From Tepidanaerobacter syntrophicus (GTDB lineage: Bacteria > Bacillota > Thermosediminibacteria > Thermosediminibacterales > Tepidanaerobacteraceae), in the NCBI RefSeq assembly GCF_001485475.2, contig NZ_DF977001.1, forward strand, positions 310,001-374,000: 64,000 bases of DNA, read 5' to 3'. Both the position numbers and the translations under genes were made by a program. The notes beneath the pieces were generated by a model. That model saw only the letters and a program-made list of their open reading frames with translations, was not told the DNA's origin and did no database searches. Every line of letters starts with the position of its first letter. Position 1 is the first letter of the stretch. Positions 1 through 64,000 of the stretch are shown piece after piece.

Positions 1-565
1 CTTCATTCATCCCAGCTGCGGGTTCATCTAACAGTAGAATGGATGGATTTGTTAAAAGTGCTCGCGCAATTTCCAGCCTTCGTTGTGTTCCATATGGAAG
101 ATTTCCGGCCTTTTGTTCTTTATATTCGCTAAGCCCCACTTCTATCATCATATTTTTACAAATTTTATCTGCTGACATTTCTTGGGTTTTACATTTTGAG
201 GTTCTTAGAAAACCATCAAACAACCCATAGGTTATATTTTTTTGACAAGCTGTTAGCAAATTTTGATACACCGTTAAATCATTAAAAAGACGAATATTTT
301 GAAAAGTACGTGCGATTCCTAACTCAGCAATTTCATGGGTTTGTTTTCCGTTAATTTTTTTTCCATTAAAAAAAATGCTTCCTGCTGTTGTATTATATAT
401 GCCAGTTATCATATTAAATAATGTAGTTTTACCCGCTCCATTAGGTCCTATTATCCCATGAATGCTTTGTTTGGCTATACGTATACTTACATCGTTAACA
501 GCAGTAATGCCCCCAAATCGTTTTACAACATGGTCTATTTTTAGAACAACATCTTGCTCAGACAT
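1..565 (-). CDS. livG: Branched-chain amino-acid ABC transporter ATP-binding protein LivG (partial, C-terminus outside window)
   Basis: Cytoplasmic ATPase of a Liv-type amino-acid importer. The reverse strand reads MSEQDVVLKIDHVVKRFGG from an ATG at 565, with a Walker A (GPNGAGKTT) near residue 40, a signature-like stretch before RRLEIARALL, and a Walker B (LLLDEPAAGMNE) just before the window edge. The LivG hallmark AAGMN is present. About 188 of the usual 250 or so residues are visible; the rest, and probably livF, lie beyond position 1. It overlaps the end of livM by 8 bases, so the two are translationally coupled. Confidence 0.93.
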   Translation of the reverse strand, partial: MSEQDVVLKIDHVVKRFGGITAVNDVSIRIAKQSIHGIIGPNGAGKTTLFNMITGIYNTTAGSIFFNGKKINGKQTHEIAELGIARTFQNIRLFNDLTVYQNLLTACQKNITYGLFDGFLRTSKCKTQEMSADKICKNMMIEVGLSEYKEQKAGNLPYGTQRRLEIARALLTNPSILLLDEPAAGMNE

Positions 566-1466
566 TTTTTCTTTTCCCTCCCTCAGACATTTTGCCTAAA
601 AATCTCTGAGCAGTTCGTAAAAGAACATTTTTTAAATCAGCTAAAGAGAATTCTTTGTTACCTAATAAGCCAGAAGGCTTAAATATTATTACTAATGTTA
701 CCAGAAACCCATAAAATACCATGCGCCATTCTTGAACAGAACCAAAACGCAGTATTTCAGGAAGAGGAACAAGAATTAAAGAAGCTATTACAGTTCCTGT
801 TAGGCTTCCACAGCCGCCAAGTATTACAGTCATAAGAAGCTCATTTGATTTTGCCATACTAAACATACTCGGATTTAAATACCGCATATAGTGGGCTAAC
901 ATCCCTCCTGATATACCGCAAAGTGCACAGCTTATTCCCATTGCCAACAATTTATAGTTTGCCACATTTATGCCTATAGCTGAGGCAGCTAGTTCCTCTT
1001 CTCGAACTGCGATGCAATTACGGCCATGCTTAGAATGTAAGAAGTTTCTCAGTAATATTACTAATGCGATAACTGTAACCCATACAACACTAAAACTTGA
1101 ACCCCTTGGGATATCAGTCATTCCGCGAGCGCCCCCAGTTACACTAGGGAGATTTTCTATAATTAGCCTTACCACTTCGCCGATTCCAAGTGTAGCAATA
1201 ACAAAGTAATCCCCTTTTAATTTAAGTGTGGGATAGCCGATTGCTAAGCCAACCGCAGTAGCTGCTAGCATTCCTAAAAAAACCCCAAAAAATGGTGAAA
1301 TTCCAAAACTCTTGGTCGCAAGGGCAGAAACATATGCGCCTATTGCCATAAAGCCGGCATGACCCATTGAAAAAAGTCCTGTAAAACCCGTCAAAATAGA
1401 TACACCTAAAATTGCTATCATATAGATTCCTGTGAGGCTTAGGACACCAATAACATAATTATTCAT
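558..1466 (-). CDS. livM: Branched-chain amino-acid ABC transporter permease LivM
   Basis: Inner-membrane permease of the Liv importer, 302 aa. It has the family core SILTGFTGLFSMGHAGFMAIGAYVSA near residues 23-48, the EAA-like cytoplasmic segment around AVREEELAASAIGINVANYKLLAMGISCALCGISGG, and a C-terminal IIFKPSGLLG tail found in both Liv permeases. Multiple hydrophobic segments fit 8-10 membrane spans. It sits 12 bases after livH and overlaps livG, as in a standard livKHMGF operon. Substrate specificity cannot be read from the permease. Confidence 0.93.
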   Translation of the reverse strand: MNNYVIGVLSLTGIYMIAILGVSILTGFTGLFSMGHAGFMAIGAYVSALATKSFGISPFFGVFLGMLAATAVGLAIGYPTLKLKGDYFVIATLGIGEVVRLIIENLPSVTGGARGMTDIPRGSSFSVVWVTVIALVILLRNFLHSKHGRNCIAVREEELAASAIGINVANYKLLAMGISCALCGISGGMLAHYMRYLNPSMFSMAKSNELLMTVILGGCGSLTGTVIASLILVPLPEILRFGSVQEWRMVFYGFLVTLVIIFKPSGLLGNKEFSLADLKNVLLRTAQRFLGKMSEGGKRKNV

Positions 1467-1478
1467 GTCTTTTCCTCC

Positions 1479-2354
1479 TCATGCCTTATCCTCTGATGAC
1501 TTACCCAAAAGACCAGATGGCCTTATAAAAAGAATTAGGACAAGCAACAGATATGCAAATATATCTCTCATGGTAGAAGATAAATAACCAGAAATCATAC
1601 TTTCGCTAATTCCCAAAATTAAACCTCCGAGAACAGCACCAGGTATACTCCCGAGTCCACCAACTACAGAACTAATAAAAGCTTTGTTAGTCATTACCGA
1701 CCCAAGCATTGGGAATGTAGTATACTTTGCCCCTAAAAGTGCACCTGCTAATCCTGCTAAACTACCTGCAATCAGAAAAACAATCCTAATTAATTTTTGG
1801 ACATCAACTCCCATAAGAGATGTTGCATCAAGATTTACGGCTGCACCTCTAATAGCTAAACCTAATCGGCTTTTTTGTATAAGCAGCTCAACCAAAACAA
1901 GAGCTATTACACTAACGCTAAATATTATCAAATCTATAACTCCAGCATTGGCTCCAAATATTTCAATTGTTCTATTGGAAAAATTTACCGGATATACACG
2001 AAAACGACTACTAAAAGCTATAATTACAAGATTCTCAGACATAATTGAGATTCCAAGTCCTACAATGAGTAAGTAAATTCGACGAGCATTTTTATTAATT
2101 AAAGGCCTATATCCTAATAGTTCAATTACTACAGCTAGTAAACCTGCAAGGCCTGTAGCTATAACTATTCCTAAAAAAAGATTCTTAGTAACCATGGAAA
2201 GAAAGTAAAAAGTAACAAAGGCTCCTATTGTAACTGTTATACTATGTGCAAAATTTGTAAAATTTAGAAGACTATATATTAGTGAATAACCTACAGCCAT
2301 TAAAGCATATACACTTCCTATTGACAGACCGTTAATTAGTTCTTGAAAGAACAA
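1479..2354 (-). CDS. livH: Branched-chain amino-acid ABC transporter permease LivH
   Basis: Second membrane permease of the Liv importer, 291 aa from the chosen start. I chose TTG at 2354 because an AAAGGGGAT ribosome site lies just upstream (2361-2369) and the protein then starts in the family-typical way (FFQELINGLSIGSVYALMAVGYSLIYSLLNFTNFAH). A longer reading to 2408 would put the start inside a strong hairpin. The motifs GGLGSIPGAVLGGLILG and LFIRPSGLLGK near the C-terminus are characteristic. Confidence 0.92.
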   Translation of the reverse strand: MFFQELINGLSIGSVYALMAVGYSLIYSLLNFTNFAHSITVTIGAFVTFYFLSMVTKNLFLGIVIATGLAGLLAVVIELLGYRPLINKNARRIYLLIVGLGISIMSENLVIIAFSSRFRVYPVNFSNRTIEIFGANAGVIDLIIFSVSVIALVLVELLIQKSRLGLAIRGAAVNLDATSLMGVDVQKLIRIVFLIAGSLAGLAGALLGAKYTTFPMLGSVMTNKAFISSVVGGLGSIPGAVLGGLILGISESMISGYLSSTMRDIFAYLLLVLILFIRPSGLLGKSSEDKA

Positions 2355-2375
2355 ATTCGTATCCCCTTTCAAATT

Positions 2376-2413
2376 AGCTTTTGCTTCGAGAAAAACACCT
2401 CGAAGCAAAAGCT
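2376..2413 (-). promoter_or_regulatory. Perfect 15-bp hairpin between livK and livH
   Basis: The arms AGCTTTTGCTTCGAG (2376-2390) and its exact complement (2399-2413) flank an 8-base loop. On the transcribed minus strand no U-run follows, so this is not a classic terminator. Hairpins between a highly expressed binding-protein gene and its permease genes commonly stabilise the upstream mRNA or partly attenuate transcription; that role is inferred here. Confidence 0.7.
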
Positions 2414-2433
2414 ATATCTAAAAATGAAATAGA

Positions 2434-3618
2434 TTATTTAGAATAATCTGGTGTATACTCTTCTACTTTAACAAAATTATCACCTTCTATTTTAAATATG
2501 CTAGCCATGCGAATTGGATTGTGAGTTTCAGGGACTATGGTTATTACACTTGTGAGGCACTGCAAATTTTTTGTATTCTCCATAGCATCTCGAATCTTCT
2601 GGGGATCTGGTTCTCCTGCTTTTTCAATTGCATTCTTTACTATTTGGAAACAATCATATGCAAAATATGCATTTGTTCCTGCTTTGCCTGGATCCATTTT
2701 AAACTTTTCTTCAAATTTATTCTTGAATTCTTCCAAATTTTCAGCATTTACATCCATAGCACATGGAAAATACGTCCCTTGAACAGCGTCTTTTGCAATT
2801 TCAAATAAGTCTTCCATCATCCATGCATCTACCCCAAGAAAACTTTGGGTTATGCCCAATGCCCGAGCTTGATTTGCAATAAGGCCTACTTCTTTGTAGT
2901 TTGCAGGAATCATTAATGCATCGAAATCGCCTGCTGCTTTAATTTTGGAAAGTTGTGGTCGAAAATCAACATCTCCAGTTTTATAGCCTTCTTGTATTGT
3001 TACTTTGCCACCAACTTTTTCAAATGCATCTGTAAAATTTTGAGTTATGCCTAGTGAATATTCATTAGTTATTTCATATATAATTGCTGCTTTTTCTATC
3101 CCTAATTTTTCATATGCATATTGCCCCATGATATCTCCTAATTGAGGATCTGATAAGCATGCCCTAAATGAATATTTGCGAACACTTCCATCTTCTTCGC
3201 GCTGGGTAACTTTGTAATTAGTGCCACAAGTAGTGATGTGAGGAACTTTATATTCTTCGCAAACTTCATCAAGTGCTATAGCGCATGACGAAGTATTAGG
3301 ACCTATAAAAGCTATAACGCCATCATTCTGTAAAGCCCTTCTTGCAGCATTCGTTGTCTCAACAGGATCTGAACGATTGTCATATATCTTAAGCACCACT
3401 TCTTTGCCTAAGATGCCTCCTTGATTATTAGTCTCTTCCACCAACATTTTTAAAGTATTTGACTCTGCTTCACCCCAAATAGCAGATTCTCCTGTTATCG
3501 GACCAATATAACCCAAAATGATTTTATCGCTCAATGAACTTTCATTTCCACAACCTGTAAGCCCCATAATCATAATTATTGCCAAGGTAATCGCAGAAAT
3601 TTTTTTTATTAATGACAT
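2434..3618 (-). CDS. livK: Branched-chain amino-acid ABC transporter substrate-binding lipoprotein LivK/LivJ type
   Basis: Extracellular ligand-binding lipoprotein of 394 aa. It has a signal peptide with lipobox LTGC (Cys at about residue 23), then the type I periplasmic-binding fold (Peripla_BP_6) start IILGYIGPITGESAIWGEAE and IGPNTSSCAIALDEVCEEYKVPHITTCGTN. A GGGGGTA ribosome site precedes the ATG at 3618. It heads the liv operon and is followed by a hairpin. The ligand is probably an aliphatic amino acid, or a related product of the adjacent peptidases; the sequence does not settle which. Confidence 0.92.
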   Translation of the reverse strand: MSLIKKISAITLAIIMIMGLTGCGNESSLSDKIILGYIGPITGESAIWGEAESNTLKMLVEETNNQGGILGKEVVLKIYDNRSDPVETTNAARRALQNDGVIAFIGPNTSSCAIALDEVCEEYKVPHITTCGTNYKVTQREEDGSVRKYSFRACLSDPQLGDIMGQYAYEKLGIEKAAIIYEITNEYSLGITQNFTDAFEKVGGKVTIQEGYKTGDVDFRPQLSKIKAAGDFDALMIPANYKEVGLIANQARALGITQSFLGVDAWMMEDLFEIAKDAVQGTYFPCAMDVNAENLEEFKNKFEEKFKMDPGKAGTNAYFAYDCFQIVKNAIEKAGEPDPQKIRDAMENTKNLQCLTSVITIVPETHNPIRMASIFKIEGDNFVKVEEYTPDYSK

Positions 3619-3886
3619 AATATGTACCCCCTATGATTATTTGTAGATTTTTGGAAACTTAGTTTCCTTTATTCTCAAGCCCTCTCAAGAAGGCTATTAT
3701 TTTTTACCTCCCTTTGTTTCTATTGCAAAAATAGCTGATATTTATAGATATCGTGAGATATTAAAAGTTTGTTAATGGTTATTGTGAATATATGCTTGTA
3801 ATCATACTTGACTTTTTCAGATCGCCCCAATAATTGGAGTAGATAGTATCTTGCCATTACTTCTATTAAATGAGGGTGGTTCTTCT

Positions 3887-4866
3887 ATGCTTACAAAATG
3901 TTCTTCTCACCTTGAGTTTCAACAGTTTTTACGGCAGAGGATTCCTGTGTTGCGGGCTCTGGAGCAAGATAGGCTTAGGTTTTTCTTTAGGTCTTTGTCA
4001 AAGGTTTAGTTTTTAAATCTGGATCCTGCTGGCGTTTTTGTCCAAATGTTTTTCTTCTTCTATGAGTAGACCTGTTAAATATGATCCTGTGTGTATTTTA
4101 AGGTCTTTGGTGTTGATGTTGGATCTTGGCTGCCATAGTGTTACTAAGTAGGCTCAAGTTCTTCGCTCTGATGATATTTTGGCTGTTTTGTCCGGCTTTG
4201 AGCCTGCGGGATCCAGTCTATATGGTGTTAAGGTTTGTGATTGTAGGAAAAAGGGTATTTTTAGTTGTGATTGTAAGCATCGTTTTTCCGATCCTGAGGC
4301 TTCTTGGGGCTGGGACAGTTACCGTAATGAGTACTATCATGGGTATTCTCCTTATGTTTTAACGGCTGCATCAAGTATAGGTGAGCTTGTGATGTATATT
4401 AGGCTTTTTAGGCTCACCGCCAGATTTTCTACCGGTGTTGTTTCTTTGGCTGAGTTTAAGGAACTTTATCGGTATTCAAAGGTAAATAAGTTTTTGACAG
4501 ATTCTGCTCATGATGCTTATCCTTTTTATGAGCTTTGCAAGTTTTTGGATATTGAGCCTTTTATCGATCTTAATTCTAAAGGCAAGGGCAATTTTAAGAA
4601 TTTGCCTTCTGTCAGTGTTAATGAATATGGTATCCCTATTTGCCCCAAAGGATATGCCATGTGTTTTTTTGGTTTTAATAAAAGTCGCAGTCGCTTGAAG
4701 TTGCGATGTCCTTTGAAAGCCGGCAGCAGACGTTTGAGAAAGAATATTTCCTGTGATTGCCCTTGTTCTGATTGCTACTATGAATTGTCATCTTGGGGTT
4801 AAAGCTGCTCTGGATGATGATTTTGATATCTTGACTGAGGTTTTGGGAAAAGCTTTGGCAGCTTAG
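3887..4866 (+). pseudogene. Decayed DDE-type transposase
   Basis: Fragments of one transposase are spread over three frames. The N-terminus MLTKCSSHLEFQQFLRQRIP starts at 3887 and stops after about 40 codons. It continues in another frame (LDPAGVFVQMFFSSSMSRPVKYDPVCILRSLVLMLDLGCHSVTK) to an in-frame stop near 4147. The main body, with CDCRKKGIFSCDCKHRFSD and TDSAHDAYPFYELCKFLDIEPFIDLNSKGKGNFK, runs to about 4802. A last shifted piece (LGVKAALDDDFDILTEVLGKALAA) ends at 4866. DSAHDAYP and FIDLN look like DDE-catalytic surroundings. I cannot assign the IS family and found no terminal inverted repeats, so it is an immobile relic. I see no gene in 3619-3886 or 4867-5120. Confidence 0.75.
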
Positions 4867-5120
4867 AATTTGGAATCCCATAAGTTAAATATGCTCCATA
4901 ATTTTCCTTTTAAAATAGGTTTTTTAAAGGGTTAGTTTGTTATTGTCTTTTTTTGGGGTTTATTTTAGTAAGTACTGCTGTTTACTTATTTTTTTGTTCT
5001 TCACTTCCTTCTTTTGGTGAAAGGTCATGGTTTATTGGTTTTTTGTTGGGTTTGTTAGTTTTTTACAGGGAATTATTAACTGTTTCCGAAATTATTCTAT
5101 TTAATTTTTTGAACATACAT

Positions 5121-6899
5121 TTAATCAATCCACTGGTCGATCAAAGTCAAATACAGTTCACAATATTTAAGAGCTTCTCGCAGTGCAGTAGAGACTCGAT
5201 TGCGATTTCTCACGGCGCTTGTATAATGCAATTTATATTCCAATGACGTTGGATCCATATTTGCAAGCTCTACCGCAGAATAGAGTAAGGGAATAGGTTT
5301 TGTAGCAGGCGTATAAGCGTACGAATTTTGTTCAAAACGATCGCAATAAGTGTAAAAAGCCCAAGTAAGAGAGCGGCTCAATTTCAGTAATAATTCATTA
5401 ATGAGCTTAACTTTATTATCAGTTGGAGGTTTACTATTCAAAGAAATCTTTCTTGAGTTTATTATAGCAATGTAACCCTTTAATTTCCTAACGTTATAAA
5501 GAATGCTTTTGATCTCAATTTTTGGATCTGCTTTATCGATAATTTCAGTTAATTTTGTCTCTATATCTTCGCATGTTATTAAAAAATCTTGAGGAAGTAC
5601 TGATGCATTTACATAACTACATATTATAGCTGCGCTTATTTCTAAATCTTTTTGAAGATTATTTTTGTCAACTTTATTTAGATCATCTTTTATAGTATGA
5701 TTCCACCATCCAAGATTTGCTCCATTGGTTCTTTTTATGTATTCTTCGCTCATACCCATTCGGCCTACTATCGATGGAACTCCTATACCAAAAAAAGATT
5801 GATCTCCAAATTTATTAAGCGGTAAAACATTTATATCTTCATTAACTACTTCCTTAATGATATCCTTTACGAATTTCATCACTTCTCTGGAAGCAGTGCA
5901 TTCATATTGGACAGCATGTAACATTCCTGTAGAATCAATATTGATGCCACCAATACAATTTTCGTCAAGTTCGTCCCAATGATGGTCTACATACCATGTA
6001 GAACCAGCAGATTCAGCTATTTCATGACCATTCCAGCATACAAAATAAATGCTTCTTTTAATTTTATCTTGATGTTTTGCAAGCTGTTCCGCAAGCGTTA
6101 GAATAGTTCCATTTCCTGTTGCATTACAAGTAACACCAGGTTCCCATGCGTCTATATGACCATTAACAAGTAGAAATTCTTCTGGAACTTCGTTCCCTCT
6201 CAGATATCCTATGGGCATCGCCAATATGTCCCAGCTTCTTGTACACTGGACACTTATGTTTACTAAAACTTTTTTTTCACTTTTGCATAGATTCTTTAAA
6301 TAGGTACCTGCACTGTGTGATATGCTAACTCCTGATATTTTGGGAATGTCTTTGAAGGTTTCTGGAGTCGGATTCCCCCATACAGATTTTAATCCTCGAC
6401 CACAAATATAATCTTCTTCCTCGTTTTCATCCTCCCCCCAATTAGCACAAATCATGGCAACAGCTCCTTTTTCAGCTGCTATTCTAGCTTTTTCAGGCGT
6501 TGCAGGACTATAAGATACCTCAACTAACACAGCTTTGCCTTTTACATCTTTCTCCATGTAATCATCATAATCACCAGCTCCTAAGTATACCAATTCAACA
6601 TTTATTCCTTCTTTTCGTGTTGATTCTACATGGCAGCACGGCAAACTATCAATTTCTTTCAGTTCTGGTTGTATTACTTTTAGTGATGAACTGACGGGGT
6701 TGCTATTATAAGCTTCAAAATTTATAACTTCTGATTCAAGTCCAAATTCTTTAAATTTGCTTGCAACCCATTCCGCAGCTTTTCTGTCATCTCCCATTCC
6801 TGAAATTCTTCGCGGATAATGTTCGGTTAGCCATTCACTATACTCGTAATTCTTATCTGCAGATAAATCTTTTCGAATCTCTTCGTATAACTTTTCCAC
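5121..6899 (-). CDS. M28-family metallopeptidase with inserted PA domain
   Basis: Predicted cytoplasmic zinc aminopeptidase or carboxypeptidase-like hydrolase, 592 aa, with no signal peptide. The start is GTG at 6899 with GGAGG upstream. A protease-associated insert spans about residues 95-215. Metal-site candidates are His248 and Asp250 (NGHIDAW), Glu293 (WNGHEIAES), Asp322 (NIDSTG) and His401 (WWNHTIKDD). The position of the metal-bridging Asp (usually DNASG or DDGSG) reads Cys258 (TCNATG), which is unusual. The C-terminal 150 residues are helical, as in M28 dimerisation tails. It lies downstream of the RidA and M20 genes in one direction, suggesting peptide or amide catabolism. Confidence 0.82.
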   Translation of the reverse strand: MEKLYEEIRKDLSADKNYEYSEWLTEHYPRRISGMGDDRKAAEWVASKFKEFGLESEVINFEAYNSNPVSSSLKVIQPELKEIDSLPCCHVESTRKEGINVELVYLGAGDYDDYMEKDVKGKAVLVEVSYSPATPEKARIAAEKGAVAMICANWGEDENEEEDYICGRGLKSVWGNPTPETFKDIPKISGVSISHSAGTYLKNLCKSEKKVLVNISVQCTRSWDILAMPIGYLRGNEVPEEFLLVNGHIDAWEPGVTCNATGNGTILTLAEQLAKHQDKIKRSIYFVCWNGHEIAESAGSTWYVDHHWDELDENCIGGINIDSTGMLHAVQYECTASREVMKFVKDIIKEVVNEDINVLPLNKFGDQSFFGIGVPSIVGRMGMSEEYIKRTNGANLGWWNHTIKDDLNKVDKNNLQKDLEISAAIICSYVNASVLPQDFLITCEDIETKLTEIIDKADPKIEIKSILYNVRKLKGYIAIINSRKISLNSKPPTDNKVKLINELLLKLSRSLTWAFYTYCDRFEQNSYAYTPATKPIPLLYSAVELANMDPTSLEYKLHYTSAVRNRNRVSTALREALKYCELYLTLIDQWID

Positions 6900-6980
6900 C
6901 TTAATGTGCCTCCAGTATTTTTGATAATTTATTATGACTCAAAATTTAAAATAAAAGATGTTCCCTAAGTGAGCTTTAAG

Positions 6981-7385
6981 CTAGTCAATAACAGTAGCAA
7001 TAGCTTCAATTTCAATTACTATTTCATCTTTAAATCTCCCAATTTGGACAGTACTTCGTGCAGGCGGATCAATTGGAAAAAATTCCTTATAAACTTCATT
7101 AAATTTTTGAAAATCGTTTATATCAGAAATAAATACAAGCGTTTTTACAACATGATTCATATCGGATCCGGCAGCTTCTAAAATGGCTTTCATATTTGTT
7201 AAAACCTGTTTTGTCTGGCCAGTAATATCGTTAGGAGAGACAAGCATTTGTGTTTTAGGATCAATAGCTGTTATTCCCGCTGTGTAAATCATCTTCCCTA
7301 CTTTAAAGCCTTGAGAATACCACCCCCCTGGTTTTCCTGCTTTTTCAGTGCAAATTTTAATTTTCTCCAAGATTTTCATCTCCAA
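6981..7385 (-). CDS. RidA (YjgF/YER057c/UK114) family protein
   Basis: Small cytoplasmic protein of about 134 aa. RidA proteins hydrolyse reactive enamine/imine intermediates released by PLP enzymes; subfamily members also act on specific deaminated substrates. The family signature PPARSTVQIGRFKDEIVIEIEAIATV is complete, including the substrate-anchoring Arg and the late acidic residue. The N-terminal YSQGFKVGKMIYTAG also fits. The exact start is uncertain: TTG at 7385 or ATG at 7379. Its place between two peptidase genes suggests a dedicated step in breaking down an amino-acid derivative. Confidence 0.9.
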   Translation of the reverse strand: MEMKILEKIKICTEKAGKPGGWYSQGFKVGKMIYTAGITAIDPKTQMLVSPNDITGQTKQVLTNMKAILEAAGSDMNHVVKTLVFISDINDFQKFNEVYKEFFPIDPPARSTVQIGRFKDEIVIEIEAIATVID

Positions 7386-7445
7386 CTATGTTGTTATTGT
7401 GTAACAGATAAGTCATGCCAAAAAAATGCAATTAAAGGAGTAAAT

Positions 7446-8573
7446 TTAAAAACTAAAAATATATTTTTGATAAATTATATTCATCTCGAACATACTCTTA
7501 AGGCTTACCCATTCATTTTCTGAATGTAAGCCACCTCCTTTCGCTCCTAAGCATATAACCGGAATTCCTGTAGCTGGAACTAATTTGTTATTATCACAAA
7601 CTCCCGTACCATACCGAAACTCCATAGGCTTTCCTATTACATCTTTATATATTGAACACAATTTTTCAATTTGAGGCAGGTCAGTTTGAATTTCATAAGG
7701 TTCATAATAAGGCTCATCTATTTTAAAAATAAATTTAGCTTTTAATCCCATATTAATAACAAGTTCTTGCATTTGTTCTAAAATGTATTCTATTGTTTCG
7801 GTAGGGACTGTATGTTTATTTACAAGGCAAAAGCAATAATCAGGTACTATAACCGAATATTGATTAAAGCCACCCTCTATTTTAAGAGTAACATACGGTT
7901 GTTTTTGAATTTTATGATGCTCCTTTAATGGGATCTTGCCTAATGAAACGAGAAAACGTGCCATTTCTTCAATAGCATTTATCCCTTTGTTTGGCTCACA
8001 TCCATGAGCAGTCTTACCATAAGCGTCAACATGAATTAATAGTTTGCCTACGCTCCCAATTATTGGAATATACTCAGGTTCTGCAGCAATACCAAAATCA
8101 GCATTTATTGTATTGTTTATTAAAGTAGTTATGCCAAGAGATGTTGCTTCCTCATCTGGAACAAGAGCAATTAAAATATCCCCTTTCATCTTATCTTTAT
8201 TTTCTATAGCAAATTTTACTGTACTTAAAATGATAGCTATTCCGCTCTTCATATCAAGGGCTCCTCTGCCATAAACCTTATCTCCCTTTATCACGGGCAC
8301 AAAAGGATTTGTTTCCCAACCATTGCCAGCTGGAACGGTATCTAAATGTCCTGTTAAAAGGGTAGTAGGGCCTTTTTTATCTCCTCGAACCCTTGCTATT
8401 ATATTAAATCTATCGTTGTCAACATTTTGTTTTTCAATTTCATCTACACCTAAATATTTTAAAATCTCAAATATTTTATTGCCTATTTCGCTTTCGTTAC
8501 CAGTAACAGAATTAATTGTCACCAGTTTTTTAAGAATATCAATGGTAAATTCCTTATTTTCTTGAAATTCCAT
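7446..8573 (-). CDS. M20-family metallopeptidase (ArgE/DapE type)
   Basis: Cytoplasmic di-zinc amidohydrolase, 375 aa from the ATG at 8573 (AGGAAAG upstream). The zinc motifs are complete: LTGHLDTVPAG (metal His and Asp), YGRGALDMKSG (bridging Asp), VPDEEATSLG (Glu pair), and a late GGGLHSENEWV (His). The dimerisation domain is present in the middle (residues about 170-290). Members deacylate N-acyl amino acids or cleave dipeptides. Context with RidA and an M28 peptidase favours N-acyl amino acid or dipeptide use; the exact substrate is open. Confidence 0.87.
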   Translation of the reverse strand: MEFQENKEFTIDILKKLVTINSVTGNESEIGNKIFEILKYLGVDEIEKQNVDNDRFNIIARVRGDKKGPTTLLTGHLDTVPAGNGWETNPFVPVIKGDKVYGRGALDMKSGIAIILSTVKFAIENKDKMKGDILIALVPDEEATSLGITTLINNTINADFGIAAEPEYIPIIGSVGKLLIHVDAYGKTAHGCEPNKGINAIEEMARFLVSLGKIPLKEHHKIQKQPYVTLKIEGGFNQYSVIVPDYCFCLVNKHTVPTETIEYILEQMQELVINMGLKAKFIFKIDEPYYEPYEIQTDLPQIEKLCSIYKDVIGKPMEFRYGTGVCDNNKLVPATGIPVICLGAKGGGLHSENEWVSLKSMFEMNIIYQKYIFSF

Positions 8574-8680
8574 TTTGATCAAGCTTTCCTTTATGTTATT
8601 TTAAAAGATTCGCATAATACTTTTACTTAGGCTGAGCACTTATATAAAAATTATTTTTTCTATCAATCATAACTATTTTT

Positions 8681-9358
8681 TTAACTTTTAGTCTCAATTT
8701 CAGCTTCGGTTTCTAAGTCATTTTTACGGGCAATATCTAAATAGTTATACATCGTATACTTTGAAATACCTAGAAACTCTTGAACTCGTTCACCAGATTT
8801 CGTAATAAGAAAAGCTCCTTTACTGTCGATATATTTAAGAAACTCTATTTTTTCTTCTCTTGTCATTATAGCTGCAGGTTTACCAATTATACGCTCTCCT
8901 TCACATAGAATATGTTCTAACAATTGATTTACCTCGCTAACAAAAATTTCGTTATCCAAATACTCATTGATATTATAATTGTTGTATTGCCTTAGAAACT
9001 CTTCAAATTTCAATGACTCGGTAATATCTGTATTAATGCATATAGAGCCAATTACCTCGTTGTCTTCATTTCGTATATACATAGAAGAAGATCGAATGAC
9101 TCTATTATCCTTTAAGCGAGTAATATAATTATAGCGATTGCCATCTTTGACTGTGCCCCTCAGAACTTCAAGACCAAGATTGCTTCCTACCCCTCCAATT
9201 TTTCTATTTGTTATATGGCCGTTTCGTATATCAACAATTGTTTTGTCGTAATCATGCTTTAAATCATGTAAAACTATCTCAGTATCACCTCCTAAATGTT
9301 GCTCTAACATGTTCAGCAACTGTGTGAAGAATTTTTTTTCTTCTTGAATATTATTCAA
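8681..9358 (-). CDS. YheO/DauR-like transcriptional regulator (PAS_6 plus HTH_22)
   Basis: Cytoplasmic DNA-binding sensor, 225 aa. The start is TTG at 9358, placed just after a near-perfect AGGAGGTGAT (9363-9372). The N-terminal two-thirds is a PAS-like ligand domain (EIVLHDLKHDYDKTIVDIRNGHITNRKIGG, RSSSMYIRNEDNEVIGSICINTDIT). The C-terminus is the HTH typical of the family (GAFLITKSGERVQEFLGISKYTMYNYLDIAR). Relatives control amino-acid catabolic genes, including D-amino acids. It is the first gene of the run ending in the liv operon and is its likely local regulator. Confidence 0.86.
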   Translation of the reverse strand: MNNIQEEKKFFTQLLNMLEQHLGGDTEIVLHDLKHDYDKTIVDIRNGHITNRKIGGVGSNLGLEVLRGTVKDGNRYNYITRLKDNRVIRSSSMYIRNEDNEVIGSICINTDITESLKFEEFLRQYNNYNINEYLDNEIFVSEVNQLLEHILCEGERIIGKPAAIMTREEKIEFLKYIDSKGAFLITKSGERVQEFLGISKYTMYNYLDIARKNDLETEAEIETKS

Positions 9359-9498
9359 TATTATCACCTCCTCGAATTTCATGAATTTATTGTACATTAC
9401 AATATGTATTTTGTCAATACTGTTTGTTAGAAAAACTTTTTGTTTTATTTATATTAATACTTAGCGAAAAAGTTAGTATAAAATATAAATATATTAAG

Positions 9499-9550
9499 AG
9501 AATAGCCAGAAATCATATCTCATTGATTGAAGGTTTCGGGCTATTCTCTC
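9499..9550 (-). terminator. Probable terminator after nanE
   Basis: The complementary arms AGAGAATAGCC (9499-9509) and GGCTATTCTCT (9539-9549) enclose a roughly 29-base loop. On the minus strand the hairpin follows the nanE stop and is followed by an AT-rich stretch with only a short U-run, so termination efficiency is uncertain. Confidence 0.5.
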
Positions 9551-9583
9551 TGATTTATTTAATCTAAAATTATATAAAAACTT

Positions 9584-10306
9584 CTATCGATATTTATTGA
9601 TTGCGTCAACAAATCTCTTTGCCGTTATATGTGGGCGAGTAATAGCGTTTCCTACAACAACAGCATGGGCACCCATATAAAGGCACATAACAGCTTGTTC
9701 CGGTGTATTAATTTTCCCCTCCATTATTACTAAAGAATTTGTTTTTTCTGTTGCTTTAATAACAGATGCAAGCAATTCTAAATCTGGTCCAAAATTGTGC
9801 TTTACTTTCACTAATTCTTGAGGTGTACTTGTATAACCATAAAGTGTCGGTGCTATAAAATCTGCACCATATTCTGCAGCAATTTTAGCGTCTTCTGCAT
9901 TTCTAACATCTGCAAATATCAATGCTTCAGGTATTTCATTCTTTATCTCCTTAATAATTTCATAAGATTGCTTTCCATCATCGCGAATATGTGAAGTTGC
10001 CTGGACCGCAATTATTTGTGCTCCTGCATTATATAGTTCTCTTGCAGCATTGATATCAGGCGTTAAATATACCTCTTTCTCTCCCCTTCCTATCTTCCAT
10101 AGCCCTATAATCGGGAGAGGAACTTCTTTTGCTATAGATCTTACATCTTGTGGTGTATTTGCTCTTATCCCAACTGCACCTGCCCAATAAGCACATTTCG
10201 CCATCATTATAGTAATGCCATTCATATAGTGTGGTTCATCCGGTGTTGCTTGACACGATACAATCAATCCATTTTTCAACTTATTAATAATTTCTTCTTT
10301 ATCCAT
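9584..10306 (-). CDS. nanE: N-acylglucosamine-6-phosphate 2-epimerase NanE
   Basis: Cytoplasmic TIM-barrel enzyme, 240 aa, interconverting ManNAc-6-phosphate and GlcNAc-6-phosphate. Typical stretches are GLIVSCQATPDEPHY, IGLWKIGR, IFADVRNAEDAKIAAEYGADFIAPTLYGYT and HAVVVGNAITRPHITAKRFVDAI. GGAGACG lies upstream of the ATG. It is the last gene of the mannose-family PTS operon, so the imported sugar is likely an N-acyl-mannosamine or is converted to one; its product would feed NagA and NagB near 39-40 kb. Confidence 0.93.
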   Translation of the reverse strand: MDKEEIINKLKNGLIVSCQATPDEPHYMNGITIMMAKCAYWAGAVGIRANTPQDVRSIAKEVPLPIIGLWKIGRGEKEVYLTPDINAARELYNAGAQIIAVQATSHIRDDGKQSYEIIKEIKNEIPEALIFADVRNAEDAKIAAEYGADFIAPTLYGYTSTPQELVKVKHNFGPDLELLASVIKATEKTNSLVIMEGKINTPEQAVMCLYMGAHAVVVGNAITRPHITAKRFVDAINKYR

Positions 10307-10359
10307 TTTTCGTCTCCTCTGGTTTTTAAACTAACAGATGGCTATTAACTCATTCTATC

Positions 10360-11451
10360 TTATTTACTTTCCATAAGAGAATGAAAATTTTCGATTTTAG
10401 GTATGTTTGGATTTATACCTAAGTCTTTTGACAGGTAATACGCTATGCATTGTAAAGGTAATATATACTCAAAAATTGAAAAATCAGGATCGTCTACAAA
10501 ACTAATATCTAGCGCTTTTGGATCGTTTTTTGTTTTTAGATTTCCGATAATAAAGTTGTGTTTAGTATAATTGGATAGGAAATCCTTTAATCTTATAATT
10601 CTGCTTTTATAATTTCCAGCAGATGCTAGGTAAATTATAAATACATCCTCATTAATTGAATTGTAGATTCCGTGCATAAATTCTTCGAGTTCATAACTTT
10701 CTATACCATATCTCACAGTTTCTTGAATCTTAAGTCGTCCTTCAAGAGCAGTTCCGTAATTCGAATCATAACCAACAATGATCATTCTACGGCTTTTAAC
10801 AAGCTCATCTTTGTTTGTCTCATACCAATTTTCTGATGATCTTATAATATTGTTTTGATTAGTTACAGTTACTTTTAGCCGGTTAATTATTTTGTTGTAC
10901 TCACTATCATTTATTTTCCCTTGCCTTAATGCTAATTCTATACCAAGGAGTAATAAAATTAGCAGCGTTGCTTGATAACCTTTTGTTTTTGGACCAGCAT
11001 GTTCCGGACCACAAGAAAGTAAGATTGTCATATCGCAATGTTCACTTAGTCTTGTTCCATCGTCATTAGCTGTTATTGCAACCGTGTAACACCCTTTGCT
11101 TTTTGCATAATCAATACCTGCAACGGTCGACAAACTTTTTCCGCCTTGTGAAATGCCAATTACCATTGTTTTCTCGTCTAATACTGTTCTGCTGTCTTTA
11201 AATGGTATTGGATAAAATGCATCTACTGGTATGCCTAATAATTTTTCTAAAAATCCTCTTGTAGCATATCCGCCATGAAACGAAGTTCCAGATCCTATAA
11301 TCTGTATCTTATTTATATTTCTAGTTTGAAACTCATTAATGAATTGTTCGGTAATATCCTTGCGTTTTTCTAAAATATTTTTTAAAGCCTCAGGTGTTTC
11401 ATAAATATACTCTAACATCGCTTTTTCTGAAAGATTTTTATATATACTCAA
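10360..11451 (-). CDS. Double-SIS-domain sugar-phosphate isomerase/deglycase (GfrF/AgaS-like)
   Basis: Cytoplasmic enzyme, 363 aa from a TTG at 11451, two bases after the EIID stop and behind AGGAGTGG. The first SIS domain carries IQIIGSGTSFHGGYATRGFLE and VIGISQGGKSLSTVAGIDYAKSKG; the second has RMIIVGYDSNYGTALEGRLKIQETVRYGIESYELEEFMHGIYN. SIS proteins tied to mannose-family PTS are often deglycases of glycated amino acids (GfrF, FrlB) or ketose/aldose isomerases (AgaS). Here the function is open; the neighbouring NanE points to an amino sugar. A longer reading into EIID is not supported. Confidence 0.82.
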   Translation of the reverse strand: MSIYKNLSEKAMLEYIYETPEALKNILEKRKDITEQFINEFQTRNINKIQIIGSGTSFHGGYATRGFLEKLLGIPVDAFYPIPFKDSRTVLDEKTMVIGISQGGKSLSTVAGIDYAKSKGCYTVAITANDDGTRLSEHCDMTILLSCGPEHAGPKTKGYQATLLILLLLGIELALRQGKINDSEYNKIINRLKVTVTNQNNIIRSSENWYETNKDELVKSRRMIIVGYDSNYGTALEGRLKIQETVRYGIESYELEEFMHGIYNSINEDVFIIYLASAGNYKSRIIRLKDFLSNYTKHNFIIGNLKTKNDPKALDISFVDDPDFSIFEYILPLQCIAYYLSKDLGINPNIPKIENFHSLMESK

Positions 11452-11453
11452 TT

Positions 11454-12257
11454 TTATACCACTCCTATATATTTTCCTAAAATACTTAATGCTATTATAA
11501 TCAAAAGAACCCATGTAGTAGATATCTTTCTCTTTAATAAATTCCATACACCTAAAGTTGCAAGCAATGGCAATAAGCACGGGAAAATACCATCGATAAT
11601 TTCTTGAACAACTACTTTGCCCTCATCTATTTTAAGCACGAGGGGTGTTGAAAGCGAAACCATGCTTGCTATCATGCCGCCAATTACAACCAGCCCAACA
11701 ATCTTTGCAGCTTCCATAAGATTTTCAAACAGCCCGGCTTCAGAAGCATTTGTTATAAAATTCATGCCTTGTTCGTATCCTATAAAAGTTCCCTTCCATC
11801 TTACATAGAAATTAGGGATATTATATATAAGTATAAACATTATTGGTCCTAGTATATTGCCTTTAACAGCTAAAGGTGCACCTACAGCAACTCCAATTAT
11901 TCTAAATGTTCCCCAGAAAAATGAATCTCCTATTGCTGCCAAAGGTCCCATTAATGCAACTTTTGCAGCATTTATTGTTTCAACATCAAAACCGTCCGGA
12001 TTTTTTGCATACTCTTCTTCTAAAGCCAACGTAGTTCCTAAAATAAATGGGGCGCATTGAGGCGTTGTGTTAAAGAAGGTTAAATGCCGCTTCATCGCTG
12101 CAATAAAATCTTCTTTTTTCGTATAAAGATCTCGTAAAAATGGCATTAAGGCAAAAACAAATCCTTGAGCTTGAAGCCTCTCATAATTAAAGCTCGCCAT
12201 AATCGGCCATGAGCGCCAAAACAATCTTTTAAGATCTTTTTTTGTATATTTAGCCAT
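11454..12257 (-). CDS. PTS mannose-family EIID component
   Basis: Membrane partner of EIIC, 267 aa from the ATG at 12257, which lies within the last codons of EIIC (8-base overlap). It carries the family signature: LFWRSWPIMASFNYERLQAQGFVFALMPFLRDLY, HLTFFNTTPQCAPFILG, AALMGPLAAIGDSFFWGTFR-like text and IGYEQGMNF. Typical length is 270-300. It completes the transporter of the EIIA-EIIB-EIIA-EIIB-EIIC-EIID operon. Confidence 0.94.
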   Translation of the reverse strand: MAKYTKKDLKRLFWRSWPIMASFNYERLQAQGFVFALMPFLRDLYTKKEDFIAAMKRHLTFFNTTPQCAPFILGTTLALEEEYAKNPDGFDVETINAAKVALMGPLAAIGDSFFWGTFRIIGVAVGAPLAVKGNILGPIMFILIYNIPNFYVRWKGTFIGYEQGMNFITNASEAGLFENLMEAAKIVGLVVIGGMIASMVSLSTPLVLKIDEGKVVVQEIIDGIFPCLLPLLATLGVWNLLKRKISTTWVLLIIIALSILGKYIGVV

Positions 12258-12993
12258 TATAAACACCGCCCTTAGACTTGTTTTGGTAAATTATATAAGC
12301 AATTATTCCACCTATAATAGCAATAGCAAGAATGTCAAGTTTTAGATATGCAACTAGTATAAATCCTAATGCTAGATACCCTGCATACTTTTTATCAAAG
12401 GTCATATCCAACAATAGAGCCATTCCAATCGCAGGAAGGACACCACTTGCAACTTTTAAGCCGTCCATAATTTGCATTGGAACTGCTGAAACTAGAGTTG
12501 CCGCTGCATTACTCCCAAAAAGAACTCCGAAGAACACTACAAGGGCTGGACATATAAAAAACAAAGCTGCCCCATACCATAAGGTTCTTTCAACACCTTT
12601 ATAATCACCCTTATCAGCATATGTATCAGCCATATGTTGAAATGCTATGTTTACAGTTCTTATAAAAATGCCTACAAAGTTTGCTAACATCGCTATAGGA
12701 ATTGTCAAAGTTACAGCTGCTTGAATATCTAGTTTTGAAATAATTGCAAATGCAGCACCTAAGATACCGCCAATATTTACATCAGCAGGTGAAGAAACGC
12801 CTATTCCCACAAACCCCATCATTACAAGTTCTAATGAGCCTCCCACTATAATGCCTGTTTTTATATCACCTAAAAGCAAACCTACAAGAAGTCCGGTTAC
12901 AATTGGTCTTTGTAGCATATTGTCGCCTGCTATACGACTATCAAGTTGAGTAAGTCCGGCAAGGATGCCTAATATAATAGCTTTTCCTATCAT
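12250..12993 (-). CDS. PTS mannose-family EIIC component
   Basis: Integral membrane permease, 247 aa, that carries the sugar across during phosphorylation. Recognisable blocks are GLTQLDSRIAGDNMLQRPIVTGLLVGLLLGD and GGSLELVMMGFVGIGVSSPADVNIGGILG. Six or more hydrophobic segments are evident. GGAGG lies upstream and its ATGA overlaps the stop of the EIIB gene by 4 bases, so expression is coupled. Confidence 0.94.
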   Translation of the reverse strand: MIGKAIILGILAGLTQLDSRIAGDNMLQRPIVTGLLVGLLLGDIKTGIIVGGSLELVMMGFVGIGVSSPADVNIGGILGAAFAIISKLDIQAAVTLTIPIAMLANFVGIFIRTVNIAFQHMADTYADKGDYKGVERTLWYGAALFFICPALVVFFGVLFGSNAAATLVSAVPMQIMDGLKVASGVLPAIGMALLLDMTFDKKYAGYLALGFILVAYLKLDILAIAIIGGIIAYIIYQNKSKGGVYNG

Positions 12994-13502
12994 AATTTAC
13001 CTCCGCCTTTTGAAAATAATTTTTGTATATTTTCCCAGTTTTTTTTGGGATCTAATGGTGCAATTTGTTCGAAAATTTCAACATTCTTTTCAGCCATTCG
13101 TGAGAGAATCTTCATTTCTTGTTCATTTAGAAAAACTTGTTTTGATATTTTTACTTTATCTTGATTTTGACTCTGCCGAATCCCTCCCAAATTTACTTTA
13201 TTTAAATCTTTTACGTGTTCTACAAGTAAAGCGGCGTCTTGTATTGACTCTGTTATAATAAATACTCTTCTATTGGCTAGTTTTCCGTCTTTATCATTTA
13301 AAAACTCTATTGCTTGATTAATTGTTAAAATTTTTAAATCAACTCCTGCCGGCTTAGCTAAACTCATTGTCATTTTCAGCATAGAGTTATTGCTTACCTT
13401 ATCATTTGCAATTATTACCATATCTGCTTGCAATTTTGGTGTCCATGCAGTTCCAACTTGTCCATGCAATAATCTATCATCAACTCTAAGTTGTAGTAAC
13501 AT
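12990..13502 (-). CDS. PTS mannose-family EIIB component (second copy)
   Basis: Cytoplasmic phosphocarrier, 170 aa. The phosphorylated histidine is in RVDDRLLHGQVGTAW (His13). Full-length EIIB fold follows (ADMVIIANDKVSNN, GVDLKILTINQAIEFL, VNLGGIRQ). It is the second of two EIIB genes in the operon. It is nearer in sequence style to the canonical EIIB-Man than the upstream copy, and is directly coupled to EIIC, so it is probably the working partner of EIIC. Confidence 0.93.
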   Translation of the reverse strand: MLLQLRVDDRLLHGQVGTAWTPKLQADMVIIANDKVSNNSMLKMTMSLAKPAGVDLKILTINQAIEFLNDKDGKLANRRVFIITESIQDAALLVEHVKDLNKVNLGGIRQSQNQDKVKISKQVFLNEQEMKILSRMAEKNVEIFEQIAPLDPKKNWENIQKLFSKGGGKL

Positions 13503-13515
13503 CTCCTTGCTCCTT

Positions 13516-13956
13516 TTAAGTCAAGTTATTCCTTAACAATTCTGTAAGGTTTTTGTAGTTATTAATTGATGAATTTAAGAGTTTTTCCCATATTTCTTCT
13601 CTTCCATATTTCCCTCTAACTTCACTTGCGGTTATTAACATAGCAATATTAAGGCCTGTTACAGCTAGTATATTATATTTGCTTGACAATAAAGCGGCTA
13701 TATTGGATGTTGTTCCGCCGAATAAGTCCACTAAGATAATGCTGCCTTCGGGAGCATTTCTTAGAATTTCTTCAATTGGTTCGACATACTCTATTAAGGA
13801 TTGATCTGGCATCAGAGGAAACGCAAAAATATTTTTTAAGCTTCCGCAAACCATTTCCGCAGCTTCTATGAGTTCAGTGCCCCATTTGCCATGCGTTAAA
13901 ATTAGCAAGTATGGTATATCTTTATTTTTTTGAGTAATACAATCATCCCCTTTCAA
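13516..13956 (-). CDS. PTS mannose-family EIIA component (second copy)
   Basis: Cytoplasmic phosphocarrier, about 146 aa. The active histidine is in LILTHGKWGTELIEAAE (His22), and VDLFGGTTSNIAALL matches the EIIA-Man core. The start is uncertain: TTG at 13956 lacks a good ribosome site, and an AAAGGGG lies just inside the reading frame, so the true start could be a few codons downstream. It accepts phosphate from HPr and passes it to an EIIB. Confidence 0.88.
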   Translation of the reverse strand: MKGDDCITQKNKDIPYLLILTHGKWGTELIEAAEMVCGSLKNIFAFPLMPDQSLIEYVEPIEEILRNAPEGSIILVDLFGGTTSNIAALLSSKYNILAVTGLNIAMLITASEVRGKYGREEIWEKLLNSSINNYKNLTELLRNNLT

Positions 13957-13978
13957 GTAAATTATTAAAGGTTGGTTT

Positions 13979-14449
13979 CTAAACTCCCCAAATTAAATCA
14001 TAAATCGAAATTGGATTACTATCAGGCACCATTTGAATGATTATCGGTATTTTTTCTCTCCTGAAATAATCAATTGTCTCTATATCTGCATCGGATATAA
14101 AAACATTTGAATAAATTTTCTTTTTCCCAACACCACTTGGCATTCTTCCAATTATAATTTCATTTATTTTCACTCCCTTTTCATGCAGATATCTTACTAT
14201 CTGCAAATTTTTAACTAGTATAATAGGAGAGCTATTTAACTCTTTATTATTTTTTAATATTTCGGCTCCTTTTTCTAAGTTATAAATTTCGACAATCATA
14301 TTTTGAGGAATAGAAAGTTCTAAAATATTTTTTAATATAGGATTATTTGATACTTCATCATCTATAATTATTATATAATTAGAATTTTTTGCTTCCAGCC
14401 ATTTAATTAAAATTTGTCCATGTAAGAGGCGCTCATCTACCCTCATCAT
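13979..14449 (-). CDS. PTS mannose-family EIIB component (first copy)
   Basis: Cytoplasmic phosphocarrier, 156 aa. The histidine is in MRVDERLLHGQILIKWLEA (His10, counting from the first of two Met), followed by IIIDDEVSNNPILKN and IIIGRMPSGVGKKKIYSNVFIS. It keeps the residues needed for phosphotransfer, so it is not a dead duplicate. It differs substantially from the other EIIB in this operon, which suggests an old duplication or a merger of two systems rather than a recent tandem copy. Confidence 0.92.
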   Translation of the reverse strand: MMRVDERLLHGQILIKWLEAKNSNYIIIIDDEVSNNPILKNILELSIPQNMIVEIYNLEKGAEILKNNKELNSSPIILVKNLQIVRYLHEKGVKINEIIIGRMPSGVGKKKIYSNVFISDADIETIDYFRREKIPIIIQMVPDSNPISIYDLIWGV

Positions 14450-14463
14450 GCTAATAGCACTCC

Positions 14464-14877
14464 TTATATAGAATTTGCCTTGTTACCTAATTCATTTTTT
14501 ACGTTTTTTATCCCCTCAACGCCACTTTGAATTGTTTTGGCTGTTAGTTCCTCTAAGGGCATAAATTCCCTAGAATCCAATGCTTCTATTAACATAGGTA
14601 AATTAACGCCTGAGACACTTTCGCATTTGTAATCACTTATACTCGCTGCTGTGACATTTGTGGGACTACCACCAAATAAGTCAGTTAATATTAGAACCCC
14701 ATCTCCCTTATCTAATTTTTTAATAGAGCTTCTTACAGCAATGTATAACTCTTTTATATCGTCACTTGGGTTCAGTCCTAATGTTTCAACGTTTTCTTGC
14801 TTCCCTATAATTAGTTCAGCGCTTTTTAAAAGTTCAGTTCCAAAATTGCCATGTGTAACTATTAAGATACCTACCAT
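14464..14877 (-). CDS. PTS mannose-family EIIA component (first copy)
   Basis: Cytoplasmic phosphocarrier, 137 aa from the ATG at 14877 (AGGAGG just upstream); an upstream in-frame Met has no ribosome site. The active histidine is His9 in MVGILIVTHGNFGTELLKSAE; LTDLFGGSPTNVTAAS is the conserved core. It is the first gene after the -24/-12 promoter, so it opens the PTS operon. Confidence 0.93.
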   Translation of the reverse strand: MVGILIVTHGNFGTELLKSAELIIGKQENVETLGLNPSDDIKELYIAVRSSIKKLDKGDGVLILTDLFGGSPTNVTAASISDYKCESVSGVNLPMLIEALDSREFMPLEELTAKTIQSGVEGIKNVKNELGNKANSI

Positions 14878-14948
14878 AAATTGTCCTCCTATATACATGC
14901 AAAATATTTGATGTGAATACAACTACTTAGCAATTACCTATTGTTAAA

Positions 14949-14964
14949 TGCAAGTTCGGTGCCA
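14949..14964 (-). promoter_or_regulatory. Sigma-54 (-24/-12) promoter of the mannose-family PTS operon
   Basis: On the minus strand the sequence is TGGCAC-N5-TTGCA, an exact match to the sigma-54 consensus with the required GG-to-GC spacing. It lies about 72 bases upstream of the first EIIA start and just downstream of the gene for a LevR-type sigma-54 activator. This position and match make it a confident regulatory call. Confidence 0.92.
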
Positions 14965-14985
14965 AATTAGTGTGTCATGATAAAT

Positions 14986-15034
14986 ATTAAAAAGGCGAGG
15001 GCTTGCAAATGAAGCATTTCTCGCCTTTTTAATA
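14986..15034 (-). terminator. Terminator after levR-type gene
   Basis: Inverted repeat AAAAAGGCGAG / CTCGCCTTTTT (about 14990-15000 and 15020-15030), followed on the minus strand by U-rich sequence. It separates the activator transcript from the sigma-54 promoter just downstream. Confidence 0.8.
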
Positions 15035-15085
15035 TAAAGTTTAAAAACTTTTTTCAATTTAATTTTTCTTTTCAAGATTAGTGTG

Positions 15086-17941
15086 CTACTGTGTGTCAAA
15101 AATATCCATTATATAGCCGATTTCTGTGTCAGGTACTTTAATGCCAAAAGCTTCTTCTATGTCTATCAGTGTGTATTTAACCTTTTCATATATATCACGT
15201 TTTTCTTTTATTAGTTTTTCTATGCCACTATATGGAAGTATATCATTTTGGATAAGTCTTTCTATCATGCAGCAGTTATGGAAGATGTATCTTGTCTTTA
15301 ATTGTCGTGTATCATTAATTCCTAACATCTTCACTAACATAATATAAGAATCGTTTACGAATTTAAAAGCCTTTTTTGCATCTAAAAACGTAAGCATTCC
15401 TTCCAATAGTTTGACGAAAACACTATCTCCGGATATTTCCTCTTTTTCATAAGGACCTGCGTTTAAACCACTTATACTTTTTTCTATTTTCTTAATCCCA
15501 TCTCCAATTATTAGTTCATCTATTGGAATAAATGGCACTCCGGAAAGTTGTAGATCTACGGTCCCCACCACTGCTATCAGATCATTTATTGTTCCCTCAT
15601 AAAGAGTTTTATTGCCGGCTTGATTTACCTTTTCCGTAATATCGACCGGTTTTATTTTAACATTATATTCATCTAAAAAAGGCAAAGTATTTCTTAACAG
15701 TTGCGCAATTTTTACAGCAGCTCCTTTTCCGGAGATACATGTAGTAAGTATTACCTTAGGCTCTGTAATATCGGCTTTGTTTATTACTTCGCCGCTGACC
15801 ATTCGGCCTATATAAGGATTCGCATTCTTTATATCTTCTACGAGGGTGTACAGGCTCATTTCCGGTAAAAGGCTTTTTCTTACTGCTTCTATAACTATTG
15901 GTGTTGAAATATTTTCTATTGACTTTGTTGGTATATTTGTCTTCTTTGTAATTATCTCTGAAAATGCAATAAGAGATCCCATATCCACAAGAAGCAATAC
16001 ACCTTTGCCTTCATCTATGGATTTCACTTTTTCTATAGTTTTGTTTAAAATTTCCTCAACTTTAACATCAAGCGGCATATCTATTGCTCGGCAATGATCT
16101 GTTCCCAATAAACTATTTGCAACATTTGCTATGCTAGAGGCGGTAGATTCTCCATGAGCTAGCACTATAACGCCTATTTTCTTATAGCTCGTATCAGAAT
16201 CTACGGTGCTTAAAAACATAGTTAAAAAACCAATTTCTTCTTTTGGTATATTAATTTCCAGCTCTTGCTGAAGCACTTCCCTTACCAGCTTTGCAGCTCT
16301 AAATTCTTCCGGATTGTTTAAAGCAATTTTATTTATTTCTTCAGAGTAAATAATTTCTCCACTAGATATTCTTTCTATCAATGCACTAATATGCATGGCA
16401 AGTCCAATTACGGCCCTTGTGCTAAATGTTCGATTAAGCTTCTGCTGAGCAAGAGTAAGCGCCATTTCTGCTGCATTGTACACCTTCGGACTTATAATCT
16501 TGAAAAGCTCTTCTTTGACCGGAAGCTCTTTTTCAGCATTGTATTTTTTCATAAGTTCTTTTAAATACTTTTCAATATCTTCGCTGATTATTTCATTTAT
16601 TGAACTTCCTGAATACCCAATCTTGAAATAGTGATTATACTTATCAGTTATTTCTTTATATAAATTATCAGATAGATCGTAATTATCTACGGTCAAAAAA
16701 TTCTCTCTATCCTGAGGTGTAAAAGTATAATAATCTTTTTCATATCGTAATAGATTTATTATCTCATTTCTGCTTTTCTCTTGGTTTAACAAACCAGTGT
16801 AAACATGCTCAGGCAAAAAATTGATGTTTATCTCTATTTCTTTTTTGCCATATGTTTTGTAATCAAGAAAACCTCTGGCACACAAGAGCTGGATATCACC
16901 TTTTAGTTGACCTATATTACCTGTGCAATTATATTGTAAAAACGCTCTTATTACATCTTTATGGACTTTAACAGGCACATTAACATTATTTACTTCATTT
17001 ATAAGAAATTCCTCTATAAGCTCCATCCTTTCTTCCATAGGTCTTTCTTCCAAGGACGGAAGATTTATTGTCATGGGCACTCTGCGCAGAAAAGTTTTTA
17101 ATAATGCAGAATTGATATTTTCTGTTGTAGCTCCGATTATAAGCACAGTTGCTTGTCTGTACTTATCCGTCTCGCCAAGTCTTCTGTAAATTCCCTTATC
17201 CATAAGTAAAAATAGCATTTCTTGGGCTTCCGGTGGCAGTCTGTGTATTTCATCTAACAGTAAAATACCTCTATCAGACATTTCCACAAGTCCTGCTTTT
17301 TCATTTATAGCCCCTGTAAATGCTCCTTTTGTATGTCCAAAAAGTTGCGATAAAATCAATTGAGGATTATCAGCATATTCGGAACAATTAAAAATAACAA
17401 GTTTCGCATCATTAGGTATACTTCCTGCATAGAGGGCATATTGGTACATCATTTCTGCAAAAGTTGTTTTGCCCACGCCCGTAGGACCGGTTATTAATGT
17501 GTGAAGGCCTTTTGGCGGGTAGAGAATTGCAGCTTTTGCCTGCTTAATAGCAAGCGCCAAGCTTCCTCTTGAACCAATTATTCTATCAAAAGGATCGCTC
17601 ATTTTCTCTATCTTTTCTTTTTCGGCAGTATCGGCAGTATTAAAGAATTTTAAAAAATCATTTAGTGTGTCAAATATGTACCCATTTTCAAAATCTAATT
17701 TCGCAATTTGCTCTAAATGAGATCTGTCAAGAAACTTTACCGGCCTTCCATTTATTTTTATCGCTTTTCCTTCTCGCGCTAATTCATTCAGCTCTCGACT
17801 GGCGTTGCTGCGATCAACCTGTGCAATAGCGGAAATAGTTTCTGCGTCAAATCCAATATCGGAATTTTCCGTTAAATCTTTGAGTAAAATATTCTGTGTC
17901 AACTTTCCTAAAGCATTGTATACTTTTTCTTTTCTATTCAT
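15086..17941 (-). CDS. levR: LevR-family sigma-54-dependent PTS activator (AAA+, PRD, EIIA-like)
   Basis: Cytoplasmic activator of sigma-54 RNA polymerase, 951 aa. Order: N-terminal HTH (about 30-60), AAA+ domain with Walker A GPTGVGKT (152-159), the sigma-54 contact loop GAFTGA (206-211) and Walker B GILLLDE (225-231), a PRD (about 480-570, with MALTLAQQKLNR and GLAMHISALIERI), an EIIA-Man-like domain with phosphorylatable His in VIVLAHGESTASS, an EIIB-like stretch with CISGKGAA, and a C-terminal PRD. Phosphorylation by HPr and the EII proteins normally sets activity. It sits directly upstream of the -24/-12 promoter it should control. The gene symbol is by family, not proven orthology. Confidence 0.93.
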   Translation of the reverse strand: MNRKEKVYNALGKLTQNILLKDLTENSDIGFDAETISAIAQVDRSNASRELNELAREGKAIKINGRPVKFLDRSHLEQIAKLDFENGYIFDTLNDFLKFFNTADTAEKEKIEKMSDPFDRIIGSRGSLALAIKQAKAAILYPPKGLHTLITGPTGVGKTTFAEMMYQYALYAGSIPNDAKLVIFNCSEYADNPQLILSQLFGHTKGAFTGAINEKAGLVEMSDRGILLLDEIHRLPPEAQEMLFLLMDKGIYRRLGETDKYRQATVLIIGATTENINSALLKTFLRRVPMTINLPSLEERPMEERMELIEEFLINEVNNVNVPVKVHKDVIRAFLQYNCTGNIGQLKGDIQLLCARGFLDYKTYGKKEIEININFLPEHVYTGLLNQEKSRNEIINLLRYEKDYYTFTPQDRENFLTVDNYDLSDNLYKEITDKYNHYFKIGYSGSSINEIISEDIEKYLKELMKKYNAEKELPVKEELFKIISPKVYNAAEMALTLAQQKLNRTFSTRAVIGLAMHISALIERISSGEIIYSEEINKIALNNPEEFRAAKLVREVLQQELEINIPKEEIGFLTMFLSTVDSDTSYKKIGVIVLAHGESTASSIANVANSLLGTDHCRAIDMPLDVKVEEILNKTIEKVKSIDEGKGVLLLVDMGSLIAFSEIITKKTNIPTKSIENISTPIVIEAVRKSLLPEMSLYTLVEDIKNANPYIGRMVSGEVINKADITEPKVILTTCISGKGAAVKIAQLLRNTLPFLDEYNVKIKPVDITEKVNQAGNKTLYEGTINDLIAVVGTVDLQLSGVPFIPIDELIIGDGIKKIEKSISGLNAGPYEKEEISGDSVFVKLLEGMLTFLDAKKAFKFVNDSYIMLVKMLGINDTRQLKTRYIFHNCCMIERLIQNDILPYSGIEKLIKEKRDIYEKVKYTLIDIEEAFGIKVPDTEIGYIMDIFDTQ

Positions 17942-18333
17942 AAATCCTGCTCCCTTAGCATGAGAAACTAAAATGTCTTATTGGTTATATCCAAAATGCT
18001 AAATTGTTTTTTAAAAATTATCTAATTAACATTATAACATTTACCACAATATAGCACAAATAATATCTTTTTGCCTTATCTGTGCTATAAACTTCTAAGG
18101 TAAGTTATGAGATCGGCCGCCATTAGGTTTCATAAATTCCTGCCATTTTCAATATACAAATTAAAAACACGAACCTTGAATAATTGTTTTTTGTAATTTG
18201 GCATTTATTATATAGCTGTTTTTGCCATATAACATCTCCTCCTTGTAGGTCTTTGTGTCAAATGTTATAATTTAAGAAAACTTTTCCCGAATATAATATT
18301 GAGGCTAAATAAATTAGGAATGGAGTGGATTTT
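17942..18333. other. Divergent intergenic region between levR-type gene and pfk
   Basis: This 392-base AT-rich spacer separates two divergent genes. I see no RNA gene or coding fragment. The pfk-proximal end holds a plausible promoter (18243-18271). A possible -24-like TGGCA on the minus strand near 18220 lacks a correctly spaced -12 and was not called. Confidence 0.5.
18243..18271 (+). promoter_or_regulatory. Candidate sigma-A promoter for pfk
   Basis: TTGTAG (18243-18248) and TATAAT (18266-18271) are separated by 17 bases, about 60 bases before the pfk start. The -10 is perfect and the -35 weak. Confidence 0.45.
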
Positions 18334-19518
18334 TTGAAAAAGAACCTTGCCTTTGCCCAGTCAGGAGGACCTACTTCGGTCATAAATGCTAGCTGCTACG
18401 GTATTATTAAGGAAGCTTTAAAATATGGTATTAAGATTTATGGAGCAAAGTTCGGCATAGAAGGCATATTAAACGATAACCTTGCAGAAGTAACAAATAT
18501 CAGCGAAAACGATTTAAATCTTTTAAGGTATTCTCCTTCGGCAGCTTTTGGCTCTTGTCGTCATAAATTGAAAGACGAAGACTTTGAGAAAATATGTTCA
18601 ATCTTAGATAAACATAATATAGGCTATTTTATTTACATAGGCGGCAATGATTCAATGGATACAGCTCACAGGTTATCCGAACATATGAAAAAAACATGTA
18701 GAGATATAAAGGTCATCGGTGTTCCAAAGACCATAGACAATGACTTGGTAAATACTCATTTTTGTCCGGGCTACGGAAGTGCTGCAAAGTACATTGCGTC
18801 AAGCGTAAGGGAGATGGCTCTTGATGCAGAGGTTTATGCAAAAGACATTGTTACAATTGTTGAGGTAATGGGAAGGGACAGTGGATTTTTGGCGGCTTCC
18901 AGCGCTTTAGCCCGCGATAATGTTGTAAATTCTCCCCATTTAATATATTTTCCAGAAATGTCTTTTGATGAAAAGGAATTTTTGGACGATGTTAAGACAG
19001 TTTTTAAGGATAACCATGGCAAAGTGTTTATAGTAGCTTCTGAAGGACTTAAAAACAAAAACGGCAATTATATCTATTTAAAAGAACAAAAAGCTGATGC
19101 TTTCGGAAACATCCAAATGGGCGGAGTAGGCAGCTATATGAAGCAACTTGTAGCTGAGAATATATCAAAACGCGTCAAAGTTGTCGAGCTTTCAATTCTC
19201 CAAAGGTGCGCTGCCCATATAGCATCTCTTGCAGATAATGAAGCAGCTGTTATGGTAGGTAAAGAAGCCGTAGATAAATTAATGAAGGGCATTTGCGATG
19301 TTATGATATCCATAGAAAAAACAGATAGCATCTTTAGCGCCGGAGCAGTTCCTTTATCCGAGGTTGCAAACCGCACAAAATTCTTTCCCGACCAGTGGAT
19401 AGACAAGACGAATAGATGGGTTACCCGGGATGCCCTCGATTACATGCTGCCCCTTATTCAAGGCGAGGTAAAAGTTCCTTTTATAGAAGGGCTGCCAAAA
19501 TACATAAGATTTATATGA
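18334..19518 (+). CDS. 6-phosphofructokinase family protein, probably PPi-dependent type
   Basis: Cytoplasmic PfkA-family enzyme, 394 aa, phosphorylating fructose-6-phosphate. I chose the TTG at 18334 because GGAGTGG lies 6 bases upstream. Motifs: AQSGGPTSVINAS at the start, FIYIGGNDSMDTA, GVPKTIDNDL and EVMGRDSGFLAA. GGNDS replaces the GGDGS of ATP enzymes, which in this superfamily points to pyrophosphate as phosphoryl donor; that is inference. It is followed after 12 bases by a PRD regulator. A relic of a second copy lies at 32.4 kb. Confidence 0.9.
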   Translation: MKKNLAFAQSGGPTSVINASCYGIIKEALKYGIKIYGAKFGIEGILNDNLAEVTNISENDLNLLRYSPSAAFGSCRHKLKDEDFEKICSILDKHNIGYFIYIGGNDSMDTAHRLSEHMKKTCRDIKVIGVPKTIDNDLVNTHFCPGYGSAAKYIASSVREMALDAEVYAKDIVTIVEVMGRDSGFLAASSALARDNVVNSPHLIYFPEMSFDEKEFLDDVKTVFKDNHGKVFIVASEGLKNKNGNYIYLKEQKADAFGNIQMGGVGSYMKQLVAENISKRVKVVELSILQRCAAHIASLADNEAAVMVGKEAVDKLMKGICDVMISIEKTDSIFSAGAVPLSEVANRTKFFPDQWIDKTNRWVTRDALDYMLPLIQGEVKVPFIEGLPKYIRFI

Positions 19519-19530
19519 AGGAGAATTTGC

Positions 19531-21495
19531 TTGAGTAAACTTAATATATCTCCCCGCCAAAAATTCATACTGGAGATGTTATATAAGCAAGATCGCTGGG
19601 TAAAAGGTCCGGAAATCGCTATTGAAGCAGGTGTTTCTGCGCGGACTATAAGAAATGACATACAACAACTTAACGCAGAAATTGGCATTGACCCGCCTTT
19701 GATCATTTCTTCTAAGCGCGATGGCTACATTATCTCAGATCGCAAAAAAGCATTAGAGTTGCTAAAACAAATTGAGACGTTGCAGAATACTTTGCCGATT
19801 TATCCAGATGAACGAGCGAATTTTATCCTTAAAAGATTGCTATTTGAAAAGGCGGCAATTAATATATATGATTTAGCTGACGAGCTTATGGTAAGCGACT
19901 GTACTATCGAAAGTGATCTTGTAAAAGTTAGAAAAATTGTTGAGGAGTTTTCTTGTAACCTAAATCTTAAGAGAAACTCAGATAATATCTTTTTGGAGGG
20001 TTCCGAAGAAAGCAAAAGAAATTTGCTCAGTCAGTTGCTCTTTAAAGAGGCAGGCAATAACTTCCTAAACATATCAAAATATGATAGCTATTTCGAAGAT
20101 TTTAATATGTCCGCGATACAGGACATTGTTCTATCGGCAATTAGGAAGAACGATCTTGTAATAAATGAAATCGGCTTATTGAACCTAGTTATTCACATAG
20201 CTATTTCTCTTAGAAGAATTAAAAATAATTATTTTATCGAAGACTCTCCATACCTTGAAAGTTTTTTAAACACAAACGAATATAAATTGGCAAAAGACAT
20301 TGCTCAGGGGTTGTCTGAAAGATTCGGCATTAATTTCCCGAAAGAGGAAATTTTATATATTGGTTATATGATTTTAGGAAAGCGAATTTTAAAAAGCAAG
20401 AGCAGTAGCTTTCACTATTTAGAAAATGTTATTGAAACAAAATATATAGATATTACTCAAAAGCTAATTAAATCTGTCTATGATAACTTCGGAATAAATT
20501 TTTCAGAAGATGAAGATTTGCTTGTAGGTCTTGCTATGCACATAAAAGCTATGGACAGCAGAATTAAAAATAGTATTATTCTTAGAAATCCCATTTTAGA
20601 GGAACTAAAGCATAGATACCCATTTATTTTTGAGCTTGCAGTGTTTTTATCAAATGAATTCTACAAACTTACAAATATACAAATGAACGAAAACGAAATT
20701 GGCTTTTTTGCGCTTCATTTAGGAGCTGCGTTTGAACGCCTTAATCAAAAAACTGCATCAAAGAAAAAAGTTATCTTAATTTGCACCGAAAATCTAAGAG
20801 ATATCCTAAGTTCAAAGATAAATTCCGAATTCGGAAGCAAGCTTGAGATAATAGATGTTCTATCAATTGTAGAATATAATATGGCAAAGGATATGAAACC
20901 TGATTTTATTATAAGCACAGCAGATTTACAAAATCATTTTGACGTACCTGTAATTTTTATTTCCCCATTTCTTGATAAAAAAGATATTCAAGAAATTAAT
21001 AAACAGTTGAGCTTTTTTGAAATTGTTATGAATGTAAGGGCAGTTGTAAGCAGAATAGATCGTGCTATAGTCGAAGAGTTATTTTTTCCGGATTTAGATA
21101 TAGATGACAGCTTCGAAATCATTAAGTTTATGGCAAATAACCTGTATGAAAAAGGCTATGTTCCGCCAACATATTTTGATTCTGTCGTAGAAAGAGAGTC
21201 TCTTTCTCCCACATCTTTTGGCAATATGGTGGCTTTACCTCATGCTTTAGTGATGAACGCCTATAAGACCGCAATATCTGTTGCAATTCTTAAAAAACCT
21301 ATCGACTGGGGCGATTATAAAGTTCAGATTGTTTTTATGTTCGCTATCAACGAATCTGATGTAAAAAGCCTCCAGAGCCTGTACAAATACCTCATGCAGA
21401 TCTTAGATGACCCTTACGCCGTAAGCCGGCTAATCAAGGCGAAAAAATTTGATGAATTTAAAGGAATAATACTTGACTACTATGGAACGCAATAA
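19531..21495 (+). CDS. BglG/MtlR-like PRD transcriptional regulator with EIIA domain
   Basis: Cytoplasmic regulator, 654 aa, starting at TTG 19531 behind AAGGAG. Order: HTH_11 (RQKFILEMLYKQDRWVKGPEIAIEAGVSARTIRNDIQQL), a second Mga-like HTH (YDLADELMVSDCTIESDLVKVRKIV), two PRDs (LVIHIAISLRRIKNNYF and LAMHIKAMDSRIKN), an EIIB-like region, and a C-terminal EIIA-2 domain with active-site text SFGNMVALPHAL. Such proteins activate PTS genes according to phosphorylation state. It forms a unit with pfk and faces the DUF43xx cluster. Its target is unknown. Confidence 0.9.
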   Translation: MSKLNISPRQKFILEMLYKQDRWVKGPEIAIEAGVSARTIRNDIQQLNAEIGIDPPLIISSKRDGYIISDRKKALELLKQIETLQNTLPIYPDERANFILKRLLFEKAAINIYDLADELMVSDCTIESDLVKVRKIVEEFSCNLNLKRNSDNIFLEGSEESKRNLLSQLLFKEAGNNFLNISKYDSYFEDFNMSAIQDIVLSAIRKNDLVINEIGLLNLVIHIAISLRRIKNNYFIEDSPYLESFLNTNEYKLAKDIAQGLSERFGINFPKEEILYIGYMILGKRILKSKSSSFHYLENVIETKYIDITQKLIKSVYDNFGINFSEDEDLLVGLAMHIKAMDSRIKNSIILRNPILEELKHRYPFIFELAVFLSNEFYKLTNIQMNENEIGFFALHLGAAFERLNQKTASKKKVILICTENLRDILSSKINSEFGSKLEIIDVLSIVEYNMAKDMKPDFIISTADLQNHFDVPVIFISPFLDKKDIQEINKQLSFFEIVMNVRAVVSRIDRAIVEELFFPDLDIDDSFEIIKFMANNLYEKGYVPPTYFDSVVERESLSPTSFGNMVALPHALVMNAYKTAISVAILKKPIDWGDYKVQIVFMFAINESDVKSLQSLYKYLMQILDDPYAVSRLIKAKKFDEFKGIILDYYGTQ

Positions 21496-21503
21496 ATAAA
21501 TAT

Positions 21504-21544
21504 AAAAACTCCCTGTGTACCTTCTAAGTTCACAGGGAGTTTTT
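21504..21544. terminator. Bidirectional terminator between the PRD regulator and dgaF
   Basis: A 14-bp perfect stem AAAAACTCCCTGTG / CACAGGGAGTTTTT (21504-21517 and 21531-21544) ends in T-runs on both strands, serving the two convergent genes. A close copy lies at 32513-32553. Confidence 0.92.
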
Positions 21545-21559
21545 ATCTTCTTGATATTC

Positions 21560-22294
21560 CTACACTATCTTTGATAATATTTCAAATATCTTCTTTACGC
21601 TTTCTGATTTTGTTTTGCCGGTTTCTTTTTCGACAATGAAACTGTATATATGGGGCATGACTTTCTTGCATCCTGCATCAAGACATGCTTTTACTATTGC
21701 CTCTATGTTATCTTCATTTATACCGCCTGTAGGTTCAAATATGTCAATTCCCGCTTTGCTTGCAGCTTTGGCCATAGCAATCATATGATTTAGCTTTTCT
21801 GTTCCATGCATGGGGAAAAACTTTACAGAATCAATTTTTGCTTCTTTTATCATAGCGGCAGCAGTAGAAACATCGACTAACGTTTCGATGTTCTTTTCGC
21901 TTAAAGGCCCAGTGGATATCACGACTTTTCCTATTTCATCAGATGGCTTTACCAATGCATTTACTATCGTGCCGGTATATCCTGTCGCCGTCAAAAAGCC
22001 TTTTGCGTATCCGGCTGTAGGATATGTCTGGTTTACATGATCCGGATTTGTCGCTTTTGCAATCTCTAAACACCTTTCCCACTGGGATGCGCTGCCGTCG
22101 CCAAGTCCGACTGAAATCGCGCTGTATTTTTTAAATTCATTAGCTACTTTAATGGCATCTTCAATTTTGGCATAATGTTGCGCCATTATGCCTACGGCCA
22201 TATATCCATTTGCAATCTTGTTTAATTCAATAAGGTTGTCTGCGTCATGTGCTAATATATTTATAGCAATGCGATCTTTGTAAAATTTAAGCAT
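21560..22294 (-). CDS. dgaF: 2-dehydro-3-deoxy-6-phosphogluconate aldolase, DgaF family (KDGP_aldolase)
   Basis: Cytoplasmic aldolase, 244 aa, splitting KDPG to pyruvate and glyceraldehyde-3-phosphate. It matches the DgaF/EF_0839 family by NILAHDADNLIELNKIANGYMAVGIMAQHYA, VGLGDGSASQWERC, DHVNQTYPTAGYAKGFL and KFFPMHGTEKL with GIDIFEPTGGINEDN. It overlaps dgaE by 8 bases and is the last gene of the cluster. In Salmonella DgaE and DgaF together degrade D-glucosaminate-6-phosphate. Confidence 0.91.
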   Translation of the reverse strand: MLKFYKDRIAINILAHDADNLIELNKIANGYMAVGIMAQHYAKIEDAIKVANEFKKYSAISVGLGDGSASQWERCLEIAKATNPDHVNQTYPTAGYAKGFLTATGYTGTIVNALVKPSDEIGKVVISTGPLSEKNIETLVDVSTAAAMIKEAKIDSVKFFPMHGTEKLNHMIAMAKAASKAGIDIFEPTGGINEDNIEAIVKACLDAGCKKVMPHIYSFIVEKETGKTKSESVKKIFEILSKIV

Positions 22295-23405
22295 TAGTTA
22301 TTCCCTCCAGTATTTCATGCAATCTGTCAGCTATTATTTCATCATCTTTTTCTTTTAAATTTCTTGGGTCGATACTTATTATTCCTAAGTTTGCATAGTG
22401 GTCTCTGACATATATTGATGGATTGCCGCATTTAAGTTTTTCTATAATTTCATATGCAGTAATTTTAGCCGCTTTTTCATCGATCTTTATTTCGGCCCTG
22501 TATATTTCTCGTCCGGCTTCATCTTGTTTTATGCTAACATTTATGTTTTTTAGGTCGGCTAAGTTTTGTGCAAGTTTTTCCATCTTTTGCTTGTTTTCTA
22601 AAGCAATGGCATGATTATCCTCGTTTACGTATAGCTCTATAGCTTTTAAAAGTCCCATTATGCTTTCTTTGCTGGCTTTCATCGCTCTGCCGATACCTTT
22701 GTACTGTTTTTTGCACCAACTGATAAGTTCTCTTTTTCCGCATATAAAGCCGGAAGTCGGACCGCCGATTGCCTTACCTCCGCTATATATTACAAGATCG
22801 GCTCCTTGTTGATAGTATTTTTTAATGTCTTCTTCTGCGGCTGCATCTACAATAAGGGGAAGATTGTGCCTATGAGCTATGTCCGCCATGGCTTGAAATG
22901 AAACCATGCCTTTTTGAACGGTATGATGAGATTTGATAAACAGCAGTGCCGCTGTTTTTTCATTAATCGCGCCTTCTATGTGGAAAGACTCTGTTTTGTT
23001 TGCCTGTCCCACTTCTATAGGTCTTCCGCCGCCCAGTGATACCATTTGGACTATGGGAGCTCCAAAGTTTACGCTGTGTCCTTTTTGAATGATGATCTCG
23101 TTTTGCATGCCTTCGCTGTTTGGCAATTGTTCTGCTAATTTCATGTTTCCTTTTGTGATGCATGCAGCAACGCTAATCGCTATACCAGCCGCAGCTCCCA
23201 AAGTGACGCAGGCATCTTCGGCTTGTGTATATGATGATATGATTTCTCCGGCTTTGTCGATTAATGAATCTATCTCAACGTACTCTTGGGCAGCCTGCGC
23301 CATGTATTCGGCAACTTCCTTTTTCACGGCGCTTGCTCCAAGCGCCGTCATTTTACCGCTTGCATTAATTACTTTCTTTAAACCTAAACTTTCATAAATT
23401 GTCAT
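22287..23405 (-). CDS. dgaE: D-glucosaminate-6-phosphate ammonia-lyase, DgaE family (SelA-like PLP enzyme)
   Basis: Cytoplasmic PLP enzyme, 372 aa, fold type I of the SelA superfamily. The Schiff-base Lys lies in LVIYSGGKAIGGPTSGFICG, preceded by LIVDAAAEED (the Asp that pairs with the pyridine nitrogen). The N-terminus GLKKVINASGKMTALGASAV is typical of the family. DgaE deaminates and dehydrates glucosaminate-6-phosphate to KDPG; this fits the aldolase gene it overlaps. The actual substrate here could be another 2-amino-sugar acid phosphate. Confidence 0.88.
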   Translation of the reverse strand: MTIYESLGLKKVINASGKMTALGASAVKKEVAEYMAQAAQEYVEIDSLIDKAGEIISSYTQAEDACVTLGAAAGIAISVAACITKGNMKLAEQLPNSEGMQNEIIIQKGHSVNFGAPIVQMVSLGGGRPIEVGQANKTESFHIEGAINEKTAALLFIKSHHTVQKGMVSFQAMADIAHRHNLPLIVDAAAEEDIKKYYQQGADLVIYSGGKAIGGPTSGFICGKRELISWCKKQYKGIGRAMKASKESIMGLLKAIELYVNEDNHAIALENKQKMEKLAQNLADLKNINVSIKQDEAGREIYRAEIKIDEKAAKITAYEIIEKLKCGNPSIYVRDHYANLGIISIDPRNLKEKDDEIIADRLHEILEGITNA

Positions 23406-23471
23406 TTACTTTAAGCACCTTACTTTCAACTGTTTAAGATAAAAATATATTTTGCTTGCCCTCCCAGAAGC

Positions 23472-24128
23472 TTATGCTACCGGAACCGGAAACACTATTC
23501 CTAATATCATAGCTCCTAAAATTGCGCCGCCGGCTATCGGTCTATCATATTTATAAAAAAGAGCTGCGCCGACAAAAGCTCCTATGCCTGCCGGAATACT
23601 ATATTGAATGGCTGATAAAATAACAAGCGGGCCTAAGAATCTTCCGGAAGCATTACCTGCTCCCATCATTACGTCGGTTCCAAAAGAAGTGGTAGTTTCA
23701 GGCATAATTTTCCTTATAGCCATTATAATTATTCCTAATACTATACCGATTCCCGCACCTGTAAGAAGAGATAAGCTAAAATTGTATATAGGGGCTTTAA
23801 TGCCGGATGCCATAAGCATGGCAGGTATTCCAATCCCGACTCCTGTCATAATCGAACCACCAATATCTAAGACTCCAACCAGCGGACCTTCCAAAATTCT
23901 CGCTAGAAGGAAGCCACCTGCAAAACCAGCCGCGGCAGCAAAATCTCCGGTTTTTAATCCTTCATCAAACATTTGAACTACAAAAATTTCATTGAACGCC
24001 CCTACATGATACATCACAAACATATGCGTGCCGGCAAAAACTGCGGCACAAGCAAGTGCGGTAATCACGGGAAAAGCAAGGGGGCTCATTAAAAAGCTTT
24101 TTGAGTTTATCGTTTTCTTCTCTTCCAT
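23472..24128 (-). CDS. DUF4310 family membrane protein
   Basis: Integral membrane protein, 218 aa, matching the family of Enterococcus EF_0832/EF_0833-type proteins. Several glycine-rich hydrophobic segments (FAAAAGFAGGFLLARILEGPLVGVLDIGGSIMTGVGIGIPAMLMASG, LTGAGIGIVLGIIIMAI, GRFLGPLVILSAIQYSIPAGIGAFVGAALFYKYDRPIAGGAILGAMILG) suggest 6-7 spans. The architecture recalls PTS-type or carrier membrane subunits, but no transport function is established. It is always found with DUF4311, DUF4312 and the SFCGS protein in the clusters I know. Confidence 0.85.
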   Translation of the reverse strand: MEEKKTINSKSFLMSPLAFPVITALACAAVFAGTHMFVMYHVGAFNEIFVVQMFDEGLKTGDFAAAAGFAGGFLLARILEGPLVGVLDIGGSIMTGVGIGIPAMLMASGIKAPIYNFSLSLLTGAGIGIVLGIIIMAIRKIMPETTTSFGTDVMMGAGNASGRFLGPLVILSAIQYSIPAGIGAFVGAALFYKYDRPIAGGAILGAMILGIVFPVPVA

Positions 24129-24176
24129 TATAAATCCTCCATTCTTTCTAAAGTATTTTATTAATGCAAAACAATC

Positions 24177-24896
24177 TTAAAAAAACTTTAAAAGATTAGC
24201 ATAAAATCCACGGAAATACGCAATAACCGCAAACAGCGCAATAACTATTAGTAATAATGCCCAGTTAGAACTTTGGTTTTCATTTTCTTCAAAAGATTTG
24301 CCGATTAAGATGCCAAGCACAACGCCGGGCACAGCATTGCCCATTATCATATGCGCTAATCCACCAAATATAGTTCCGAAAATCCCGGTAGTTTTACCTG
24401 CATCAAGTGCAGCAATCCAAAATATTATCGGCATTACAGGATTTATCATTAAATTTGATGCAGGTCCTAATATCTTTTGGGCAACCATCGACATAGATTC
24501 TGGAATGGCAGATGCAATGGTATTCAAAAACGTCACTACAACGGCGCCTACTATGCTACCGCTAATTGCCATGGCAGTAGGATTATACATGGTCTCTTCC
24601 GCTTTTGGATTTTTAAGCAGCAGTAGAGCTTCTGCCCAGTTTGGCACTACTCTGTGCAGCACATCTTGCGTCAAGGCGCCTGCTCCGACAACAGAAGCTG
24701 CAGAGTTAAAAAGAAAACCAAGACCAAAAGAAAAATGCGTAATCGGATCTCCTTTGCATGCGTTAAGTTCTCCGATGGTTCGGAACGACCCCATAGACTG
24801 AACTTCCGGAGCAAAGAACATTCTTGCAGCGCCAGCTGATACCGCAGCGCCAGCCAAAGCTCCGATTATGATTGATTTAATAATAATGACTAACAT
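24177..24896 (-). CDS. DUF4311 family membrane protein
   Basis: Integral membrane protein, 239 aa, with about 6 hydrophobic segments. Conserved-looking blocks are IIGALAGAAVSAGAARMFFAPEVQSMGSFRTIGELNACKGDPITHFSFGLGFLFNSAA and GNAVPGVVLGILIGKSFEENENQSSNWALLLIVIALFAVIAYFRGFYANL. It is the presumed partner of the DUF4310 protein. The charged FEENEN loop just before the last span could contact the cytoplasmic subunits. Function unknown; transport is inferred from context. Confidence 0.86.
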   Translation of the reverse strand: MLVIIIKSIIIGALAGAAVSAGAARMFFAPEVQSMGSFRTIGELNACKGDPITHFSFGLGFLFNSAASVVGAGALTQDVLHRVVPNWAEALLLLKNPKAEETMYNPTAMAISGSIVGAVVVTFLNTIASAIPESMSMVAQKILGPASNLMINPVMPIIFWIAALDAGKTTGIFGTIFGGLAHMIMGNAVPGVVLGILIGKSFEENENQSSNWALLLIVIALFAVIAYFRGFYANLLKFF

Positions 24897-24921
24897 GGCT
24901 TGGAACCTCCTTTATTTTTAG

Positions 24922-25296
24922 TTATAGACTATTTTCTTGAAGGCGATTAATTAACCTTTTCTTACCATCTCGAATTACCTCAACACTATCTTCTTTGTAA
25001 TCTATATATCTAATCCGAACTTGAATAGTTGATTTAACTAGATATTCCCTTTTTATCTTTGGCATAAAAACCCAAAGAAATTTTTCTTCCCTTTCTTTTA
25101 TTGTCATTTTGTCAATGCGAAATGCTTCGGGTTCCATAAATACAATACACCCATCTATTGATGCATATACTTCTTTTCTTAGATTTGTAAAGGCGTTTTG
25201 AATCGCAAGAGTTTCGCTTTTGCCTCTTCCCGAGATATTAAACTCTTTTACTATTTCTTTTAACTGATTTTCACTTTTTGCCTTTAGATTTTCCAT
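24922..25296 (-). CDS. DUF4312 family cytoplasmic protein
   Basis: Soluble protein, 124 aa from the ATG at 25296 (GGGAAAG upstream), overlapping the SFCGS gene by 26 bases. It has an alpha-beta look: LKEIVKEFNISGRGKSETLAIQNAFTNLRKEVYASIDGCIVFMEPEAFRI, then EEKFLWVFMPKIKREYLVKSTIQVRIRYIDYKED. There is no signal or membrane segment and no known active site. It could be a phosphocarrier-like or regulatory subunit of the membrane pair; no function is established. Confidence 0.84.
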   Translation of the reverse strand: MENLKAKSENQLKEIVKEFNISGRGKSETLAIQNAFTNLRKEVYASIDGCIVFMEPEAFRIDKMTIKEREEKFLWVFMPKIKREYLVKSTIQVRIRYIDYKEDSVEVIRDGKKRLINRLQENSL

Positions 25297-25678
25297 TTTC
25301 TTTCCCTTCTTGAAGAATTTTCTTATATTCTTCAACAATTCTAAAACCAAGTTCTTCTACATCCATAAAGCCAAATCCTAATACTCTGGCTCCCTCTCTT
25401 AATGCAGTTATGCCTGCGTCTATCGACCTTAAATGATGAGCAACCTTGTAGCCATATTTGTTCGCCGCCACAAGAGCTCCTGCGCCTCCACTGCCGCAAA
25501 ACGATAACCCTATGTCAGCATTTTTTTCATGCATAACATCAGCCAACTTCATATCCGCTGCCATCCCTGGGATTACGTATGCTTCTGCGCCTGCCTTTTC
25601 AACTCCCTTTGCCACCTTCTGGCCCTTCCCGAGCCTGTCTCCTATAACTACCAAAATCTTTTTCTCATTATCACTCAT
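25271..25678 (-). CDS. Glycine-rich SFCGS family protein
   Basis: Soluble protein, 135 aa, named for its SFCGS motif, here IGLSFCGSGGAGALVAANKYGYKV. The start KKILVVIGDRLGKGQKVAKGVEKAGAEAYVIPGMAADMKLADVMHEKNADIG has a Rossmann-like alternation. The single Cys in a Gly-rich loop is reminiscent of the phosphocysteine of some PTS EIIB domains, an analogy only. Its start overlaps the end of the PRD protein by 4 bases. Confidence 0.87.
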   Translation of the reverse strand: MSDNEKKILVVIGDRLGKGQKVAKGVEKAGAEAYVIPGMAADMKLADVMHEKNADIGLSFCGSGGAGALVAANKYGYKVAHHLRSIDAGITALREGARVLGFGFMDVEELGFRIVEEYKKILQEGKENGKSKGKK

Positions 25679-26070
25679 AATTTTCCCTCCTCTAAGCTAT
25701 TTATTTCACTTTTATTTTGTTCCTCTTTAGCGGCTCCGATATGTGTAGCAATTAAAATTACTTCTCGCTCGTCAACATCTAAGTTATACTTGCTGAAAAT
25801 AGGCTCTGCTGACTTTAGTGCTATGTCCATTATCTTGCCGTCAAGCTGCGACTTAACTGCGCTTAAATCCATCTCCGGTAAGTATTCTCCTGCTTTTAGT
25901 CTTCTTATCAGACTTATATAATGAGCAGCGACTGCTATTTTTCTAGATTCACTAAAATGAATACCCTCTTTTTGTGATTCGCTTATTAATCTTTCCATAA
26001 ATGACTTTAACTCTGAGATTTCCTCTGTATTTAGCTGCATTTCTTTTTGCACAACTGACATGTAGTCCAT
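25675..26070 (-). CDS. Stand-alone PRD-domain protein (EF_0829-like)
   Basis: Cytoplasmic protein, 131 aa, made of one PTS regulation domain: IAVAAHYISLIRRLKAGEYLP and the second conserved histidine region REVILIATHIGAAKEEQ. PRDs are normally phosphorylated on His by HPr or EIIB and are normally part of antiterminators or activators; here no DNA- or RNA-binding part is attached. In similar clusters this small PRD gene always precedes the SFCGS gene. It may act as a phosphorylation-sensing subunit. Confidence 0.86.
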   Translation of the reverse strand: MDYMSVVQKEMQLNTEEISELKSFMERLISESQKEGIHFSESRKIAVAAHYISLIRRLKAGEYLPEMDLSAVKSQLDGKIMDIALKSAEPIFSKYNLDVDEREVILIATHIGAAKEEQNKSEINSLEEGKL

Positions 26071-26071
26071 T

Positions 26072-27202
26072 TTACTCTCCTTCTGTATTAATTAATTCTT
26101 CTCCTGTAATTAAATATCTCGGAACAAGTTTGAAATTGCTTTTCATTTTATTTCCATCTGAATCTATAAGCAAATATTGTTCATCAATTTTTTGCATAAC
26201 CGTAATTTCCGCCTTGTAGCCTGTTTCTATAGGTTGATTTTCTATGCCCAGTATTGTCCTTGGATTTATTGTCGCCAATGTTACGACTTCACCTAGGCTA
26301 AGACCCAAATTTACAAGCTTAGTCAATGTAGTAGTTAGGCTGTACACAGGACCATTAATATTTTGATTGTATATATCGGTGCCGGCTGTATAGGGTTTTA
26401 TATCCAGGCTAAAAGCTTTTTGCGCAACCTTAAAATTAAAACTAGATGTTCCGTGGCCTACGTCAAATAAGACTCCTCTTTCATATGCATCTAAAGCCTC
26501 TTTTAATACTGTACCATCCGGGTTGAAAAGACCGCCCTGCTTGCCATGATAAATATGGGTTACAATATCTCCCTTGTCTAGCAGATTCAGAACATCCTTA
26601 AGCTCCGGCGGAGCATTTCCAATATGCACCATTAAAGGTAGTTCCATCTCTTTAGCAAATTCTTTAGCAATTTTTACGGGACCAATTCCTAAATTGCCTA
26701 CTACGCTGGCACTTGCTCTTACTTTTATCCCCTTGATAACTTCTCTATTATTTAAGATAACTTTTTTATTAGCTTCAATATCGATATTGTTATAATCTGA
26801 AAGCTCTCCCGTTCCCTTCTTAAGTCCATCTTTGGCAATGTTTAAAAATTCATATACTTTCGTTCTGCTTTTGCAAATTACATTCTTTTTAAAGTCTTCA
26901 AAGGTATATGCCCCTGCGCTGCCGGCATCTACCAAAATACCCACGCCCATATTTACTCCTACTGTGTCCGGCAATACCCCAAGAGGTGTTACGTCAGGAA
27001 AGACATGGGTATGCATATCTACTAGAGAAGGTGTTACTATTATATTCTTGTCTTCGATCACGAACGACGCATTTTCTTTATAAATATCATGATCTATTTT
27101 TGAAATTTTACCATTTTCGATTAAGATATCGCCATTAAAGTCAGCGCATTTCATTGGGTCAATTATCCTTGCATTTTTTATAACTAAAGTTTGGGCTTTC
27201 AC
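26072..27202 (-). CDS. Amidohydrolase/deacetylase-family metalloenzyme (EF_0837/AHA_3915-like)
   Basis: Cytoplasmic dihydroorotase-like amidohydrolase, 376 aa. Metal-site candidates: VDMHTHVF (HxH), IKVRASASVVGNLGI (carboxylated Lys), VHIGNAPPE, THIYHGKQGG and the late YTAGTDIYNQNINGPVYSL (Asp). The C-terminus has TINPRTILGIENQPIETGYKAEITVM. The family is annotated as a deacetylase or amidohydrolase of unknown substrate. Sitting in one operon with DgaE, it could remove an N-acyl group before the ammonia-lyase step. Its start overlaps the end of the PRD regulator gene. Confidence 0.86.
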   Translation of the reverse strand: MKAQTLVIKNARIIDPMKCADFNGDILIENGKISKIDHDIYKENASFVIEDKNIIVTPSLVDMHTHVFPDVTPLGVLPDTVGVNMGVGILVDAGSAGAYTFEDFKKNVICKSRTKVYEFLNIAKDGLKKGTGELSDYNNIDIEANKKVILNNREVIKGIKVRASASVVGNLGIGPVKIAKEFAKEMELPLMVHIGNAPPELKDVLNLLDKGDIVTHIYHGKQGGLFNPDGTVLKEALDAYERGVLFDVGHGTSSFNFKVAQKAFSLDIKPYTAGTDIYNQNINGPVYSLTTTLTKLVNLGLSLGEVVTLATINPRTILGIENQPIETGYKAEITVMQKIDEQYLLIDSDGNKMKSNFKLVPRYLITGEELINTEGE

Positions 27203-29112
27203 TTCGTCACATCCTCACTATTTAAACTCATATATGCTTTTATTGCTAAAATATCCTCATCCATTATGGTAAAGGGATACTTTTTACACAAATCTTTCAT
27301 TTCTTCATATATAACGGAATCGACCTCTGATTTATCATTTGTCAATTTAAATGACTGCCCTTTAAAAAGGTCCTTCTCTTTAGAACTTAAAGAAAGTCTC
27401 AAAGCTAAGTGAATAATTAGCCCTAAATAAGTTTCATTGCTCATTTTGATTGCAAGTTTATTTTTAAGCCTATCAACGAAACATGCTAGATCGGAAATTA
27501 TGCTTATAAATGCCGGGATCTCTTCTTTGTTTGCTATTTTTAAATTATTGGCCGATCTTTTACTTTGAAACTTGCTGGTTTCCACATTTAAAACATTGTA
27601 TATGCGAACCATATCAGTTTCTGATACAAATGGGCTTACGGAAATGACCGGAAAATTATCGTTCTTAAAATTAACTGTAGAAATAATTGCATCTACTTCA
27701 GGATCATTTAATGACTCGGCTTCAGACATCGAAATCGTTCCCTTGACTACTATATCGGGAAATTTATTTTTGAGGTTTGCTACAAGTAACTGGGCTCCTC
27801 CTAAACCGGTGGGACATACTGCGTATACTTTTTTTGTCTGTGTTCCCTTTGCCCTTTCTATGGCAGCTCCCAGATACATCATAATGTAGCTTATTTCATC
27901 ATCATCTAAGGAATATCCGGTATCTTTTTCAAAAACCTCAGCCATTATTTTGGCGGTTGAATATAGCTGTGCATATTTTTCTAAAACAATATCTTTGAGA
28001 GGGTTTTTTTCCTCCATTCCCAGCATTAGCCTGTTGTATGTGGCAGATAAATGAAGATTTAATCCTTTAGATAGTTCTTCATCATTCGAAAGGTCCATCC
28101 CCAAGATGCTGCCGGCTGTCTCTATCATAGTAGCAACACAATTATTTAACGACGGATTTAATTCCTCTTTATAGCTCTGATTAATTTTTCCGCTTAAAAG
28201 ATGTAATGTTATATATCCTACTTCAGCTTCAGGAATAGCAACTTCATATTCTTTCTCTATTTTTTTGCTCAAAAGTTTCGATATCTCATATTCAGGATTT
28301 TGCTTTAGGAAATTTAGTTTCTGCTCATCAATAGTTATATTAAAACCATCTTTAATCCTTTTTACCGCCATTGCTATATGGACTACTAATGCCAAAAAAG
28401 CACTATCGGTAAACCTGTAACCTAAGGCCTTTTGCGATTCATTCACGAAGATTTTTATAGGTTCTAAGTTGATATTAGACAAATAGGTGGAAAAAAGGTC
28501 TATAACAATATTGTCTCCTGGTTTTTTCATTGTATTTGCATAATTATTATTTATTTCTAGAAGACTTAACATTTGCGATTCATCGAGATTTTCTGTAAGA
28601 AAGCTTATGATAGCCTCTCTTTTATTATCTTCATCTCCTTCTAACGCCACACCTTTTTTCTGTGTCCTGACAACATCCAGGTCAAACCTTTTAAACCAAT
28701 TTTCAACATCATTTAAATCATTATAAAAGGTGGTTCTGCTAATACCGGTACGGGAGCATATATCGCTTATGGTAACAGTATCGCTTTCTTTTAAAAGAAT
28801 ACTTATAATTGCTTTCACTCGTTCTTCTTTCGATAACGGAGTTATATATGGCTTAAAATCAGAGAGTTCATTTTTGATTTTACAAATAGTTTCTTGATCG
28901 TTTTTCTCCCTATTTACCCAGATACCCGTACCTGGCTTAATACATAATTCCAGCCCCTTACTGGAAATCCACTCTCTAATGTCCTGCAAATCATTATATA
29001 TAGTTCTCTTGCTCACTTTATACTTATTAGCCAACTCTTCTGCCGTATACATCTGATTTTCTTCATTTAAAAATTCATACAGAATATGGCGCTGTCTCTC
29101 TGATAAATCCAT
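27199..29112 (-). CDS. BglG-family PRD transcriptional regulator of the DUF43xx cluster
   Basis: Cytoplasmic regulator, 637 aa from the ATG at 29112, behind AAAGGTGAT. Order: HTH (LSERQRHILYEFLNEENQMYTAEELANKYKVSKRTIYNDLQDI), second HTH (TVTISDICSRTGISRTTFYNDLNDV), PRD1 (ALVVHIAMAVKRIKDG), PRD2 (LNLHLSATYNRLMLG), an EIIB-like domain with a Cys (VYAVCPTGLGGAQLLVANL), and a C-terminal partial PRD-like region (GLIIHLALRLSLSSKE). There is no EIIA-2 domain. It is the first gene of the minus-strand cluster and should control it, and perhaps the divergent PTS operon. Confidence 0.88.
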   Translation of the reverse strand: MDLSERQRHILYEFLNEENQMYTAEELANKYKVSKRTIYNDLQDIREWISSKGLELCIKPGTGIWVNREKNDQETICKIKNELSDFKPYITPLSKEERVKAIISILLKESDTVTISDICSRTGISRTTFYNDLNDVENWFKRFDLDVVRTQKKGVALEGDEDNKREAIISFLTENLDESQMLSLLEINNNYANTMKKPGDNIVIDLFSTYLSNINLEPIKIFVNESQKALGYRFTDSAFLALVVHIAMAVKRIKDGFNITIDEQKLNFLKQNPEYEISKLLSKKIEKEYEVAIPEAEVGYITLHLLSGKINQSYKEELNPSLNNCVATMIETAGSILGMDLSNDEELSKGLNLHLSATYNRLMLGMEEKNPLKDIVLEKYAQLYSTAKIMAEVFEKDTGYSLDDDEISYIMMYLGAAIERAKGTQTKKVYAVCPTGLGGAQLLVANLKNKFPDIVVKGTISMSEAESLNDPEVDAIISTVNFKNDNFPVISVSPFVSETDMVRIYNVLNVETSKFQSKRSANNLKIANKEEIPAFISIISDLACFVDRLKNKLAIKMSNETYLGLIIHLALRLSLSSKEKDLFKGQSFKLTNDKSEVDSVIYEEMKDLCKKYPFTIMDEDILAIKAYMSLNSEDVTK

Positions 29113-29340
29113 AAAATCACCTTTATTTATATTCAAAAGTATTATTTTTGCAAAACCATTGTTGAAATAAAATACTATATCTATATACTTTCCAATTAAC
29201 TTTTGATAATAATATTCGCTATTTCCTTGGAATATCCTTTAATATAATAAGTTCAATTTATTGCACCATACTAATTGCAATTTAGTACTTTATTTTTAAA
29301 ACCAAACTATGTTTTTCCTTTCTGTTAGGAAAATATTTAT

Positions 29341-29370
29341 TTGAAGAAGGTATAACTTACTTTATAAAAT
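29341..29370 (+). promoter_or_regulatory. Candidate promoter of the lactose/cellobiose-family PTS operon
   Basis: TTGAAG (29341-29346) and TATAAA (29363-29368; 16-base spacer) or TAAAAT (29365-29370) precede the EIIA start by about 46 bases. The elements are moderate. The rest of the 29113-29400 divergent spacer is AT-rich with no gene I can support. Confidence 0.35.
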
Positions 29371-29415
29371 AGTTTTAGAAGCATCAAATTAAAATAATGT
29401 AGAAAGGTGGCAGTC

Positions 29416-29751
29416 ATGCAAAACATAGAAGAAGTTTCTGTTAAAATTATTGCTTCCGCCGGAGATGCCTTAGCGCAGATGGTGCAGGCTTTAGATGCCG
29501 CACGAGTAGGCGATTTTGAAAAAGCTGACAGCTTAATGCAGCAAGCAAGTCTTTCTATTACCGAAGCTCATAAAGTTCAAACGGGTCTTATTACTCAAGA
29601 AGCACAGGGCATTAAAAGTGAATATTCTATATTAATGGTTCATGCACAAGACCATCTGATGAATGCAATGCTTGCTCAAATATTAATTAAGGAAATGATA
29701 CAGCTTTATAGAAAGCTTGCAGAAGTTTCAAAAGGAGGCAAATTTAATTGA
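29416..29751 (+). CDS. PTS lactose/cellobiose-family EIIA component
   Basis: Cytoplasmic helical phosphocarrier, 111 aa from the ATG at 29416 (AGAAAGGTGG upstream). The family core is EEVSVKIIASAGDALAQMVQALDAARVGDFEKADSLMQQAS and the phosphorylation region VHAQDHLMNAML. It overlaps the next gene by 4 bases. Confidence 0.94.
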   Translation: MQNIEEVSVKIIASAGDALAQMVQALDAARVGDFEKADSLMQQASLSITEAHKVQTGLITQEAQGIKSEYSILMVHAQDHLMNAMLAQILIKEMIQLYRKLAEVSKGGKFN

Positions 29752-30701
29752 GCTTTGGAATAATTGCTACATGGCGCATGGCCCTTGAAGGCGTTGAAAA
29801 AGCTGCAAAAATGCTGAAAGACGGTTCAAGCGCAGGTGATGCATTAGAAAATGCTATAATGGCGGTTGAAGATTATCCCTTTTATAAGTCAGTAGGTTAC
29901 GGCGGATTGCCCAATGAAAACGGCGAAGTGGAACTGGATGCAGCTTTTATGGATGGAGATACTTTATCTATCGGTGCAGTTGGAGGAATTCGCGACTTTA
30001 AAAATCCCATTAGCATTGCCCGCCATCTTAGTCGAGAAAGATTTAATATCTTTTTAGTTGGCATTGGCGCTGAAGAATATGCTCATAAAAACGGTTTTGA
30101 AAGAAAAAACATGTTAACAGAACGTGCCAAAAAGATCTGGGACAAACGAATTAGGGAAATAAGAGAACAGAACCTTAGCCCGTACGATGGTCACGATACA
30201 GTAGGTATGGTTTGTCTTGACAAAAATTCAAGTATGGCAGCAGGAACTTCTACCAGCGGTTTATTTATGAAAAAGCGGGGACGTGTAGGCGACTCGCCGT
30301 TATCAGGTTCGGGGTTTTATGTAGATTCACAAATCGGCGGAGCTGTTGCCACAGGTCTCGGGGAAGATATCATGAAAGGGTGCCTGTCTTATGAAACTGT
30401 AAAACTGATAGAAAGGGGTCTTAGTCCACAAGAAGCTGCAGAAAAGTCAGTATATGAGCTTACGCAAAAATTATTGCAAAGGAGGGGAAAATCCGGAGAA
30501 ATATCTGTTGTATGTATGGACAATAAGGGACGTTGGGGCGTCGGAACAAATGTAGAGTTTTCATTTGTTGTATCTTGCGAGGATGATAATGTTCCCAAGG
30601 TATACCTTGCAAATCCTCATGGCAGCAAAACCTTGTACTCTCAGGCCAGTCAACAATGGCTAGAAGAATACCTTAAAAGAATTACAAGCCCCATAGTGTA
30701 A
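29748..30701 (+). CDS. Glycosylasparaginase/isoaspartyl peptidase family Ntn-hydrolase (cytoplasmic)
   Basis: Self-cleaving N-terminal-nucleophile hydrolase, 317 aa, starting at TTG 29748 with AAAGGAGG upstream. The processing site and nucleophile Thr151 lie in YDGHDTVGMVCLD; RGRVGDSPLSGSGFYVD and GGAVATGLGEDIMKG are the substrate-side motifs. Family enzymes cleave GlcNAc-Asn or beta-aspartyl peptides. There is no signal peptide, unlike several bacterial homologues, so it acts on a cytoplasmic substrate. It lies between the PTS EIIA and EIIC genes, strongly suggesting that the PTS imports its substrate, perhaps phosphorylated GlcNAc-Asn. Confidence 0.9.
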   Translation: MSFGIIATWRMALEGVEKAAKMLKDGSSAGDALENAIMAVEDYPFYKSVGYGGLPNENGEVELDAAFMDGDTLSIGAVGGIRDFKNPISIARHLSRERFNIFLVGIGAEEYAHKNGFERKNMLTERAKKIWDKRIREIREQNLSPYDGHDTVGMVCLDKNSSMAAGTSTSGLFMKKRGRVGDSPLSGSGFYVDSQIGGAVATGLGEDIMKGCLSYETVKLIERGLSPQEAAEKSVYELTQKLLQRRGKSGEISVVCMDNKGRWGVGTNVEFSFVVSCEDDNVPKVYLANPHGSKTLYSQASQQWLEEYLKRITSPIV

Positions 30702-30734
30702 AAGTTAAAGCCAAAAAATGAAAGGAGATTTTAT

Positions 30735-32054
30735 ATGAATAAGGTACAGGATTTTCTTGAAAAGAAATTATTACCCTTTGCTGTAAAATTAGCAGGTCAA
30801 CGGCATTTAGCCGCTATTCGCGATGGATTTATTTCATTTATGCCCTTCTTAATCATAGGTTCTATATTCATTATTATTCAAGATTTTCCTGCTCCCGGAT
30901 GGCAAGAGCTGCAGACAAAGCTTTTTGGGCCGGGATTCAATCAGTTTATTATACTTCCAAAAAGAGTCACTTACGATATAATGTCAATATATATAGTCGC
31001 AGCAGTAGCATACAAGCTAGCCCAATCTTACAAAATTGATGCTTTCTCGGCATCCTTATTAGGAATTGCTTCATTTATACTTGTAACGCCTATTACTACG
31101 ACGATAGAAATTGATAATACAGTTCATACCGTAGAAAAGGTCATAACAGTTGGTGGCTGGTATGGAACCCAGGGGCTGTTAGTAGCACTTTTAGTTGCAA
31201 TTATATCCACTGAAATATTTAATTATTTTATCAAAAAGGGTATTATTATACGAATGCCTGAAGGTGTTCCGCCGGCAGTAAGCAGAGCTTTCTCAGCTCT
31301 TATTCCCGGATTTGCAGTAATCGTATTTATGTTGCTGGTTCGTCTTGCTTTCCTTCAGACGCCCTATGGTTATATTCATGATTTTATCTATAAAATTGTT
31401 GCTGCACCGATGACTGCTTTAGTAGCAAATAATCTTTTAGGGGCAGTTGGGACAGTTTTTGCTATTTCCCTCCTGTGGTGCATAGGTTTAAATGGCGGAG
31501 CAATTGTGAATGGCATTCTAAGACCATTCTGGGTGCCTTTGCAGGAAGCAAATTTGGCCGCAATTGAACAAGGCCTTCCTGTTCCAAACATCATTACAGA
31601 ACAGTTCTTTGATATGATTTGGATCGGAGGTGCCGGCGCTACTTTACCTGTAGTATTCCTGCTTATACTCAGAGCAAAATCAAAACAATATAAAGAACTT
31701 GGCAAATTATCTCTTGCACCTGGCTTGTTCAACATAAATGAACCTATAATGTTTGGTCTTCCTGTAGTTCTTAATCCAATAATGATGATACCCTTGATTT
31801 TGGGTCCTGTGACAATAACTATAGTAAATTATCTTGCGATGGCAGCCAACATTGTTGCAAGGCCTACAGGTGTCATTCTTCCGTGGACTACACCGCCGAT
31901 AATTCAAGGCTTCCTTATTACAGGTCACTGGACTGGGGCAGTGCTTCAACTTGTAGATATATTAATTGTCGGAGCAATCTGGTGGCCGTTTATAGCGATG
32001 GCAGACAAGCAAAGATACGAGGAGGAGCAAGCGCAGGCACAAATCGAGGAGTAA
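30735..32054 (+). CDS. PTS lactose/cellobiose-family EIIC permease
   Basis: Integral membrane sugar carrier, 439 aa, with about 10 hydrophobic segments. Motifs: ADFISFMPFLIIGS-like start (AAIRDGFISFMPFLIIGSIF), GGWYGTQGLLVALLVAIIS, MPEGVPPAVSRAFSALIPG, GLNGGAIVNGILRPFWVPL and the substrate-site NINEPIMFGLPVVLNP. AAAGGAG precedes the ATG. It works with the EIIA and EIIB of the same operon. Confidence 0.95.
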   Translation: MNKVQDFLEKKLLPFAVKLAGQRHLAAIRDGFISFMPFLIIGSIFIIIQDFPAPGWQELQTKLFGPGFNQFIILPKRVTYDIMSIYIVAAVAYKLAQSYKIDAFSASLLGIASFILVTPITTTIEIDNTVHTVEKVITVGGWYGTQGLLVALLVAIISTEIFNYFIKKGIIIRMPEGVPPAVSRAFSALIPGFAVIVFMLLVRLAFLQTPYGYIHDFIYKIVAAPMTALVANNLLGAVGTVFAISLLWCIGLNGGAIVNGILRPFWVPLQEANLAAIEQGLPVPNIITEQFFDMIWIGGAGATLPVVFLLILRAKSKQYKELGKLSLAPGLFNINEPIMFGLPVVLNPIMMIPLILGPVTITIVNYLAMAANIVARPTGVILPWTTPPIIQGFLITGHWTGAVLQLVDILIVGAIWWPFIAMADKQRYEEEQAQAQIEE

Positions 32055-32085
32055 AACTACTTTTGTAAGTTCGGAGGAAAAAACT

Positions 32086-32394
32086 ATGAAAATATATCTT
32101 GTATGTTATGCGGGCATGTCCACTAGTTTGCTGCTTACGCGGATGGAAAAAGTTGCAAAAGAACAAAATTTAGATGTAGACATTCAGGCAGTTGCGGCAA
32201 CACAGATTCACGAAGCATTAGAGGATGCAGATGTTATACTTTTAGGCCCTCAGGCTCGATACCTTTTGAAAGATGTTCAAGAAATTGCATCGAAGAAGGG
32301 AGTGCCAGTAGAAGTTATAGATTCTGTAACTTATGGGACCATGAATGGTGCAAAGGTTCTTGATATGGCTTTAAATCTTATAAAGAAAAAATAG
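32086..32394 (+). CDS. PTS lactose/cellobiose-family EIIB component
   Basis: Cytoplasmic phosphocarrier, 102 aa. The phosphocysteine is Cys7 in MKIYLVCYAGMSTSLLLTRME; DADVILLGPQARYLLKDVQEIA is the conserved middle. GGAGG lies upstream. It is the last intact gene of the operon; a decayed pfk fragment follows at once. Confidence 0.95.
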   Translation: MKIYLVCYAGMSTSLLLTRMEKVAKEQNLDVDIQAVAATQIHEALEDADVILLGPQARYLLKDVQEIASKKGVPVEVIDSVTYGTMNGAKVLDMALNLIKKK

Positions 32395-32400
32395 CAGCAA

Positions 32401-32514
32401 AATTTATGCCTACCAATGGGTAGATAAAACGAATAGAGGGTTACACAAGATGCTCTCAATTACACGCTACCGCTTATTCAAAGTGAGGTAAAAATTCCTT
32501 TTGCAGATAGATAA
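32401..32514 (+). pseudogene. Relic of the 3' end of a second pfk gene
   Basis: The sequence aligns base for base with the end of the intact pfk gene (19394-19490), with one missing base. Allowing for that shift it reads QWVDKTNR..VTQDALNYTLPLIQSEVKIPFADR, against QWIDKTNRWVTRDALDYMLPLIQGEVKVPFIEG in the intact gene. It ends in TAA just before a copy of the same terminator. It is in the orientation of the PTS operon and only 6 bases after EIIB, so a pfk gene was probably once the last gene of that operon. Confidence 0.85.
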
Positions 32515-32553
32515 AAACTCCCTGCGTTCCTTCCAGGTTCGCAGGGAGTTTTT
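32513..32553. terminator. Bidirectional terminator, second copy
   Basis: A 14-bp perfect stem AAAAACTCCCTGCG / CGCAGGGAGTTTTT (32513-32526 and 32540-32553) with T-runs at both ends. It is a near copy of the terminator at 21504-21544, including the following ATCTTCTTGATATT. Confidence 0.92.
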
Positions 32554-32568
32554 ATCTTCTTGATATTT

Positions 32569-32729
32569 CTATACTATCTCTTCCATGAGTTCTTTCATAG
32601 TAACAATTCTGGCAGTTCCTTCATATTCATTAATGGCCATATGGACTTTATTTTTTGTAATTTCCTAAAAAGTTCATCCGTTTTTGTGATTATATCATTT
32701 TCTTTGTATGGATCTATCCCGAATATCTC
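32569..32729 (-). pseudogene. Relic of a CorC/HlyC-type CBS-domain protein
   Basis: On the minus strand, EIFGIDPYKENDIITKTDELFRKLQKIK runs in one frame and KVHMAINEYEGTARIVTMKELMEEIV in the next, ending at a stop at 32569-32571. The second piece matches the CBS-pair signature of CorC/HlyC proteins ([27 protein letters not shown]) with internal loss of residues. With a frameshift and only about 50 codons, it is non-functional. I see no intact gene in 32395-32837. Confidence 0.7.
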
Positions 32730-32837
32730 AACAAAAAATTAGTATATAAGCTCAGCAGTTTGCTAACATACATTAACTTGCAGCCTTTATAAGTTAATGA
32801 TTTTACATATCGTAGCATTATTTATAAAGATAGATGT

Positions 32838-33707
32838 TTATTCCTTTATACTTCTTATTCCTGCATTTTTTATTATATCTGCAACATCTTGCCATTTGTT
32901 TAAAGTGTAGATATGGAGGCCATCGATTCCCATATTAATATAATCGTAAATTAATTTTACAGTGTATTCCTTACCTGCTTTTTTGAAATCTTCAGGGCTG
33001 TCGCCATATTTTCCTATGATTTCCGCTAATTCCTTCGGAATCGAGCATCCGTTAGATACCGTCATTCGAATCGTAGGATCCTTTGAAAGAACCGGCATAA
33101 TACCGGCATCTATAGGTAATGTAACTCCGGCTTTTCTAATTTGTTCAACCCAACACTGATAGTTTTTGACATCATAGCATAATTGGGTCATTATGTAGTC
33201 TCCACCGGCGTCCTGCTTTAATCGAAGGTGAGCTATATCTTCTTTAAGAGAACCAGCTTGAATATGCTTTTCCGGGTTCCCTGCTACTGCAATGCAAAAT
33301 TCAGGGAAATTTGTCCTAATATATTCTACTAACTCATTGGCATGATCAAAATCTCCTCTTGTTTCCTGCCATCCCTTGGGGAAGTCTCCTCTTAATGCTA
33401 GAATGTGGTTAACCCCCATTTTTAAGTATGTCTCTAGCTCTTCGCGTATTTTTTCTTTTTTATTGCCTATGCATGTATAATGAGTTACCGGAATTGTTTT
33501 GCCGCTTTCTTTAATGGCCTTGCATATTTCCATATTCCGGCCTACATTCGTTCCTCCCGCACCGTATGTACAGCTGATAAAATCCGGTTTATAAGCGTAT
33601 AAATGCTCTAATGTGTCAAGAAGAGGTTCCATGGACTGTTCAGCTTTAGGTGGGAAAACCTCGAAAGAAAAAGACATCCTTTTTTTCATAATATCGGTTA
33701 CTTTCAT
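32838..33707 (-). CDS. metF: Methylenetetrahydrofolate reductase MetF
   Basis: Cytoplasmic flavoenzyme, 289 aa, reducing 5,10-methylene- to 5-methyl-tetrahydrofolate. Family stretches: FSFEVFPPKAEQSMEPLLDTLEHL, ISCTYGAGGTNVGRNMEI, HYTCIGNKKEKIREEL, ILALRGDFPKGW, AVAGNPEKHIQAG and YIMTQLCYDVKNYQCWV. It is a single gene with no neighbour of the same pathway. The ATG at 33707 lacks a nearby ribosome site because a palindrome (33715-33791) sits directly upstream. Confidence 0.94.
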   Translation of the reverse strand: MKVTDIMKKRMSFSFEVFPPKAEQSMEPLLDTLEHLYAYKPDFISCTYGAGGTNVGRNMEICKAIKESGKTIPVTHYTCIGNKKEKIREELETYLKMGVNHILALRGDFPKGWQETRGDFDHANELVEYIRTNFPEFCIAVAGNPEKHIQAGSLKEDIAHLRLKQDAGGDYIMTQLCYDVKNYQCWVEQIRKAGVTLPIDAGIMPVLSKDPTIRMTVSNGCSIPKELAEIIGKYGDSPEDFKKAGKEYTVKLIYDYINMGIDGLHIYTLNKWQDVADIIKNAGIRSIKE

Positions 33708-33714
33708 GTTGTGC

Positions 33715-33791
33715 CGTTACAGAAAACTTATAAAGCTTTATATGATATAAGGGAGTCTAGCTTTTTAATGTTTTAAGTTTTTTCTGTAACG
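33715..33791. repeat. Imperfect palindrome upstream of metF
   Basis: The arms CGTTACAGAAAACTTA (33715-33730) and TAAGTTTTTTCTGTAACG (33774-33791) are complementary except for two extra bases, with 43 bases between. It lies 7 bases before the metF ATG. An AGGAGGTGAAT-like site is immediately beyond its far side (about 33794-33804). It could be a small MITE-like insertion or a leader RNA hairpin; I cannot decide which. Confidence 0.6.
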
Positions 33792-34060
33792 ATATTCACC
33801 TCCTGCATTATTTTTTGATCATCTTCGGTCAGTTCCTTAATTATTTTCTTAGCTTTATTTGTTTTCTAAATTCTTCTTTATATTGTTTTCTTGTCATTTA
33901 AGCAAGCCCCGTGTTTTTATACTATCATATACAAAAATTTTCTCCAAGTTGATTTTATGGGCTATAGGAAAACAACCTAACGTGTTAAATAAGTATCCCT
34001 TACTTCATTTTCATGTTATTATATAAACATAGGCAAATTTTTTATGAGGTGGGTAAATTT

Positions 34061-34711
34061 ATGAAGACTATACTTTGTTATGGTGATTCCAACACATGGG
34101 GTCATAATCCTGATGGTACAGGTAGGTATCCAAAGCATATAAGGTGGCCAAGTGTGCTTCAAAATGAGCTCGGTCAAGGATTCGAGGTGGTACCCGAGGG
34201 TCTAAACGGCAGAACCACTGTCTGGGATGATCCTGTCAGAGGGGAACATAGAAACGGCAAAGCTTATCTTTTGCCATGCTTACATACTCATAAGCCTTTA
34301 GATCTTGTAATATTATTTCTAGGCAGCAACGACCTAAAAAGTAGGTTTAGTGTAACATCTAATGAAATAGCACAGAGCGTAGAAATGTTGGTAAATATAA
34401 TCAAGAAAAGTGAAACAGGGCCAAATTTAGGATCCCCGGAAGTCATGGTAATAATTCCTCCGCCGATTTTGATTCCGGAAAATGCGCCAACTATAAGTTA
34501 TTTAGCACCTGAGCTTGAAAAAGCTATAGAAAAGAGTAAGCATTTTTCAGAGCAGTATACGATGGTATTAAGCGGGCAATGCCATTTATTAGACTCGTCT
34601 AAATATATCTCAACCAGCAAAATAGACGGTATGCACTTAGACCCTGAAAGCCATGCTGTTTTAGGTAAAGAAGTTGCGGCATACATCAAGAAACATATAT
34701 TCACGGAATAA
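34061..34711 (+). CDS. SGNH/GDSL-type esterase
   Basis: Cytoplasmic hydrolase, 216 aa from the ATG at 34061 (GAGGTGGG upstream). Block I is TILCYGDSNTWGHNPDGTGRYP with nucleophile Ser, block III LFLGSNDLKSRF, and block V DGMHLDPESHAVLG supplies Asp and His. Relatives act as arylesterases or acyl/acetyl-ester hydrolases, some on sugars. It stands alone, so the substrate is open. Confidence 0.9.
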   Translation: MKTILCYGDSNTWGHNPDGTGRYPKHIRWPSVLQNELGQGFEVVPEGLNGRTTVWDDPVRGEHRNGKAYLLPCLHTHKPLDLVILFLGSNDLKSRFSVTSNEIAQSVEMLVNIIKKSETGPNLGSPEVMVIIPPPILIPENAPTISYLAPELEKAIEKSKHFSEQYTMVLSGQCHLLDSSKYISTSKIDGMHLDPESHAVLGKEVAAYIKKHIFTE

Positions 34712-34887
34712 AGAGAAAAATCCCCCTTTATTTCATACACTTTCACTTATTTTACCCATTGTTATACATTTTTTTGATAGCATAATAATTTACAAGAAAG
34801 CACTCCATCAATAAGTTGTTTGTTTGCCAGCTCATAGACATAACCGTCTAAAAGCTGATATACTATTACTAATAAAGATTGTAAAGG

Positions 34888-35790
34888 GTGAGGACAATTT
34901 TAATTAAACACAAAAAATTTATAGTAAGCATTTTAGTTTTGTCATTGGTTTTCGCATTGATTTTATCGGCATGTAATACGAGCACATCGGCTAAAAAGGC
35001 TGATGACAATGTAGTTGCGCGTGTCAATGATGAAGTTATTACGAAAGATGAATTGTATGATGCGTTAGTTCAAGAAAACGGCGACGCAGTGTTAAATTCC
35101 TTAATTGCCAATAAAATAGTGGAACTCGAGGCTAAAAAACAGAACATAACTGTGTCAGAAGAAGATGTGCAAAAAGAAGTTGATAAACTGGCCGAGCAAT
35201 ACGGCGGTGAAGAAGCATTTACTCAGTTTCTTGATATGTATGGCTATTCTTTAGATGGAATAAAGGATAATATTAAAATGAACTTATATGTCAAAAAACT
35301 CCTTGAACCTACAATTAAAATAGAAGAAAGCGAAATAAAGAGCTATTTTGATGAGAATAAGGCAAGTTTTGACACGCCGGAGCAGGTAAAGGCAAGCCAT
35401 ATTTTGGTCGACACTGAAGAAAAAGCAAAAGAGGTTAAGCAGAAATTGCAAGACGGAGAAGATTTTGCAGAACTTGCAAAGACTTATTCTACCGACACCT
35501 CAAATAATCAGCAGGGTGGAGAGCTTGGCTACTTTTCAAAAGGGCAAATGACCCCAGAGTTTGAAGCAGCTGCATTTTCTTTAAAGGTTGGAGAAATAAG
35601 CGATCCTGTAAAGACAGAATTTGGCTATCATATTATCAAGGTTGAAGACAAAAAAGAGGCAAAAGAAGCAACTTATGAAGAAAGCAAAGATAAAATAAAA
35701 GAAGCATTATTGGAAGAAAAACTTTCAACCGCTTTTAGTACTTGGATTCAAGAAAAATTTAGCGAATACAAGATAGAAACGCTTATATAA
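34888..35790 (+). CDS. PrsA-like parvulin foldase lipoprotein (peptidylprolyl isomerase)
   Basis: Extracytoplasmic, membrane-anchored protein-folding factor, 300 aa. A signal peptide ends in the lipobox LSAC (about residue 29). A SurA-like N-domain (VVARVNDEVITKDELYDALVQE) is followed by a full parvulin domain at about 168-260: VKASHILVDTEEKAKEV, FAELAKTYSTDTSNNQQGGELGYFSKGQMTPEFEAAAF and GYHIIKVEDKK. The start GTG at 34888 is not certain; no clear SD is seen. It is a monocistronic gene ended by a hairpin. Confidence 0.92.
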   Translation: MRTILIKHKKFIVSILVLSLVFALILSACNTSTSAKKADDNVVARVNDEVITKDELYDALVQENGDAVLNSLIANKIVELEAKKQNITVSEEDVQKEVDKLAEQYGGEEAFTQFLDMYGYSLDGIKDNIKMNLYVKKLLEPTIKIEESEIKSYFDENKASFDTPEQVKASHILVDTEEKAKEVKQKLQDGEDFAELAKTYSTDTSNNQQGGELGYFSKGQMTPEFEAAAFSLKVGEISDPVKTEFGYHIIKVEDKKEAKEATYEESKDKIKEALLEEKLSTAFSTWIQEKFSEYKIETLI

Positions 35791-35809
35791 AAAATTAACA
35801 AATTTACCC

Positions 35810-35842
35810 AGCGCCTGCAAGCTAAAAACTTTTGCAGGCGCT
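35810..35842 (+). terminator. Hairpin after the PrsA-like gene
   Basis: An 11-bp perfect stem AGCGCCTGCAA / TTGCAGGCGCT (35810-35820 and 35832-35842), 20 bases after the stop. The U-run that should follow is missing, so it may be a weak terminator or an mRNA-end stabiliser. Confidence 0.6.
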
Positions 35843-35866
35843 GCACTTCTTGATATTTTGTATTAT

Positions 35867-35894
35867 TTGTTATATAATAGATTTGTAGTATAAT
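35867..35894 (+). promoter_or_regulatory. Promoter of ssrA
   Basis: TTGTTA (35867-35872), a 16-base spacer and a perfect TATAAT (35889-35894), with the mature tmRNA 5' end 8 bases further on. Confidence 0.7.
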
Positions 35895-35901
35895 TTCATA
35901 T

Positions 35902-36252
35902 GGGGGCGTTTGGTTTCGACGGGGGTAGCAGGGATAAGAGCTGCAGGCCGAGCTTTCCGACTCGTAAATCCGGAAACAATAATTAAACGCCAATAACGAT
36001 TTAGCTTACGCTGCTTAATTAAAGCAGCGCGTCCTTACTCGGCTTTGCCCGAGAGCTGAGATAAGGGCGTCAAAAAAATCGGGATTTTCTTTTAGCGTTG
36101 CTCTGGCGCTAAAAGAGAAACTTACAGAGCTGGCCGAGCTTTAATCCTGCCCTCAGGAGTAAAGCCGGCGAGATCCAAAATGAGGGATAAGCTTGTAGAC
36201 GCTCTTATTGATGTACCTCCGGACAGGGGTTCGATTCCCCTCGCCTCCACCA
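35902..36252 (+). ncRNA. ssrA: Transfer-messenger RNA (tmRNA)
   Basis: The 5' end GGGGGCGTTTGGTTTCGACG and the 3' end GTTCGATTCCCCTCGCCTCCACCA are the tRNA-like half-molecules; GGGGGCG pairs with CGCCTCC as the acceptor stem, and CCA is encoded. The tag frame at 35989-36018 reads ANNDLAYAA then TAA, followed by pseudoknot-like repeats. Length 351 is typical. It rescues stalled ribosomes with SmpB. Confidence 0.97.
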
Positions 36253-36428
36253 TAAAAAGCTATTTTTGATATTAATTAATTTTATTGGACATATACAAGC
36301 ACGAGATTTGAAACTGTGCAAAAGGGCTTTCGAAGTAAAAAACAACTGCGGAAGTCTTTATTTTATTTGAGGATAAATACGGGGTTTATTAGTTCTAAGA
36401 AACATCTTACCAGGAAGTGGTTGCTAAT

Positions 36429-37631
36429 ATGAAGTTGCTAAAAAATATTTTCGGATTTAGAGCTAAGATGCAGCATAAGCAAGCCATCCAAATTTCGAAA
36501 ATCTTGTTGTGTCTATTAATATCCCTGTCGCTGATAATTATTGCGGCCTGTGGTGTCTCAACAGATTCACCTCAATCTGATTCTCTGCCAAAATCTCCGC
36601 CTGCCCAATCCCAGGAAGAGGAAGTTTCTTCTGCGCAAAATCAGCTCAAAGTCCATTTTATAGATGTAGGTCAGGCAGACAGCATTTTAATTCAGACTCC
36701 CGAAGGAAAAGTTATGCTTATTGACGCAGGGAATAACGAAGATGGAGATTTTGTTGTGTCATACTTAAAATCTCAAGGTGTAGAAAAGATTGATGTTTTG
36801 GTAGGTACACATCCTCATGAAGATCATATAGGCGGTATGGATGATGTTATATATTCCTTTAATATAGGCAAAATTTATATGCCTAAAGTTGCTTCTACAA
36901 CCCGGACATATGAAGATGTATTAACAGCTATAAAATCTAAAAATCTCAAGGTTTCTACTGCAAAAGCAGGAGTTACAATTGACATAGATCCTAAAATCAA
37001 AATCGAAATGCTTGCTCCCAACAGCGAAACTTATGATGATTTAAACAACTATTCTGCTGTTATAAGGATTACATACGGTAAAACCGCATTTCTTTTCGAG
37101 GGAGACGCTGAAAGTTTATCCGAAAAGGAAATGTTAAAAAAAGGATATGATCTTAAAGCTGATGTATTAAAAATCGGCCATCACGGCAGCTCAAGTTCTA
37201 CTACATCAGAATTTCTTGCAGCTGTGTCTCCAAAATATGCCGTGATAAGTGTTGGAAAAAACAATGATTACGGCCATCCTGCAAAGACAACGATGGATAA
37301 ACTAAAGACTGAAAATATAATAGTGTATAGAACGGACGAATGTGGGACAATCACTGCTACAAGCGATGGCGCGAACATTTCTTTTAATTGTAAGCCCGGA
37401 ACTTACAATTCCGGGGCACTAAGCAGCTCAAATTCGTCTATCTCAAGCTCCGTTTCAAATATAAATAAGTCTTCTACTAAAAGTTCGGAAATAACAGTGT
37501 ATTGGACGCCTAATGGCAAATCATATCATTATTCTAAGGAATGCTCGACCCTTTCTCGCAGTAAGACCATCTTAAGCGGTCCTCTTTCCAAATGTCCTAA
37601 ATCGGATCCTTGCGATGTTTGCGTTCATTAG
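36429..37631 (+). CDS. Secreted ComEC/Rec2-like metallo-beta-lactamase-fold lipoprotein
   Basis: Predicted membrane-anchored extracytoplasmic hydrolase, about 400 aa from the ATG at 36429. The signal peptide ends in the lipobox IAAC, followed by a Ser/Pro/Gln linker. The MBL domain carries LKVHFIDVGQADSILIQTPEGKVMLIDAGNN, GTHPHEDHIGG (the HxHxDH metal motif), FEGDAE and KIGHHGSSSSTT. The C-terminal tail (about 360-400) holds four Cys in YHYSKECSTLSRSK...LSKCPKSDPCDVC, a small putative metal-binding module seen in related proteins. It is followed 13 bases later by a DUF3006 gene. Confidence 0.9.
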   Translation: MKLLKNIFGFRAKMQHKQAIQISKILLCLLISLSLIIIAACGVSTDSPQSDSLPKSPPAQSQEEEVSSAQNQLKVHFIDVGQADSILIQTPEGKVMLIDAGNNEDGDFVVSYLKSQGVEKIDVLVGTHPHEDHIGGMDDVIYSFNIGKIYMPKVASTTRTYEDVLTAIKSKNLKVSTAKAGVTIDIDPKIKIEMLAPNSETYDDLNNYSAVIRITYGKTAFLFEGDAESLSEKEMLKKGYDLKADVLKIGHHGSSSSTTSEFLAAVSPKYAVISVGKNNDYGHPAKTTMDKLKTENIIVYRTDECGTITATSDGANISFNCKPGTYNSGALSSSNSSISSSVSNINKSSTKSSEITVYWTPNGKSYHYSKECSTLSRSKTILSGPLSKCPKSDPCDVCVH

Positions 37632-37644
37632 GAGGATGGAATAA

Positions 37645-37848
37645 ATGATGAAGGTAATTATTGATAGATTCGAAGGGGATTTTGCGGTAGTAGAATTACC
37701 GGATAAAACAATGGTGAATATGTTAAAAATACTCCTTCCTTCAGAGGCGAAGGAAGGAGATGTAATCAGTATAACTGTGGACAAAGAGGAAACAAAAAGT
37801 AGGAAGGCTCATATAGAAAAACTGATGAATGACGTATGGGAAGATTAA
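37645..37848 (+). CDS. DUF3006 family small protein
   Basis: 67 aa, MMKVIIDRFEGDFAVVELPDKTMVNMLKILLPSEAKEGDVISITVDKEETKSRKAHIEKLMNDVWED. DUF3006 members are beta-barrel-like small proteins often next to ComEC-like MBL genes. It has an AGGAGG site and follows the MBL gene closely. It ends in a 4-base overlap with the convergent cutC. Confidence 0.9.
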   Translation: MMKVIIDRFEGDFAVVELPDKTMVNMLKILLPSEAKEGDVISITVDKEETKSRKAHIEKLMNDVWED

Positions 37849-38537
37849 TTTTCAGTTGCCTTTTTGTATTCCTCAGCTATTTCTTTTAGCTTTTCACAGT
37901 TTATATCATAAAAAGGAGAATTATTCATGCGGACTGCAGTTCCAAAGTGAACTTCTTTTGTCCCGGTTTTTTTAATAACCGGAGCTAAAGTCTCTTTTGT
38001 CATGCCTCCTCCTACCATAATTTCGATCTTTCCTTTTCCGGCTTCGATCATCCTACATATTGTAGAAAGATTGTCCATAGGCTTTCCTTTACCGCCAGAG
38101 GTAAGCACTCGCTTTATCTGTGGATATTTTGCAAGAATTTTAATGCTTTCTACCAAATCTTTTGTCTCTTCAATTGCCCGGTGAAAAGTTATATCAAGTC
38201 CCTCTGCTGTCCTCAACAATTTTTGTAAATTTCTTTCATCAATACTTCCGTTTTCATCCGCCATGCCTATAACGATTCCGTTTGCCTTTAGCTCTTTTAC
38301 AATATTTATATCTTCTTCCATGATTTTTATGTCTTCTTTGGTATATATAAAAGACTTGGCATGGGGGCGAATCATTACATTAACAGGAATTTTAACCCTT
38401 TCAACAACATTTTTAATAAGAGCGTAACTAGGCGTAAGCCCTCCTTCAGTAAGGCCTGACACCAGCTCTATCCTTTGGCCTCCGCATGCCTCTATTTTTA
38501 TCGCATCGTCAATACATGTTGCTATGATTTCAAGCAC
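37845..38537 (-). CDS. cutC: CutC-family protein
   Basis: Cytoplasmic TIM-barrel protein, 230 aa, start GTG at 38537 behind AAAGGTGATG. Matches: GQRIELVSGLTEGGLTPSYALI, PVNVMIRPHAKSFIYTKEDI, NGIVIGMADENGSID, ITFHRAIEETKD and VLTSGGKGKPMDN. CutC was linked to copper tolerance in E. coli, but that role is disputed for the family. Its neighbour nagA (21 bases upstream) suggests cotranscription. Confidence 0.9.
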   Translation of the reverse strand: MLEIIATCIDDAIKIEACGGQRIELVSGLTEGGLTPSYALIKNVVERVKIPVNVMIRPHAKSFIYTKEDIKIMEEDINIVKELKANGIVIGMADENGSIDERNLQKLLRTAEGLDITFHRAIEETKDLVESIKILAKYPQIKRVLTSGGKGKPMDNLSTICRMIEAGKGKIEIMVGGGMTKETLAPVIKKTGTKEVHFGTAVRMNNSPFYDINCEKLKEIAEEYKKATEN

Positions 38538-38558
38538 TTTTCATCACCTTTGCTAGTA

Positions 38559-39734
38559 TTAATATGCTTTTATAACATTTAAAATGTTGAGTTCTTCGTC
38601 AAAAATTATAAGGTCTGCATCTTTTCCTATTTCTATGCTGCCTTTGCATTTATCTACACCAATAGCTTTTGCAGGATTTAGGCTCGCCATGCGAACAGCA
38701 TCTTGTAAAGAAACCCCCACCATTTTTACCATGTTGTATACCGCTTTATTCAGCGTTAGGGTGGAGCCCGCTAAAGTTCCATCTATGAGCCGGGCTTGTC
38801 TATCTTTTACTATAACTTTTTGCCCGCCCAGGGTATATTCTCCATCGTCAAGTCCGGCAGCCATCATGGAGTCGGAAATCAGTATGACTTTATCCTTGCC
38901 CTTTGAATTTACAACAAGTTTCATTGCGGCAGGATGTAAATGAATCCCGTCACAAATCATCTCACAAGATACCCTTTCATCTGTCAGGGCAGCTCCGGCT
39001 ATTCCAGGCTCTCTGTGAGTAAAGCTTCTCATTCCATTAAAAACATGAGTGACTTGTGTTACCCCACAATCAAATGCTTTTTTTGCAATATCAAAAGAGG
39101 CATCGCTGTGGCCTGCTGACACTGTTATGCCGTGGTCTTTCAAAAAACGTATCGCATCTTGCGCACCGGGAAGTTCAGGTGCCAGTGCAACTATCTTTAC
39201 AGAATTTTTTGAAAGCCTTATAAAATCTGCCAGTTCATCTGCGTTTGGCTCTTTAAGATGCTCGGGAGCTTGCGCCCCTTTTTTAGCAGGGGAAAAATAC
39301 GGACCTTCAAGGTGCAGCCCTAGTATTTGGGATCTGGGATTATCTGAAACATCTAAGCTGCCATGTTTTTTATTCTGCTCTGATATATAATCTGCAACGT
39401 TTACAATGGCTTTCTTAGTATCTTCAATTGAAGCTGTCATAGTAGTTGCCAAAAATCCTGTCACGCCGTTTTTACAATAAAAATCAGCCATGGCGCAGAG
39501 TGCCTCAAAAGTGGCATCCATAGTATCATGCCCGGAATTTGCATGGGTGTGAATATCAATAAAGCCTGGAGCAAGATAATTGCCCTTAGCGTCTATAATC
39601 TTGTCAAAATTTTCCTCCTGCAGTTTACCGCAAGGCGCAATATCTTTTATTTTAGTTCCCTCAACAGCTAATTCAAAACCATACAACACCTCATAAGGCG
39701 TTATTATGTTTGCATTTTTTATAAGAACATTCAT
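38559..39734 (-). CDS. nagA: N-acetylglucosamine-6-phosphate deacetylase NagA
   Basis: Cytoplasmic metal-dependent amidohydrolase, 391 aa from the ATG at 39734 (GGAGGAAG upstream), producing glucosamine-6-phosphate and acetate. Motifs: FIDIHTHANSGHDTMDA, LHLEGPYFSPAKKGAQ (metal Glu), SAGHSDASFD, THVFNGMRSFTHREPGIAG and ILISDSMMAAGLDDGEYTLGG (catalytic Asp). It is close to nagB but separated from it by a terminator. Confidence 0.95.
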   Translation of the reverse strand: MNVLIKNANIITPYEVLYGFELAVEGTKIKDIAPCGKLQEENFDKIIDAKGNYLAPGFIDIHTHANSGHDTMDATFEALCAMADFYCKNGVTGFLATTMTASIEDTKKAIVNVADYISEQNKKHGSLDVSDNPRSQILGLHLEGPYFSPAKKGAQAPEHLKEPNADELADFIRLSKNSVKIVALAPELPGAQDAIRFLKDHGITVSAGHSDASFDIAKKAFDCGVTQVTHVFNGMRSFTHREPGIAGAALTDERVSCEMICDGIHLHPAAMKLVVNSKGKDKVILISDSMMAAGLDDGEYTLGGQKVIVKDRQARLIDGTLAGSTLTLNKAVYNMVKMVGVSLQDAVRMASLNPAKAIGVDKCKGSIEIGKDADLIIFDEELNILNVIKAY

Positions 39735-39875
39735 CAAGCTTCCTCCGTTTCTATTTCTGTGTTCTAATACATTTTATCATAGAAGGGTGGAACAGTGAAC
39801 TTTAAAAGCAATAAAAACTAAAACTGTAATTGACGATGGTGTAAAATTGCCAAAAGTAGCTTTGATAGGAGACGA

Positions 39876-39917
39876 TAAAAAGCTGCCCCCGGTCAAGTAG
39901 GCCAGAGGCAGCTTTTG
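39876..39917 (-). terminator. Terminator after nagB
   Basis: The arms AAAAGCTGCC (39877-39886) and GGCAGCTTTT (39907-39916) with a loop of 20. On the minus strand it ends in a T-run, about 43 bases past the nagB stop. Confidence 0.85.
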
Positions 39918-39958
39918 TGCTGCTAAAATTTAAGAAGTGCTTATTACTTAGAAATTAT

Positions 39959-40690
39959 TTATTTACACAGCGATGCTGCTTCTTCATCCATGATTATTGT
40001 TGTATCGGGATGTAGTTTTAGGAGAGAAGCCGGGATTTTTGTAGTTACTACGTCTCTGTTTAGAATTTTGGCCATAATCTCTGCTTTATTTTTGCCGCTG
40101 GCTAAAAGCAGGATTTTTTTGGCTTTCATTATAGAACCAATGCCCATTGTTATAGCTTTTGTTGGAACTTGTTCAGGAGAATCAAAGAACCTGGAATTTG
40201 CTTTTATGGTATCTTCTGTAAGATCGGTTAGATGTGTCCCTAGAATCAATTCCTCTGCAGGTTCATTAAAACCTATATGACCGTTTACACCTATGCCCAG
40301 CAGCTGCAAATCAATGCCGCCGAACTTTGAAATTTCTTCATCATATTGCTTGCAATAAGTTTCAACATCTTTTACCAATCCGTTAGGTATATGAACATTT
40401 TCCTTTTTTATATTTACATGATTAAAAAGATTTTCGAACATAAAATAGTTATAGCTCTGGGGATCGTCGGGAGGAAGATTGTAATACTCATCCAAGTTAA
40501 ATGATACTACTTTAGAAAAATCTAATCCCTCTTCCTTATGCATCCGAATAAGCTCTTTGTATGTACCTATAGGAGTGCTTCCTGTCGCAAGTCCGAGCAC
40601 TAAATCAGACTTTTGTTTTATTTCGTTAGCAAAAATCTGTGCCGCTTTCTCACTCATTGCCGAATAATCTTTTTCAATAAATACCTGCAT
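39959..40690 (-). CDS. nagB: Glucosamine-6-phosphate deaminase NagB
   Basis: Cytoplasmic isomerase/deaminase, 243 aa, converting GlcN-6-P to fructose-6-phosphate and ammonia. Family motifs: [46 protein letters not shown] (catalytic Asp) and [17 protein letters not shown] (catalytic His and Glu pair). The short form lacks the C-terminal allosteric tail of the E. coli enzyme, as in many Firmicutes. It links NagA output to glycolysis via Pfk. Confidence 0.95.
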
Positions 40691-40796
40691 AAAACTACCT
40701 CCTAAACATTTTTACAGATTAAAATACATTACTGATTATATCACAAAAAGTTTAATTGTATACTTTTGTTAAAATTAAATTAAAAAATTTTTTTAC

Positions 40797-42080
40797 TTAA
40801 AAGCTCAGATTTTTTGCCACGTCTTCCGCTATATTCAAAGTTTTTTCTATGTCTTCATCTGTATGCGCAGTCGACACAAAGAAGGTTTCGAATTGGGATG
40901 GAGGAAGATAGATACCGGCTTGCAGCATTTTTTTAAAGAAAATATTATAACAGGCTGTATCAGACGTGGCTGCCGAAGCATAATCATAAACTTTGCTATT
41001 TGTAAAGAAAAGTGTCATCATGCTTCCGACGCGATTTATTGTAACCGGAATACCTGCTTTATCCATAATGTCCTTTAATCCCGAGCAGAGTCTTTCCGCC
41101 TTCTTGTTAAGCTTGCTGTATATGTCAGGATTTTTAGAAAGTATGCTTAAAGTCGTATATCCTGCAGCCATAGCCAAAGGATTGCCAGATAAGGTTCCTG
41201 CCTGGTATACAGGACCATCAGGAGATACCCTGCGCATAATTTCTTCTTTTCCTCCATAGGCTCCCACCGGCAGACCGCCTCCGATAATTTTCCCAAGTGT
41301 TGTTATATCAGGCACAATATTATACAATCCCTGGGCGCCTTCATATCCAACTCTAAATCCTGTAATGACTTCATCGAAAATCAAAAGCGCGCCATGGCTT
41401 TTTGTTAAACTTCTCAGCTCCTGTAAAAATTCTGGCTTTGGAGGAACTGTCCCCATATTGCCGGCTACAGGTTCCACAATAACAGCGGCTATATCTCCCG
41501 GATGTTTTTCAAAAACATCTCTTATCATATCTATATCATTATAGTTAGAAACAACAGTATCTCTTGCAGTATCTTGAGTTACCCCGGCAGAATCCGGACT
41601 GCCGAAGGTAAGGGCTCCCGAACCTGCTTTTATAAGGAGACTGTCAGAATGGCCATGGTAACAGCCTGCAAATTTAACTATGATGTTTCGACCTGTATAG
41701 CCTCGTGCAAGCCGTATTGCGCTCATAGTGGCTTCAGTGCCGGAATTTACCATTCTTACAACTTCAATCGAAGGTAAGGCTTCTCTTATTTTTTCAGCCA
41801 TAAGCACTTCAAGTTCTGTACATGCGCCAAAGCTTGTGCCCAGCTCAGCCTGTTTTTTAATAACCGATACCACTTCCGGATGGGCATGTCCCAGTATAAG
41901 GGGACCCCATGAAAGCACATAGTCAATGTACTCTTTGCCGTCCTCATCCCAGATATGACTTTTACTTCCTTTTTTTATAAAAGGCGGCGTAAGCCCTGCG
42001 GATTTAAAGGCTCTCACTGGACTATTTACACCGCCCGGCATAACTTTCAAGGCTCTTGTATAAAGCTCTTGGGATTTCAT
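40797..42080 (-). CDS. hemL: Glutamate-1-semialdehyde 2,1-aminomutase HemL
   Basis: Cytoplasmic PLP enzyme, 427 aa, making 5-aminolevulinate. Motifs: [74 protein letters not shown] (Asp) and [18 protein letters not shown] (Schiff-base Lys). It is the last gene of the long cobalamin operon. Its start overlaps the sirC end by 4 bases. Confidence 0.96.
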
Positions 42081-42646
42081 ATTTTCTCACCTTTTTCAAT
42101 TATGTTCTCATAGATTTCTATCTTTTCTTCGATTGTAAGATTCTGATGTTTTATCTCCTCTCTTGCCTTTGACAGCTCATCAAGGAGTTTTTCATATCTT
42201 TCTCCTATTGTTTTGTCAAGCTCCTCGCGTATTTTCCTTGAAAGAAGAGGACTTTTGCCCCCTGTTGCAACCGCTATCGTAAGGTCTTTTCGCCTTAGCA
42301 CCGATGGAACTATATATGAAGAAAGCTTAAGATTATCTGCAACATTTACGAGGATGCCGCGCTCTTTAGCTTCATTTGCCACCAGCTCATTTATACGGGC
42401 ATCATCACATGCAGCAACTACTAAAAAATATCCGGCAGCATCCCCTGAAATATAGCTTCTATGTATTACGTCGATCTTATTTTCTTTGGAAAGCTCATCC
42501 ACTTCATCACATATTTTGTCTGCAATTACGGTTACTTTCCCTCCACATTCCAGCAAAGACTTTATCTTCCTATATGCAACTTTGCCCCCGCCTACCACCA
42601 GGCACCTCTTGTCCTCTATATCGAGCATTATCGGGTAGTAAGCCAT
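42077..42646 (-). CDS. sirC: Precorrin-2 dehydrogenase (SirC/CysG-N-like)
   Basis: Cytoplasmic NAD-dependent enzyme, 189 aa, oxidising precorrin-2 to sirohydrochlorin. The N-terminal NAD fold reads [30 protein letters not shown], and [45 protein letters not shown] is the family core. It lacks the ferrochelatase half that CysG has in its CysG-A/B form, so chelation is left to CbiX. It overlaps hemB by 19 bases. Confidence 0.92.
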
Positions 42647-43608
42647 TTTGCCGCATCCTTTGCAAAATAGGTTATTATCATATCGGCGCCTGCGCGCTTC
42701 ATGGATGTCAGCGACTCCAACGCCACAACTTTTTCATCAAGCCATCCTTTCAGCGCTGCAGCCTTTATCATTGAGTATTCCCCACTTACATTATATGTGG
42801 CAAGAGGAACCTTAAAGCTGTCTTTTGCACGCCTTATTATGTCAAGATATGCAAGCGCCGGCTTTACCATCACGATATCAGCGCCTTCTTCTATATCCAA
42901 TGCTATTTCTCTTAAAGCTTCATCTGAATTTGCAGGGTCCATTTGGTAGCTTCTTCTATCTCCAAACTGAGGAGCCGACTGAGCCGCTTCCCTGAATGGT
43001 CCGTAGAAGCCGGAAGCGTATTTTGCGCTGTATGCCATGATCGGTACCGTAACATAACCTTCGCTGTCCAATATTTGTCGTATGCATCCTACCCTTCCGT
43101 CCATCATGTCGGAAGGCGCTACCATATCGGCTCCGGCTTTTACATGAGATAAGGCGGTTTTTGCTATAAGTTCTAAGGTTTTATCATTATCCACATACCC
43201 ATTTTCCACCACTCCACAGTGACCATGGCTGGTATATTCGCAAAGGCATACATCTGTTATGACAATCATAGAGGGTATCGCCTCTTTTATAGCCCTTACA
43301 GCCCTTTGCACGATGCCTGAGCTTACATAAGCCTGGCTTCCTACCTCATCCTTCGAAGAGGGTATGCCAAAAAGTAAAATTGCCGGTATTCCAAGTTCAT
43401 ATGTTTCTTTGACATCCTTGACCAGTTTATCTATGGAAAAATGAAATACTTTCGGCATAGCCTCGATTTCCTCTTTTACATTCTCGCCTTCCACGACAAA
43501 GTAAGGATATATGAGATCCTTTACATCAAGTGAAGTTTCTCTTACCATATCTCTGATATTTTGATTAAGTCTTAACCGCCGCGGTCTTTTCACAAGTTCC
43601 GCCTTCAT
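42628..43608 (-). CDS. hemB: Porphobilinogen synthase HemB
   Basis: Cytoplasmic enzyme, 326 aa, joining two 5-aminolevulinates. Cys-rich zinc site [14 protein letters not shown] indicates the zinc-dependent type; the two lysines lie in [14 protein letters not shown] and [12 protein letters not shown], and the allosteric text [16 protein letters not shown] is present. It overlaps the preceding cobA/hemD gene by 4 bases. Confidence 0.97.
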
Positions 43609-45134
43609 TTAAAATCACCTTCCTTATCAATATAATAGGCTAATATGGCTCTTGAAAGTCCCTCAATGGTATACTCTTGAGGTATAATATCAACGTTCCG
43701 GCCTGCTTTTTCTAAGGCCGCTTTTGTAACAGGACCGATTGCGGCTATCTTTACATTTTTAAAACCTGTCATATCATCATTTAGTATTTTGCACATAAAA
43801 TCAAAGGAGGATGGACTGGTAAACACCGCTACATCGATGCCATCCTGGATTTTCTCAAGCAGCTCTTCTTTAATCTCAAAATTTGGTTCGTTTTTATATG
43901 CTGTAATTTTTTTTGCTTTAAGACCGCAGTTTTCAAGACCAGCTATAAGTTCCGCTCCCCCTATATCCGATGTTATTACTGCGGCGCTCTTTCCAAAATG
44001 CTCTTTTTCTATGCAGCTCAATAGTGCCTTTGATGTATATACCTTAGGCACCACATCAGGATATATATGAGCTTTCGAAAGTTCTTCACCTGTTTTTTCA
44101 CCTATGGCCCATATCTGTTTGCCTGATAAATACCGTGCATCTATTTTATTTTCCTTCATACATGAAATAAAGGCATTGACGCCGTTTTTGCTTGTAAATA
44201 TCAGGATATCGCAGTCCGCGATTTCGTTTATAAATCCTTTCACATTTTCCGCTTGAGAAGATATTTTAAGTGTAGGGCAAATAATAACCTCTGCCCCCTC
44301 TTGCTTTAGCTCATTAAATGGCAAATCTCGCCTCGGCGTCGGCTCATCGGAAAAACCCGTTCCTAAAAAGAGGATCCTTTTGCCAAAAAGCTTGCCTTCT
44401 TCATACCATGATAGCTCATCTCTCAAATTTACAACCTGGCCTATCACTATGACAGCAGGATTTTTTATACCGGCTTGTCTCACCTTATCGCCTATGTTTG
44501 ATAATGTGCCTACCACCGTCTTCTGACCAGGTGTTGTTCCTTTCATTATGACGGCAGCAGGCGTATCTGGTGATTTGCCATATTTTATAAGGCTGTTTGC
44601 GATATTGTCCAGGTTGCAAATTCCCATCAAAAATACCAAGGTCCCTTTCAGTTTTGCCAATGCTTCAAAATCAATAGAGCTTCCTCCGTCTTTCTCATGC
44701 CCTGTTATAATATGGACGGATGAAGCTGCATATCTGTGCGTTACCGGAATTCCGGCATAAGCGGGCACTGCCACTGCTGATGTAACTCCGCAAATTATTT
44801 CAAAGGGTATTTGATTTTGCCTAAGATAAAGGGCTTCCTCGCCGCCTCGTCCGAAAACAAAAGGATCGCCGCCTTTGAGTCTTGCTACATTCTTGCCTTC
44901 TAGGGCTTTCGTATAAAGAATATGATTTATCTTAGACTGAGGCACCGGATGATCTTTCGGAAATTTACCCACATCAATAAACTCTGCACCGGAAGGTGCC
45001 CATTTGAGAATATCAGGATTTATCAGGCGATCAAAAACCACCGTATCGGCGTGTTTTAAAGCCTCTACCGCTTTTAAAGCAATTAAACCTAAATCCCCTG
45101 GACCTGCACCTATAAGGTATACTTTGCCCTTCAT
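43605..45134 (-). CDS. cobA/hemD: Fused uroporphyrinogen-III C-methyltransferase / uroporphyrinogen-III synthase
   Basis: Cytoplasmic fusion, 509 aa. The N-terminal half (about 1-245) is a SAM-dependent Cob[47 protein letters not shown] and [19 protein letters not shown]. The C-terminal half (about 250-509) is Hem[26 protein letters not shown] and [36 protein letters not shown]. It closes the ring to uroporphyrinogen III and then adds two methyl groups to give precorrin-2. The fusion is common in Clostridia. Confidence 0.95.
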
Positions 45135-46012
45135 AGTTTACCTCCCAATTCCTCGGCAAGGCGGATACCGATTTGTTCTGCTTCGCTTCTTCTGCCTTCA
45201 AGTTTTCCCCGCTTTACTATTTTATCCCTTTCTATCATGCCTATAAGCTTTAATCTATCATCAAAAATCTCGGCATATGCTCCCATAGGCTGCTTACAGC
45301 TGCCGCCTAGGACTTTCATAAAAGCCCTCTCGGCTCTTGTTGCGCAAGTAGTCTCGTCATCATTTATATGCCTGACAAACAAGGACATTTCATCATCAGC
45401 TCGAGTTTCCACAGCCAATGCACCCTGTCCTACCGCCGGTACTATTTCGTCCGGTGAAAAATAATCGGTTATGAGGTTTTCCATACCCAGCCGCTTTACG
45501 CCTGCCGCCGCCAGTACAATGCCATCAAGGCCGCAGGTTTTTATCTTTTTTATGCGGGTGTTAATATTTCCTCTTATCTGAACACACTGGATATCCTGCC
45601 TTAGCTTATTTAATTCACAAATCCGCCGCATACTGGAAGTTCCTATTTTGGCCCCTGTATCCAGCTCGGAAAATCTCCTGCCATCTGCCGATATAAACAC
45701 ATCTCGGGGATCTTCCCGCCGAGTAATCGCTGAAATTTCAAGCCCTTCAGGCAAATCTTGTGGCACATCTTTTAAACTGTGCACTGCCATATCAATAGCG
45801 CCGTAAAGCAGTGCTTCCTCTATTTCTTTAACAAAGGCGCCTTTGCCCAATTCATACATATTGGAATTTAAAAATTTATCTCCTGTAGTCTTTACGGTTA
45901 TCAGCTCAAAATCCCATTGTGGAAAGTGTTCTTTTAATTGGCTGATAATCAGCTTAGTTTGCACTAATGCCAACTGGCTTTGCCGGCTGCCGACTTTTAC
46001 AATTTTTTTCAT
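45131..46012 (-). CDS. hemC: Hydroxymethylbilane synthase HemC
   Basis: Cytoplasmic enzyme, 293 aa from the ATG at 46012 (AGGAGGC upstream), polymerising four porphobilinogens. KVGSRQSQLALVQTKLI, AVHSLKDVPQDLPEGL, SSMRRICELNKLR and the dipyrromethane-binding Cys in KVLGGSCKQPMGAYAEI are all present. Its start lies 58 bases inside the 3' end of hemA. Confidence 0.96.
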   Translation of the reverse strand: MKKIVKVGSRQSQLALVQTKLIISQLKEHFPQWDFELITVKTTGDKFLNSNMYELGKGAFVKEIEEALLYGAIDMAVHSLKDVPQDLPEGLEISAITRREDPRDVFISADGRRFSELDTGAKIGTSSMRRICELNKLRQDIQCVQIRGNINTRIKKIKTCGLDGIVLAAAGVKRLGMENLITDYFSPDEIVPAVGQGALAVETRADDEMSLFVRHINDDETTCATRAERAFMKVLGGSCKQPMGAYAEIFDDRLKLIGMIERDKIVKRGKLEGRRSEAEQIGIRLAEELGGKL

Positions 46013-47306
46013 CAAAAATGCCTCCTGCAAATACATTGACTACTGATTCGTCTAGCTTTTCTTCCTCGGCCAATGTCTTTAGTCCGATTAAATATCTATT
46101 CACTATCTTTGCTGCAACCCTTTCAAGTGAATACTTAATCTTTTCCTTTTCTTTTTCATCCAAATCCTGCAGCTTGTTTTTAACTCGTTCATATTCGCTG
46201 CGGCAGACTTCATCAGCATATTCGTTCATATGTCGTATCATCTTTTCGGCATAAATGGTATTATCCCATTTGATAATATCGTTTAGACTATCATCGATCA
46301 TATCCTCAATTATAGTAACTAAATGTTCCCTTTTCTTTTGATTTTCCACAGCGGTTCTTTTTAAATCATCAATGGTAAACAGTGTCACTCCATCTATTTC
46401 GCCTATCCGGGGGTCAATATCCCGCGGAAGCGCTATATCTACCATGCAGATTTTATCGCCCGGATGATGACAGGCCGTAAATTTCTCAAGGTTTACCGTA
46501 TAGTGCGGCGCATTTGTAGCACTTATAACTACATGGCTCTGGTTTATGTATTCATACTTTTGCTCATAGGGTACAACCGTTACCTCCGGGATTTCTTCCT
46601 TGAGTTTTAACGCATTTTCATAGGTTCTGTTAGAGATATAAATGCGTCTTGCCCCCTTTGCCACAAGGTGCTTTATGACCAGCTTCCCCATCTCCCCGGC
46701 GCCTATTACAAAGATATTTTTGTCATGCAAATCCTTAAAAACCTCCAATATAAACAAAACTGCAATATAGCTTATAGAAAGCGAATGATTTGTAATTCCG
46801 GTTTGACTTCGGGCATTTTTTCCAAGAGTAATCGCTTCTCTAAAGAGCTTGTTTGTGTATTTCCCGGTGGATTTACATTTTTTTGCAATTTCCCAGGCTT
46901 GTTTCACCTGAGATAAAATCTGATCTTCCCCCACCACCATTGATTCAAGACCGCAGGCAACTCGAAAAAGATGCTCTACTGCGCATATTCCATCAAGTGC
47001 GTAGATATATGGGGAAAGCCGAGCATCATCCAAAGCGAAAAAATCGCCAAAAAAGTTTGTAAGCACATCTGTTTTAGGCTCAGACGCAATCGCATAAATT
47101 TCACTTCGGTGGCAGGTTGATACTATAACCGCCTCAAGTATGCCATTAATTTCTTTAAGTTTTGCCAATGCTTCGCCTGTTCTTTTATCAAAACACACTT
47201 TTTCTCTAAGCTCAATTGGAGCTTCTCGGCTGACACCTACCATTAAAAGCTGTTCAATTCCCATTGCCGTTACACCAAACCTTTTTTTGAAATAAAATAG
47301 TTTCAC
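45954..47306 (-). CDS. hemA: Glutamyl-tRNA reductase HemA
   Basis: Cytoplasmic NADPH enzyme, up to 450 aa, the first step of C5 tetrapyrrole synthesis. The GTG at 47306 overlaps the cobK stop by 4 bases; an internal ATG at 47264 (MGIEQLLMVGVSREAPIELREK) matches the usual N-terminus and is an alternative. The nucleophile Cys lies in IVSTCHRSEIYA; the family normally has Asn where His follows it. GEDQILSQVKQAW and VIGAGEMGKLVIKHL (NADPH site) follow. The last 20 or so codons overlap hemC. Confidence 0.93.
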   Translation of the reverse strand: MKLFYFKKRFGVTAMGIEQLLMVGVSREAPIELREKVCFDKRTGEALAKLKEINGILEAVIVSTCHRSEIYAIASEPKTDVLTNFFGDFFALDDARLSPYIYALDGICAVEHLFRVACGLESMVVGEDQILSQVKQAWEIAKKCKSTGKYTNKLFREAITLGKNARSQTGITNHSLSISYIAVLFILEVFKDLHDKNIFVIGAGEMGKLVIKHLVAKGARRIYISNRTYENALKLKEEIPEVTVVPYEQKYEYINQSHVVISATNAPHYTVNLEKFTACHHPGDKICMVDIALPRDIDPRIGEIDGVTLFTIDDLKRTAVENQKKREHLVTIIEDMIDDSLNDIIKWDNTIYAEKMIRHMNEYADEVCRSEYERVKNKLQDLDEKEKEKIKYSLERVAAKIVNRYLIGLKTLAEEEKLDESVVNVFAGGIFDEKNCKSRQPAKPVGISAN

Positions 47307-48058
47307 AGAAGAAATCTATTGCAAATTTCACAAATAACTTTATCCATATCATTTACTACATTGGGGTAATTTACAGATGGCCGCTCAATCAGCAGGATTG
47401 GAAGATTAAGCTTTGAAGCGGCTGTGATTTTTTCCGGCACACCGCCAATTGCTCCGCTGTCTTTTGTAACTACTACATCCGCCCTGTATTCCTTAAACAT
47501 TTGAAAATTTATTTCCATACTAAAAGGCCCTTTTGCCGCTATGATATTTTCCGGAGTAAACCCCAAATCTTCGCATTTTTTTAGGACTTCACTCTTTGGC
47601 AGCACTCGTGCAATAAGATATTTACCTATGTGCATAAGCTTTGCAAACTTGTCTAGATTTTTACTGCCTGTGGTCAGGAAAATTCGCTGATATTTTTCTA
47701 AAACCTTTACGGCTTCGTCTATGTCTTTTACATGAATTATATTAGGATATTGGGTTTTGGAGCTTTCCCGTTCATAGCGAAGATACTCTATATTGCATTT
47801 GCAGGATACTGCTATGGCGGTTTCGCTTATATCTTTTGCATAAGGATGTGTTGCATCTACGATGAGTTCTATGTTGTTTTCTTTAATTATTTGTTCAAGA
47901 CTATCCTTGTTTAAGGGACCTGTTCTGAATTCAATTCCCGGGCCAAACAGCCGGCTGCCATATTCGGTAACCGTTGTGGCTAAGACTTTAAGTCCTTTTT
48001 TGCAAAGCCTCTCAGATAAAATCCGTCCATCCTTCGTACCTGCTAATACCATAATCAT
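47303..48058 (-). CDS. cobK: Precorrin-6A reductase CobK/CbiJ
   Basis: Cytoplasmic NADPH-dependent reductase, 251 aa. It matches by MVLAGTKDGRILSERLCKKGLKVLATTVTEYG, ELIVDATHPYAKDISETAIAV, RIFLTTGSKNLDKFAKL, IIAAKGPFSMEINFQMFKEYRADVVVTKDSGAIGGVPEKITAA. It reduces cobalt-precorrin-6A in the anaerobic route. It overlaps cbiH by 4 bases. Confidence 0.93.
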   Translation of the reverse strand: MIMVLAGTKDGRILSERLCKKGLKVLATTVTEYGSRLFGPGIEFRTGPLNKDSLEQIIKENNIELIVDATHPYAKDISETAIAVSCKCNIEYLRYERESSKTQYPNIIHVKDIDEAVKVLEKYQRIFLTTGSKNLDKFAKLMHIGKYLIARVLPKSEVLKKCEDLGFTPENIIAAKGPFSMEINFQMFKEYRADVVVTKDSGAIGGVPEKITAASKLNLPILLIERPSVNYPNVVNDMDKVICEICNRFLL

Positions 48059-48786
48059 AGCTTATACCCTCGTGGTGTAATCATTTTGCCACCTATCGTA
48101 AATGTGTTCTTGTTGCCGATAACTACAATGCTTGTCATATCGATATTCTCTATCGGCACCGATTCCAGTGTTGTAAATATCACCTTTTCTCCTTCTCTGG
48201 ATGCATTTTTCACTATGCCTACAGGAGTATCCTTAGGCTTATATTTTGATATAATTTCAAGGGCGGTATCCAAATGGTTTTCTCGCTCATGGCTTCTGGG
48301 GTTGTATAAGGCTATGACAAAGTCTGCCTGAGCTGCCGAATCCAGCCTTCTCTCTATGACTTCCCATGGCGTCAGATGGTCTGAAAGGCTAATCAGCGCA
48401 AAATCGTGCATTAGCGGAGCCCCTAAAAGAGCCGCTGCCATATTTACAGCACTTATGCCCGGTATCACTTCAATTTTTATATCTAAGCCCTCCTTTGCTG
48501 AAAGTTCCAGCAAAAGACCTGCCATGCCATATATCCCCGGATCGCCGCTGCTGATTACACAGACTTTTTTCCCTTCATTTGCAAGCTCTATGGCCTTCTT
48601 GCACCTTGAAACTTCATGGCGCATACCTGAGCCTATGATTTTTTTATCTTGAATAATCGGTTTTATTAAATTTAAGTATGTATTATACCCTACGACCACA
48701 TCACATTCCTTCAAAGCATCCATGGCTTGCAAAGTCATGTGTTCCAAAGAACCCGGCCCTATTCCCACCGCTTTTATCCAGCTCAT
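48055..48786 (-). CDS. cbiH: Cobalt-precorrin-3B C17-methyltransferase CbiH
   Basis: Cytoplasmic SAM methyltransferase, 243 aa. AVGIGPGSLEHMTLQAMDAL opens the protein; VCVISSGDPGIYGMAGLLLEL, EVIPGISAVNMAAALLGAPLMHDFALISLSDHLTPW and ALYNPRSHERENHLDTALEII identify the CbiH/CobJ branch. It contracts the corrin ring with CbiG in the pathway. It overlaps cbiG by 4 bases. Confidence 0.94.
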   Translation of the reverse strand: MSWIKAVGIGPGSLEHMTLQAMDALKECDVVVGYNTYLNLIKPIIQDKKIIGSGMRHEVSRCKKAIELANEGKKVCVISSGDPGIYGMAGLLLELSAKEGLDIKIEVIPGISAVNMAAALLGAPLMHDFALISLSDHLTPWEVIERRLDSAAQADFVIALYNPRSHERENHLDTALEIISKYKPKDTPVGIVKNASREGEKVIFTTLESVPIENIDMTSIVVIGNKNTFTIGGKMITPRGYKL

Positions 48787-49829
48787 GATGTCCTCCTTTT
48801 ATATACTGCCAAAGTAATGCCCTTTGATGTGTAATATCCTAATTCCTCTCCTCCTCGGCTTGCCATATAGGCCGCCGGTCTTGCCACACAGCCTGTGCCT
48901 ACGGTTTTTTTGACAAAAGAGGAGCAAGGGAAACGGTTTTCGTATTCTGCAAGCTGTACGCCGGTATATAGTTTAAGCGGCGCATTTAAGCACTCAGACA
49001 ATTGCAGTATACATTTTTCTTCTCTTTTTATATCCACTGACGCAATACAGCCCACGCTTTTTTCGCTTAAATTAAAATCCCTTAAAGCCCTTTTGACTTG
49101 AGTAAGCAGTGTCTCATAAGGCACGCCCTTTCTTGTACCGATACCAAGCACTGTATTTTGAGGCCGTAAGATTACATAAGGCACGGGAGGAGGCAATATT
49201 TCTTCATCCGTTACAAATACAGCAGCTTTGGCATCTTTAGGCAAATCATTTGAAAATACTTCTGACCGCTTTATAAGATGTGCCAGCTTTTCATATGGAA
49301 AGTCTTTTTCTACCGATAATGCCAGCTTCTCACCATTTACAAGGCAGGCGCTCACCTTCGGCAAATCCGAGAAATTGTCAATATAAAAGCCGAGTTTTTT
49401 GGCTAAAACATCTATGCTCTCAAAACCCTGAATGTCACTGGCGGTAGTAATTACCGGCATACATTTTAGAACCTGAGCCACTTTTGACGCAAGTTCATTT
49501 GCCCCGCCAAGATGCCCGGAAAGCAAGCTTATAGAAAATTTCCCCTGTTCGTCCACCACTACAACCGCCGGATCCGTTCTTTTGTCGCAAATCACCGGCG
49601 CAATCGCCCGAGTCGCAATACCGGCAGCTGTTATAAAAATCAGACCGTCATAGCTTGAAAATATTTGGCGGATAAAATCCTTAAATGAGTTTTTTATCGG
49701 AAAATAGTTTTTCAAATCAGCTTCATTTAAAAGCCGACTGTTTACATATACATCGCCGCCGACGCCTGCTCTGATTTTCTCGGCAATGCTCATTCCGTTT
49801 TTTGTTATAGCAATAATGGCTGTCTTCAT
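48783..49829 (-). CDS. cbiG: Cobalt-precorrin-5A hydrolase CbiG
   Basis: Cytoplasmic enzyme, 348 aa from the ATG at 49829 (AGGTAAG upstream), 4 bases after the cbiF stop. It opens the delta-lactone and releases acetaldehyde. N-terminal text IKNSFKDFIRQIFSSYDGLIFITAAGIATRAIAPVICDKRTDPAVVVVDEQGKFSISLLSGHLGGANELA and the C-terminal domain VLGIGTRKGVPYETLLTQVKRAL and VGTGCVARPAAYMASRGGEEL are characteristic. Confidence 0.94.
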   Translation of the reverse strand: MKTAIIAITKNGMSIAEKIRAGVGGDVYVNSRLLNEADLKNYFPIKNSFKDFIRQIFSSYDGLIFITAAGIATRAIAPVICDKRTDPAVVVVDEQGKFSISLLSGHLGGANELASKVAQVLKCMPVITTASDIQGFESIDVLAKKLGFYIDNFSDLPKVSACLVNGEKLALSVEKDFPYEKLAHLIKRSEVFSNDLPKDAKAAVFVTDEEILPPPVPYVILRPQNTVLGIGTRKGVPYETLLTQVKRALRDFNLSEKSVGCIASVDIKREEKCILQLSECLNAPLKLYTGVQLAEYENRFPCSSFVKKTVGTGCVARPAAYMASRGGEELGYYTSKGITLAVYKRRTS

Positions 49830-49833
49830 TTTC

Positions 49834-50574
49834 TTACCTGTATTCATGGCTGAATGTTTTGTTATAGAGGCATGAGAAGTCATATTCATCACTTAAGAAA
49901 TTTCCTACCAATATCAGTGCTGTCTTGCAAATTCCCGCTTCTTTTACTTTTTCTGCAATATCTGAAAGAGTGCCCTGCACAATCTTTTGGTCCTCCCAGG
50001 TGGCTTTATATACAACAGCGATAGGAGCATCCGAACCATAAACCTTCGCCAAGTCTTCTGCAATTTTTTCAATCTGATTTATGCTGAGAAAAATAGCCAT
50101 AGTTGCTTTATGTTTTGCCAAAGCATCTAAGCTTTCCTCTTCGGGAACCGGCGTTCTGCCTTCTACTCTGGTCAGTATGATGGTCTGGCTTTGTCCGGGC
50201 ACGGTAAGTTCCCGCTTTAATACTGCACCGGCAGCGCTAAATGAGCTGACACCCGGAATTACTTCATAGGGTATCGCAAGTTTATCAAGAGCTTCCATCT
50301 GTTCCCTTATTGCCCCATAAATAGAAGGATCTCCCGTATGAAGTCTTGCCACATCTGCCCCTTTTTCAAAAGCATCTTTCATGGCATCGATGATTTCATC
50401 AAGATTCATCGTAGCACTGTTATAAATCTTCGCTCCGTCTTTTGCATATTTTAGCAGCTCAGGGTTTACAAGCGAGCCTGCATATATTACTACATCGCAA
50501 TTTTCCAAAAGCTTTTTACCCTTTATAGTAATAAGTTCCACATCACCGGGACCGGCACCGATAAAATAAATCAC
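49834..50574 (-). CDS. cbiF: Cobalt-precorrin-4 C11-methyltransferase CbiF
   Basis: Cytoplasmic SAM methyltransferase, 246 aa. MIYFIGAGPGDVELITIKGKKLLENCDVVIYAGSLVNPELL, VARLHTGDPSIYGAIREQMEAL, EVIPGVSSFSAAGAVLKRELTVPGQSQTIILTR and AIFLSINQIEKIAEDL are distinctive of CbiF/CobM. It overlaps cbiL by 4 bases. Confidence 0.95.
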   Translation of the reverse strand: MIYFIGAGPGDVELITIKGKKLLENCDVVIYAGSLVNPELLKYAKDGAKIYNSATMNLDEIIDAMKDAFEKGADVARLHTGDPSIYGAIREQMEALDKLAIPYEVIPGVSSFSAAGAVLKRELTVPGQSQTIILTRVEGRTPVPEEESLDALAKHKATMAIFLSINQIEKIAEDLAKVYGSDAPIAVVYKATWEDQKIVQGTLSDIAEKVKEAGICKTALILVGNFLSDEYDFSCLYNKTFSHEYR

Positions 50575-51254
50575 TTTTTATCCCTCCAGGCAATAATTAG
50601 GGAAAGGTAGCTTACACCCCTGCCCAAATATTTATCTAAATCAAATTCTATTTTTTCATCTTCCTGGCCGCAGTGGGTAACAAGCACTGCACAAAATCCG
50701 TTTTCCTTCAAGACCTTTACTACATCATCATAATTTCTGGATATTTTCATCAAAACAACATTGTCAAAATCCTTTAGGGTTTTTTCCAGTAATTTTTTGT
50801 CTTTAACCGGTATTACGGCAAAGGGAGCGTCTCCTTCTGCTATGGGGATATTGACCTTAGATGCAGCGGCGCAAAAAGATGTTATTCCCGGAATTGTTTC
50901 GGCTTCATACCCGCAAAGTCGTGATAATATATATGTATAAGTGCTGTATATCATAGGATCTCCCAACGTTATAAACGCAGTGTCGTTGCCTTCTTTAAGA
51001 ATTTCTTGAATGATCTTAACGTTTTTGTCCCAAATATCATTTAGTTTATTTTTATTGCTTATCATGGGAAAATTCATCTCTATAACTTTACAATTGATGT
51101 AAGGCCGGGCTATCTTTAAAGCCAAGCTTTCTTTATCTGCCGCAGGAGCTATGACCATATCCACTTTAGACAAAATCTGTGCGGCTTTCATAGTAATAAG
51201 TGTCGGGTCTCCCGGTCCCACTCCGATTCCATAAAACTTACCTGATTTATTCAT
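50571..51254 (-). CDS. cbiL: Cobalt-precorrin-2 C20-methyltransferase CbiL
   Basis: Cytoplasmic SAM methyltransferase, 227 aa from the ATG at 51254 (AGGAGCC upstream), within the last codons of cbiT. FYGIGVGPGDPTLITMKAAQIL, AFITLGDPMIYSTYTYIL, ETIPGITSFCAAASKVNIPIAEGDAPFAVIP and YLSLIIAWR fit CbiL/CobI. It adds the C20 methyl to cobalt-precorrin-2. Confidence 0.94.
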   Translation of the reverse strand: MNKSGKFYGIGVGPGDPTLITMKAAQILSKVDMVIAPAADKESLALKIARPYINCKVIEMNFPMISNKNKLNDIWDKNVKIIQEILKEGNDTAFITLGDPMIYSTYTYILSRLCGYEAETIPGITSFCAAASKVNIPIAEGDAPFAVIPVKDKKLLEKTLKDFDNVVLMKISRNYDDVVKVLKENGFCAVLVTHCGQEDEKIEFDLDKYLGRGVSYLSLIIAWRDKK

Positions 51255-51861
51255 ATAAAGGCTCCTCTGCTTTCTTGCTGTCTTCGGGTTTTCTTGCTGC
51301 AAATATATAAATGGGATTGTGGGCAAACATCATTGTTTTTCCCTTTACTTGCTTTGAAGTAGAGATATTTGCTAAGGTGATATCCCTCTCCCAGCATCTT
51401 ACCTTAAAAAATCCCTGCAAACTGCATAAGGTATCTATTGCTATGGCATTTGCAACTATAATGCCGTAGGGCGTAAGTCTTTCGGCGGCTGTTTCTAGGA
51501 TTTCCTCGGTAAAATCCCCGGTTCCGCCTATGAATATGCTGTCAGGGCAAGGAAGATTTGAAAGCGCATCAGGTGCTTGTCCACAAACTATTTCCATATT
51601 TTTAACTTCAAATGCCTTTCGATTCTCTTTAAGCAGCTTTATTGCCTCCGGATTTTTCTCAATTGCAAAGACCCTTCCCTCCCTGCAATACACTGCTGCT
51701 TCCACTGAAACCGAGCCTGTGCCTGCGCCTATATCCCAAACTATGCTGTCGCTTTTGAGCCGCATTTTTGAAAGAGATAAAACCCTTATCTCTTGTTTTG
51801 TCATGGGCACGCTGCCTCTTATAAAAAGCTCGTCAGGGATGCCGAATCCATACTGCCACAC
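51247..51861 (-). CDS. cbiT: Cobalt-precorrin-6B C15-methyltransferase (decarboxylating) CbiT
   Basis: Cytoplasmic SAM enzyme, 204 aa, start GTG at 51861. FIRGSVPMTKQEIRVLSLSKMRLKSDSIVWDIGAGTGSVSVEAA is the diagnostic N-terminus with the SAM-binding GAGTGS, followed by DSIFIGGTGDFTEEILETAAERLTPYGIIVANAI. It is separate from CbiE, with which it is fused as CobL in aerobic bacteria, and overlaps it by 43 bases. Confidence 0.94.
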   Translation of the reverse strand: MWQYGFGIPDELFIRGSVPMTKQEIRVLSLSKMRLKSDSIVWDIGAGTGSVSVEAAVYCREGRVFAIEKNPEAIKLLKENRKAFEVKNMEIVCGQAPDALSNLPCPDSIFIGGTGDFTEEILETAAERLTPYGIIVANAIAIDTLCSLQGFFKVRCWERDITLANISTSKQVKGKTMMFAHNPIYIFAARKPEDSKKAEEPLYE

Positions 51862-52460
51862 CTTGTTATCACCACCACATTTAAGTCAAAATTTTGAGTG
51901 CTTTCGGCAAGTTCTTCAACCGAAAATTCCCCTATCTTTTCATTTTCATAAGATAGGTTTTCTCCAACATATATTTTTACATCAACAATACCTGCCTGTC
52001 TTAAACTTTGAGCAATGTAGCAAGGGCTATGTATTTTGTCGGTAAGCACTGCTAACGATTTATATTCCTTGACTTTTTCTATAAGCTCCTGCTTTCGACC
52101 GTGAAGGCTTATCACGCAAACATCTTTCATTGGCATCTTAAGTTTTCCCAGCATGTATTGGATACAACTTATTCCGGAAATTACTTCGATTTCTTCTTTC
52201 TTTCGCAAGCTGAGTATTTTATCGAGGATACCGTATATTGTCGGATCGCCGGAAGCTAAGACTACTACATTGCCAGGATTATCCAGGGCTTTTTCTAAAT
52301 CCAACTTGCCATCGAACAATATTTTCGCGCACGAAACCCCTTCACACATTTTAAGCTGCCGCCGGCCGCCTATGATAACATCAGCGGATTGTATCTTTTT
52401 TAGAGCAATTGGAGTTACATAGTCAGGATGTCCCGGACCGATGCCTACCACACTTATCAA
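51819..52460 (-). CDS. cbiE: Cobalt-precorrin-7 C5-methyltransferase CbiE
   Basis: Cytoplasmic SAM methyltransferase, 213 aa. The chosen start TTG at 52460 overlaps the cbiD stop as TTGA and gives ISVVGIGPGHPDYVTPIALKKIQSADVIIGGRRQL. VVLASGDPTIYGILDKIL and VISGISCIQYMLGKLKMPMKDVCVISLHGR confirm the family. A longer reading would run into cbiD without a ribosome site. Confidence 0.93.
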   Translation of the reverse strand: MISVVGIGPGHPDYVTPIALKKIQSADVIIGGRRQLKMCEGVSCAKILFDGKLDLEKALDNPGNVVVLASGDPTIYGILDKILSLRKKEEIEVISGISCIQYMLGKLKMPMKDVCVISLHGRKQELIEKVKEYKSLAVLTDKIHSPCYIAQSLRQAGIVDVKIYVGENLSYENEKIGEFSVEELAESTQNFDLNVVVITRCGSMDSASLTSFL

Positions 52461-53560
52461 TTGGAATTTTCCCCTTTCCCATAGGCTTTTGCCAGAAAAC
52501 CTCGATTTAATGAAAAAATTTTTACCTCTATATTCAAGCTTTTCCCTGTATACCACATGCAGCGTGCGACAATTCTTTCGGCAATAAATTTACTAAAACT
52601 TTCCATATCTATGCCTGCTTCTTCGATAATACTTAGAGCTTCCCGAGTTGTAACAGAATTTAGCAAATTTACCGCCACATCCTTTGTGACTCCAAAATAT
52701 GCTGCATATGCTGTCATTATCTCGCTGCGGGCATCGGCAACTTTCCCTGTTGTATCAAATATGCCTGCGGCTATTTTAATGAGTTTGCCGATATCTCCGA
52801 TTAACAAAACATCTTTGAAACCATATTCCACTACTTTTTCCAAGGCGAACCCCAGGTAGTTGCCATAAGAGACGATAAGCTCCGGATTTTCACCGGATTT
52901 TAGTGCATAATTTTTGCCATAATTACCCGGCACCAAGATTACTTTTTTATGTCCCTGGGCTGCAAGTATTGACAATTGAACCGCCAGTGTATCCTTTAGG
53001 GCCGCAGTGGACATAGGTTCAACTATTCCTGTAGTGCCGATAACCGAAAGCCCTCCCTTAATTCCCAGCATCGGATTAAAAGTCCTTTCGGCAACTTCTT
53101 CACCGCCGGGAATACTTATGGTAAGTCTTACACCACAGCCCTTGGGAAGCACCTTGCAAACTTCGTTTTTTATCATAGCCTGTGGCACCGGGTTTATGGC
53201 AGGTTCTCCCGGCTTTACTTGAAGTCCGGGTTTTGTGACAATGCCTATTCCGGCGCCGGCGGTAATTGTTACTCCTTCTGAGACACGCTCTGCCTTGCAG
53301 TATATAATAAGGCCATCTGTCACATCAGGGTCATCTCCGCCATCTTTTTTAATTCCACAGCTTACCCAATCTTCTCCTTTTTCAAAAGCGGCTATCGGAA
53401 GTTTAAGCGGCCATCCTTTTGGGGTGTCGATTTCGATTTCCCGGGGAATGTTTTCATAAAACAGTGCAAAAGTTGCAGCTTTTGCAGCAGCGGCTGCACA
53501 GCTGCCGGTGGTATAGCCGTATCGAAGTTTTTTTCCGTTCTTTACGATGTACTTATCCAT
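52457..53560 (-). CDS. cbiD: Cobalt-precorrin-5B C1-methyltransferase CbiD
   Basis: Cytoplasmic methyltransferase, 367 aa from the ATG at 53560, inside the last codons of cbiC. KLRYGYTTGSCAAAAAKAA opens it; AGAGIGIVTKPGLQVKPGEPAINPVPQAMI, GVRLTISIPGGEEVAERTFNPMLGIKGGLSVIGTTGIVEPMS and VLLIGDIGKLIKIAAGIFDTTGKVADAR are strongly conserved CbiD blocks. Confidence 0.96.
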   Translation of the reverse strand: MDKYIVKNGKKLRYGYTTGSCAAAAAKAATFALFYENIPREIEIDTPKGWPLKLPIAAFEKGEDWVSCGIKKDGGDDPDVTDGLIIYCKAERVSEGVTITAGAGIGIVTKPGLQVKPGEPAINPVPQAMIKNEVCKVLPKGCGVRLTISIPGGEEVAERTFNPMLGIKGGLSVIGTTGIVEPMSTAALKDTLAVQLSILAAQGHKKVILVPGNYGKNYALKSGENPELIVSYGNYLGFALEKVVEYGFKDVLLIGDIGKLIKIAAGIFDTTGKVADARSEIMTAYAAYFGVTKDVAVNLLNSVTTREALSIIEEAGIDMESFSKFIAERIVARCMWYTGKSLNIEVKIFSLNRGFLAKAYGKGENSN

Positions 53561-54206
53561 TTTTAATGGTTTTCTCCTCAAGACTCATATACATCAGTGC
53601 ATTAACTATGGCAGCAGCTATGTTGCTGCCTCCTTTTTGTCCTTTTGTAATTATATGCGGAACCGAAAGCTTGGAAAGCTCTTCTTTGGATTCCGCCGCT
53701 CCTACAAATCCTACCGGGACGCCAATTATTAAATCAGGATTGGCTTTCCCTTCCCTTATAAGTTCGATCAGCTTAAACAGTGCCGTTGGGGCATTTCCCA
53801 AAACATAAATCTTTATATCAGGAAAAGCAGCTGCCATCATTACAGAGGCCATGGAACGGGTTATGCCCTCGCGCTTTGCCATCTCTGCCGCCTGCGGATC
53901 GTCTACCATGCATAAAGCCTTGCATCCCAGCTCTTTAAGTGCCTTTTTATTAATTCCCGCTTCAGCCATTCTGGTATCTGTATAAATACGGCATCCTTTT
54001 TGCATTGCCGAAAGCCCCGCTTCAATTGCACCTGGCGAGAATTTTAGTAAATTAGCAAAATCAAAATCTGCCGTAGTATGGATAACTCTCCTGACAACGT
54101 TCCATTCTTTAGGGCTAAAGTTTGCTTTATCAACATTTTCCTCTATTATCTCGAAGCTTTTTTTCTCTATGCCCTCAGGTGTTTTCACATAGCTTAAATT
54201 TCCCAT
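53553..54206 (-). CDS. cbiC: Cobalt-precorrin-8 methylmutase CbiC
   Basis: Cytoplasmic enzyme, 217 aa, moving the C11 methyl to C12 to give cobyrinate. VRRVIHTTADFDFANLLKFSPGAIEAG contains the catalytic His; IYTDTRMAEAGINKKAL, ITRSMASVMMAAAFP and LIIGVPVGFVGAAESKEELSKLSVPHIITKGQKGGSNIAAAIVNALM complete the match. It overlaps cbiX by 13 bases. Confidence 0.96.
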   Translation of the reverse strand: MGNLSYVKTPEGIEKKSFEIIEENVDKANFSPKEWNVVRRVIHTTADFDFANLLKFSPGAIEAGLSAMQKGCRIYTDTRMAEAGINKKALKELGCKALCMVDDPQAAEMAKREGITRSMASVMMAAAFPDIKIYVLGNAPTALFKLIELIREGKANPDLIIGVPVGFVGAAESKEELSKLSVPHIITKGQKGGSNIAAAIVNALMYMSLEEKTIKNG

Positions 54207-54568
54207 AGTTTTCCCGCAGCCCTTTCGATTAAAATATCTGCAATGCGTCTGTCAAAGCCTATCGGCTTTGCAAGTGAAATTTCCAAATCCGGATAAACAT
54301 TTTTAACATTAGTAAGTTCCTCCGGAATATCATGTCGTATGTGGTTTCCCTCAAACAAAAACATAGGTACTGCTACCACCTGCCTCAAGCCTTCTTTATA
54401 AATTTCATCAAAGGCTTCGCGAATATTCGGGTGATTAAATTCCATAAAGGCAACTTTTACTTCCTTATATAAATTCCTTTTTGCAATTTCGCCGCGAACT
54501 TGATAGATTACTTCCGTGGTAGATTGAGCTTTACTGCCGTGAGCTAGAATAAGCAAGGTTTTATCCAT
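54194..54568 (-). CDS. cbiX: Sirohydrochlorin cobaltochelatase CbiX (short form)
   Basis: Cytoplasmic chelatase, 124 aa from the ATG at 54568 (AAGGAG upstream), 4 bases after the cbiA stop. The short homodimeric CbiX-S form. Metal-site histidines are in LLILAHGSKAQST and PMFLFEGNHIRHDIPEEL. It inserts cobalt at the start of the anaerobic pathway; a His-rich tail seen in some long forms is absent. Confidence 0.92.
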   Translation of the reverse strand: MDKTLLILAHGSKAQSTTEVIYQVRGEIAKRNLYKEVKVAFMEFNHPNIREAFDEIYKEGLRQVVAVPMFLFEGNHIRHDIPEELTNVKNVYPDLEISLAKPIGFDRRIADILIERAAGKLWEI

Positions 54569-54572
54569 ATTT

Positions 54573-55946
54573 TTACTCCTTATCATTGATTTGCCTACAT
54601 TTATCCAGAAAATTATCCAAAAGCTTAGGATATGCATAAAAATCTATATGCATATAAGAGGCAAGACAGTTTTTATAGGTGTAGCCGCACTGCCACTTAC
54701 GGTTTTGTTCCGGCTTTCTAATAATATAGCTTGCGTTGTTTAAATTACCATTTATCTTAGAATAGTGAAACTCCTGGCCATTTATTATGGTGCCGAAAGG
54801 AGCGAGCACATTGTCTTTTACTACTTCTGCCGTCACATATCCAAAATTTTGAAGCCTGTCTGTCATTACTGTTTCACAGTCAAATATGCCCACCATCGGA
54901 TAAGCCTTGCCGCCTCTGTCATAAACTGTCTTTGCAAGATACATCAGGCCGCCGCCTTCTGCATAGGTAGGAAGGCCTGCATTGATGGCGTAAAATATGG
55001 AATTTTTCATAGAATTGTTTTGACTAAGCTGCCGGCCAAAGTTTTCTGGAAAACCTCCTCCTATGTATAAGCCGGATATTCCTTTCGGAAGCTCGGCATC
55101 TTTTAAAGGGCTAAAGGGCACAAGACAGGCGCCTTTTTCTTCAAAAAGCTCTAAGGAAGCATTATAGTAAAAGCAAAAGGCATCATCCATGGCAACTGCA
55201 ATCTTTAGCTTTTTGCCGCCGGTATCTGCGGATTTACTGCATTCATTAGGCAGGACAGGTATATGAGCACTCTCTGCAATTTTAAAAATCTTAGCAAGAT
55301 CTATATGTTTTTCTATTAAATAATTTAGTCTTTCTAGGCCTTCTTCAAGATTTTCCATCTCTTCCGGAGGCATAAGGCCCATTGGCCGCTCCGGGATTAC
55401 AAGTTTTTCGTCTTTTGGAAGATAGCCTAAGGCGCAAAGCCCTGTATCCTTTTCTATACATTCTTTTAAAAGTTTAAAATGCTCATCTCCCCCAACACGA
55501 TTAAATATTACTCCGGCTAAGTTTAATTCAGGATCAAAATCTTTATAGCCTTTAACCATTGCCGAGGCACTTCTAGACATACCGCCGGCATCTACAACTA
55601 ATATTACGGGTATGCCTAAGATTTTGGCCACATGGGCGCTGCTGGCAAATCCCAAAGAATCTTTGCCGTCAAATAACCCCATCACACCTTCTACTATAGA
55701 GATATCTCGCCCCGCGGTTTTTTCATAAAATAGTGATGCAAGCCTTTCTTCGCCCAACATGTGAATGTCTAAATTGTAGGAGGGATTTTTGCTTACCAAT
55801 TTGTGATAAGCAGGGTCAATATAGTCCGGTCCCACCTTAAACGGTACCACTTTGAGCCTTTTAGAAAGAGCGCCCATTATTCCAAGACTTATGGTGGTCT
55901 TGCCGGAACCGCTGTTGGTCCCGGCTATCATTACGCCTCTATTCAT
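54573..55946 (-). CDS. cbiA: Cobyrinate a,c-diamide synthase CbiA, glutaminase Cys replaced by Gly
   Basis: Cytoplasmic ATP-dependent amidase, 457 aa. The P-loop is GTNSGSGKTTIS (9-20), with VGPDYIDPAYH and VEGVMGLFDG following. The C-terminal class I glutaminase domain begins near 248 and includes GLYIGGGFPENFGRQL and a late HYSKI. The expected nucleophile motif AECGGLMYL here reads AEGGGLMYL, with codon GGC at 54954-54956 (Gly331). All else looks intact, so amidation would depend on free ammonia unless this base is a sequencing error. Confidence 0.93.
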   Translation of the reverse strand: MNRGVMIAGTNSGSGKTTISLGIMGALSKRLKVVPFKVGPDYIDPAYHKLVSKNPSYNLDIHMLGEERLASLFYEKTAGRDISIVEGVMGLFDGKDSLGFASSAHVAKILGIPVILVVDAGGMSRSASAMVKGYKDFDPELNLAGVIFNRVGGDEHFKLLKECIEKDTGLCALGYLPKDEKLVIPERPMGLMPPEEMENLEEGLERLNYLIEKHIDLAKIFKIAESAHIPVLPNECSKSADTGGKKLKIAVAMDDAFCFYYNASLELFEEKGACLVPFSPLKDAELPKGISGLYIGGGFPENFGRQLSQNNSMKNSIFYAINAGLPTYAEGGGLMYLAKTVYDRGGKAYPMVGIFDCETVMTDRLQNFGYVTAEVVKDNVLAPFGTIINGQEFHYSKINGNLNNASYIIRKPEQNRKWQCGYTYKNCLASYMHIDFYAYPKLLDNFLDKCRQINDKE

Positions 55947-55965
55947 AAATAACCAGTCCTTTTGT

Positions 55966-56787
55966 TTAAAGTATGCACCTTAAATCCTCTATTGATTTTG
56001 GCTGTCTTTTGCCAATGAGTCCTTTTTCAAAAAGCACTTCATATACTTCTAAAAGCATGGGCTTTTGAAGATCGGCTTGCTTTAGAACTTCATCATTTGC
56101 AAAAATTTCTTCCGGAGTTCCCGACTTCAGAAGTTTGCCATCTTTGATTATTATTATATTGTCCGCCCAGCCGTAAGCCAAATTAACATCATGTGTTGAA
56201 AGAATTATCTGTTTTCCGCTTTGATGCAGCACATTAAGGCTTTCAAGGAGAATACGGCAGTGCTTAGGATCTAGATAGGCTGTAGGTTCGTCAAATATTA
56301 TAACCTCCGGTTCCATTGCCAAAACTCCTGCAATACAAACCCGCTTTTTTTGACCATAACTTAAAAGATGTGTCGGCTTTTGAGCTAAGTCATAAACTCC
56401 TGCAGTAATCAGAGCTTTTTCAACTCTCTCTTTTACTTCATCATCCTTCAATCCTAAATTGAGGGGTCCAAAGGATACTTCTTGAAACACCGTTCCGGCA
56501 AAAATTTGAGTATCCGGGTCTTGAAAGACTATGCCTACATTTTTTCTAAGTTCCATAAGATGCCGTCGATTATACTCAATTTCCCTGCCGTCAAAAAGTA
56601 CTCGGCCGCTTTTGGGTTTTAATATTCCGTTAAAGTGAAGAAATAGTGTAGATTTTCCGGCGCCATTAGGCCCTAGAACGGCTGTCTTTTTGCCTTTTTC
56701 TATGGCCAAATTTATTCCTTTTAGAGCTTTGGTGCTGTCAGGGTACTCATACTCTAATTCACAAGTTTCAAAAATGTATTGACTCAT
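55966..56787 (-). CDS. cbiO: Cobalt ECF transporter ATPase CbiO
   Basis: Cytoplasmic ATPase of the CbiMNQO cobalt importer, 273 aa. Walker A VLGPNGAGKSTLF, Q-loop GIVFQDPDTQIFAGTVFQEVSFGPLNLG, signature LLSYGQKKRV, Walker B VIIFDEPTAYLDP and switch His STHDVNLAY are complete. It overlaps cbiQ by 4 bases. Confidence 0.96.
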   Translation of the reverse strand: MSQYIFETCELEYEYPDSTKALKGINLAIEKGKKTAVLGPNGAGKSTLFLHFNGILKPKSGRVLFDGREIEYNRRHLMELRKNVGIVFQDPDTQIFAGTVFQEVSFGPLNLGLKDDEVKERVEKALITAGVYDLAQKPTHLLSYGQKKRVCIAGVLAMEPEVIIFDEPTAYLDPKHCRILLESLNVLHQSGKQIILSTHDVNLAYGWADNIIIIKDGKLLKSGTPEEIFANDEVLKQADLQKPMLLEVYEVLFEKGLIGKRQPKSIEDLRCIL

Positions 56788-57560
56788 TTAAAAGAGCCTC
56801 CGGTTTTTAAAGCTATGACAAACAGAGCGGTGTCGATAGCTGCTATTATCAATAAATTCTTTACAGAAAATCGGTAGTTTGAATCCAAAACTTTAAGCTC
56901 TCCGTCATATCCGCGAGAGACCAAAGCCGTATAAAGTCTTTTTGAATCTGAAAATGATTTTGTAATAAGATATGAAAGCAGTTTACCCATCGAGTTTAGG
57001 CTTGACTTGAAATTCACATAGCCCAAACGTGCATTTTGAGCTGTGTATATTTTTTCTGCAGTATCTAAAACCACAAATAACTGGCGGTATATGAGCAGCA
57101 TTAAATCCAATAATACGCCGGGGACATTTAGCTTTTTAAGCAGGGCTATTAAATCCAGAATCGGTGTTGTAAGAGATATAAAGTATAAACAAGACACTAG
57201 AGCCATAGACCTTGCAGAAAGAAAACCGGCCTGTTTTAATCCGCCATATGTAACACCTATAGTTGTTTGAAAAAAAGGGAAATGCACGAGACTTTGCTCG
57301 GCACTTGCCCCAAAATTTATCACTATAGGTAAAATGCTCATCCCAAGGAAAGCAAGGGGAAGGAAAATTAAGTGCAGATATATTTTTGGTGGTATTCCAC
57401 CCTTGATAATTATAATAGCCGCCATAAGTAAGATAATCAGCCCATCACAATATATGTTTGGAATAAAGCCTATACACATAGTTATTAAAGCAAAAATCAG
57501 CTTTTCCCCGGGATGAACATCTTTTAACCCATTTTTATAAACAAGACTATCTAGCAGCAT
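56784..57560 (-). CDS. cbiQ: Cobalt ECF transporter transmembrane protein CbiQ
   Basis: Membrane coupling subunit (T component), 258 aa, with five or so hydrophobic segments. The cytoplasmic coupling helices contain RLGYVNFKSSLNSMGKLLSYLITKSFSDSKRLYTALVSRGYDGELKVL, including the conserved ALVSRG motif that contacts CbiO. It overlaps cbiN by 14 bases. Confidence 0.95.
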   Translation of the reverse strand: MLLDSLVYKNGLKDVHPGEKLIFALITMCIGFIPNIYCDGLIILLMAAIIIIKGGIPPKIYLHLIFLPLAFLGMSILPIVINFGASAEQSLVHFPFFQTTIGVTYGGLKQAGFLSARSMALVSCLYFISLTTPILDLIALLKKLNVPGVLLDLMLLIYRQLFVVLDTAEKIYTAQNARLGYVNFKSSLNSMGKLLSYLITKSFSDSKRLYTALVSRGYDGELKVLDSNYRFSVKNLLIIAAIDTALFVIALKTGGSFK

Positions 57561-57837
57561 TTTTTTGAGCTAGGCGGCCGAAAAAGTAGCCTATAAAACC
57601 GGCACCTAAAGCTGCTTGCAGCGCAAAAAGCATGCTCTCGATTTCTCCGCTGGGCGGCTCCCAAATATTTGAAAACCATGGTTCATAATCTGATACAATT
57701 TCAGTAATAGCTTCTTCTGCTTGTCCATCAGCGCCCTCAAACTCTCCGTCTTTTACAAACATCATCGGAATTATTGCAATGATTATTACGAGTAATAGTA
57801 AAAACAAGTTTTTCATTAAAAGGTTCTTGTTATTCAT
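57547..57837 (-). CDS. cbiN: Cobalt ECF transporter subunit CbiN
   Basis: Small membrane protein, 96 aa, with two spans joined by an extracytoplasmic loop. Signature: VKDGEFEGADGQAEEAI and PWFSNIWEPPSGEIESMLFALQAALGAGFIGYFFG. It helps load cobalt into CbiM. It ends next to cbiM with no gap. Confidence 0.95.
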   Translation of the reverse strand: MNNKNLLMKNLFLLLLVIIIAIIPMMFVKDGEFEGADGQAEEAITEIVSDYEPWFSNIWEPPSGEIESMLFALQAALGAGFIGYFFGRLAQKNAAR

Positions 57838-58566
57838 TTATAGACCCCCTTCTTTGAAGTGGCCGACAAGAGTATTGCTATCATATGCCGAAAGAAGATT
57901 GACCACAATTACTGTAAGCAGTCCCTCGCTTATGGCCAAGGGAACTTGCGTCAGGGCAAAAATACCTATAAATTTTGTAAATGATGCCGTAAAGCCGCCC
58001 ACCTCTGCCGGAAAAGCTATTGCCAGCTGAAAAGATGTAACAACATATGTCATAAGATCTCCTAAAGCCGCTGCCAAAAATACAGCTATGCTTCTTGATG
58101 CTCCCATCTTTTTTGCAAGTTTATATGTAGCATATGACACAAAAGGACCGACTATAGCCATTGAAAAGGTGTTTGCTCCAAGAGTTGTAAGCCCTCCATG
58201 AGCCAAGAGGAGTGCTTGAAATAGCAGCACTATCATTCCTATCACGCTCATAACCCAGGGCCCGAATAATATAGCTCCCAGACCAACGCCTGTAGGATGA
58301 GAGCAACTTCCTGTCAGCGAAGGCAGTTTCAAAGCCGACAGCACAAAGGCAAATGCTCCTACAAATCCCAACAGCATTTTATTGCTGGGATCTTCACGGA
58401 TTAACTTCTTTATTGATGAAAGACCGACAACTACAAAGGGAATCATAGCTACATACCATACAGCAGCCCATACAGGCGGTAAAAATCCTTCCATGATGTG
58501 CATGGCAAAAGCCGTGCTCGGCATCATGCATAACAAAACAGCTAGCAAGCATATCTTTTTAGTCAT
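57838..58566 (-). CDS. cbiM: Cobalt ECF transporter substrate-binding protein CbiM
   Basis: Membrane S component, 242 aa from the ATG at 58566 (GGGAGG upstream). A signal peptide is cleaved before [16 protein letters not shown], so the metal-binding Met-His end is exposed. [58 protein letters not shown] is the conserved core with cobalt-ligand His. It is the first gene of the 21-gene operon. Confidence 0.96.
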
Positions 58567-58693
58567 TAAAATACCTCCCAAGTTTTAACTTTTATTTTCG
58601 TGTCTTTTTTGGCATTAGTGTTTCAGGTAAATGGATTGTCAACCTTGCTCTAATAAAATATCCCATAAATTAAATATCCTATCTTTTACCATT

Positions 58694-58730
58694 CAAAAAG
58701 CCCCTTGACTACAAACGTCAAGGGGCTTTA
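58694..58730 (-). terminator. Riboswitch-controlled terminator before cbiM
   Basis: The arms AAAGCCCCTTGAC and GTCAAGGGGCTTT (about 58697-58709 and 58717-58729) form a strong stem that ends in a T-run on the minus strand. It lies between the cobalamin riboswitch and cbiM and is its likely expression platform. Confidence 0.85.
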
Positions 58731-58784
58731 TCGCCTAAGCAGTTCACAGATTGCACCTCCCTATCGGTCGTAGGATAGTGAAAT

Positions 58785-58966
58785 CAGCATAGGCAGGTCT
58801 CCTGGCTCAGGTTCATCGCTCCTTATGCCTTCCCAGTTTCCCAGTGGCTCAGTATAAGGTAGCTCGCCTTTACAGTGGCGGGACCGCGCGGGATTTTCAC
58901 CCGACTTCCCTTTTAGTCAATCTAAAATTGACACCTACACCTTTAAAATATTTATTTTCCTAAGAT
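58785..58966 (-). promoter_or_regulatory. Cobalamin riboswitch
   Basis: The minus strand reads, in order, GGGAAGTCGGGTGAAAATCC, CGCGGTCCCGCCACTG, GCCACTGGGAAACTGGGAAG and GAGCCAGGAGACCTGCC (the B12-box), in the arrangement of the AdoCbl riboswitch. The transcript should start near 58966. Binding of the cofactor would allow the downstream terminator to form and shut off the cbi/hem operon. Confidence 0.95.
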
Positions 58967-58972
58967 GGTTCC

Positions 58973-59001
58973 ATTATAACAATAAATGTCGCATAATACA
59001 A
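58973..59001 (-). promoter_or_regulatory. Promoter of the cobalamin operon
   Basis: On the minus strand TTGTAT (59001-58996), a 17-base spacer, and a perfect TATAAT (58978-58973), placed to start the riboswitch leader. Confidence 0.75.
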
Positions 59002-59109
59002 GACGATTTTTTTCTTAATATACAATAAATACCAAAATTTTACGGTTGCGTATTACAGCTTTAACCAACTGCATAATTTTTCTAGCCCTATGTCAAAATT
59101 TTTTACCCC

Positions 59110-59739
59110 TTATAGTTGTGAAGCTACTTTTTTTAGCTTTTTGGCCTCTTCTGTAATGTCCTTTGCTGAAATCAGGGCTGAAATAACTGCTATACCGTCA
59201 ATACCCATGCCCTCAAAGTGCGGCAGAGTTTCTAGGTTAATGCCGCCAATCAGAACTAACGGCAATCTGACGGAATGCCGGATTTTTTCCAATTCTTCCA
59301 TTGATACAAGCTCTACATCAGTTTTTGTTTTCGTGGAAAACATGGCTCCTATACCAAGATAATCTGCTCCGCTCTCCTTTGCCCGAATTGCCTCATCTAA
59401 AGTAGAAGCCGAAACACCCAAAATTTTGTCAGAGCCGATAATTGAGCGGACAATCTCTGCCGGAAGGTCGTTCTGCCCGATATGGACGCCGGCGGCATCC
59501 ACTGCCAGCGCAACATCAACACGGTCGTTGATAATAAGCGGTACATGGTAAGCGTCTGTAACTTGCTTTATGCTTTTCGCTATTTGGTAAAAGTCAAGGG
59601 ATGACACTGTTTTTTCTCGCAGCTGCACCAGTGTTGCTCCACCTTTGATTGCCTGTTCTACTGCTTCCTCCAACGTCGGGGTACTCATAAGCTGGCGGTC
59701 AGTCACCAAATAAAGGCTATAATCAATCTCAGGCTTCAT
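59110..59739 (-). CDS. thiE: Thiamine-phosphate synthase ThiE
   Basis: Cytoplasmic TIM-barrel enzyme, 209 aa from the ATG at 59739, joining HMP-PP and thiazole phosphate. [86 protein letters not shown] and [26 protein letters not shown] are standard. It overlaps thiM by 11 bases. Confidence 0.95.
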
Positions 59740-60559
59740 GAATTTTTGCCCTCTTTGTAAAAATTTCGGCATTCATATTGCTAACAGAATCTATAATTGC
59801 TTTATGTAAACTGCCGCTGCCCTCTTTTCCGACCTTTTCCGCAGCAGCCTCGCCTGCGATACCCATACAGAGTATACCTCCTGCAGCAGCAACCAGAAAA
59901 TCTTCTGTCGCTCCGCAGAAAGACCCAATAAGCGATGTGCACATACAGCCTGTACCTGTTATACCGGAAAGCAGTTTTGTACCGTTTTCAAGGAGAAGAG
60001 TGTGCTGCCCATCTGAAACAATATCTGTTTCACCGGTAATCGCTGCCACACAGCCATACTTTTTTGCTATTGTTTCGGAAATACTGCATCCTGCTGCAAG
60101 ACCGCTATTGATGTCTGCATCGGAAGCATCAACGCCTTTCGTTGAGGCTTCCAGCCCGGCGATAAAACGGATCTCTGACATATTGCCGCGAAGCACGCTA
60201 AGCTGCACTTTTTCTAAAATTTGCTCTGTCGTCCGATTGCGCAATTCTGATGCGCCGGCGCCGACCGGATCGAACACCACGGGAATCTCAAGTTTATTGG
60301 CCTTTTCTCCTGCGGCAAGCATTGCCTGAACCGTCCGTTCATTCAGTGTGCCAATATTTAGCACCAGAGCCGAAGAAATTGATGTAATAGCTTCCACTTC
60401 TCGGATATCGTCTGCCATGATGGGAGATGCCCCTATAGCCAGTGTGATATTGGCACAATCATTTACAGTAACATAATTTGTAATATGATGAACTAGAGGT
60501 TTTTTGGTGTGCACCATTTCAAAGGCTTTCTTAACTTTTTCAATATATTTTATCTCCAT
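59729..60559 (-). CDS. thiM: Hydroxyethylthiazole kinase ThiM
   Basis: Cytoplasmic kinase, about 276 aa, salvaging thiazole. [58 protein letters not shown] and [19 protein letters not shown] are family blocks with the anion-hole GTGC. I prefer the ATG at 60559, since the ATG at 60571 abuts its AAGGGG directly. It lies 38 bases after thiD. Confidence 0.94.
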
Positions 60560-60597
60560 TACATAAATCATCCCCTTGTGTTTTGTATTTCATTTGA

Positions 60598-61411
60598 TTA
60601 ATACTCCCTCTGCAATCCGTTTTGATAGAGATTATAAAAGTGATGAGTGGGTCCACAGCCCTTTCCAATAGGCAGAGAATGTCTTATTGCCGTGGTAACA
60701 TAATCTTTTGCTCTTTTTACTGCTTCCTCTAAATCAAGACCTAATGCGAGGTTGGAAGCTATTGCGGAAGAATAAGTGCAACCTGTTCCATGAGTGTTTT
60801 TAGTATTTATACGCTCCTCGCTAAAATAAGTAAAATGTTCGCCATTAAATAATATGTCAAGTGCCTCTCCTTTAGCGTGACCACCTTTTACCAAAACAGC
60901 TTTTGCACCCATTTTTGCGATCTTTTCAGCTGCATGCTCCATGTCCTCGGATGTTTGAATAGATAACCCTGTAATCCTTTCGGCTTCTGGAATATTTGGT
61001 GTCAGCAGGTCAGCAAGAGGCAGTATTTCTTCGATTAATGTATCCATTGAATCGGGTTGCATTAGCGGGCAACCATTTTTTGCTATCATGACAGGATCAA
61101 TTACAATATTTTGAGGCCCATACTCCCTGAGTTTGTGCGCTACAGCTTTCATGGAAGTCGATTGTGATAGCATTCCTATTTTGACAGCATCTGTGTCAAT
61201 ATCCTCAAAAATAGCATCAATCTGTTTCTCGATTATTTCAGGCTCAATATCCTGCATGTCAATGACACGAAATGTATTTTCAGCTACTACAGAAACAATA
61301 ACGCTCATACCATAAACGCCGTGGGCGGCAAAGGTTTTGATATCTGCCTGAATACCTGCGCCACCACTGCAATCAGATCCGGCAATAGATATAACTTTTT
61401 TCGTTTTTCAC
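60598..61411 (-). CDS. thiD: Hydroxymethylpyrimidine (phosphate) kinase ThiD, frameshift at an A6 tract near the start
   Basis: Cytoplasmic kinase of the ribokinase fold. From the internal ATG at 61308 the protein reads MSVIVSVVAENTFRV for 236 aa with VLVKGGHAKGEA and NTHGTGCTYSSAIASNLALG. The missing N-terminus, VISIAGSDCSGGAGIQADIKTFAAHGVYG, is encoded directly upstream in the same frame, but no start codon precedes it. A GTG at 61411 behind AAGGAAGG gives MKNEK and joins that frame only if one A is removed from the A6 run at 61396-61401. Either a sequencing slip or a real homopolymer frameshift. Confidence 0.88.
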
Positions 61412-61423
61412 ACCTTCCTTCTG

Positions 61424-61459
61424 AACAAAAAAATAATGCTTGCTGAATTTGGCAAGCAT
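61424..61459 (-). terminator. Riboswitch-controlled terminator before thiD
   Basis: The arms ATGCTTGC and GCAAGCAT (about 61436-61443 and 61452-61459) and a T-run on the minus strand (61424-61434) lie between the TPP riboswitch and thiD. Confidence 0.85.
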
Positions 61460-61477
61460 CGTTTTCTCTAAAAATTT

Positions 61478-61558
61478 TCGCTTCCCTACACCAGTGTTAG
61501 CTGACAGGTTCAAAGGGTCAGGTTTTACCTTCTCAACTCATAAGAGTTCCCCCGCAAA
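61478..61558 (-). promoter_or_regulatory. TPP riboswitch (THI element)
   Basis: The minus strand reads GCGGGGGAACTC, GAGTTGAGAAGG, ACCCTTTGAACCTGTCAGC and TAACACTGGTGTAGGGAAGC, the TPP aptamer in the proper order. A TATAAT-like -10 lies just upstream (61570-61565). It should lower thiDME expression when thiamine pyrophosphate is plentiful. The stretch 61571-61741 holds no gene I can support. Confidence 0.95.
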
Positions 61559-61741
61559 CTGCATATTATATTGTTGTTAATAACGTATCACTTAAAAAAG
61601 GTTCTGTCAACACGATTTAAAAACCGCTGAAGACAAAATTATAAATGAACTTTTGGCAAATCAAAATATTCAGGAGTATATAAAATTTTCTTCATGTGCC
61701 GATTGATTCATCTTTTTTGTAAATTTCCAGCTATATAGACA

Positions 61742-63010
61742 TTATACCAGGAACAACGTTAGCTGTGGCACAAGTAAAATCACAGTCAATCCTGCTAAGC
61801 AAACTAATAAAAATGGAATGATATAAGGAAATATCTGCACCATCGTTGTTTTTCCAATATTCATAGCGACAAAGAGGTTAACACCTACAGGAGGAGTAAT
61901 AAAACCAATTGCTAGAGTTACAATCATAATAATACCAAAATGCACTGGATTTATTCCAACTTCCATGGCAATTGGAAATAATATCGGTGTAAAGATAACA
62001 ACCGCAGCTGAAGTATCCATAAACATTCCCACGATTAACAAAATAACTACAATCAACAATGTGGCTATAATCGGGTTTGAAGAAATTGAAAGCATCCCAG
62101 CGGCTACTGCTTCGGGTATTCTTTCCAACGACATGATTGTTCCAAAGGTTGTTGCTGTCCCGATCACTATAAGAATAGTTGCTGAACTTCCAGCTGCATT
62201 ACATAGAATTGTGAATAAATCTGATAGTTTTACTTCTCGATATATGAATACACTTACAAAAAGTGAGTAGAAAACAGCAACCACTGCAGCTTCTGTTGGT
62301 GTAAAAATACCGCCGTAAATTCCACCTAGAATTATAATCGGAACAAGTATTGCCCAGATAGCTTCTATAAAAGAAGACTTCAAACGTTTTAAGGAGAAGG
62401 GTTCTTGATTTCCACGATATCCTATTTTTTTTGAATAGAAATAGACATAGATACATAAGCAGATTCCGATAAAAACGCCTGGTATCATACCGCCTTTAAA
62501 CAAGTCGCCTATGGAAGTTCCTGAGCCTACGCCAAAGAGCACCAAAGGGATACTTGGAGGTATGATTATTCCAAGAGCGCCGGCTGTAGCTAATAATACT
62601 GTAGTAAACCGGCTGTCATATCCCTCGCTAATCATCATTGGAATCATCATTCCGCCAACTGCTGCAACTGTTGCCGGTCCTGAACCAGAAATAGCTGCAA
62701 AAAATATACATGTAATTACCGCAGCCATGGCCGTCCCACCATAGAAACGTCCAACGAAAACATTGATAAAATTAAATAATCTGCGTGAAATTCCACCTTT
62801 TCCCATTAGTTCGCCAGCAAGAACAAAGAAAGGTATTGCCATAAGTGCAAAACTATCTGTCGAAGTTACAAGGCCTTGCGCAATAAAGGTTAGTGTTAAG
62901 CTTGGTGAGAAAAGCGCAACAACAATACAAGCTAAACCCATTGCAAAAGCAATGGGTACTTTCAGCGCAATTAATAGCGCAAAAGTTCCAAATAATAAAA
63001 ATGTAACCAT
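61742..63010 (-). CDS. dctM: TRAP transporter large permease DctM
   Basis: Integral membrane permease, 422 aa, with about 12 hydrophobic segments. ALKVPIAFAMGLACIVVALF, ALMAIPFFVLAGELMGKGGISRRLFNFINVFVGRFYGGTAMAAVITCIFFAAISGSGPATVAAVGGMMIPMM and FGIIMIVTLAIGFITPPVGVNLFVAMNI are diagnostic. AGGAG lies upstream. It imports a carboxylate-type solute using an ion gradient. Confidence 0.95.
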   Translation of the reverse strand: MVTFLLFGTFALLIALKVPIAFAMGLACIVVALFSPSLTLTFIAQGLVTSTDSFALMAIPFFVLAGELMGKGGISRRLFNFINVFVGRFYGGTAMAAVITCIFFAAISGSGPATVAAVGGMMIPMMISEGYDSRFTTVLLATAGALGIIIPPSIPLVLFGVGSGTSIGDLFKGGMIPGVFIGICLCIYVYFYSKKIGYRGNQEPFSLKRLKSSFIEAIWAILVPIIILGGIYGGIFTPTEAAVVAVFYSLFVSVFIYREVKLSDLFTILCNAAGSSATILIVIGTATTFGTIMSLERIPEAVAAGMLSISSNPIIATLLIVVILLIVGMFMDTSAAVVIFTPILFPIAMEVGINPVHFGIIMIVTLAIGFITPPVGVNLFVAMNIGKTTMVQIFPYIIPFLLVCLAGLTVILLVPQLTLFLV

Positions 63011-63021
63011 ATTAACTCCTC

Positions 63022-63504
63022 CTAATCCAATTTATCGGCCTGGCAGATATACTTATATTTAATTATATTTGTTTGTATCAGTCGGATAATAGAAAGTCCA
63101 AAACCAACCACAGGTGCAAGATATACATATCTCATAGGAATACCTAATGCGGCTGAAGTACGAGTTGCACGGAATACAATGTCAAGTCCAAAATAAGTCA
63201 TAATCAACATAAAAATTAATAGAAATAAATCAGCAAGCATATCAGTTATTAAGTTTCCTTTTTTATCAAATAACGAATCTAAAGCATCTACTTTTAAATG
63301 CATTTTCATCTTTATTCCATAACTTACTCCTACATAAGTCATCCAGATAAATAAGTATCGTGCCAATTCTTCAGACCACGTTAAAGAGTTTCGAAAAATG
63401 AAGCGCATAATAACTTGAAGAAAAACGATTATTGAAGTTGAACTTAGTAAAATAACAAGAAGCCATTCTTCCAAATGATCATCGAGCCATTTTAATGCCC
63501 TCAT
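63022..63504 (-). CDS. dctQ: TRAP transporter small permease DctQ
   Basis: Small membrane subunit, 160 aa from the ATG at 63504 (AGGAGGG upstream), with four spans. VFLQVIMRFIFRNSLTWSEELARYLFIWMTYVGVSYGIKMKMHLKVDAL is the family core. It partners with the DctM 11 bases downstream. Confidence 0.94.
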   Translation of the reverse strand: MRALKWLDDHLEEWLLVILLSSTSIIVFLQVIMRFIFRNSLTWSEELARYLFIWMTYVGVSYGIKMKMHLKVDALDSLFDKKGNLITDMLADLFLLIFMLIMTYFGLDIVFRATRTSAALGIPMRYVYLAPVVGFGLSIIRLIQTNIIKYKYICQADKLD

Positions 63505-63514
63505 AATAACCCTC

Positions 63515-64000
63515 CTAACTTTTTGCTGCTTTAAGAATGCGATCAATAATCTCTTGACCATGAATTCGAGCAAACCATTCGTATACAGGACCAACTTTTT
63601 CTTTAAAGGGTTCCGTATCCACCTCAATCACTTTCATTCCATCTGCAACTAATTCATCTATCATTTGCTGTTCCCTCTCGCGCAGCAGTTGACGGTGAAA
63701 TTCCGCACTTTCCTGGGCTGATTTCTGAATAATTTCTTGATACTCTTTGGAAAGTGATTGAAAAAATTCATCACTAATAATAAGATGAACAGGCATATAT
63801 TGGTGATTTGTCATAATCAAGTAATCTTGCACTTCTTGAAACTTATTCGTATAAGCATTGGCAACTGGATTTTCCTGTGCATCCACCGTGCCTTGTTGCA
63901 AAGCAGTATAAAGCTCGCCAAAGCCCATGGGTGTTGGATTTGCGCCAAGTGCATTAAACACCTGAATTGACATGGGAAATTCTGGTGTACGGATTTTTAA
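63515..64000 (-). CDS. dctP: TRAP transporter substrate-binding protein DctP (partial, N-terminus outside window)
   Basis: Extracytoplasmic binding protein; 161 C-terminal residues are seen, entering from the window edge in frame (LKIRTPEFPMSIQVFNALGANPTPMGFGELYTALQQGTVDAQENPVANAYTNKFQEVQDYLIMTNHQYMPVHLIIS). The RTPE, NPTPM and QGTVDAQENP motifs include the carboxylate-clamping region of DctP proteins. It starts the TRAP operon dctP-dctQ-dctM. Confidence 0.94.
   Translation of the reverse strand, partial: LKIRTPEFPMSIQVFNALGANPTPMGFGELYTALQQGTVDAQENPVANAYTNKFQEVQDYLIMTNHQYMPVHLIISDEFFQSLSKEYQEIIQKSAQESAEFHRQLLREREQQMIDELVADGMKVIEVDTEPFKEKVGPVYEWFARIHGQEIIDRILKAAKS

Follow-up and report, generated by a model that had tools for sequence, protein, structure and literature searches.

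A conserved five-gene block beside predicted amino-aldonate enzymes in Tepidanaerobacter syntrophicus: a possible PTS-dependent uptake system made of non-PTS proteins

Oxidative chitin cleavage releases some acylated amino-aldonates. In Salmonella, DgaABCD is a true PTS that produces D-glucosaminate-6-phosphate for the enzymes DgaE and DgaF (PMC9529869), and the marine ong pathway, which degrades N-acetyl-D-glucosaminate (GlcNAc1A), relies on uptake by an SSS symporter and on a KDG kinase that acts late (PMC9537276, PMC12017989). A further system of interest, the E. coli yhf operon, comprises YhfZ, the PRD protein YhfY, YhfX, YhfW, Php, the DUF2620 protein YhfU, YhfT and YhfS. We found no phosphorylating uptake route for acylated amino-aldonates described in the literature, nor anything in open-access literature on the function of DUF4310, DUF4311, DUF4312, SFCGS or DUF2620. 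The proteins of the cluster analysed here are already grouped by NCBIfam and Pfam as conserved hypotheticals (EF_0829 to EF_0839); new in this work are the relation of SFCGS to RpiB and YhfU, the predicted fold of DUF4312, the conserved His residues and gene fusions of the lone PRD protein, the three-gene parallel in yhf operons, the co-occurrence with Enzyme I, the restriction of a cluster kinase to enterococci and a membrane pair matching no solved structure.

We examined a window of 64,000 nucleotides from T. syntrophicus, in which nine genes, all on the minus strand, span positions 21560-29112 and belong, by profile searches, to the families named in an earlier note on this DNA (Table 1). 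The genes were said there to be co-directional, which they are, and mostly overlapping, which is slightly too strong: overlaps occur at four of the eight junctions (DgaF/DgaE, DUF4312/SFCGS, SFCGS/PRD and amidohydrolase/regulator), and the remaining gaps measure at most 67 nt. The start codon of DUF4312 is most likely the ATG at 25296. Among the NCBIfam EF_0829-EF_0839 models, curated cut-offs were exceeded for EF_0830, EF_0832, EF_0833 and EF_0839 and missed for EF_0829 (17.6 against 69), EF_0831 (50 against 90) and EF_0837 (336 against 432). A scan for promoters and terminators gave sites no more frequent than in shuffles. As the earlier note had it, family matches place no classical EIIA, EIIB or EIIC inside the cluster; a Lac/Cel-family PTS operon, left unmentioned there, starts at 29407 and is divergent from it.

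Table 1. Genes of the cluster, with positions in the 64,000-nucleotide window.
Feature	Position	Strand	Evidence
HTH_11 + Mga HTH + PRD transcriptional regulator (AcpB/EbpR/MafR-like)	27199..29112	-	Pfam PRD E 1e-41; NF053736 107 bits, below cut-off 130
Amidohydrolase, EF_0837 / cog3964-like group (predicted N-acyl-amino-aldonate deacylase)	26072..27202	-	PRK09237 E 4e-119; PDB relatives 8wzy, 2ogj, 2ics (EF_0837-type)
Lone PRD protein, first gene of five-gene block	25675..26070	-	PF00874 E 2e-10; His50 and His110 essentially invariant
SFCGS, RpiB/LacAB/YhfU superfamily, single Cys61	25271..25678	-	PF14272 E 2e-57; TIGR02133 (RpiB-type) E 2e-5; PF02502 E 5e-4
DUF4312, predicted dodecin/SHS2 fold	24922..25296	-	PF14189 E 8e-19; AlphaFold2 model pLDDT 87
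DUF4311 polytopic membrane protein	24177..24896	-	PF14188 E 2e-107; AlphaFold2 model of linked DUF4311/DUF4310 pair, pTM 0.81
DUF4310 polytopic membrane protein	23472..24128	-	PF14187 E 9e-96; same linked-pair AlphaFold2 model as DUF4311
DgaE-type PLP-dependent ammonia lyase	22287..23405	-	TIGR01437 E 3e-149, over cut-off
DgaF-type KDGP aldolase	21560..22294	-	PF07071 E 4e-69; TIGR03581 over cut-off; PDB 3lm7

The operon is genuine and occurs widely: we found at least 498 loci related to it and studied the 80 best in detail, which come from Bacillota and Enterobacterales. The order PRD-SFCGS-DUF4312-DUF4311-DUF4310 recurs in essentially all intact loci of the 80, so a chance association of these genes is excluded. 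Most commonly the block is followed by the amidohydrolase, DgaE, DgaF and the regulator (42 loci); a second arrangement, regulator-amidohydrolase-block-DgaE-DgaF, occurs in 17, other variants are also found, and in two enterococcal genomes the block is detached from the enzymes. The unnamed proteins thus travel together, and are placed where a transporter would be needed, as had been proposed; the unit, however, consists not of four genes but of five, the lone PRD being an integral member.

The locus resembles the Salmonella dga system in its DgaEF enzymes, in the need for a 6-phosphorylated amino-aldonate and in carrying the (here putative) transporter beside the enzymes, but a classical mannose-family enzyme II serves Salmonella, whereas here there are five unrelated proteins and an extra amidohydrolase. 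With ong it would share a deacetylase, a PLP deaminase and KDG-6-phosphate as the endpoint; ong differs in having an SSS symporter and a KDG kinase in place of the block, and OngB is a D-aminoacylase-type enzyme. DgaE and DgaF both score above the cut-offs of the more general models TIGR01437 and TIGR03581 but below the exact-function NCBIfam equivalog ones (DgaE 461 bits against 600, NF047797; DgaF 284.5 against 300, NF047796), so that the substrate is uncertain and D-glucosaminate only a candidate. The compound imported and degraded would be a 2-amino-2-deoxy-aldonic acid bearing an N-acyl group, such as GlcNAc1A or something closely related to it: the amidohydrolase would strip this group, DgaE would then eliminate ammonia, and DgaF would split KDG-6-phosphate into pyruvate and glyceraldehyde-3-phosphate. 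Deacylation of an N-acyl aldonate, already suggested, is consistent with the amidohydrolase family and with linked lactonases; five enterobacterial clusters encode a lactonase that seems to carry a signal peptide, as expected if the substrate derives from an aldonolactone.

The enzymes were thought to need a phosphorylated substrate, and in the clusters studied we found no kinase to provide it except where a separate entry route exists. Between the cluster genes of the 80 loci there is room for one only in gaps between DgaF and the regulator and in locus L089. A KDG-kinase-like PfkB occurs with DgaF in just three clusters, all of them enterococcal, and besides a Lac/Cel EIIC each of these encodes a MupG-like phosphoglycosidase.

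Could the block itself supply the phosphate? The only His-bearing candidate in it is the lone PRD (PF00874), which matches no EIIA family. Its His50 is kept in 82 of 82 sequences and its His110 in 81 of 82, and the protein is fused to SFCGS in L114, to the amidohydrolase and SFCGS in L018 and to the amidohydrolase in L024, L028 and L032. SFCGS matched no EIIB model among Pfam and NCBIfam profiles; Cys61, the sole Cys of the window protein, as noted earlier, belongs to a CG[ST]G loop (Cys61-Gly62-Ser63-Gly64) that is invariant in 85 of 85 SFCGS sequences. Both proteins had been put forward as candidate phosphosites, and the conservation of the PRD histidines and of Cys61 agrees with this; phosphotransfer to either protein is our inference.

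DUF4312 is not predicted to have a PTS EIIA or EIIB fold, for which the earlier note would have had it compared. Its AlphaFold2 model is beta-alpha-beta-beta, and the 18 best VIA-align entries, with 60-72 residues aligned at Z 7.3-8.1, are all dodecins or flavoproteins resembling them; by this model, DUF4312 has the dodecin/SHS2 fold. The common topology extends over the whole dodecin length, but it is a likeness of predicted fold, DUF4312 lacking a sequence-family match to dodecins. The membrane pair matched only the DUF4310 and DUF4311 families in Pfam. Its model gave no PDB match (the lowest Foldseek E was 0.19 and the highest VIA Z 4.8, over 54 residues, while UlaA reached only Z 2.9, over 44 residues), and hhalign against a small EIIC-GAT profile gave no signal. 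The suggested comparison with EIIC folds therefore yielded no detectable relation to EIIC-GAT proteins (UlaA/GatC), though one may exist, and likewise none to a solved structure of any kind. DUF4311 and DUF4310 do not appear to be split halves of YhfT (hhalign probability below 1%), and no sequence signal makes them paralogues of each other; the helix order is similar in the two halves of the model, for which a superposition was not achieved.

A comparable set of genes exists in E. coli. The PRD protein YhfY, the SFCGS-related YhfU and the membrane protein YhfT are found in the E. coli yhf operon and in 11 Bacillota yhf operons, in most of which the three genes are adjacent. HMM comparisons indicate that the lone PRD is homologous to YhfY and, with clean, separate sequence sets, that SFCGS is homologous to YhfU; YhfU Cys52 and YhfY His48 are each conserved in 13 of 13 sequences. 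Both systems thus combine a lone PRD, a small Cys-bearing RpiB-like protein and a polytopic membrane protein, encoded in yhf together with a PLP enzyme and a hydrolase of the phosphotriesterase family. They differ in that profile comparison detects no relation between the sequences of YhfT and DUF4310/4311, DUF4312 is missing from yhf, and the other enzymes are not the same. An apparent YhfU-YhfT fusion in L093 and L104 (575-aa frame) proved to be no more than a long open frame that precedes the start codon. This likeness makes the idea of a PTS-dependent transporter testable in E. coli K-12.

We tentatively favour, at a little short of an even chance, the reading that the five-gene block takes up an N-acyl-amino-aldonate in a PTS-dependent way, as an enzyme-II-like transporter made of non-PTS parts. 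In this scheme Enzyme I/HPr would phosphorylate the lone PRD, in an EIIA-like role, on its invariant His; the phosphate would move on to Cys61 of SFCGS, in an EIIB-like role, and finally reach the substrate during its passage through the DUF4311/DUF4310 pair, in an EIIC-like role, with DUF4312 as a structural or gating subunit. The putative split into His-bearing, Cys-bearing and membrane parts is that of a PTS enzyme II, and the co-occurrence with Enzyme I to be expected of one is seen in our sample: Enzyme I was present in 17 of 17 genomes carrying the SFCGS or YhfU system against 157 of 398 overall (p 8e-8) and 63 of 95 GntP carriers (p 0.003), the 17 carriers, from 12 families, being counted as independent irrespective of kinship. 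By system, PF05524 (Enzyme I) was found in 7/7 SFCGS genomes and 11/11 YhfU genomes. Unlike an enzyme II, no part of the block matches a known EIIA, EIIB or EIIC family, which counts against this reading, and a kinase elsewhere in the genome is possible.

More doubtful, though conceivable, is the broader claim that this would be a second, independently evolved PTS enzyme II, with a PRD for EIIA, an isomerase-derived RpiB-like protein for EIIB, a structure-unmatched membrane pair for EIIC and an additional dodecin-fold subunit, and with YhfY-YhfU-YhfT as its second member. To our knowledge, the PTS is the only system in which sugars are established to be taken up by group translocation; if the block performs it with unrelated parts, such chemistry arose more than once. 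Four uncharacterised families, which occur jointly at hundreds of loci, some of them in Klebsiella, Pantoea and Enterococcus, also gain one testable role.

PRDs are chiefly familiar as domains through which the PTS exerts regulation, and the cluster regulator also contains them, so the co-occurrence with Enzyme I may reflect regulation only. The membrane pair might be an ordinary secondary transporter, with the PRD acting as a switch under PTS control, for inducer exclusion or for activation, SFCGS as a ligand-binding gate or sensor, and either a kinase elsewhere or a substrate left unphosphorylated up to KDG. This we consider rather unlikely. It has a precedent in ong, with its symporter and late kinase (PMC9537276, PMC12017989), it suits the classical regulatory use of PRDs and the lack of a detected EIIC relation for DUF4310/4311, and PTS control would equally yield the Enzyme I pattern. 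However, the only cluster kinases found are the three enterococcal ones, with their separate EIIC route; a regulatory PRD need not sit in the block at essentially every intact locus, and would have no need of fusions with SFCGS and with an enzyme; and both candidate residues are kept in the yhf parallel.

Judged by its sequence, SFCGS is a member of the RpiB/LacAB/YhfU superfamily: besides the NCBIfam match in Table 1, its PDB profile matches are mostly RpiB/LacB, and PF02502 scores 20.5 bits, under the Pfam gathering cut-off of 24.7. Since the Cys aligned with Cys61 is catalytic in this superfamily, conservation of Cys61 alone is no proof of a phosphosite, and the earlier proposal has to share this observation with another possible cause. 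SFCGS might accordingly be an RpiB-type catabolic enzyme that isomerises or epimerises a phosphorylated intermediate, with DUF4311/DUF4310 (and DUF4312) alone as the transporter, as the retained Cys and CG[ST]G loop would allow. We regard this as improbable: the H[ND]xAN motif of RpiB is present in 24/32 RpiB but in 0/85 SFCGS sequences, the amino-aldonate pathway requires no isomerase, SFCGS lies within a transport-type block and keeps the membrane genes as neighbours even in genomes whose enzymes lie apart, and in most yhf operons its relative YhfU adjoins another kind of membrane protein.

Finally, the neighbouring Lac/Cel operon (29407-32394), which encodes EIIA, an Asparaginase_2 hydrolase, EIIC and EIIB divergently beside the regulator, and whose EIIC resembles that of the enterococcal DgaEF clusters, is very unlikely to supply the phosphorylated substrate and leave the block to serve, for instance, in export or sensing, because just 1 of the 80 loci has a similar EIIC in the vicinity of the cluster and the asparaginase/aspartylglucosaminidase-type hydrolase suggests a different substrate.

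The description of the nine-gene cluster in the earlier note was borne out by family matches. The cluster itself is no new discovery, because NCBIfam already lists its families together, as the conserved hypotheticals EF_0829 to EF_0839 / AHA_3910 to AHA_3917; for the four unnamed families (SFCGS, DUF4312, DUF4311 and DUF4310), we found no functional study in the open-access literature. Scanning one genome per species retrieved at least 498 SFCGS relatives; the 80 best loci, chosen for study, belong to Bacillota and Enterobacterales, plus a few from elsewhere. In essentially all intact loci among these 80, PRD-SFCGS-DUF4312-DUF4311-DUF4310 is a block of invariant order, followed by amidohydrolase-DgaE-DgaF-regulator in 42 loci, or placed between regulator-amidohydrolase and DgaE-DgaF in 17; the others are truncated, fused or minor variants. 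Two enterococcal genomes (L077 and L117) carry the block without the enzymes, which are encoded elsewhere in the genome. Invariant order and enzyme-free occurrence thus indicate that the block behaves as a unit, PRD protein included. Several cluster genes are split by frame breaks, due to decay or assembly error, in Pantoea stewartii (L074) and 'Ca. Pantoea haifensis' (L064).

The earlier note proposed a PTS-like or phosphate-coupled transporter feeding DgaE/DgaF with a phosphorylated amino-sugar acid. The observed block, folds, residues and co-occurrence are best read as an enzyme-II-like, PTS-dependent system that takes up an N-acyl-amino-aldonate, with transport and phosphotransfer both inferred; its parts have no match among known enzyme II families. 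The lone PRD protein, distinct from the cluster's own regulator, keeps His50 in 82/82 and His110 in 81/82 cases, and is fused in related loci to SFCGS (L114), to the amidohydrolase (L024, L028, L032) or to both (L018).

Models of RpiB-type isomerases recognise SFCGS (TIGR02133, E 2e-5; PF02502, E 5e-4), and RpiB/LacB chains were 11 of 12 hits, all weak (best E 0.056), in a PDB search with a six-member profile. Against 12,304 open frames (clean test, E-values for a million), the SFCGS model matched, besides SFCGS, only YhfU (n = 11, best 0.0017) and RpiB (n = 13, best 0.03), and the YhfU model matched 84 SFCGS proteins (best 0.002) and only two other frames, with E >30. Cys61 of SFCGS is kept in 85/85 sequences, as is Cys52 of YhfU in 13/13, whereas the RpiB motif H[ND]xAN appears in 24/32 RpiB and 0/85 SFCGS. 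Together, these matches, the kept Cys and the absent motif identify SFCGS as a divergent RpiB relative retaining the reactive Cys loop. The genome of the window also contains a separate RpiB.

The predicted DUF4312 model is beta-alpha-beta-beta (pLDDT 87, core about 97). Its 18 best VIA-align entries are dodecins or dodecin-like flavoproteins (Z 7.3–8.1, 60–72 residues), with SHS2-type proteins such as Rpb7 and FtsA among others at lower ranks; because Foldseek alone gave no significant match, the dodecin-fold call rests on VIA-align and its uniform hit list. The DUF4311 and DUF4310 genes of the window share a frame, 48 nt apart, and were modelled as a single chain in which Gln stands for the TAA between them, an artificial linker that claims no readthrough (44 aligned rows, 21 others linked likewise). 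The model (mean pLDDT 82, pTM 0.81) matched no PDB structure. Invariant charged or polar residues are numerous, e.g. R25, R39, E43, D50, H54, D78, H81, R82 and D165 in DUF4311, and R77, E80 and D88 in DUF4310.

A similar triad of lone PRD (YhfY), SFCGS relative (YhfU) and membrane protein (YhfT) occurs in the uncharacterised yhf operon of E. coli K-12 (yhfZ-yhfY-yhfX-yhfW-php-yhfU-yhfT-yhfS) and in eleven Bacillota yhf operons, in most of which the three genes are mutually adjacent. Sequence comparison detected no relation between YhfT and DUF4310/4311; the pattern of PRD, Cys protein and membrane protein common to both systems suggests that they share a way of working.

Enzyme I was present in 157 of the 398 genomes of the phylum sample, in all seven with SFCGS (hypergeometric p 0.0014, kinship ignored) and in all eleven with YhfU (DUF2620), all Bacillota (p 3e-5, likewise). 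Carriers of either, from 12 families, had it in 17/17 cases (p 8e-8, kinship ignored), versus 63/95 genomes with strong matches to the unrelated gluconate permease GntP (p 0.003, kinship ignored). The genome of the window encodes HPr and Enzyme I.

The main rival is that the block is a PTS-regulated secondary transporter. In the marine ong pathway, a symporter and a KDG kinase deal with the free acid (PMC9537276, PMC12017989). In Salmonella, the same two enzymes as in the cluster receive D-glucosaminate-6-phosphate from the PTS DgaABCD (PMC9529869). Gaps between the cluster genes leave no room for a kinase, apart from those between DgaF and regulator and in L089. Scanning the flanks for PfkB-type kinases, we found a KDG-kinase-like PfkB gene after DgaF only in three enterococcal clusters bearing a Lac/Cel EIIC and a MupG-like enzyme, a distribution expected if the block delivers phosphorylated substrate. 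Intracellular hydrolysis could release free aldonate in these three, which may form a distinct route for a disaccharide whose end unit is an amino-aldonate.

Five enterobacterial loci (L071, L079, L081, L086, L087) encode, between DgaF and regulator, a beta-propeller of lactonase type with an apparent signal peptide, which points to an aldonate derived from a lactone. EF_0837 (2ics) belongs to the amidohydrolase group. Those cog3964 enzymes that have been studied attack the N-acetyl or O-acetyl groups of acids with R configuration, and such specificity would fit an N-acyl-D-aminoaldonate.

Coordinates of the cluster, its neighbours and features of related loci
Locus	Position	Strand	Feature
Window	21560-29112	-	Nine-gene cluster
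Window	29407-32394	+	Lac/Cel-family PTS EIIA, Asparaginase_2 (beta-aspartyl-peptidase/aspartylglucosaminidase-type) hydrolase, EIIC, EIIB; divergent, adjoins cluster
Window	18325-21495	+	Phosphofructokinase-family gene, then second PRD regulator with EIIA_2 domain; convergent with cluster
L159 (enterococcal)	2204-8878		EIIC, small membrane protein, MupG-like, amidohydrolase, DgaE, DgaF, PfkB
L160 (enterococcal)	2424-9106		Same genes
L089 (enterococcal)	12299-19158		Same genes
L079 (Klebsiella pneumoniae)	15206-16423		Lactonase PF10282 (Pfam), apparent signal peptide
L079 (Klebsiella pneumoniae)	16434-18356		Cluster regulator
L071 (enterobacterial)	15243-16403		Lactonase PF10282 (Pfam), apparent signal peptide
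L081 (enterobacterial)	15265-16569		Lactonase PF10282 (Pfam), apparent signal peptide
L091 (E. coli K-12)	6936-14345		yhf operon

The K. pneumoniae cluster regulator, of the enterobacterial type, combines PRD and EIIA_2 domains; EIIA_2 was absent from Pfam scans of two enterococcal cluster regulators and from the 25 best Pfam matches of the window's own. The divergent PTS operon adjoining the cluster may import an asparagine-linked sugar, and its EIIC resembles that of the enterococcal DgaEF clusters.
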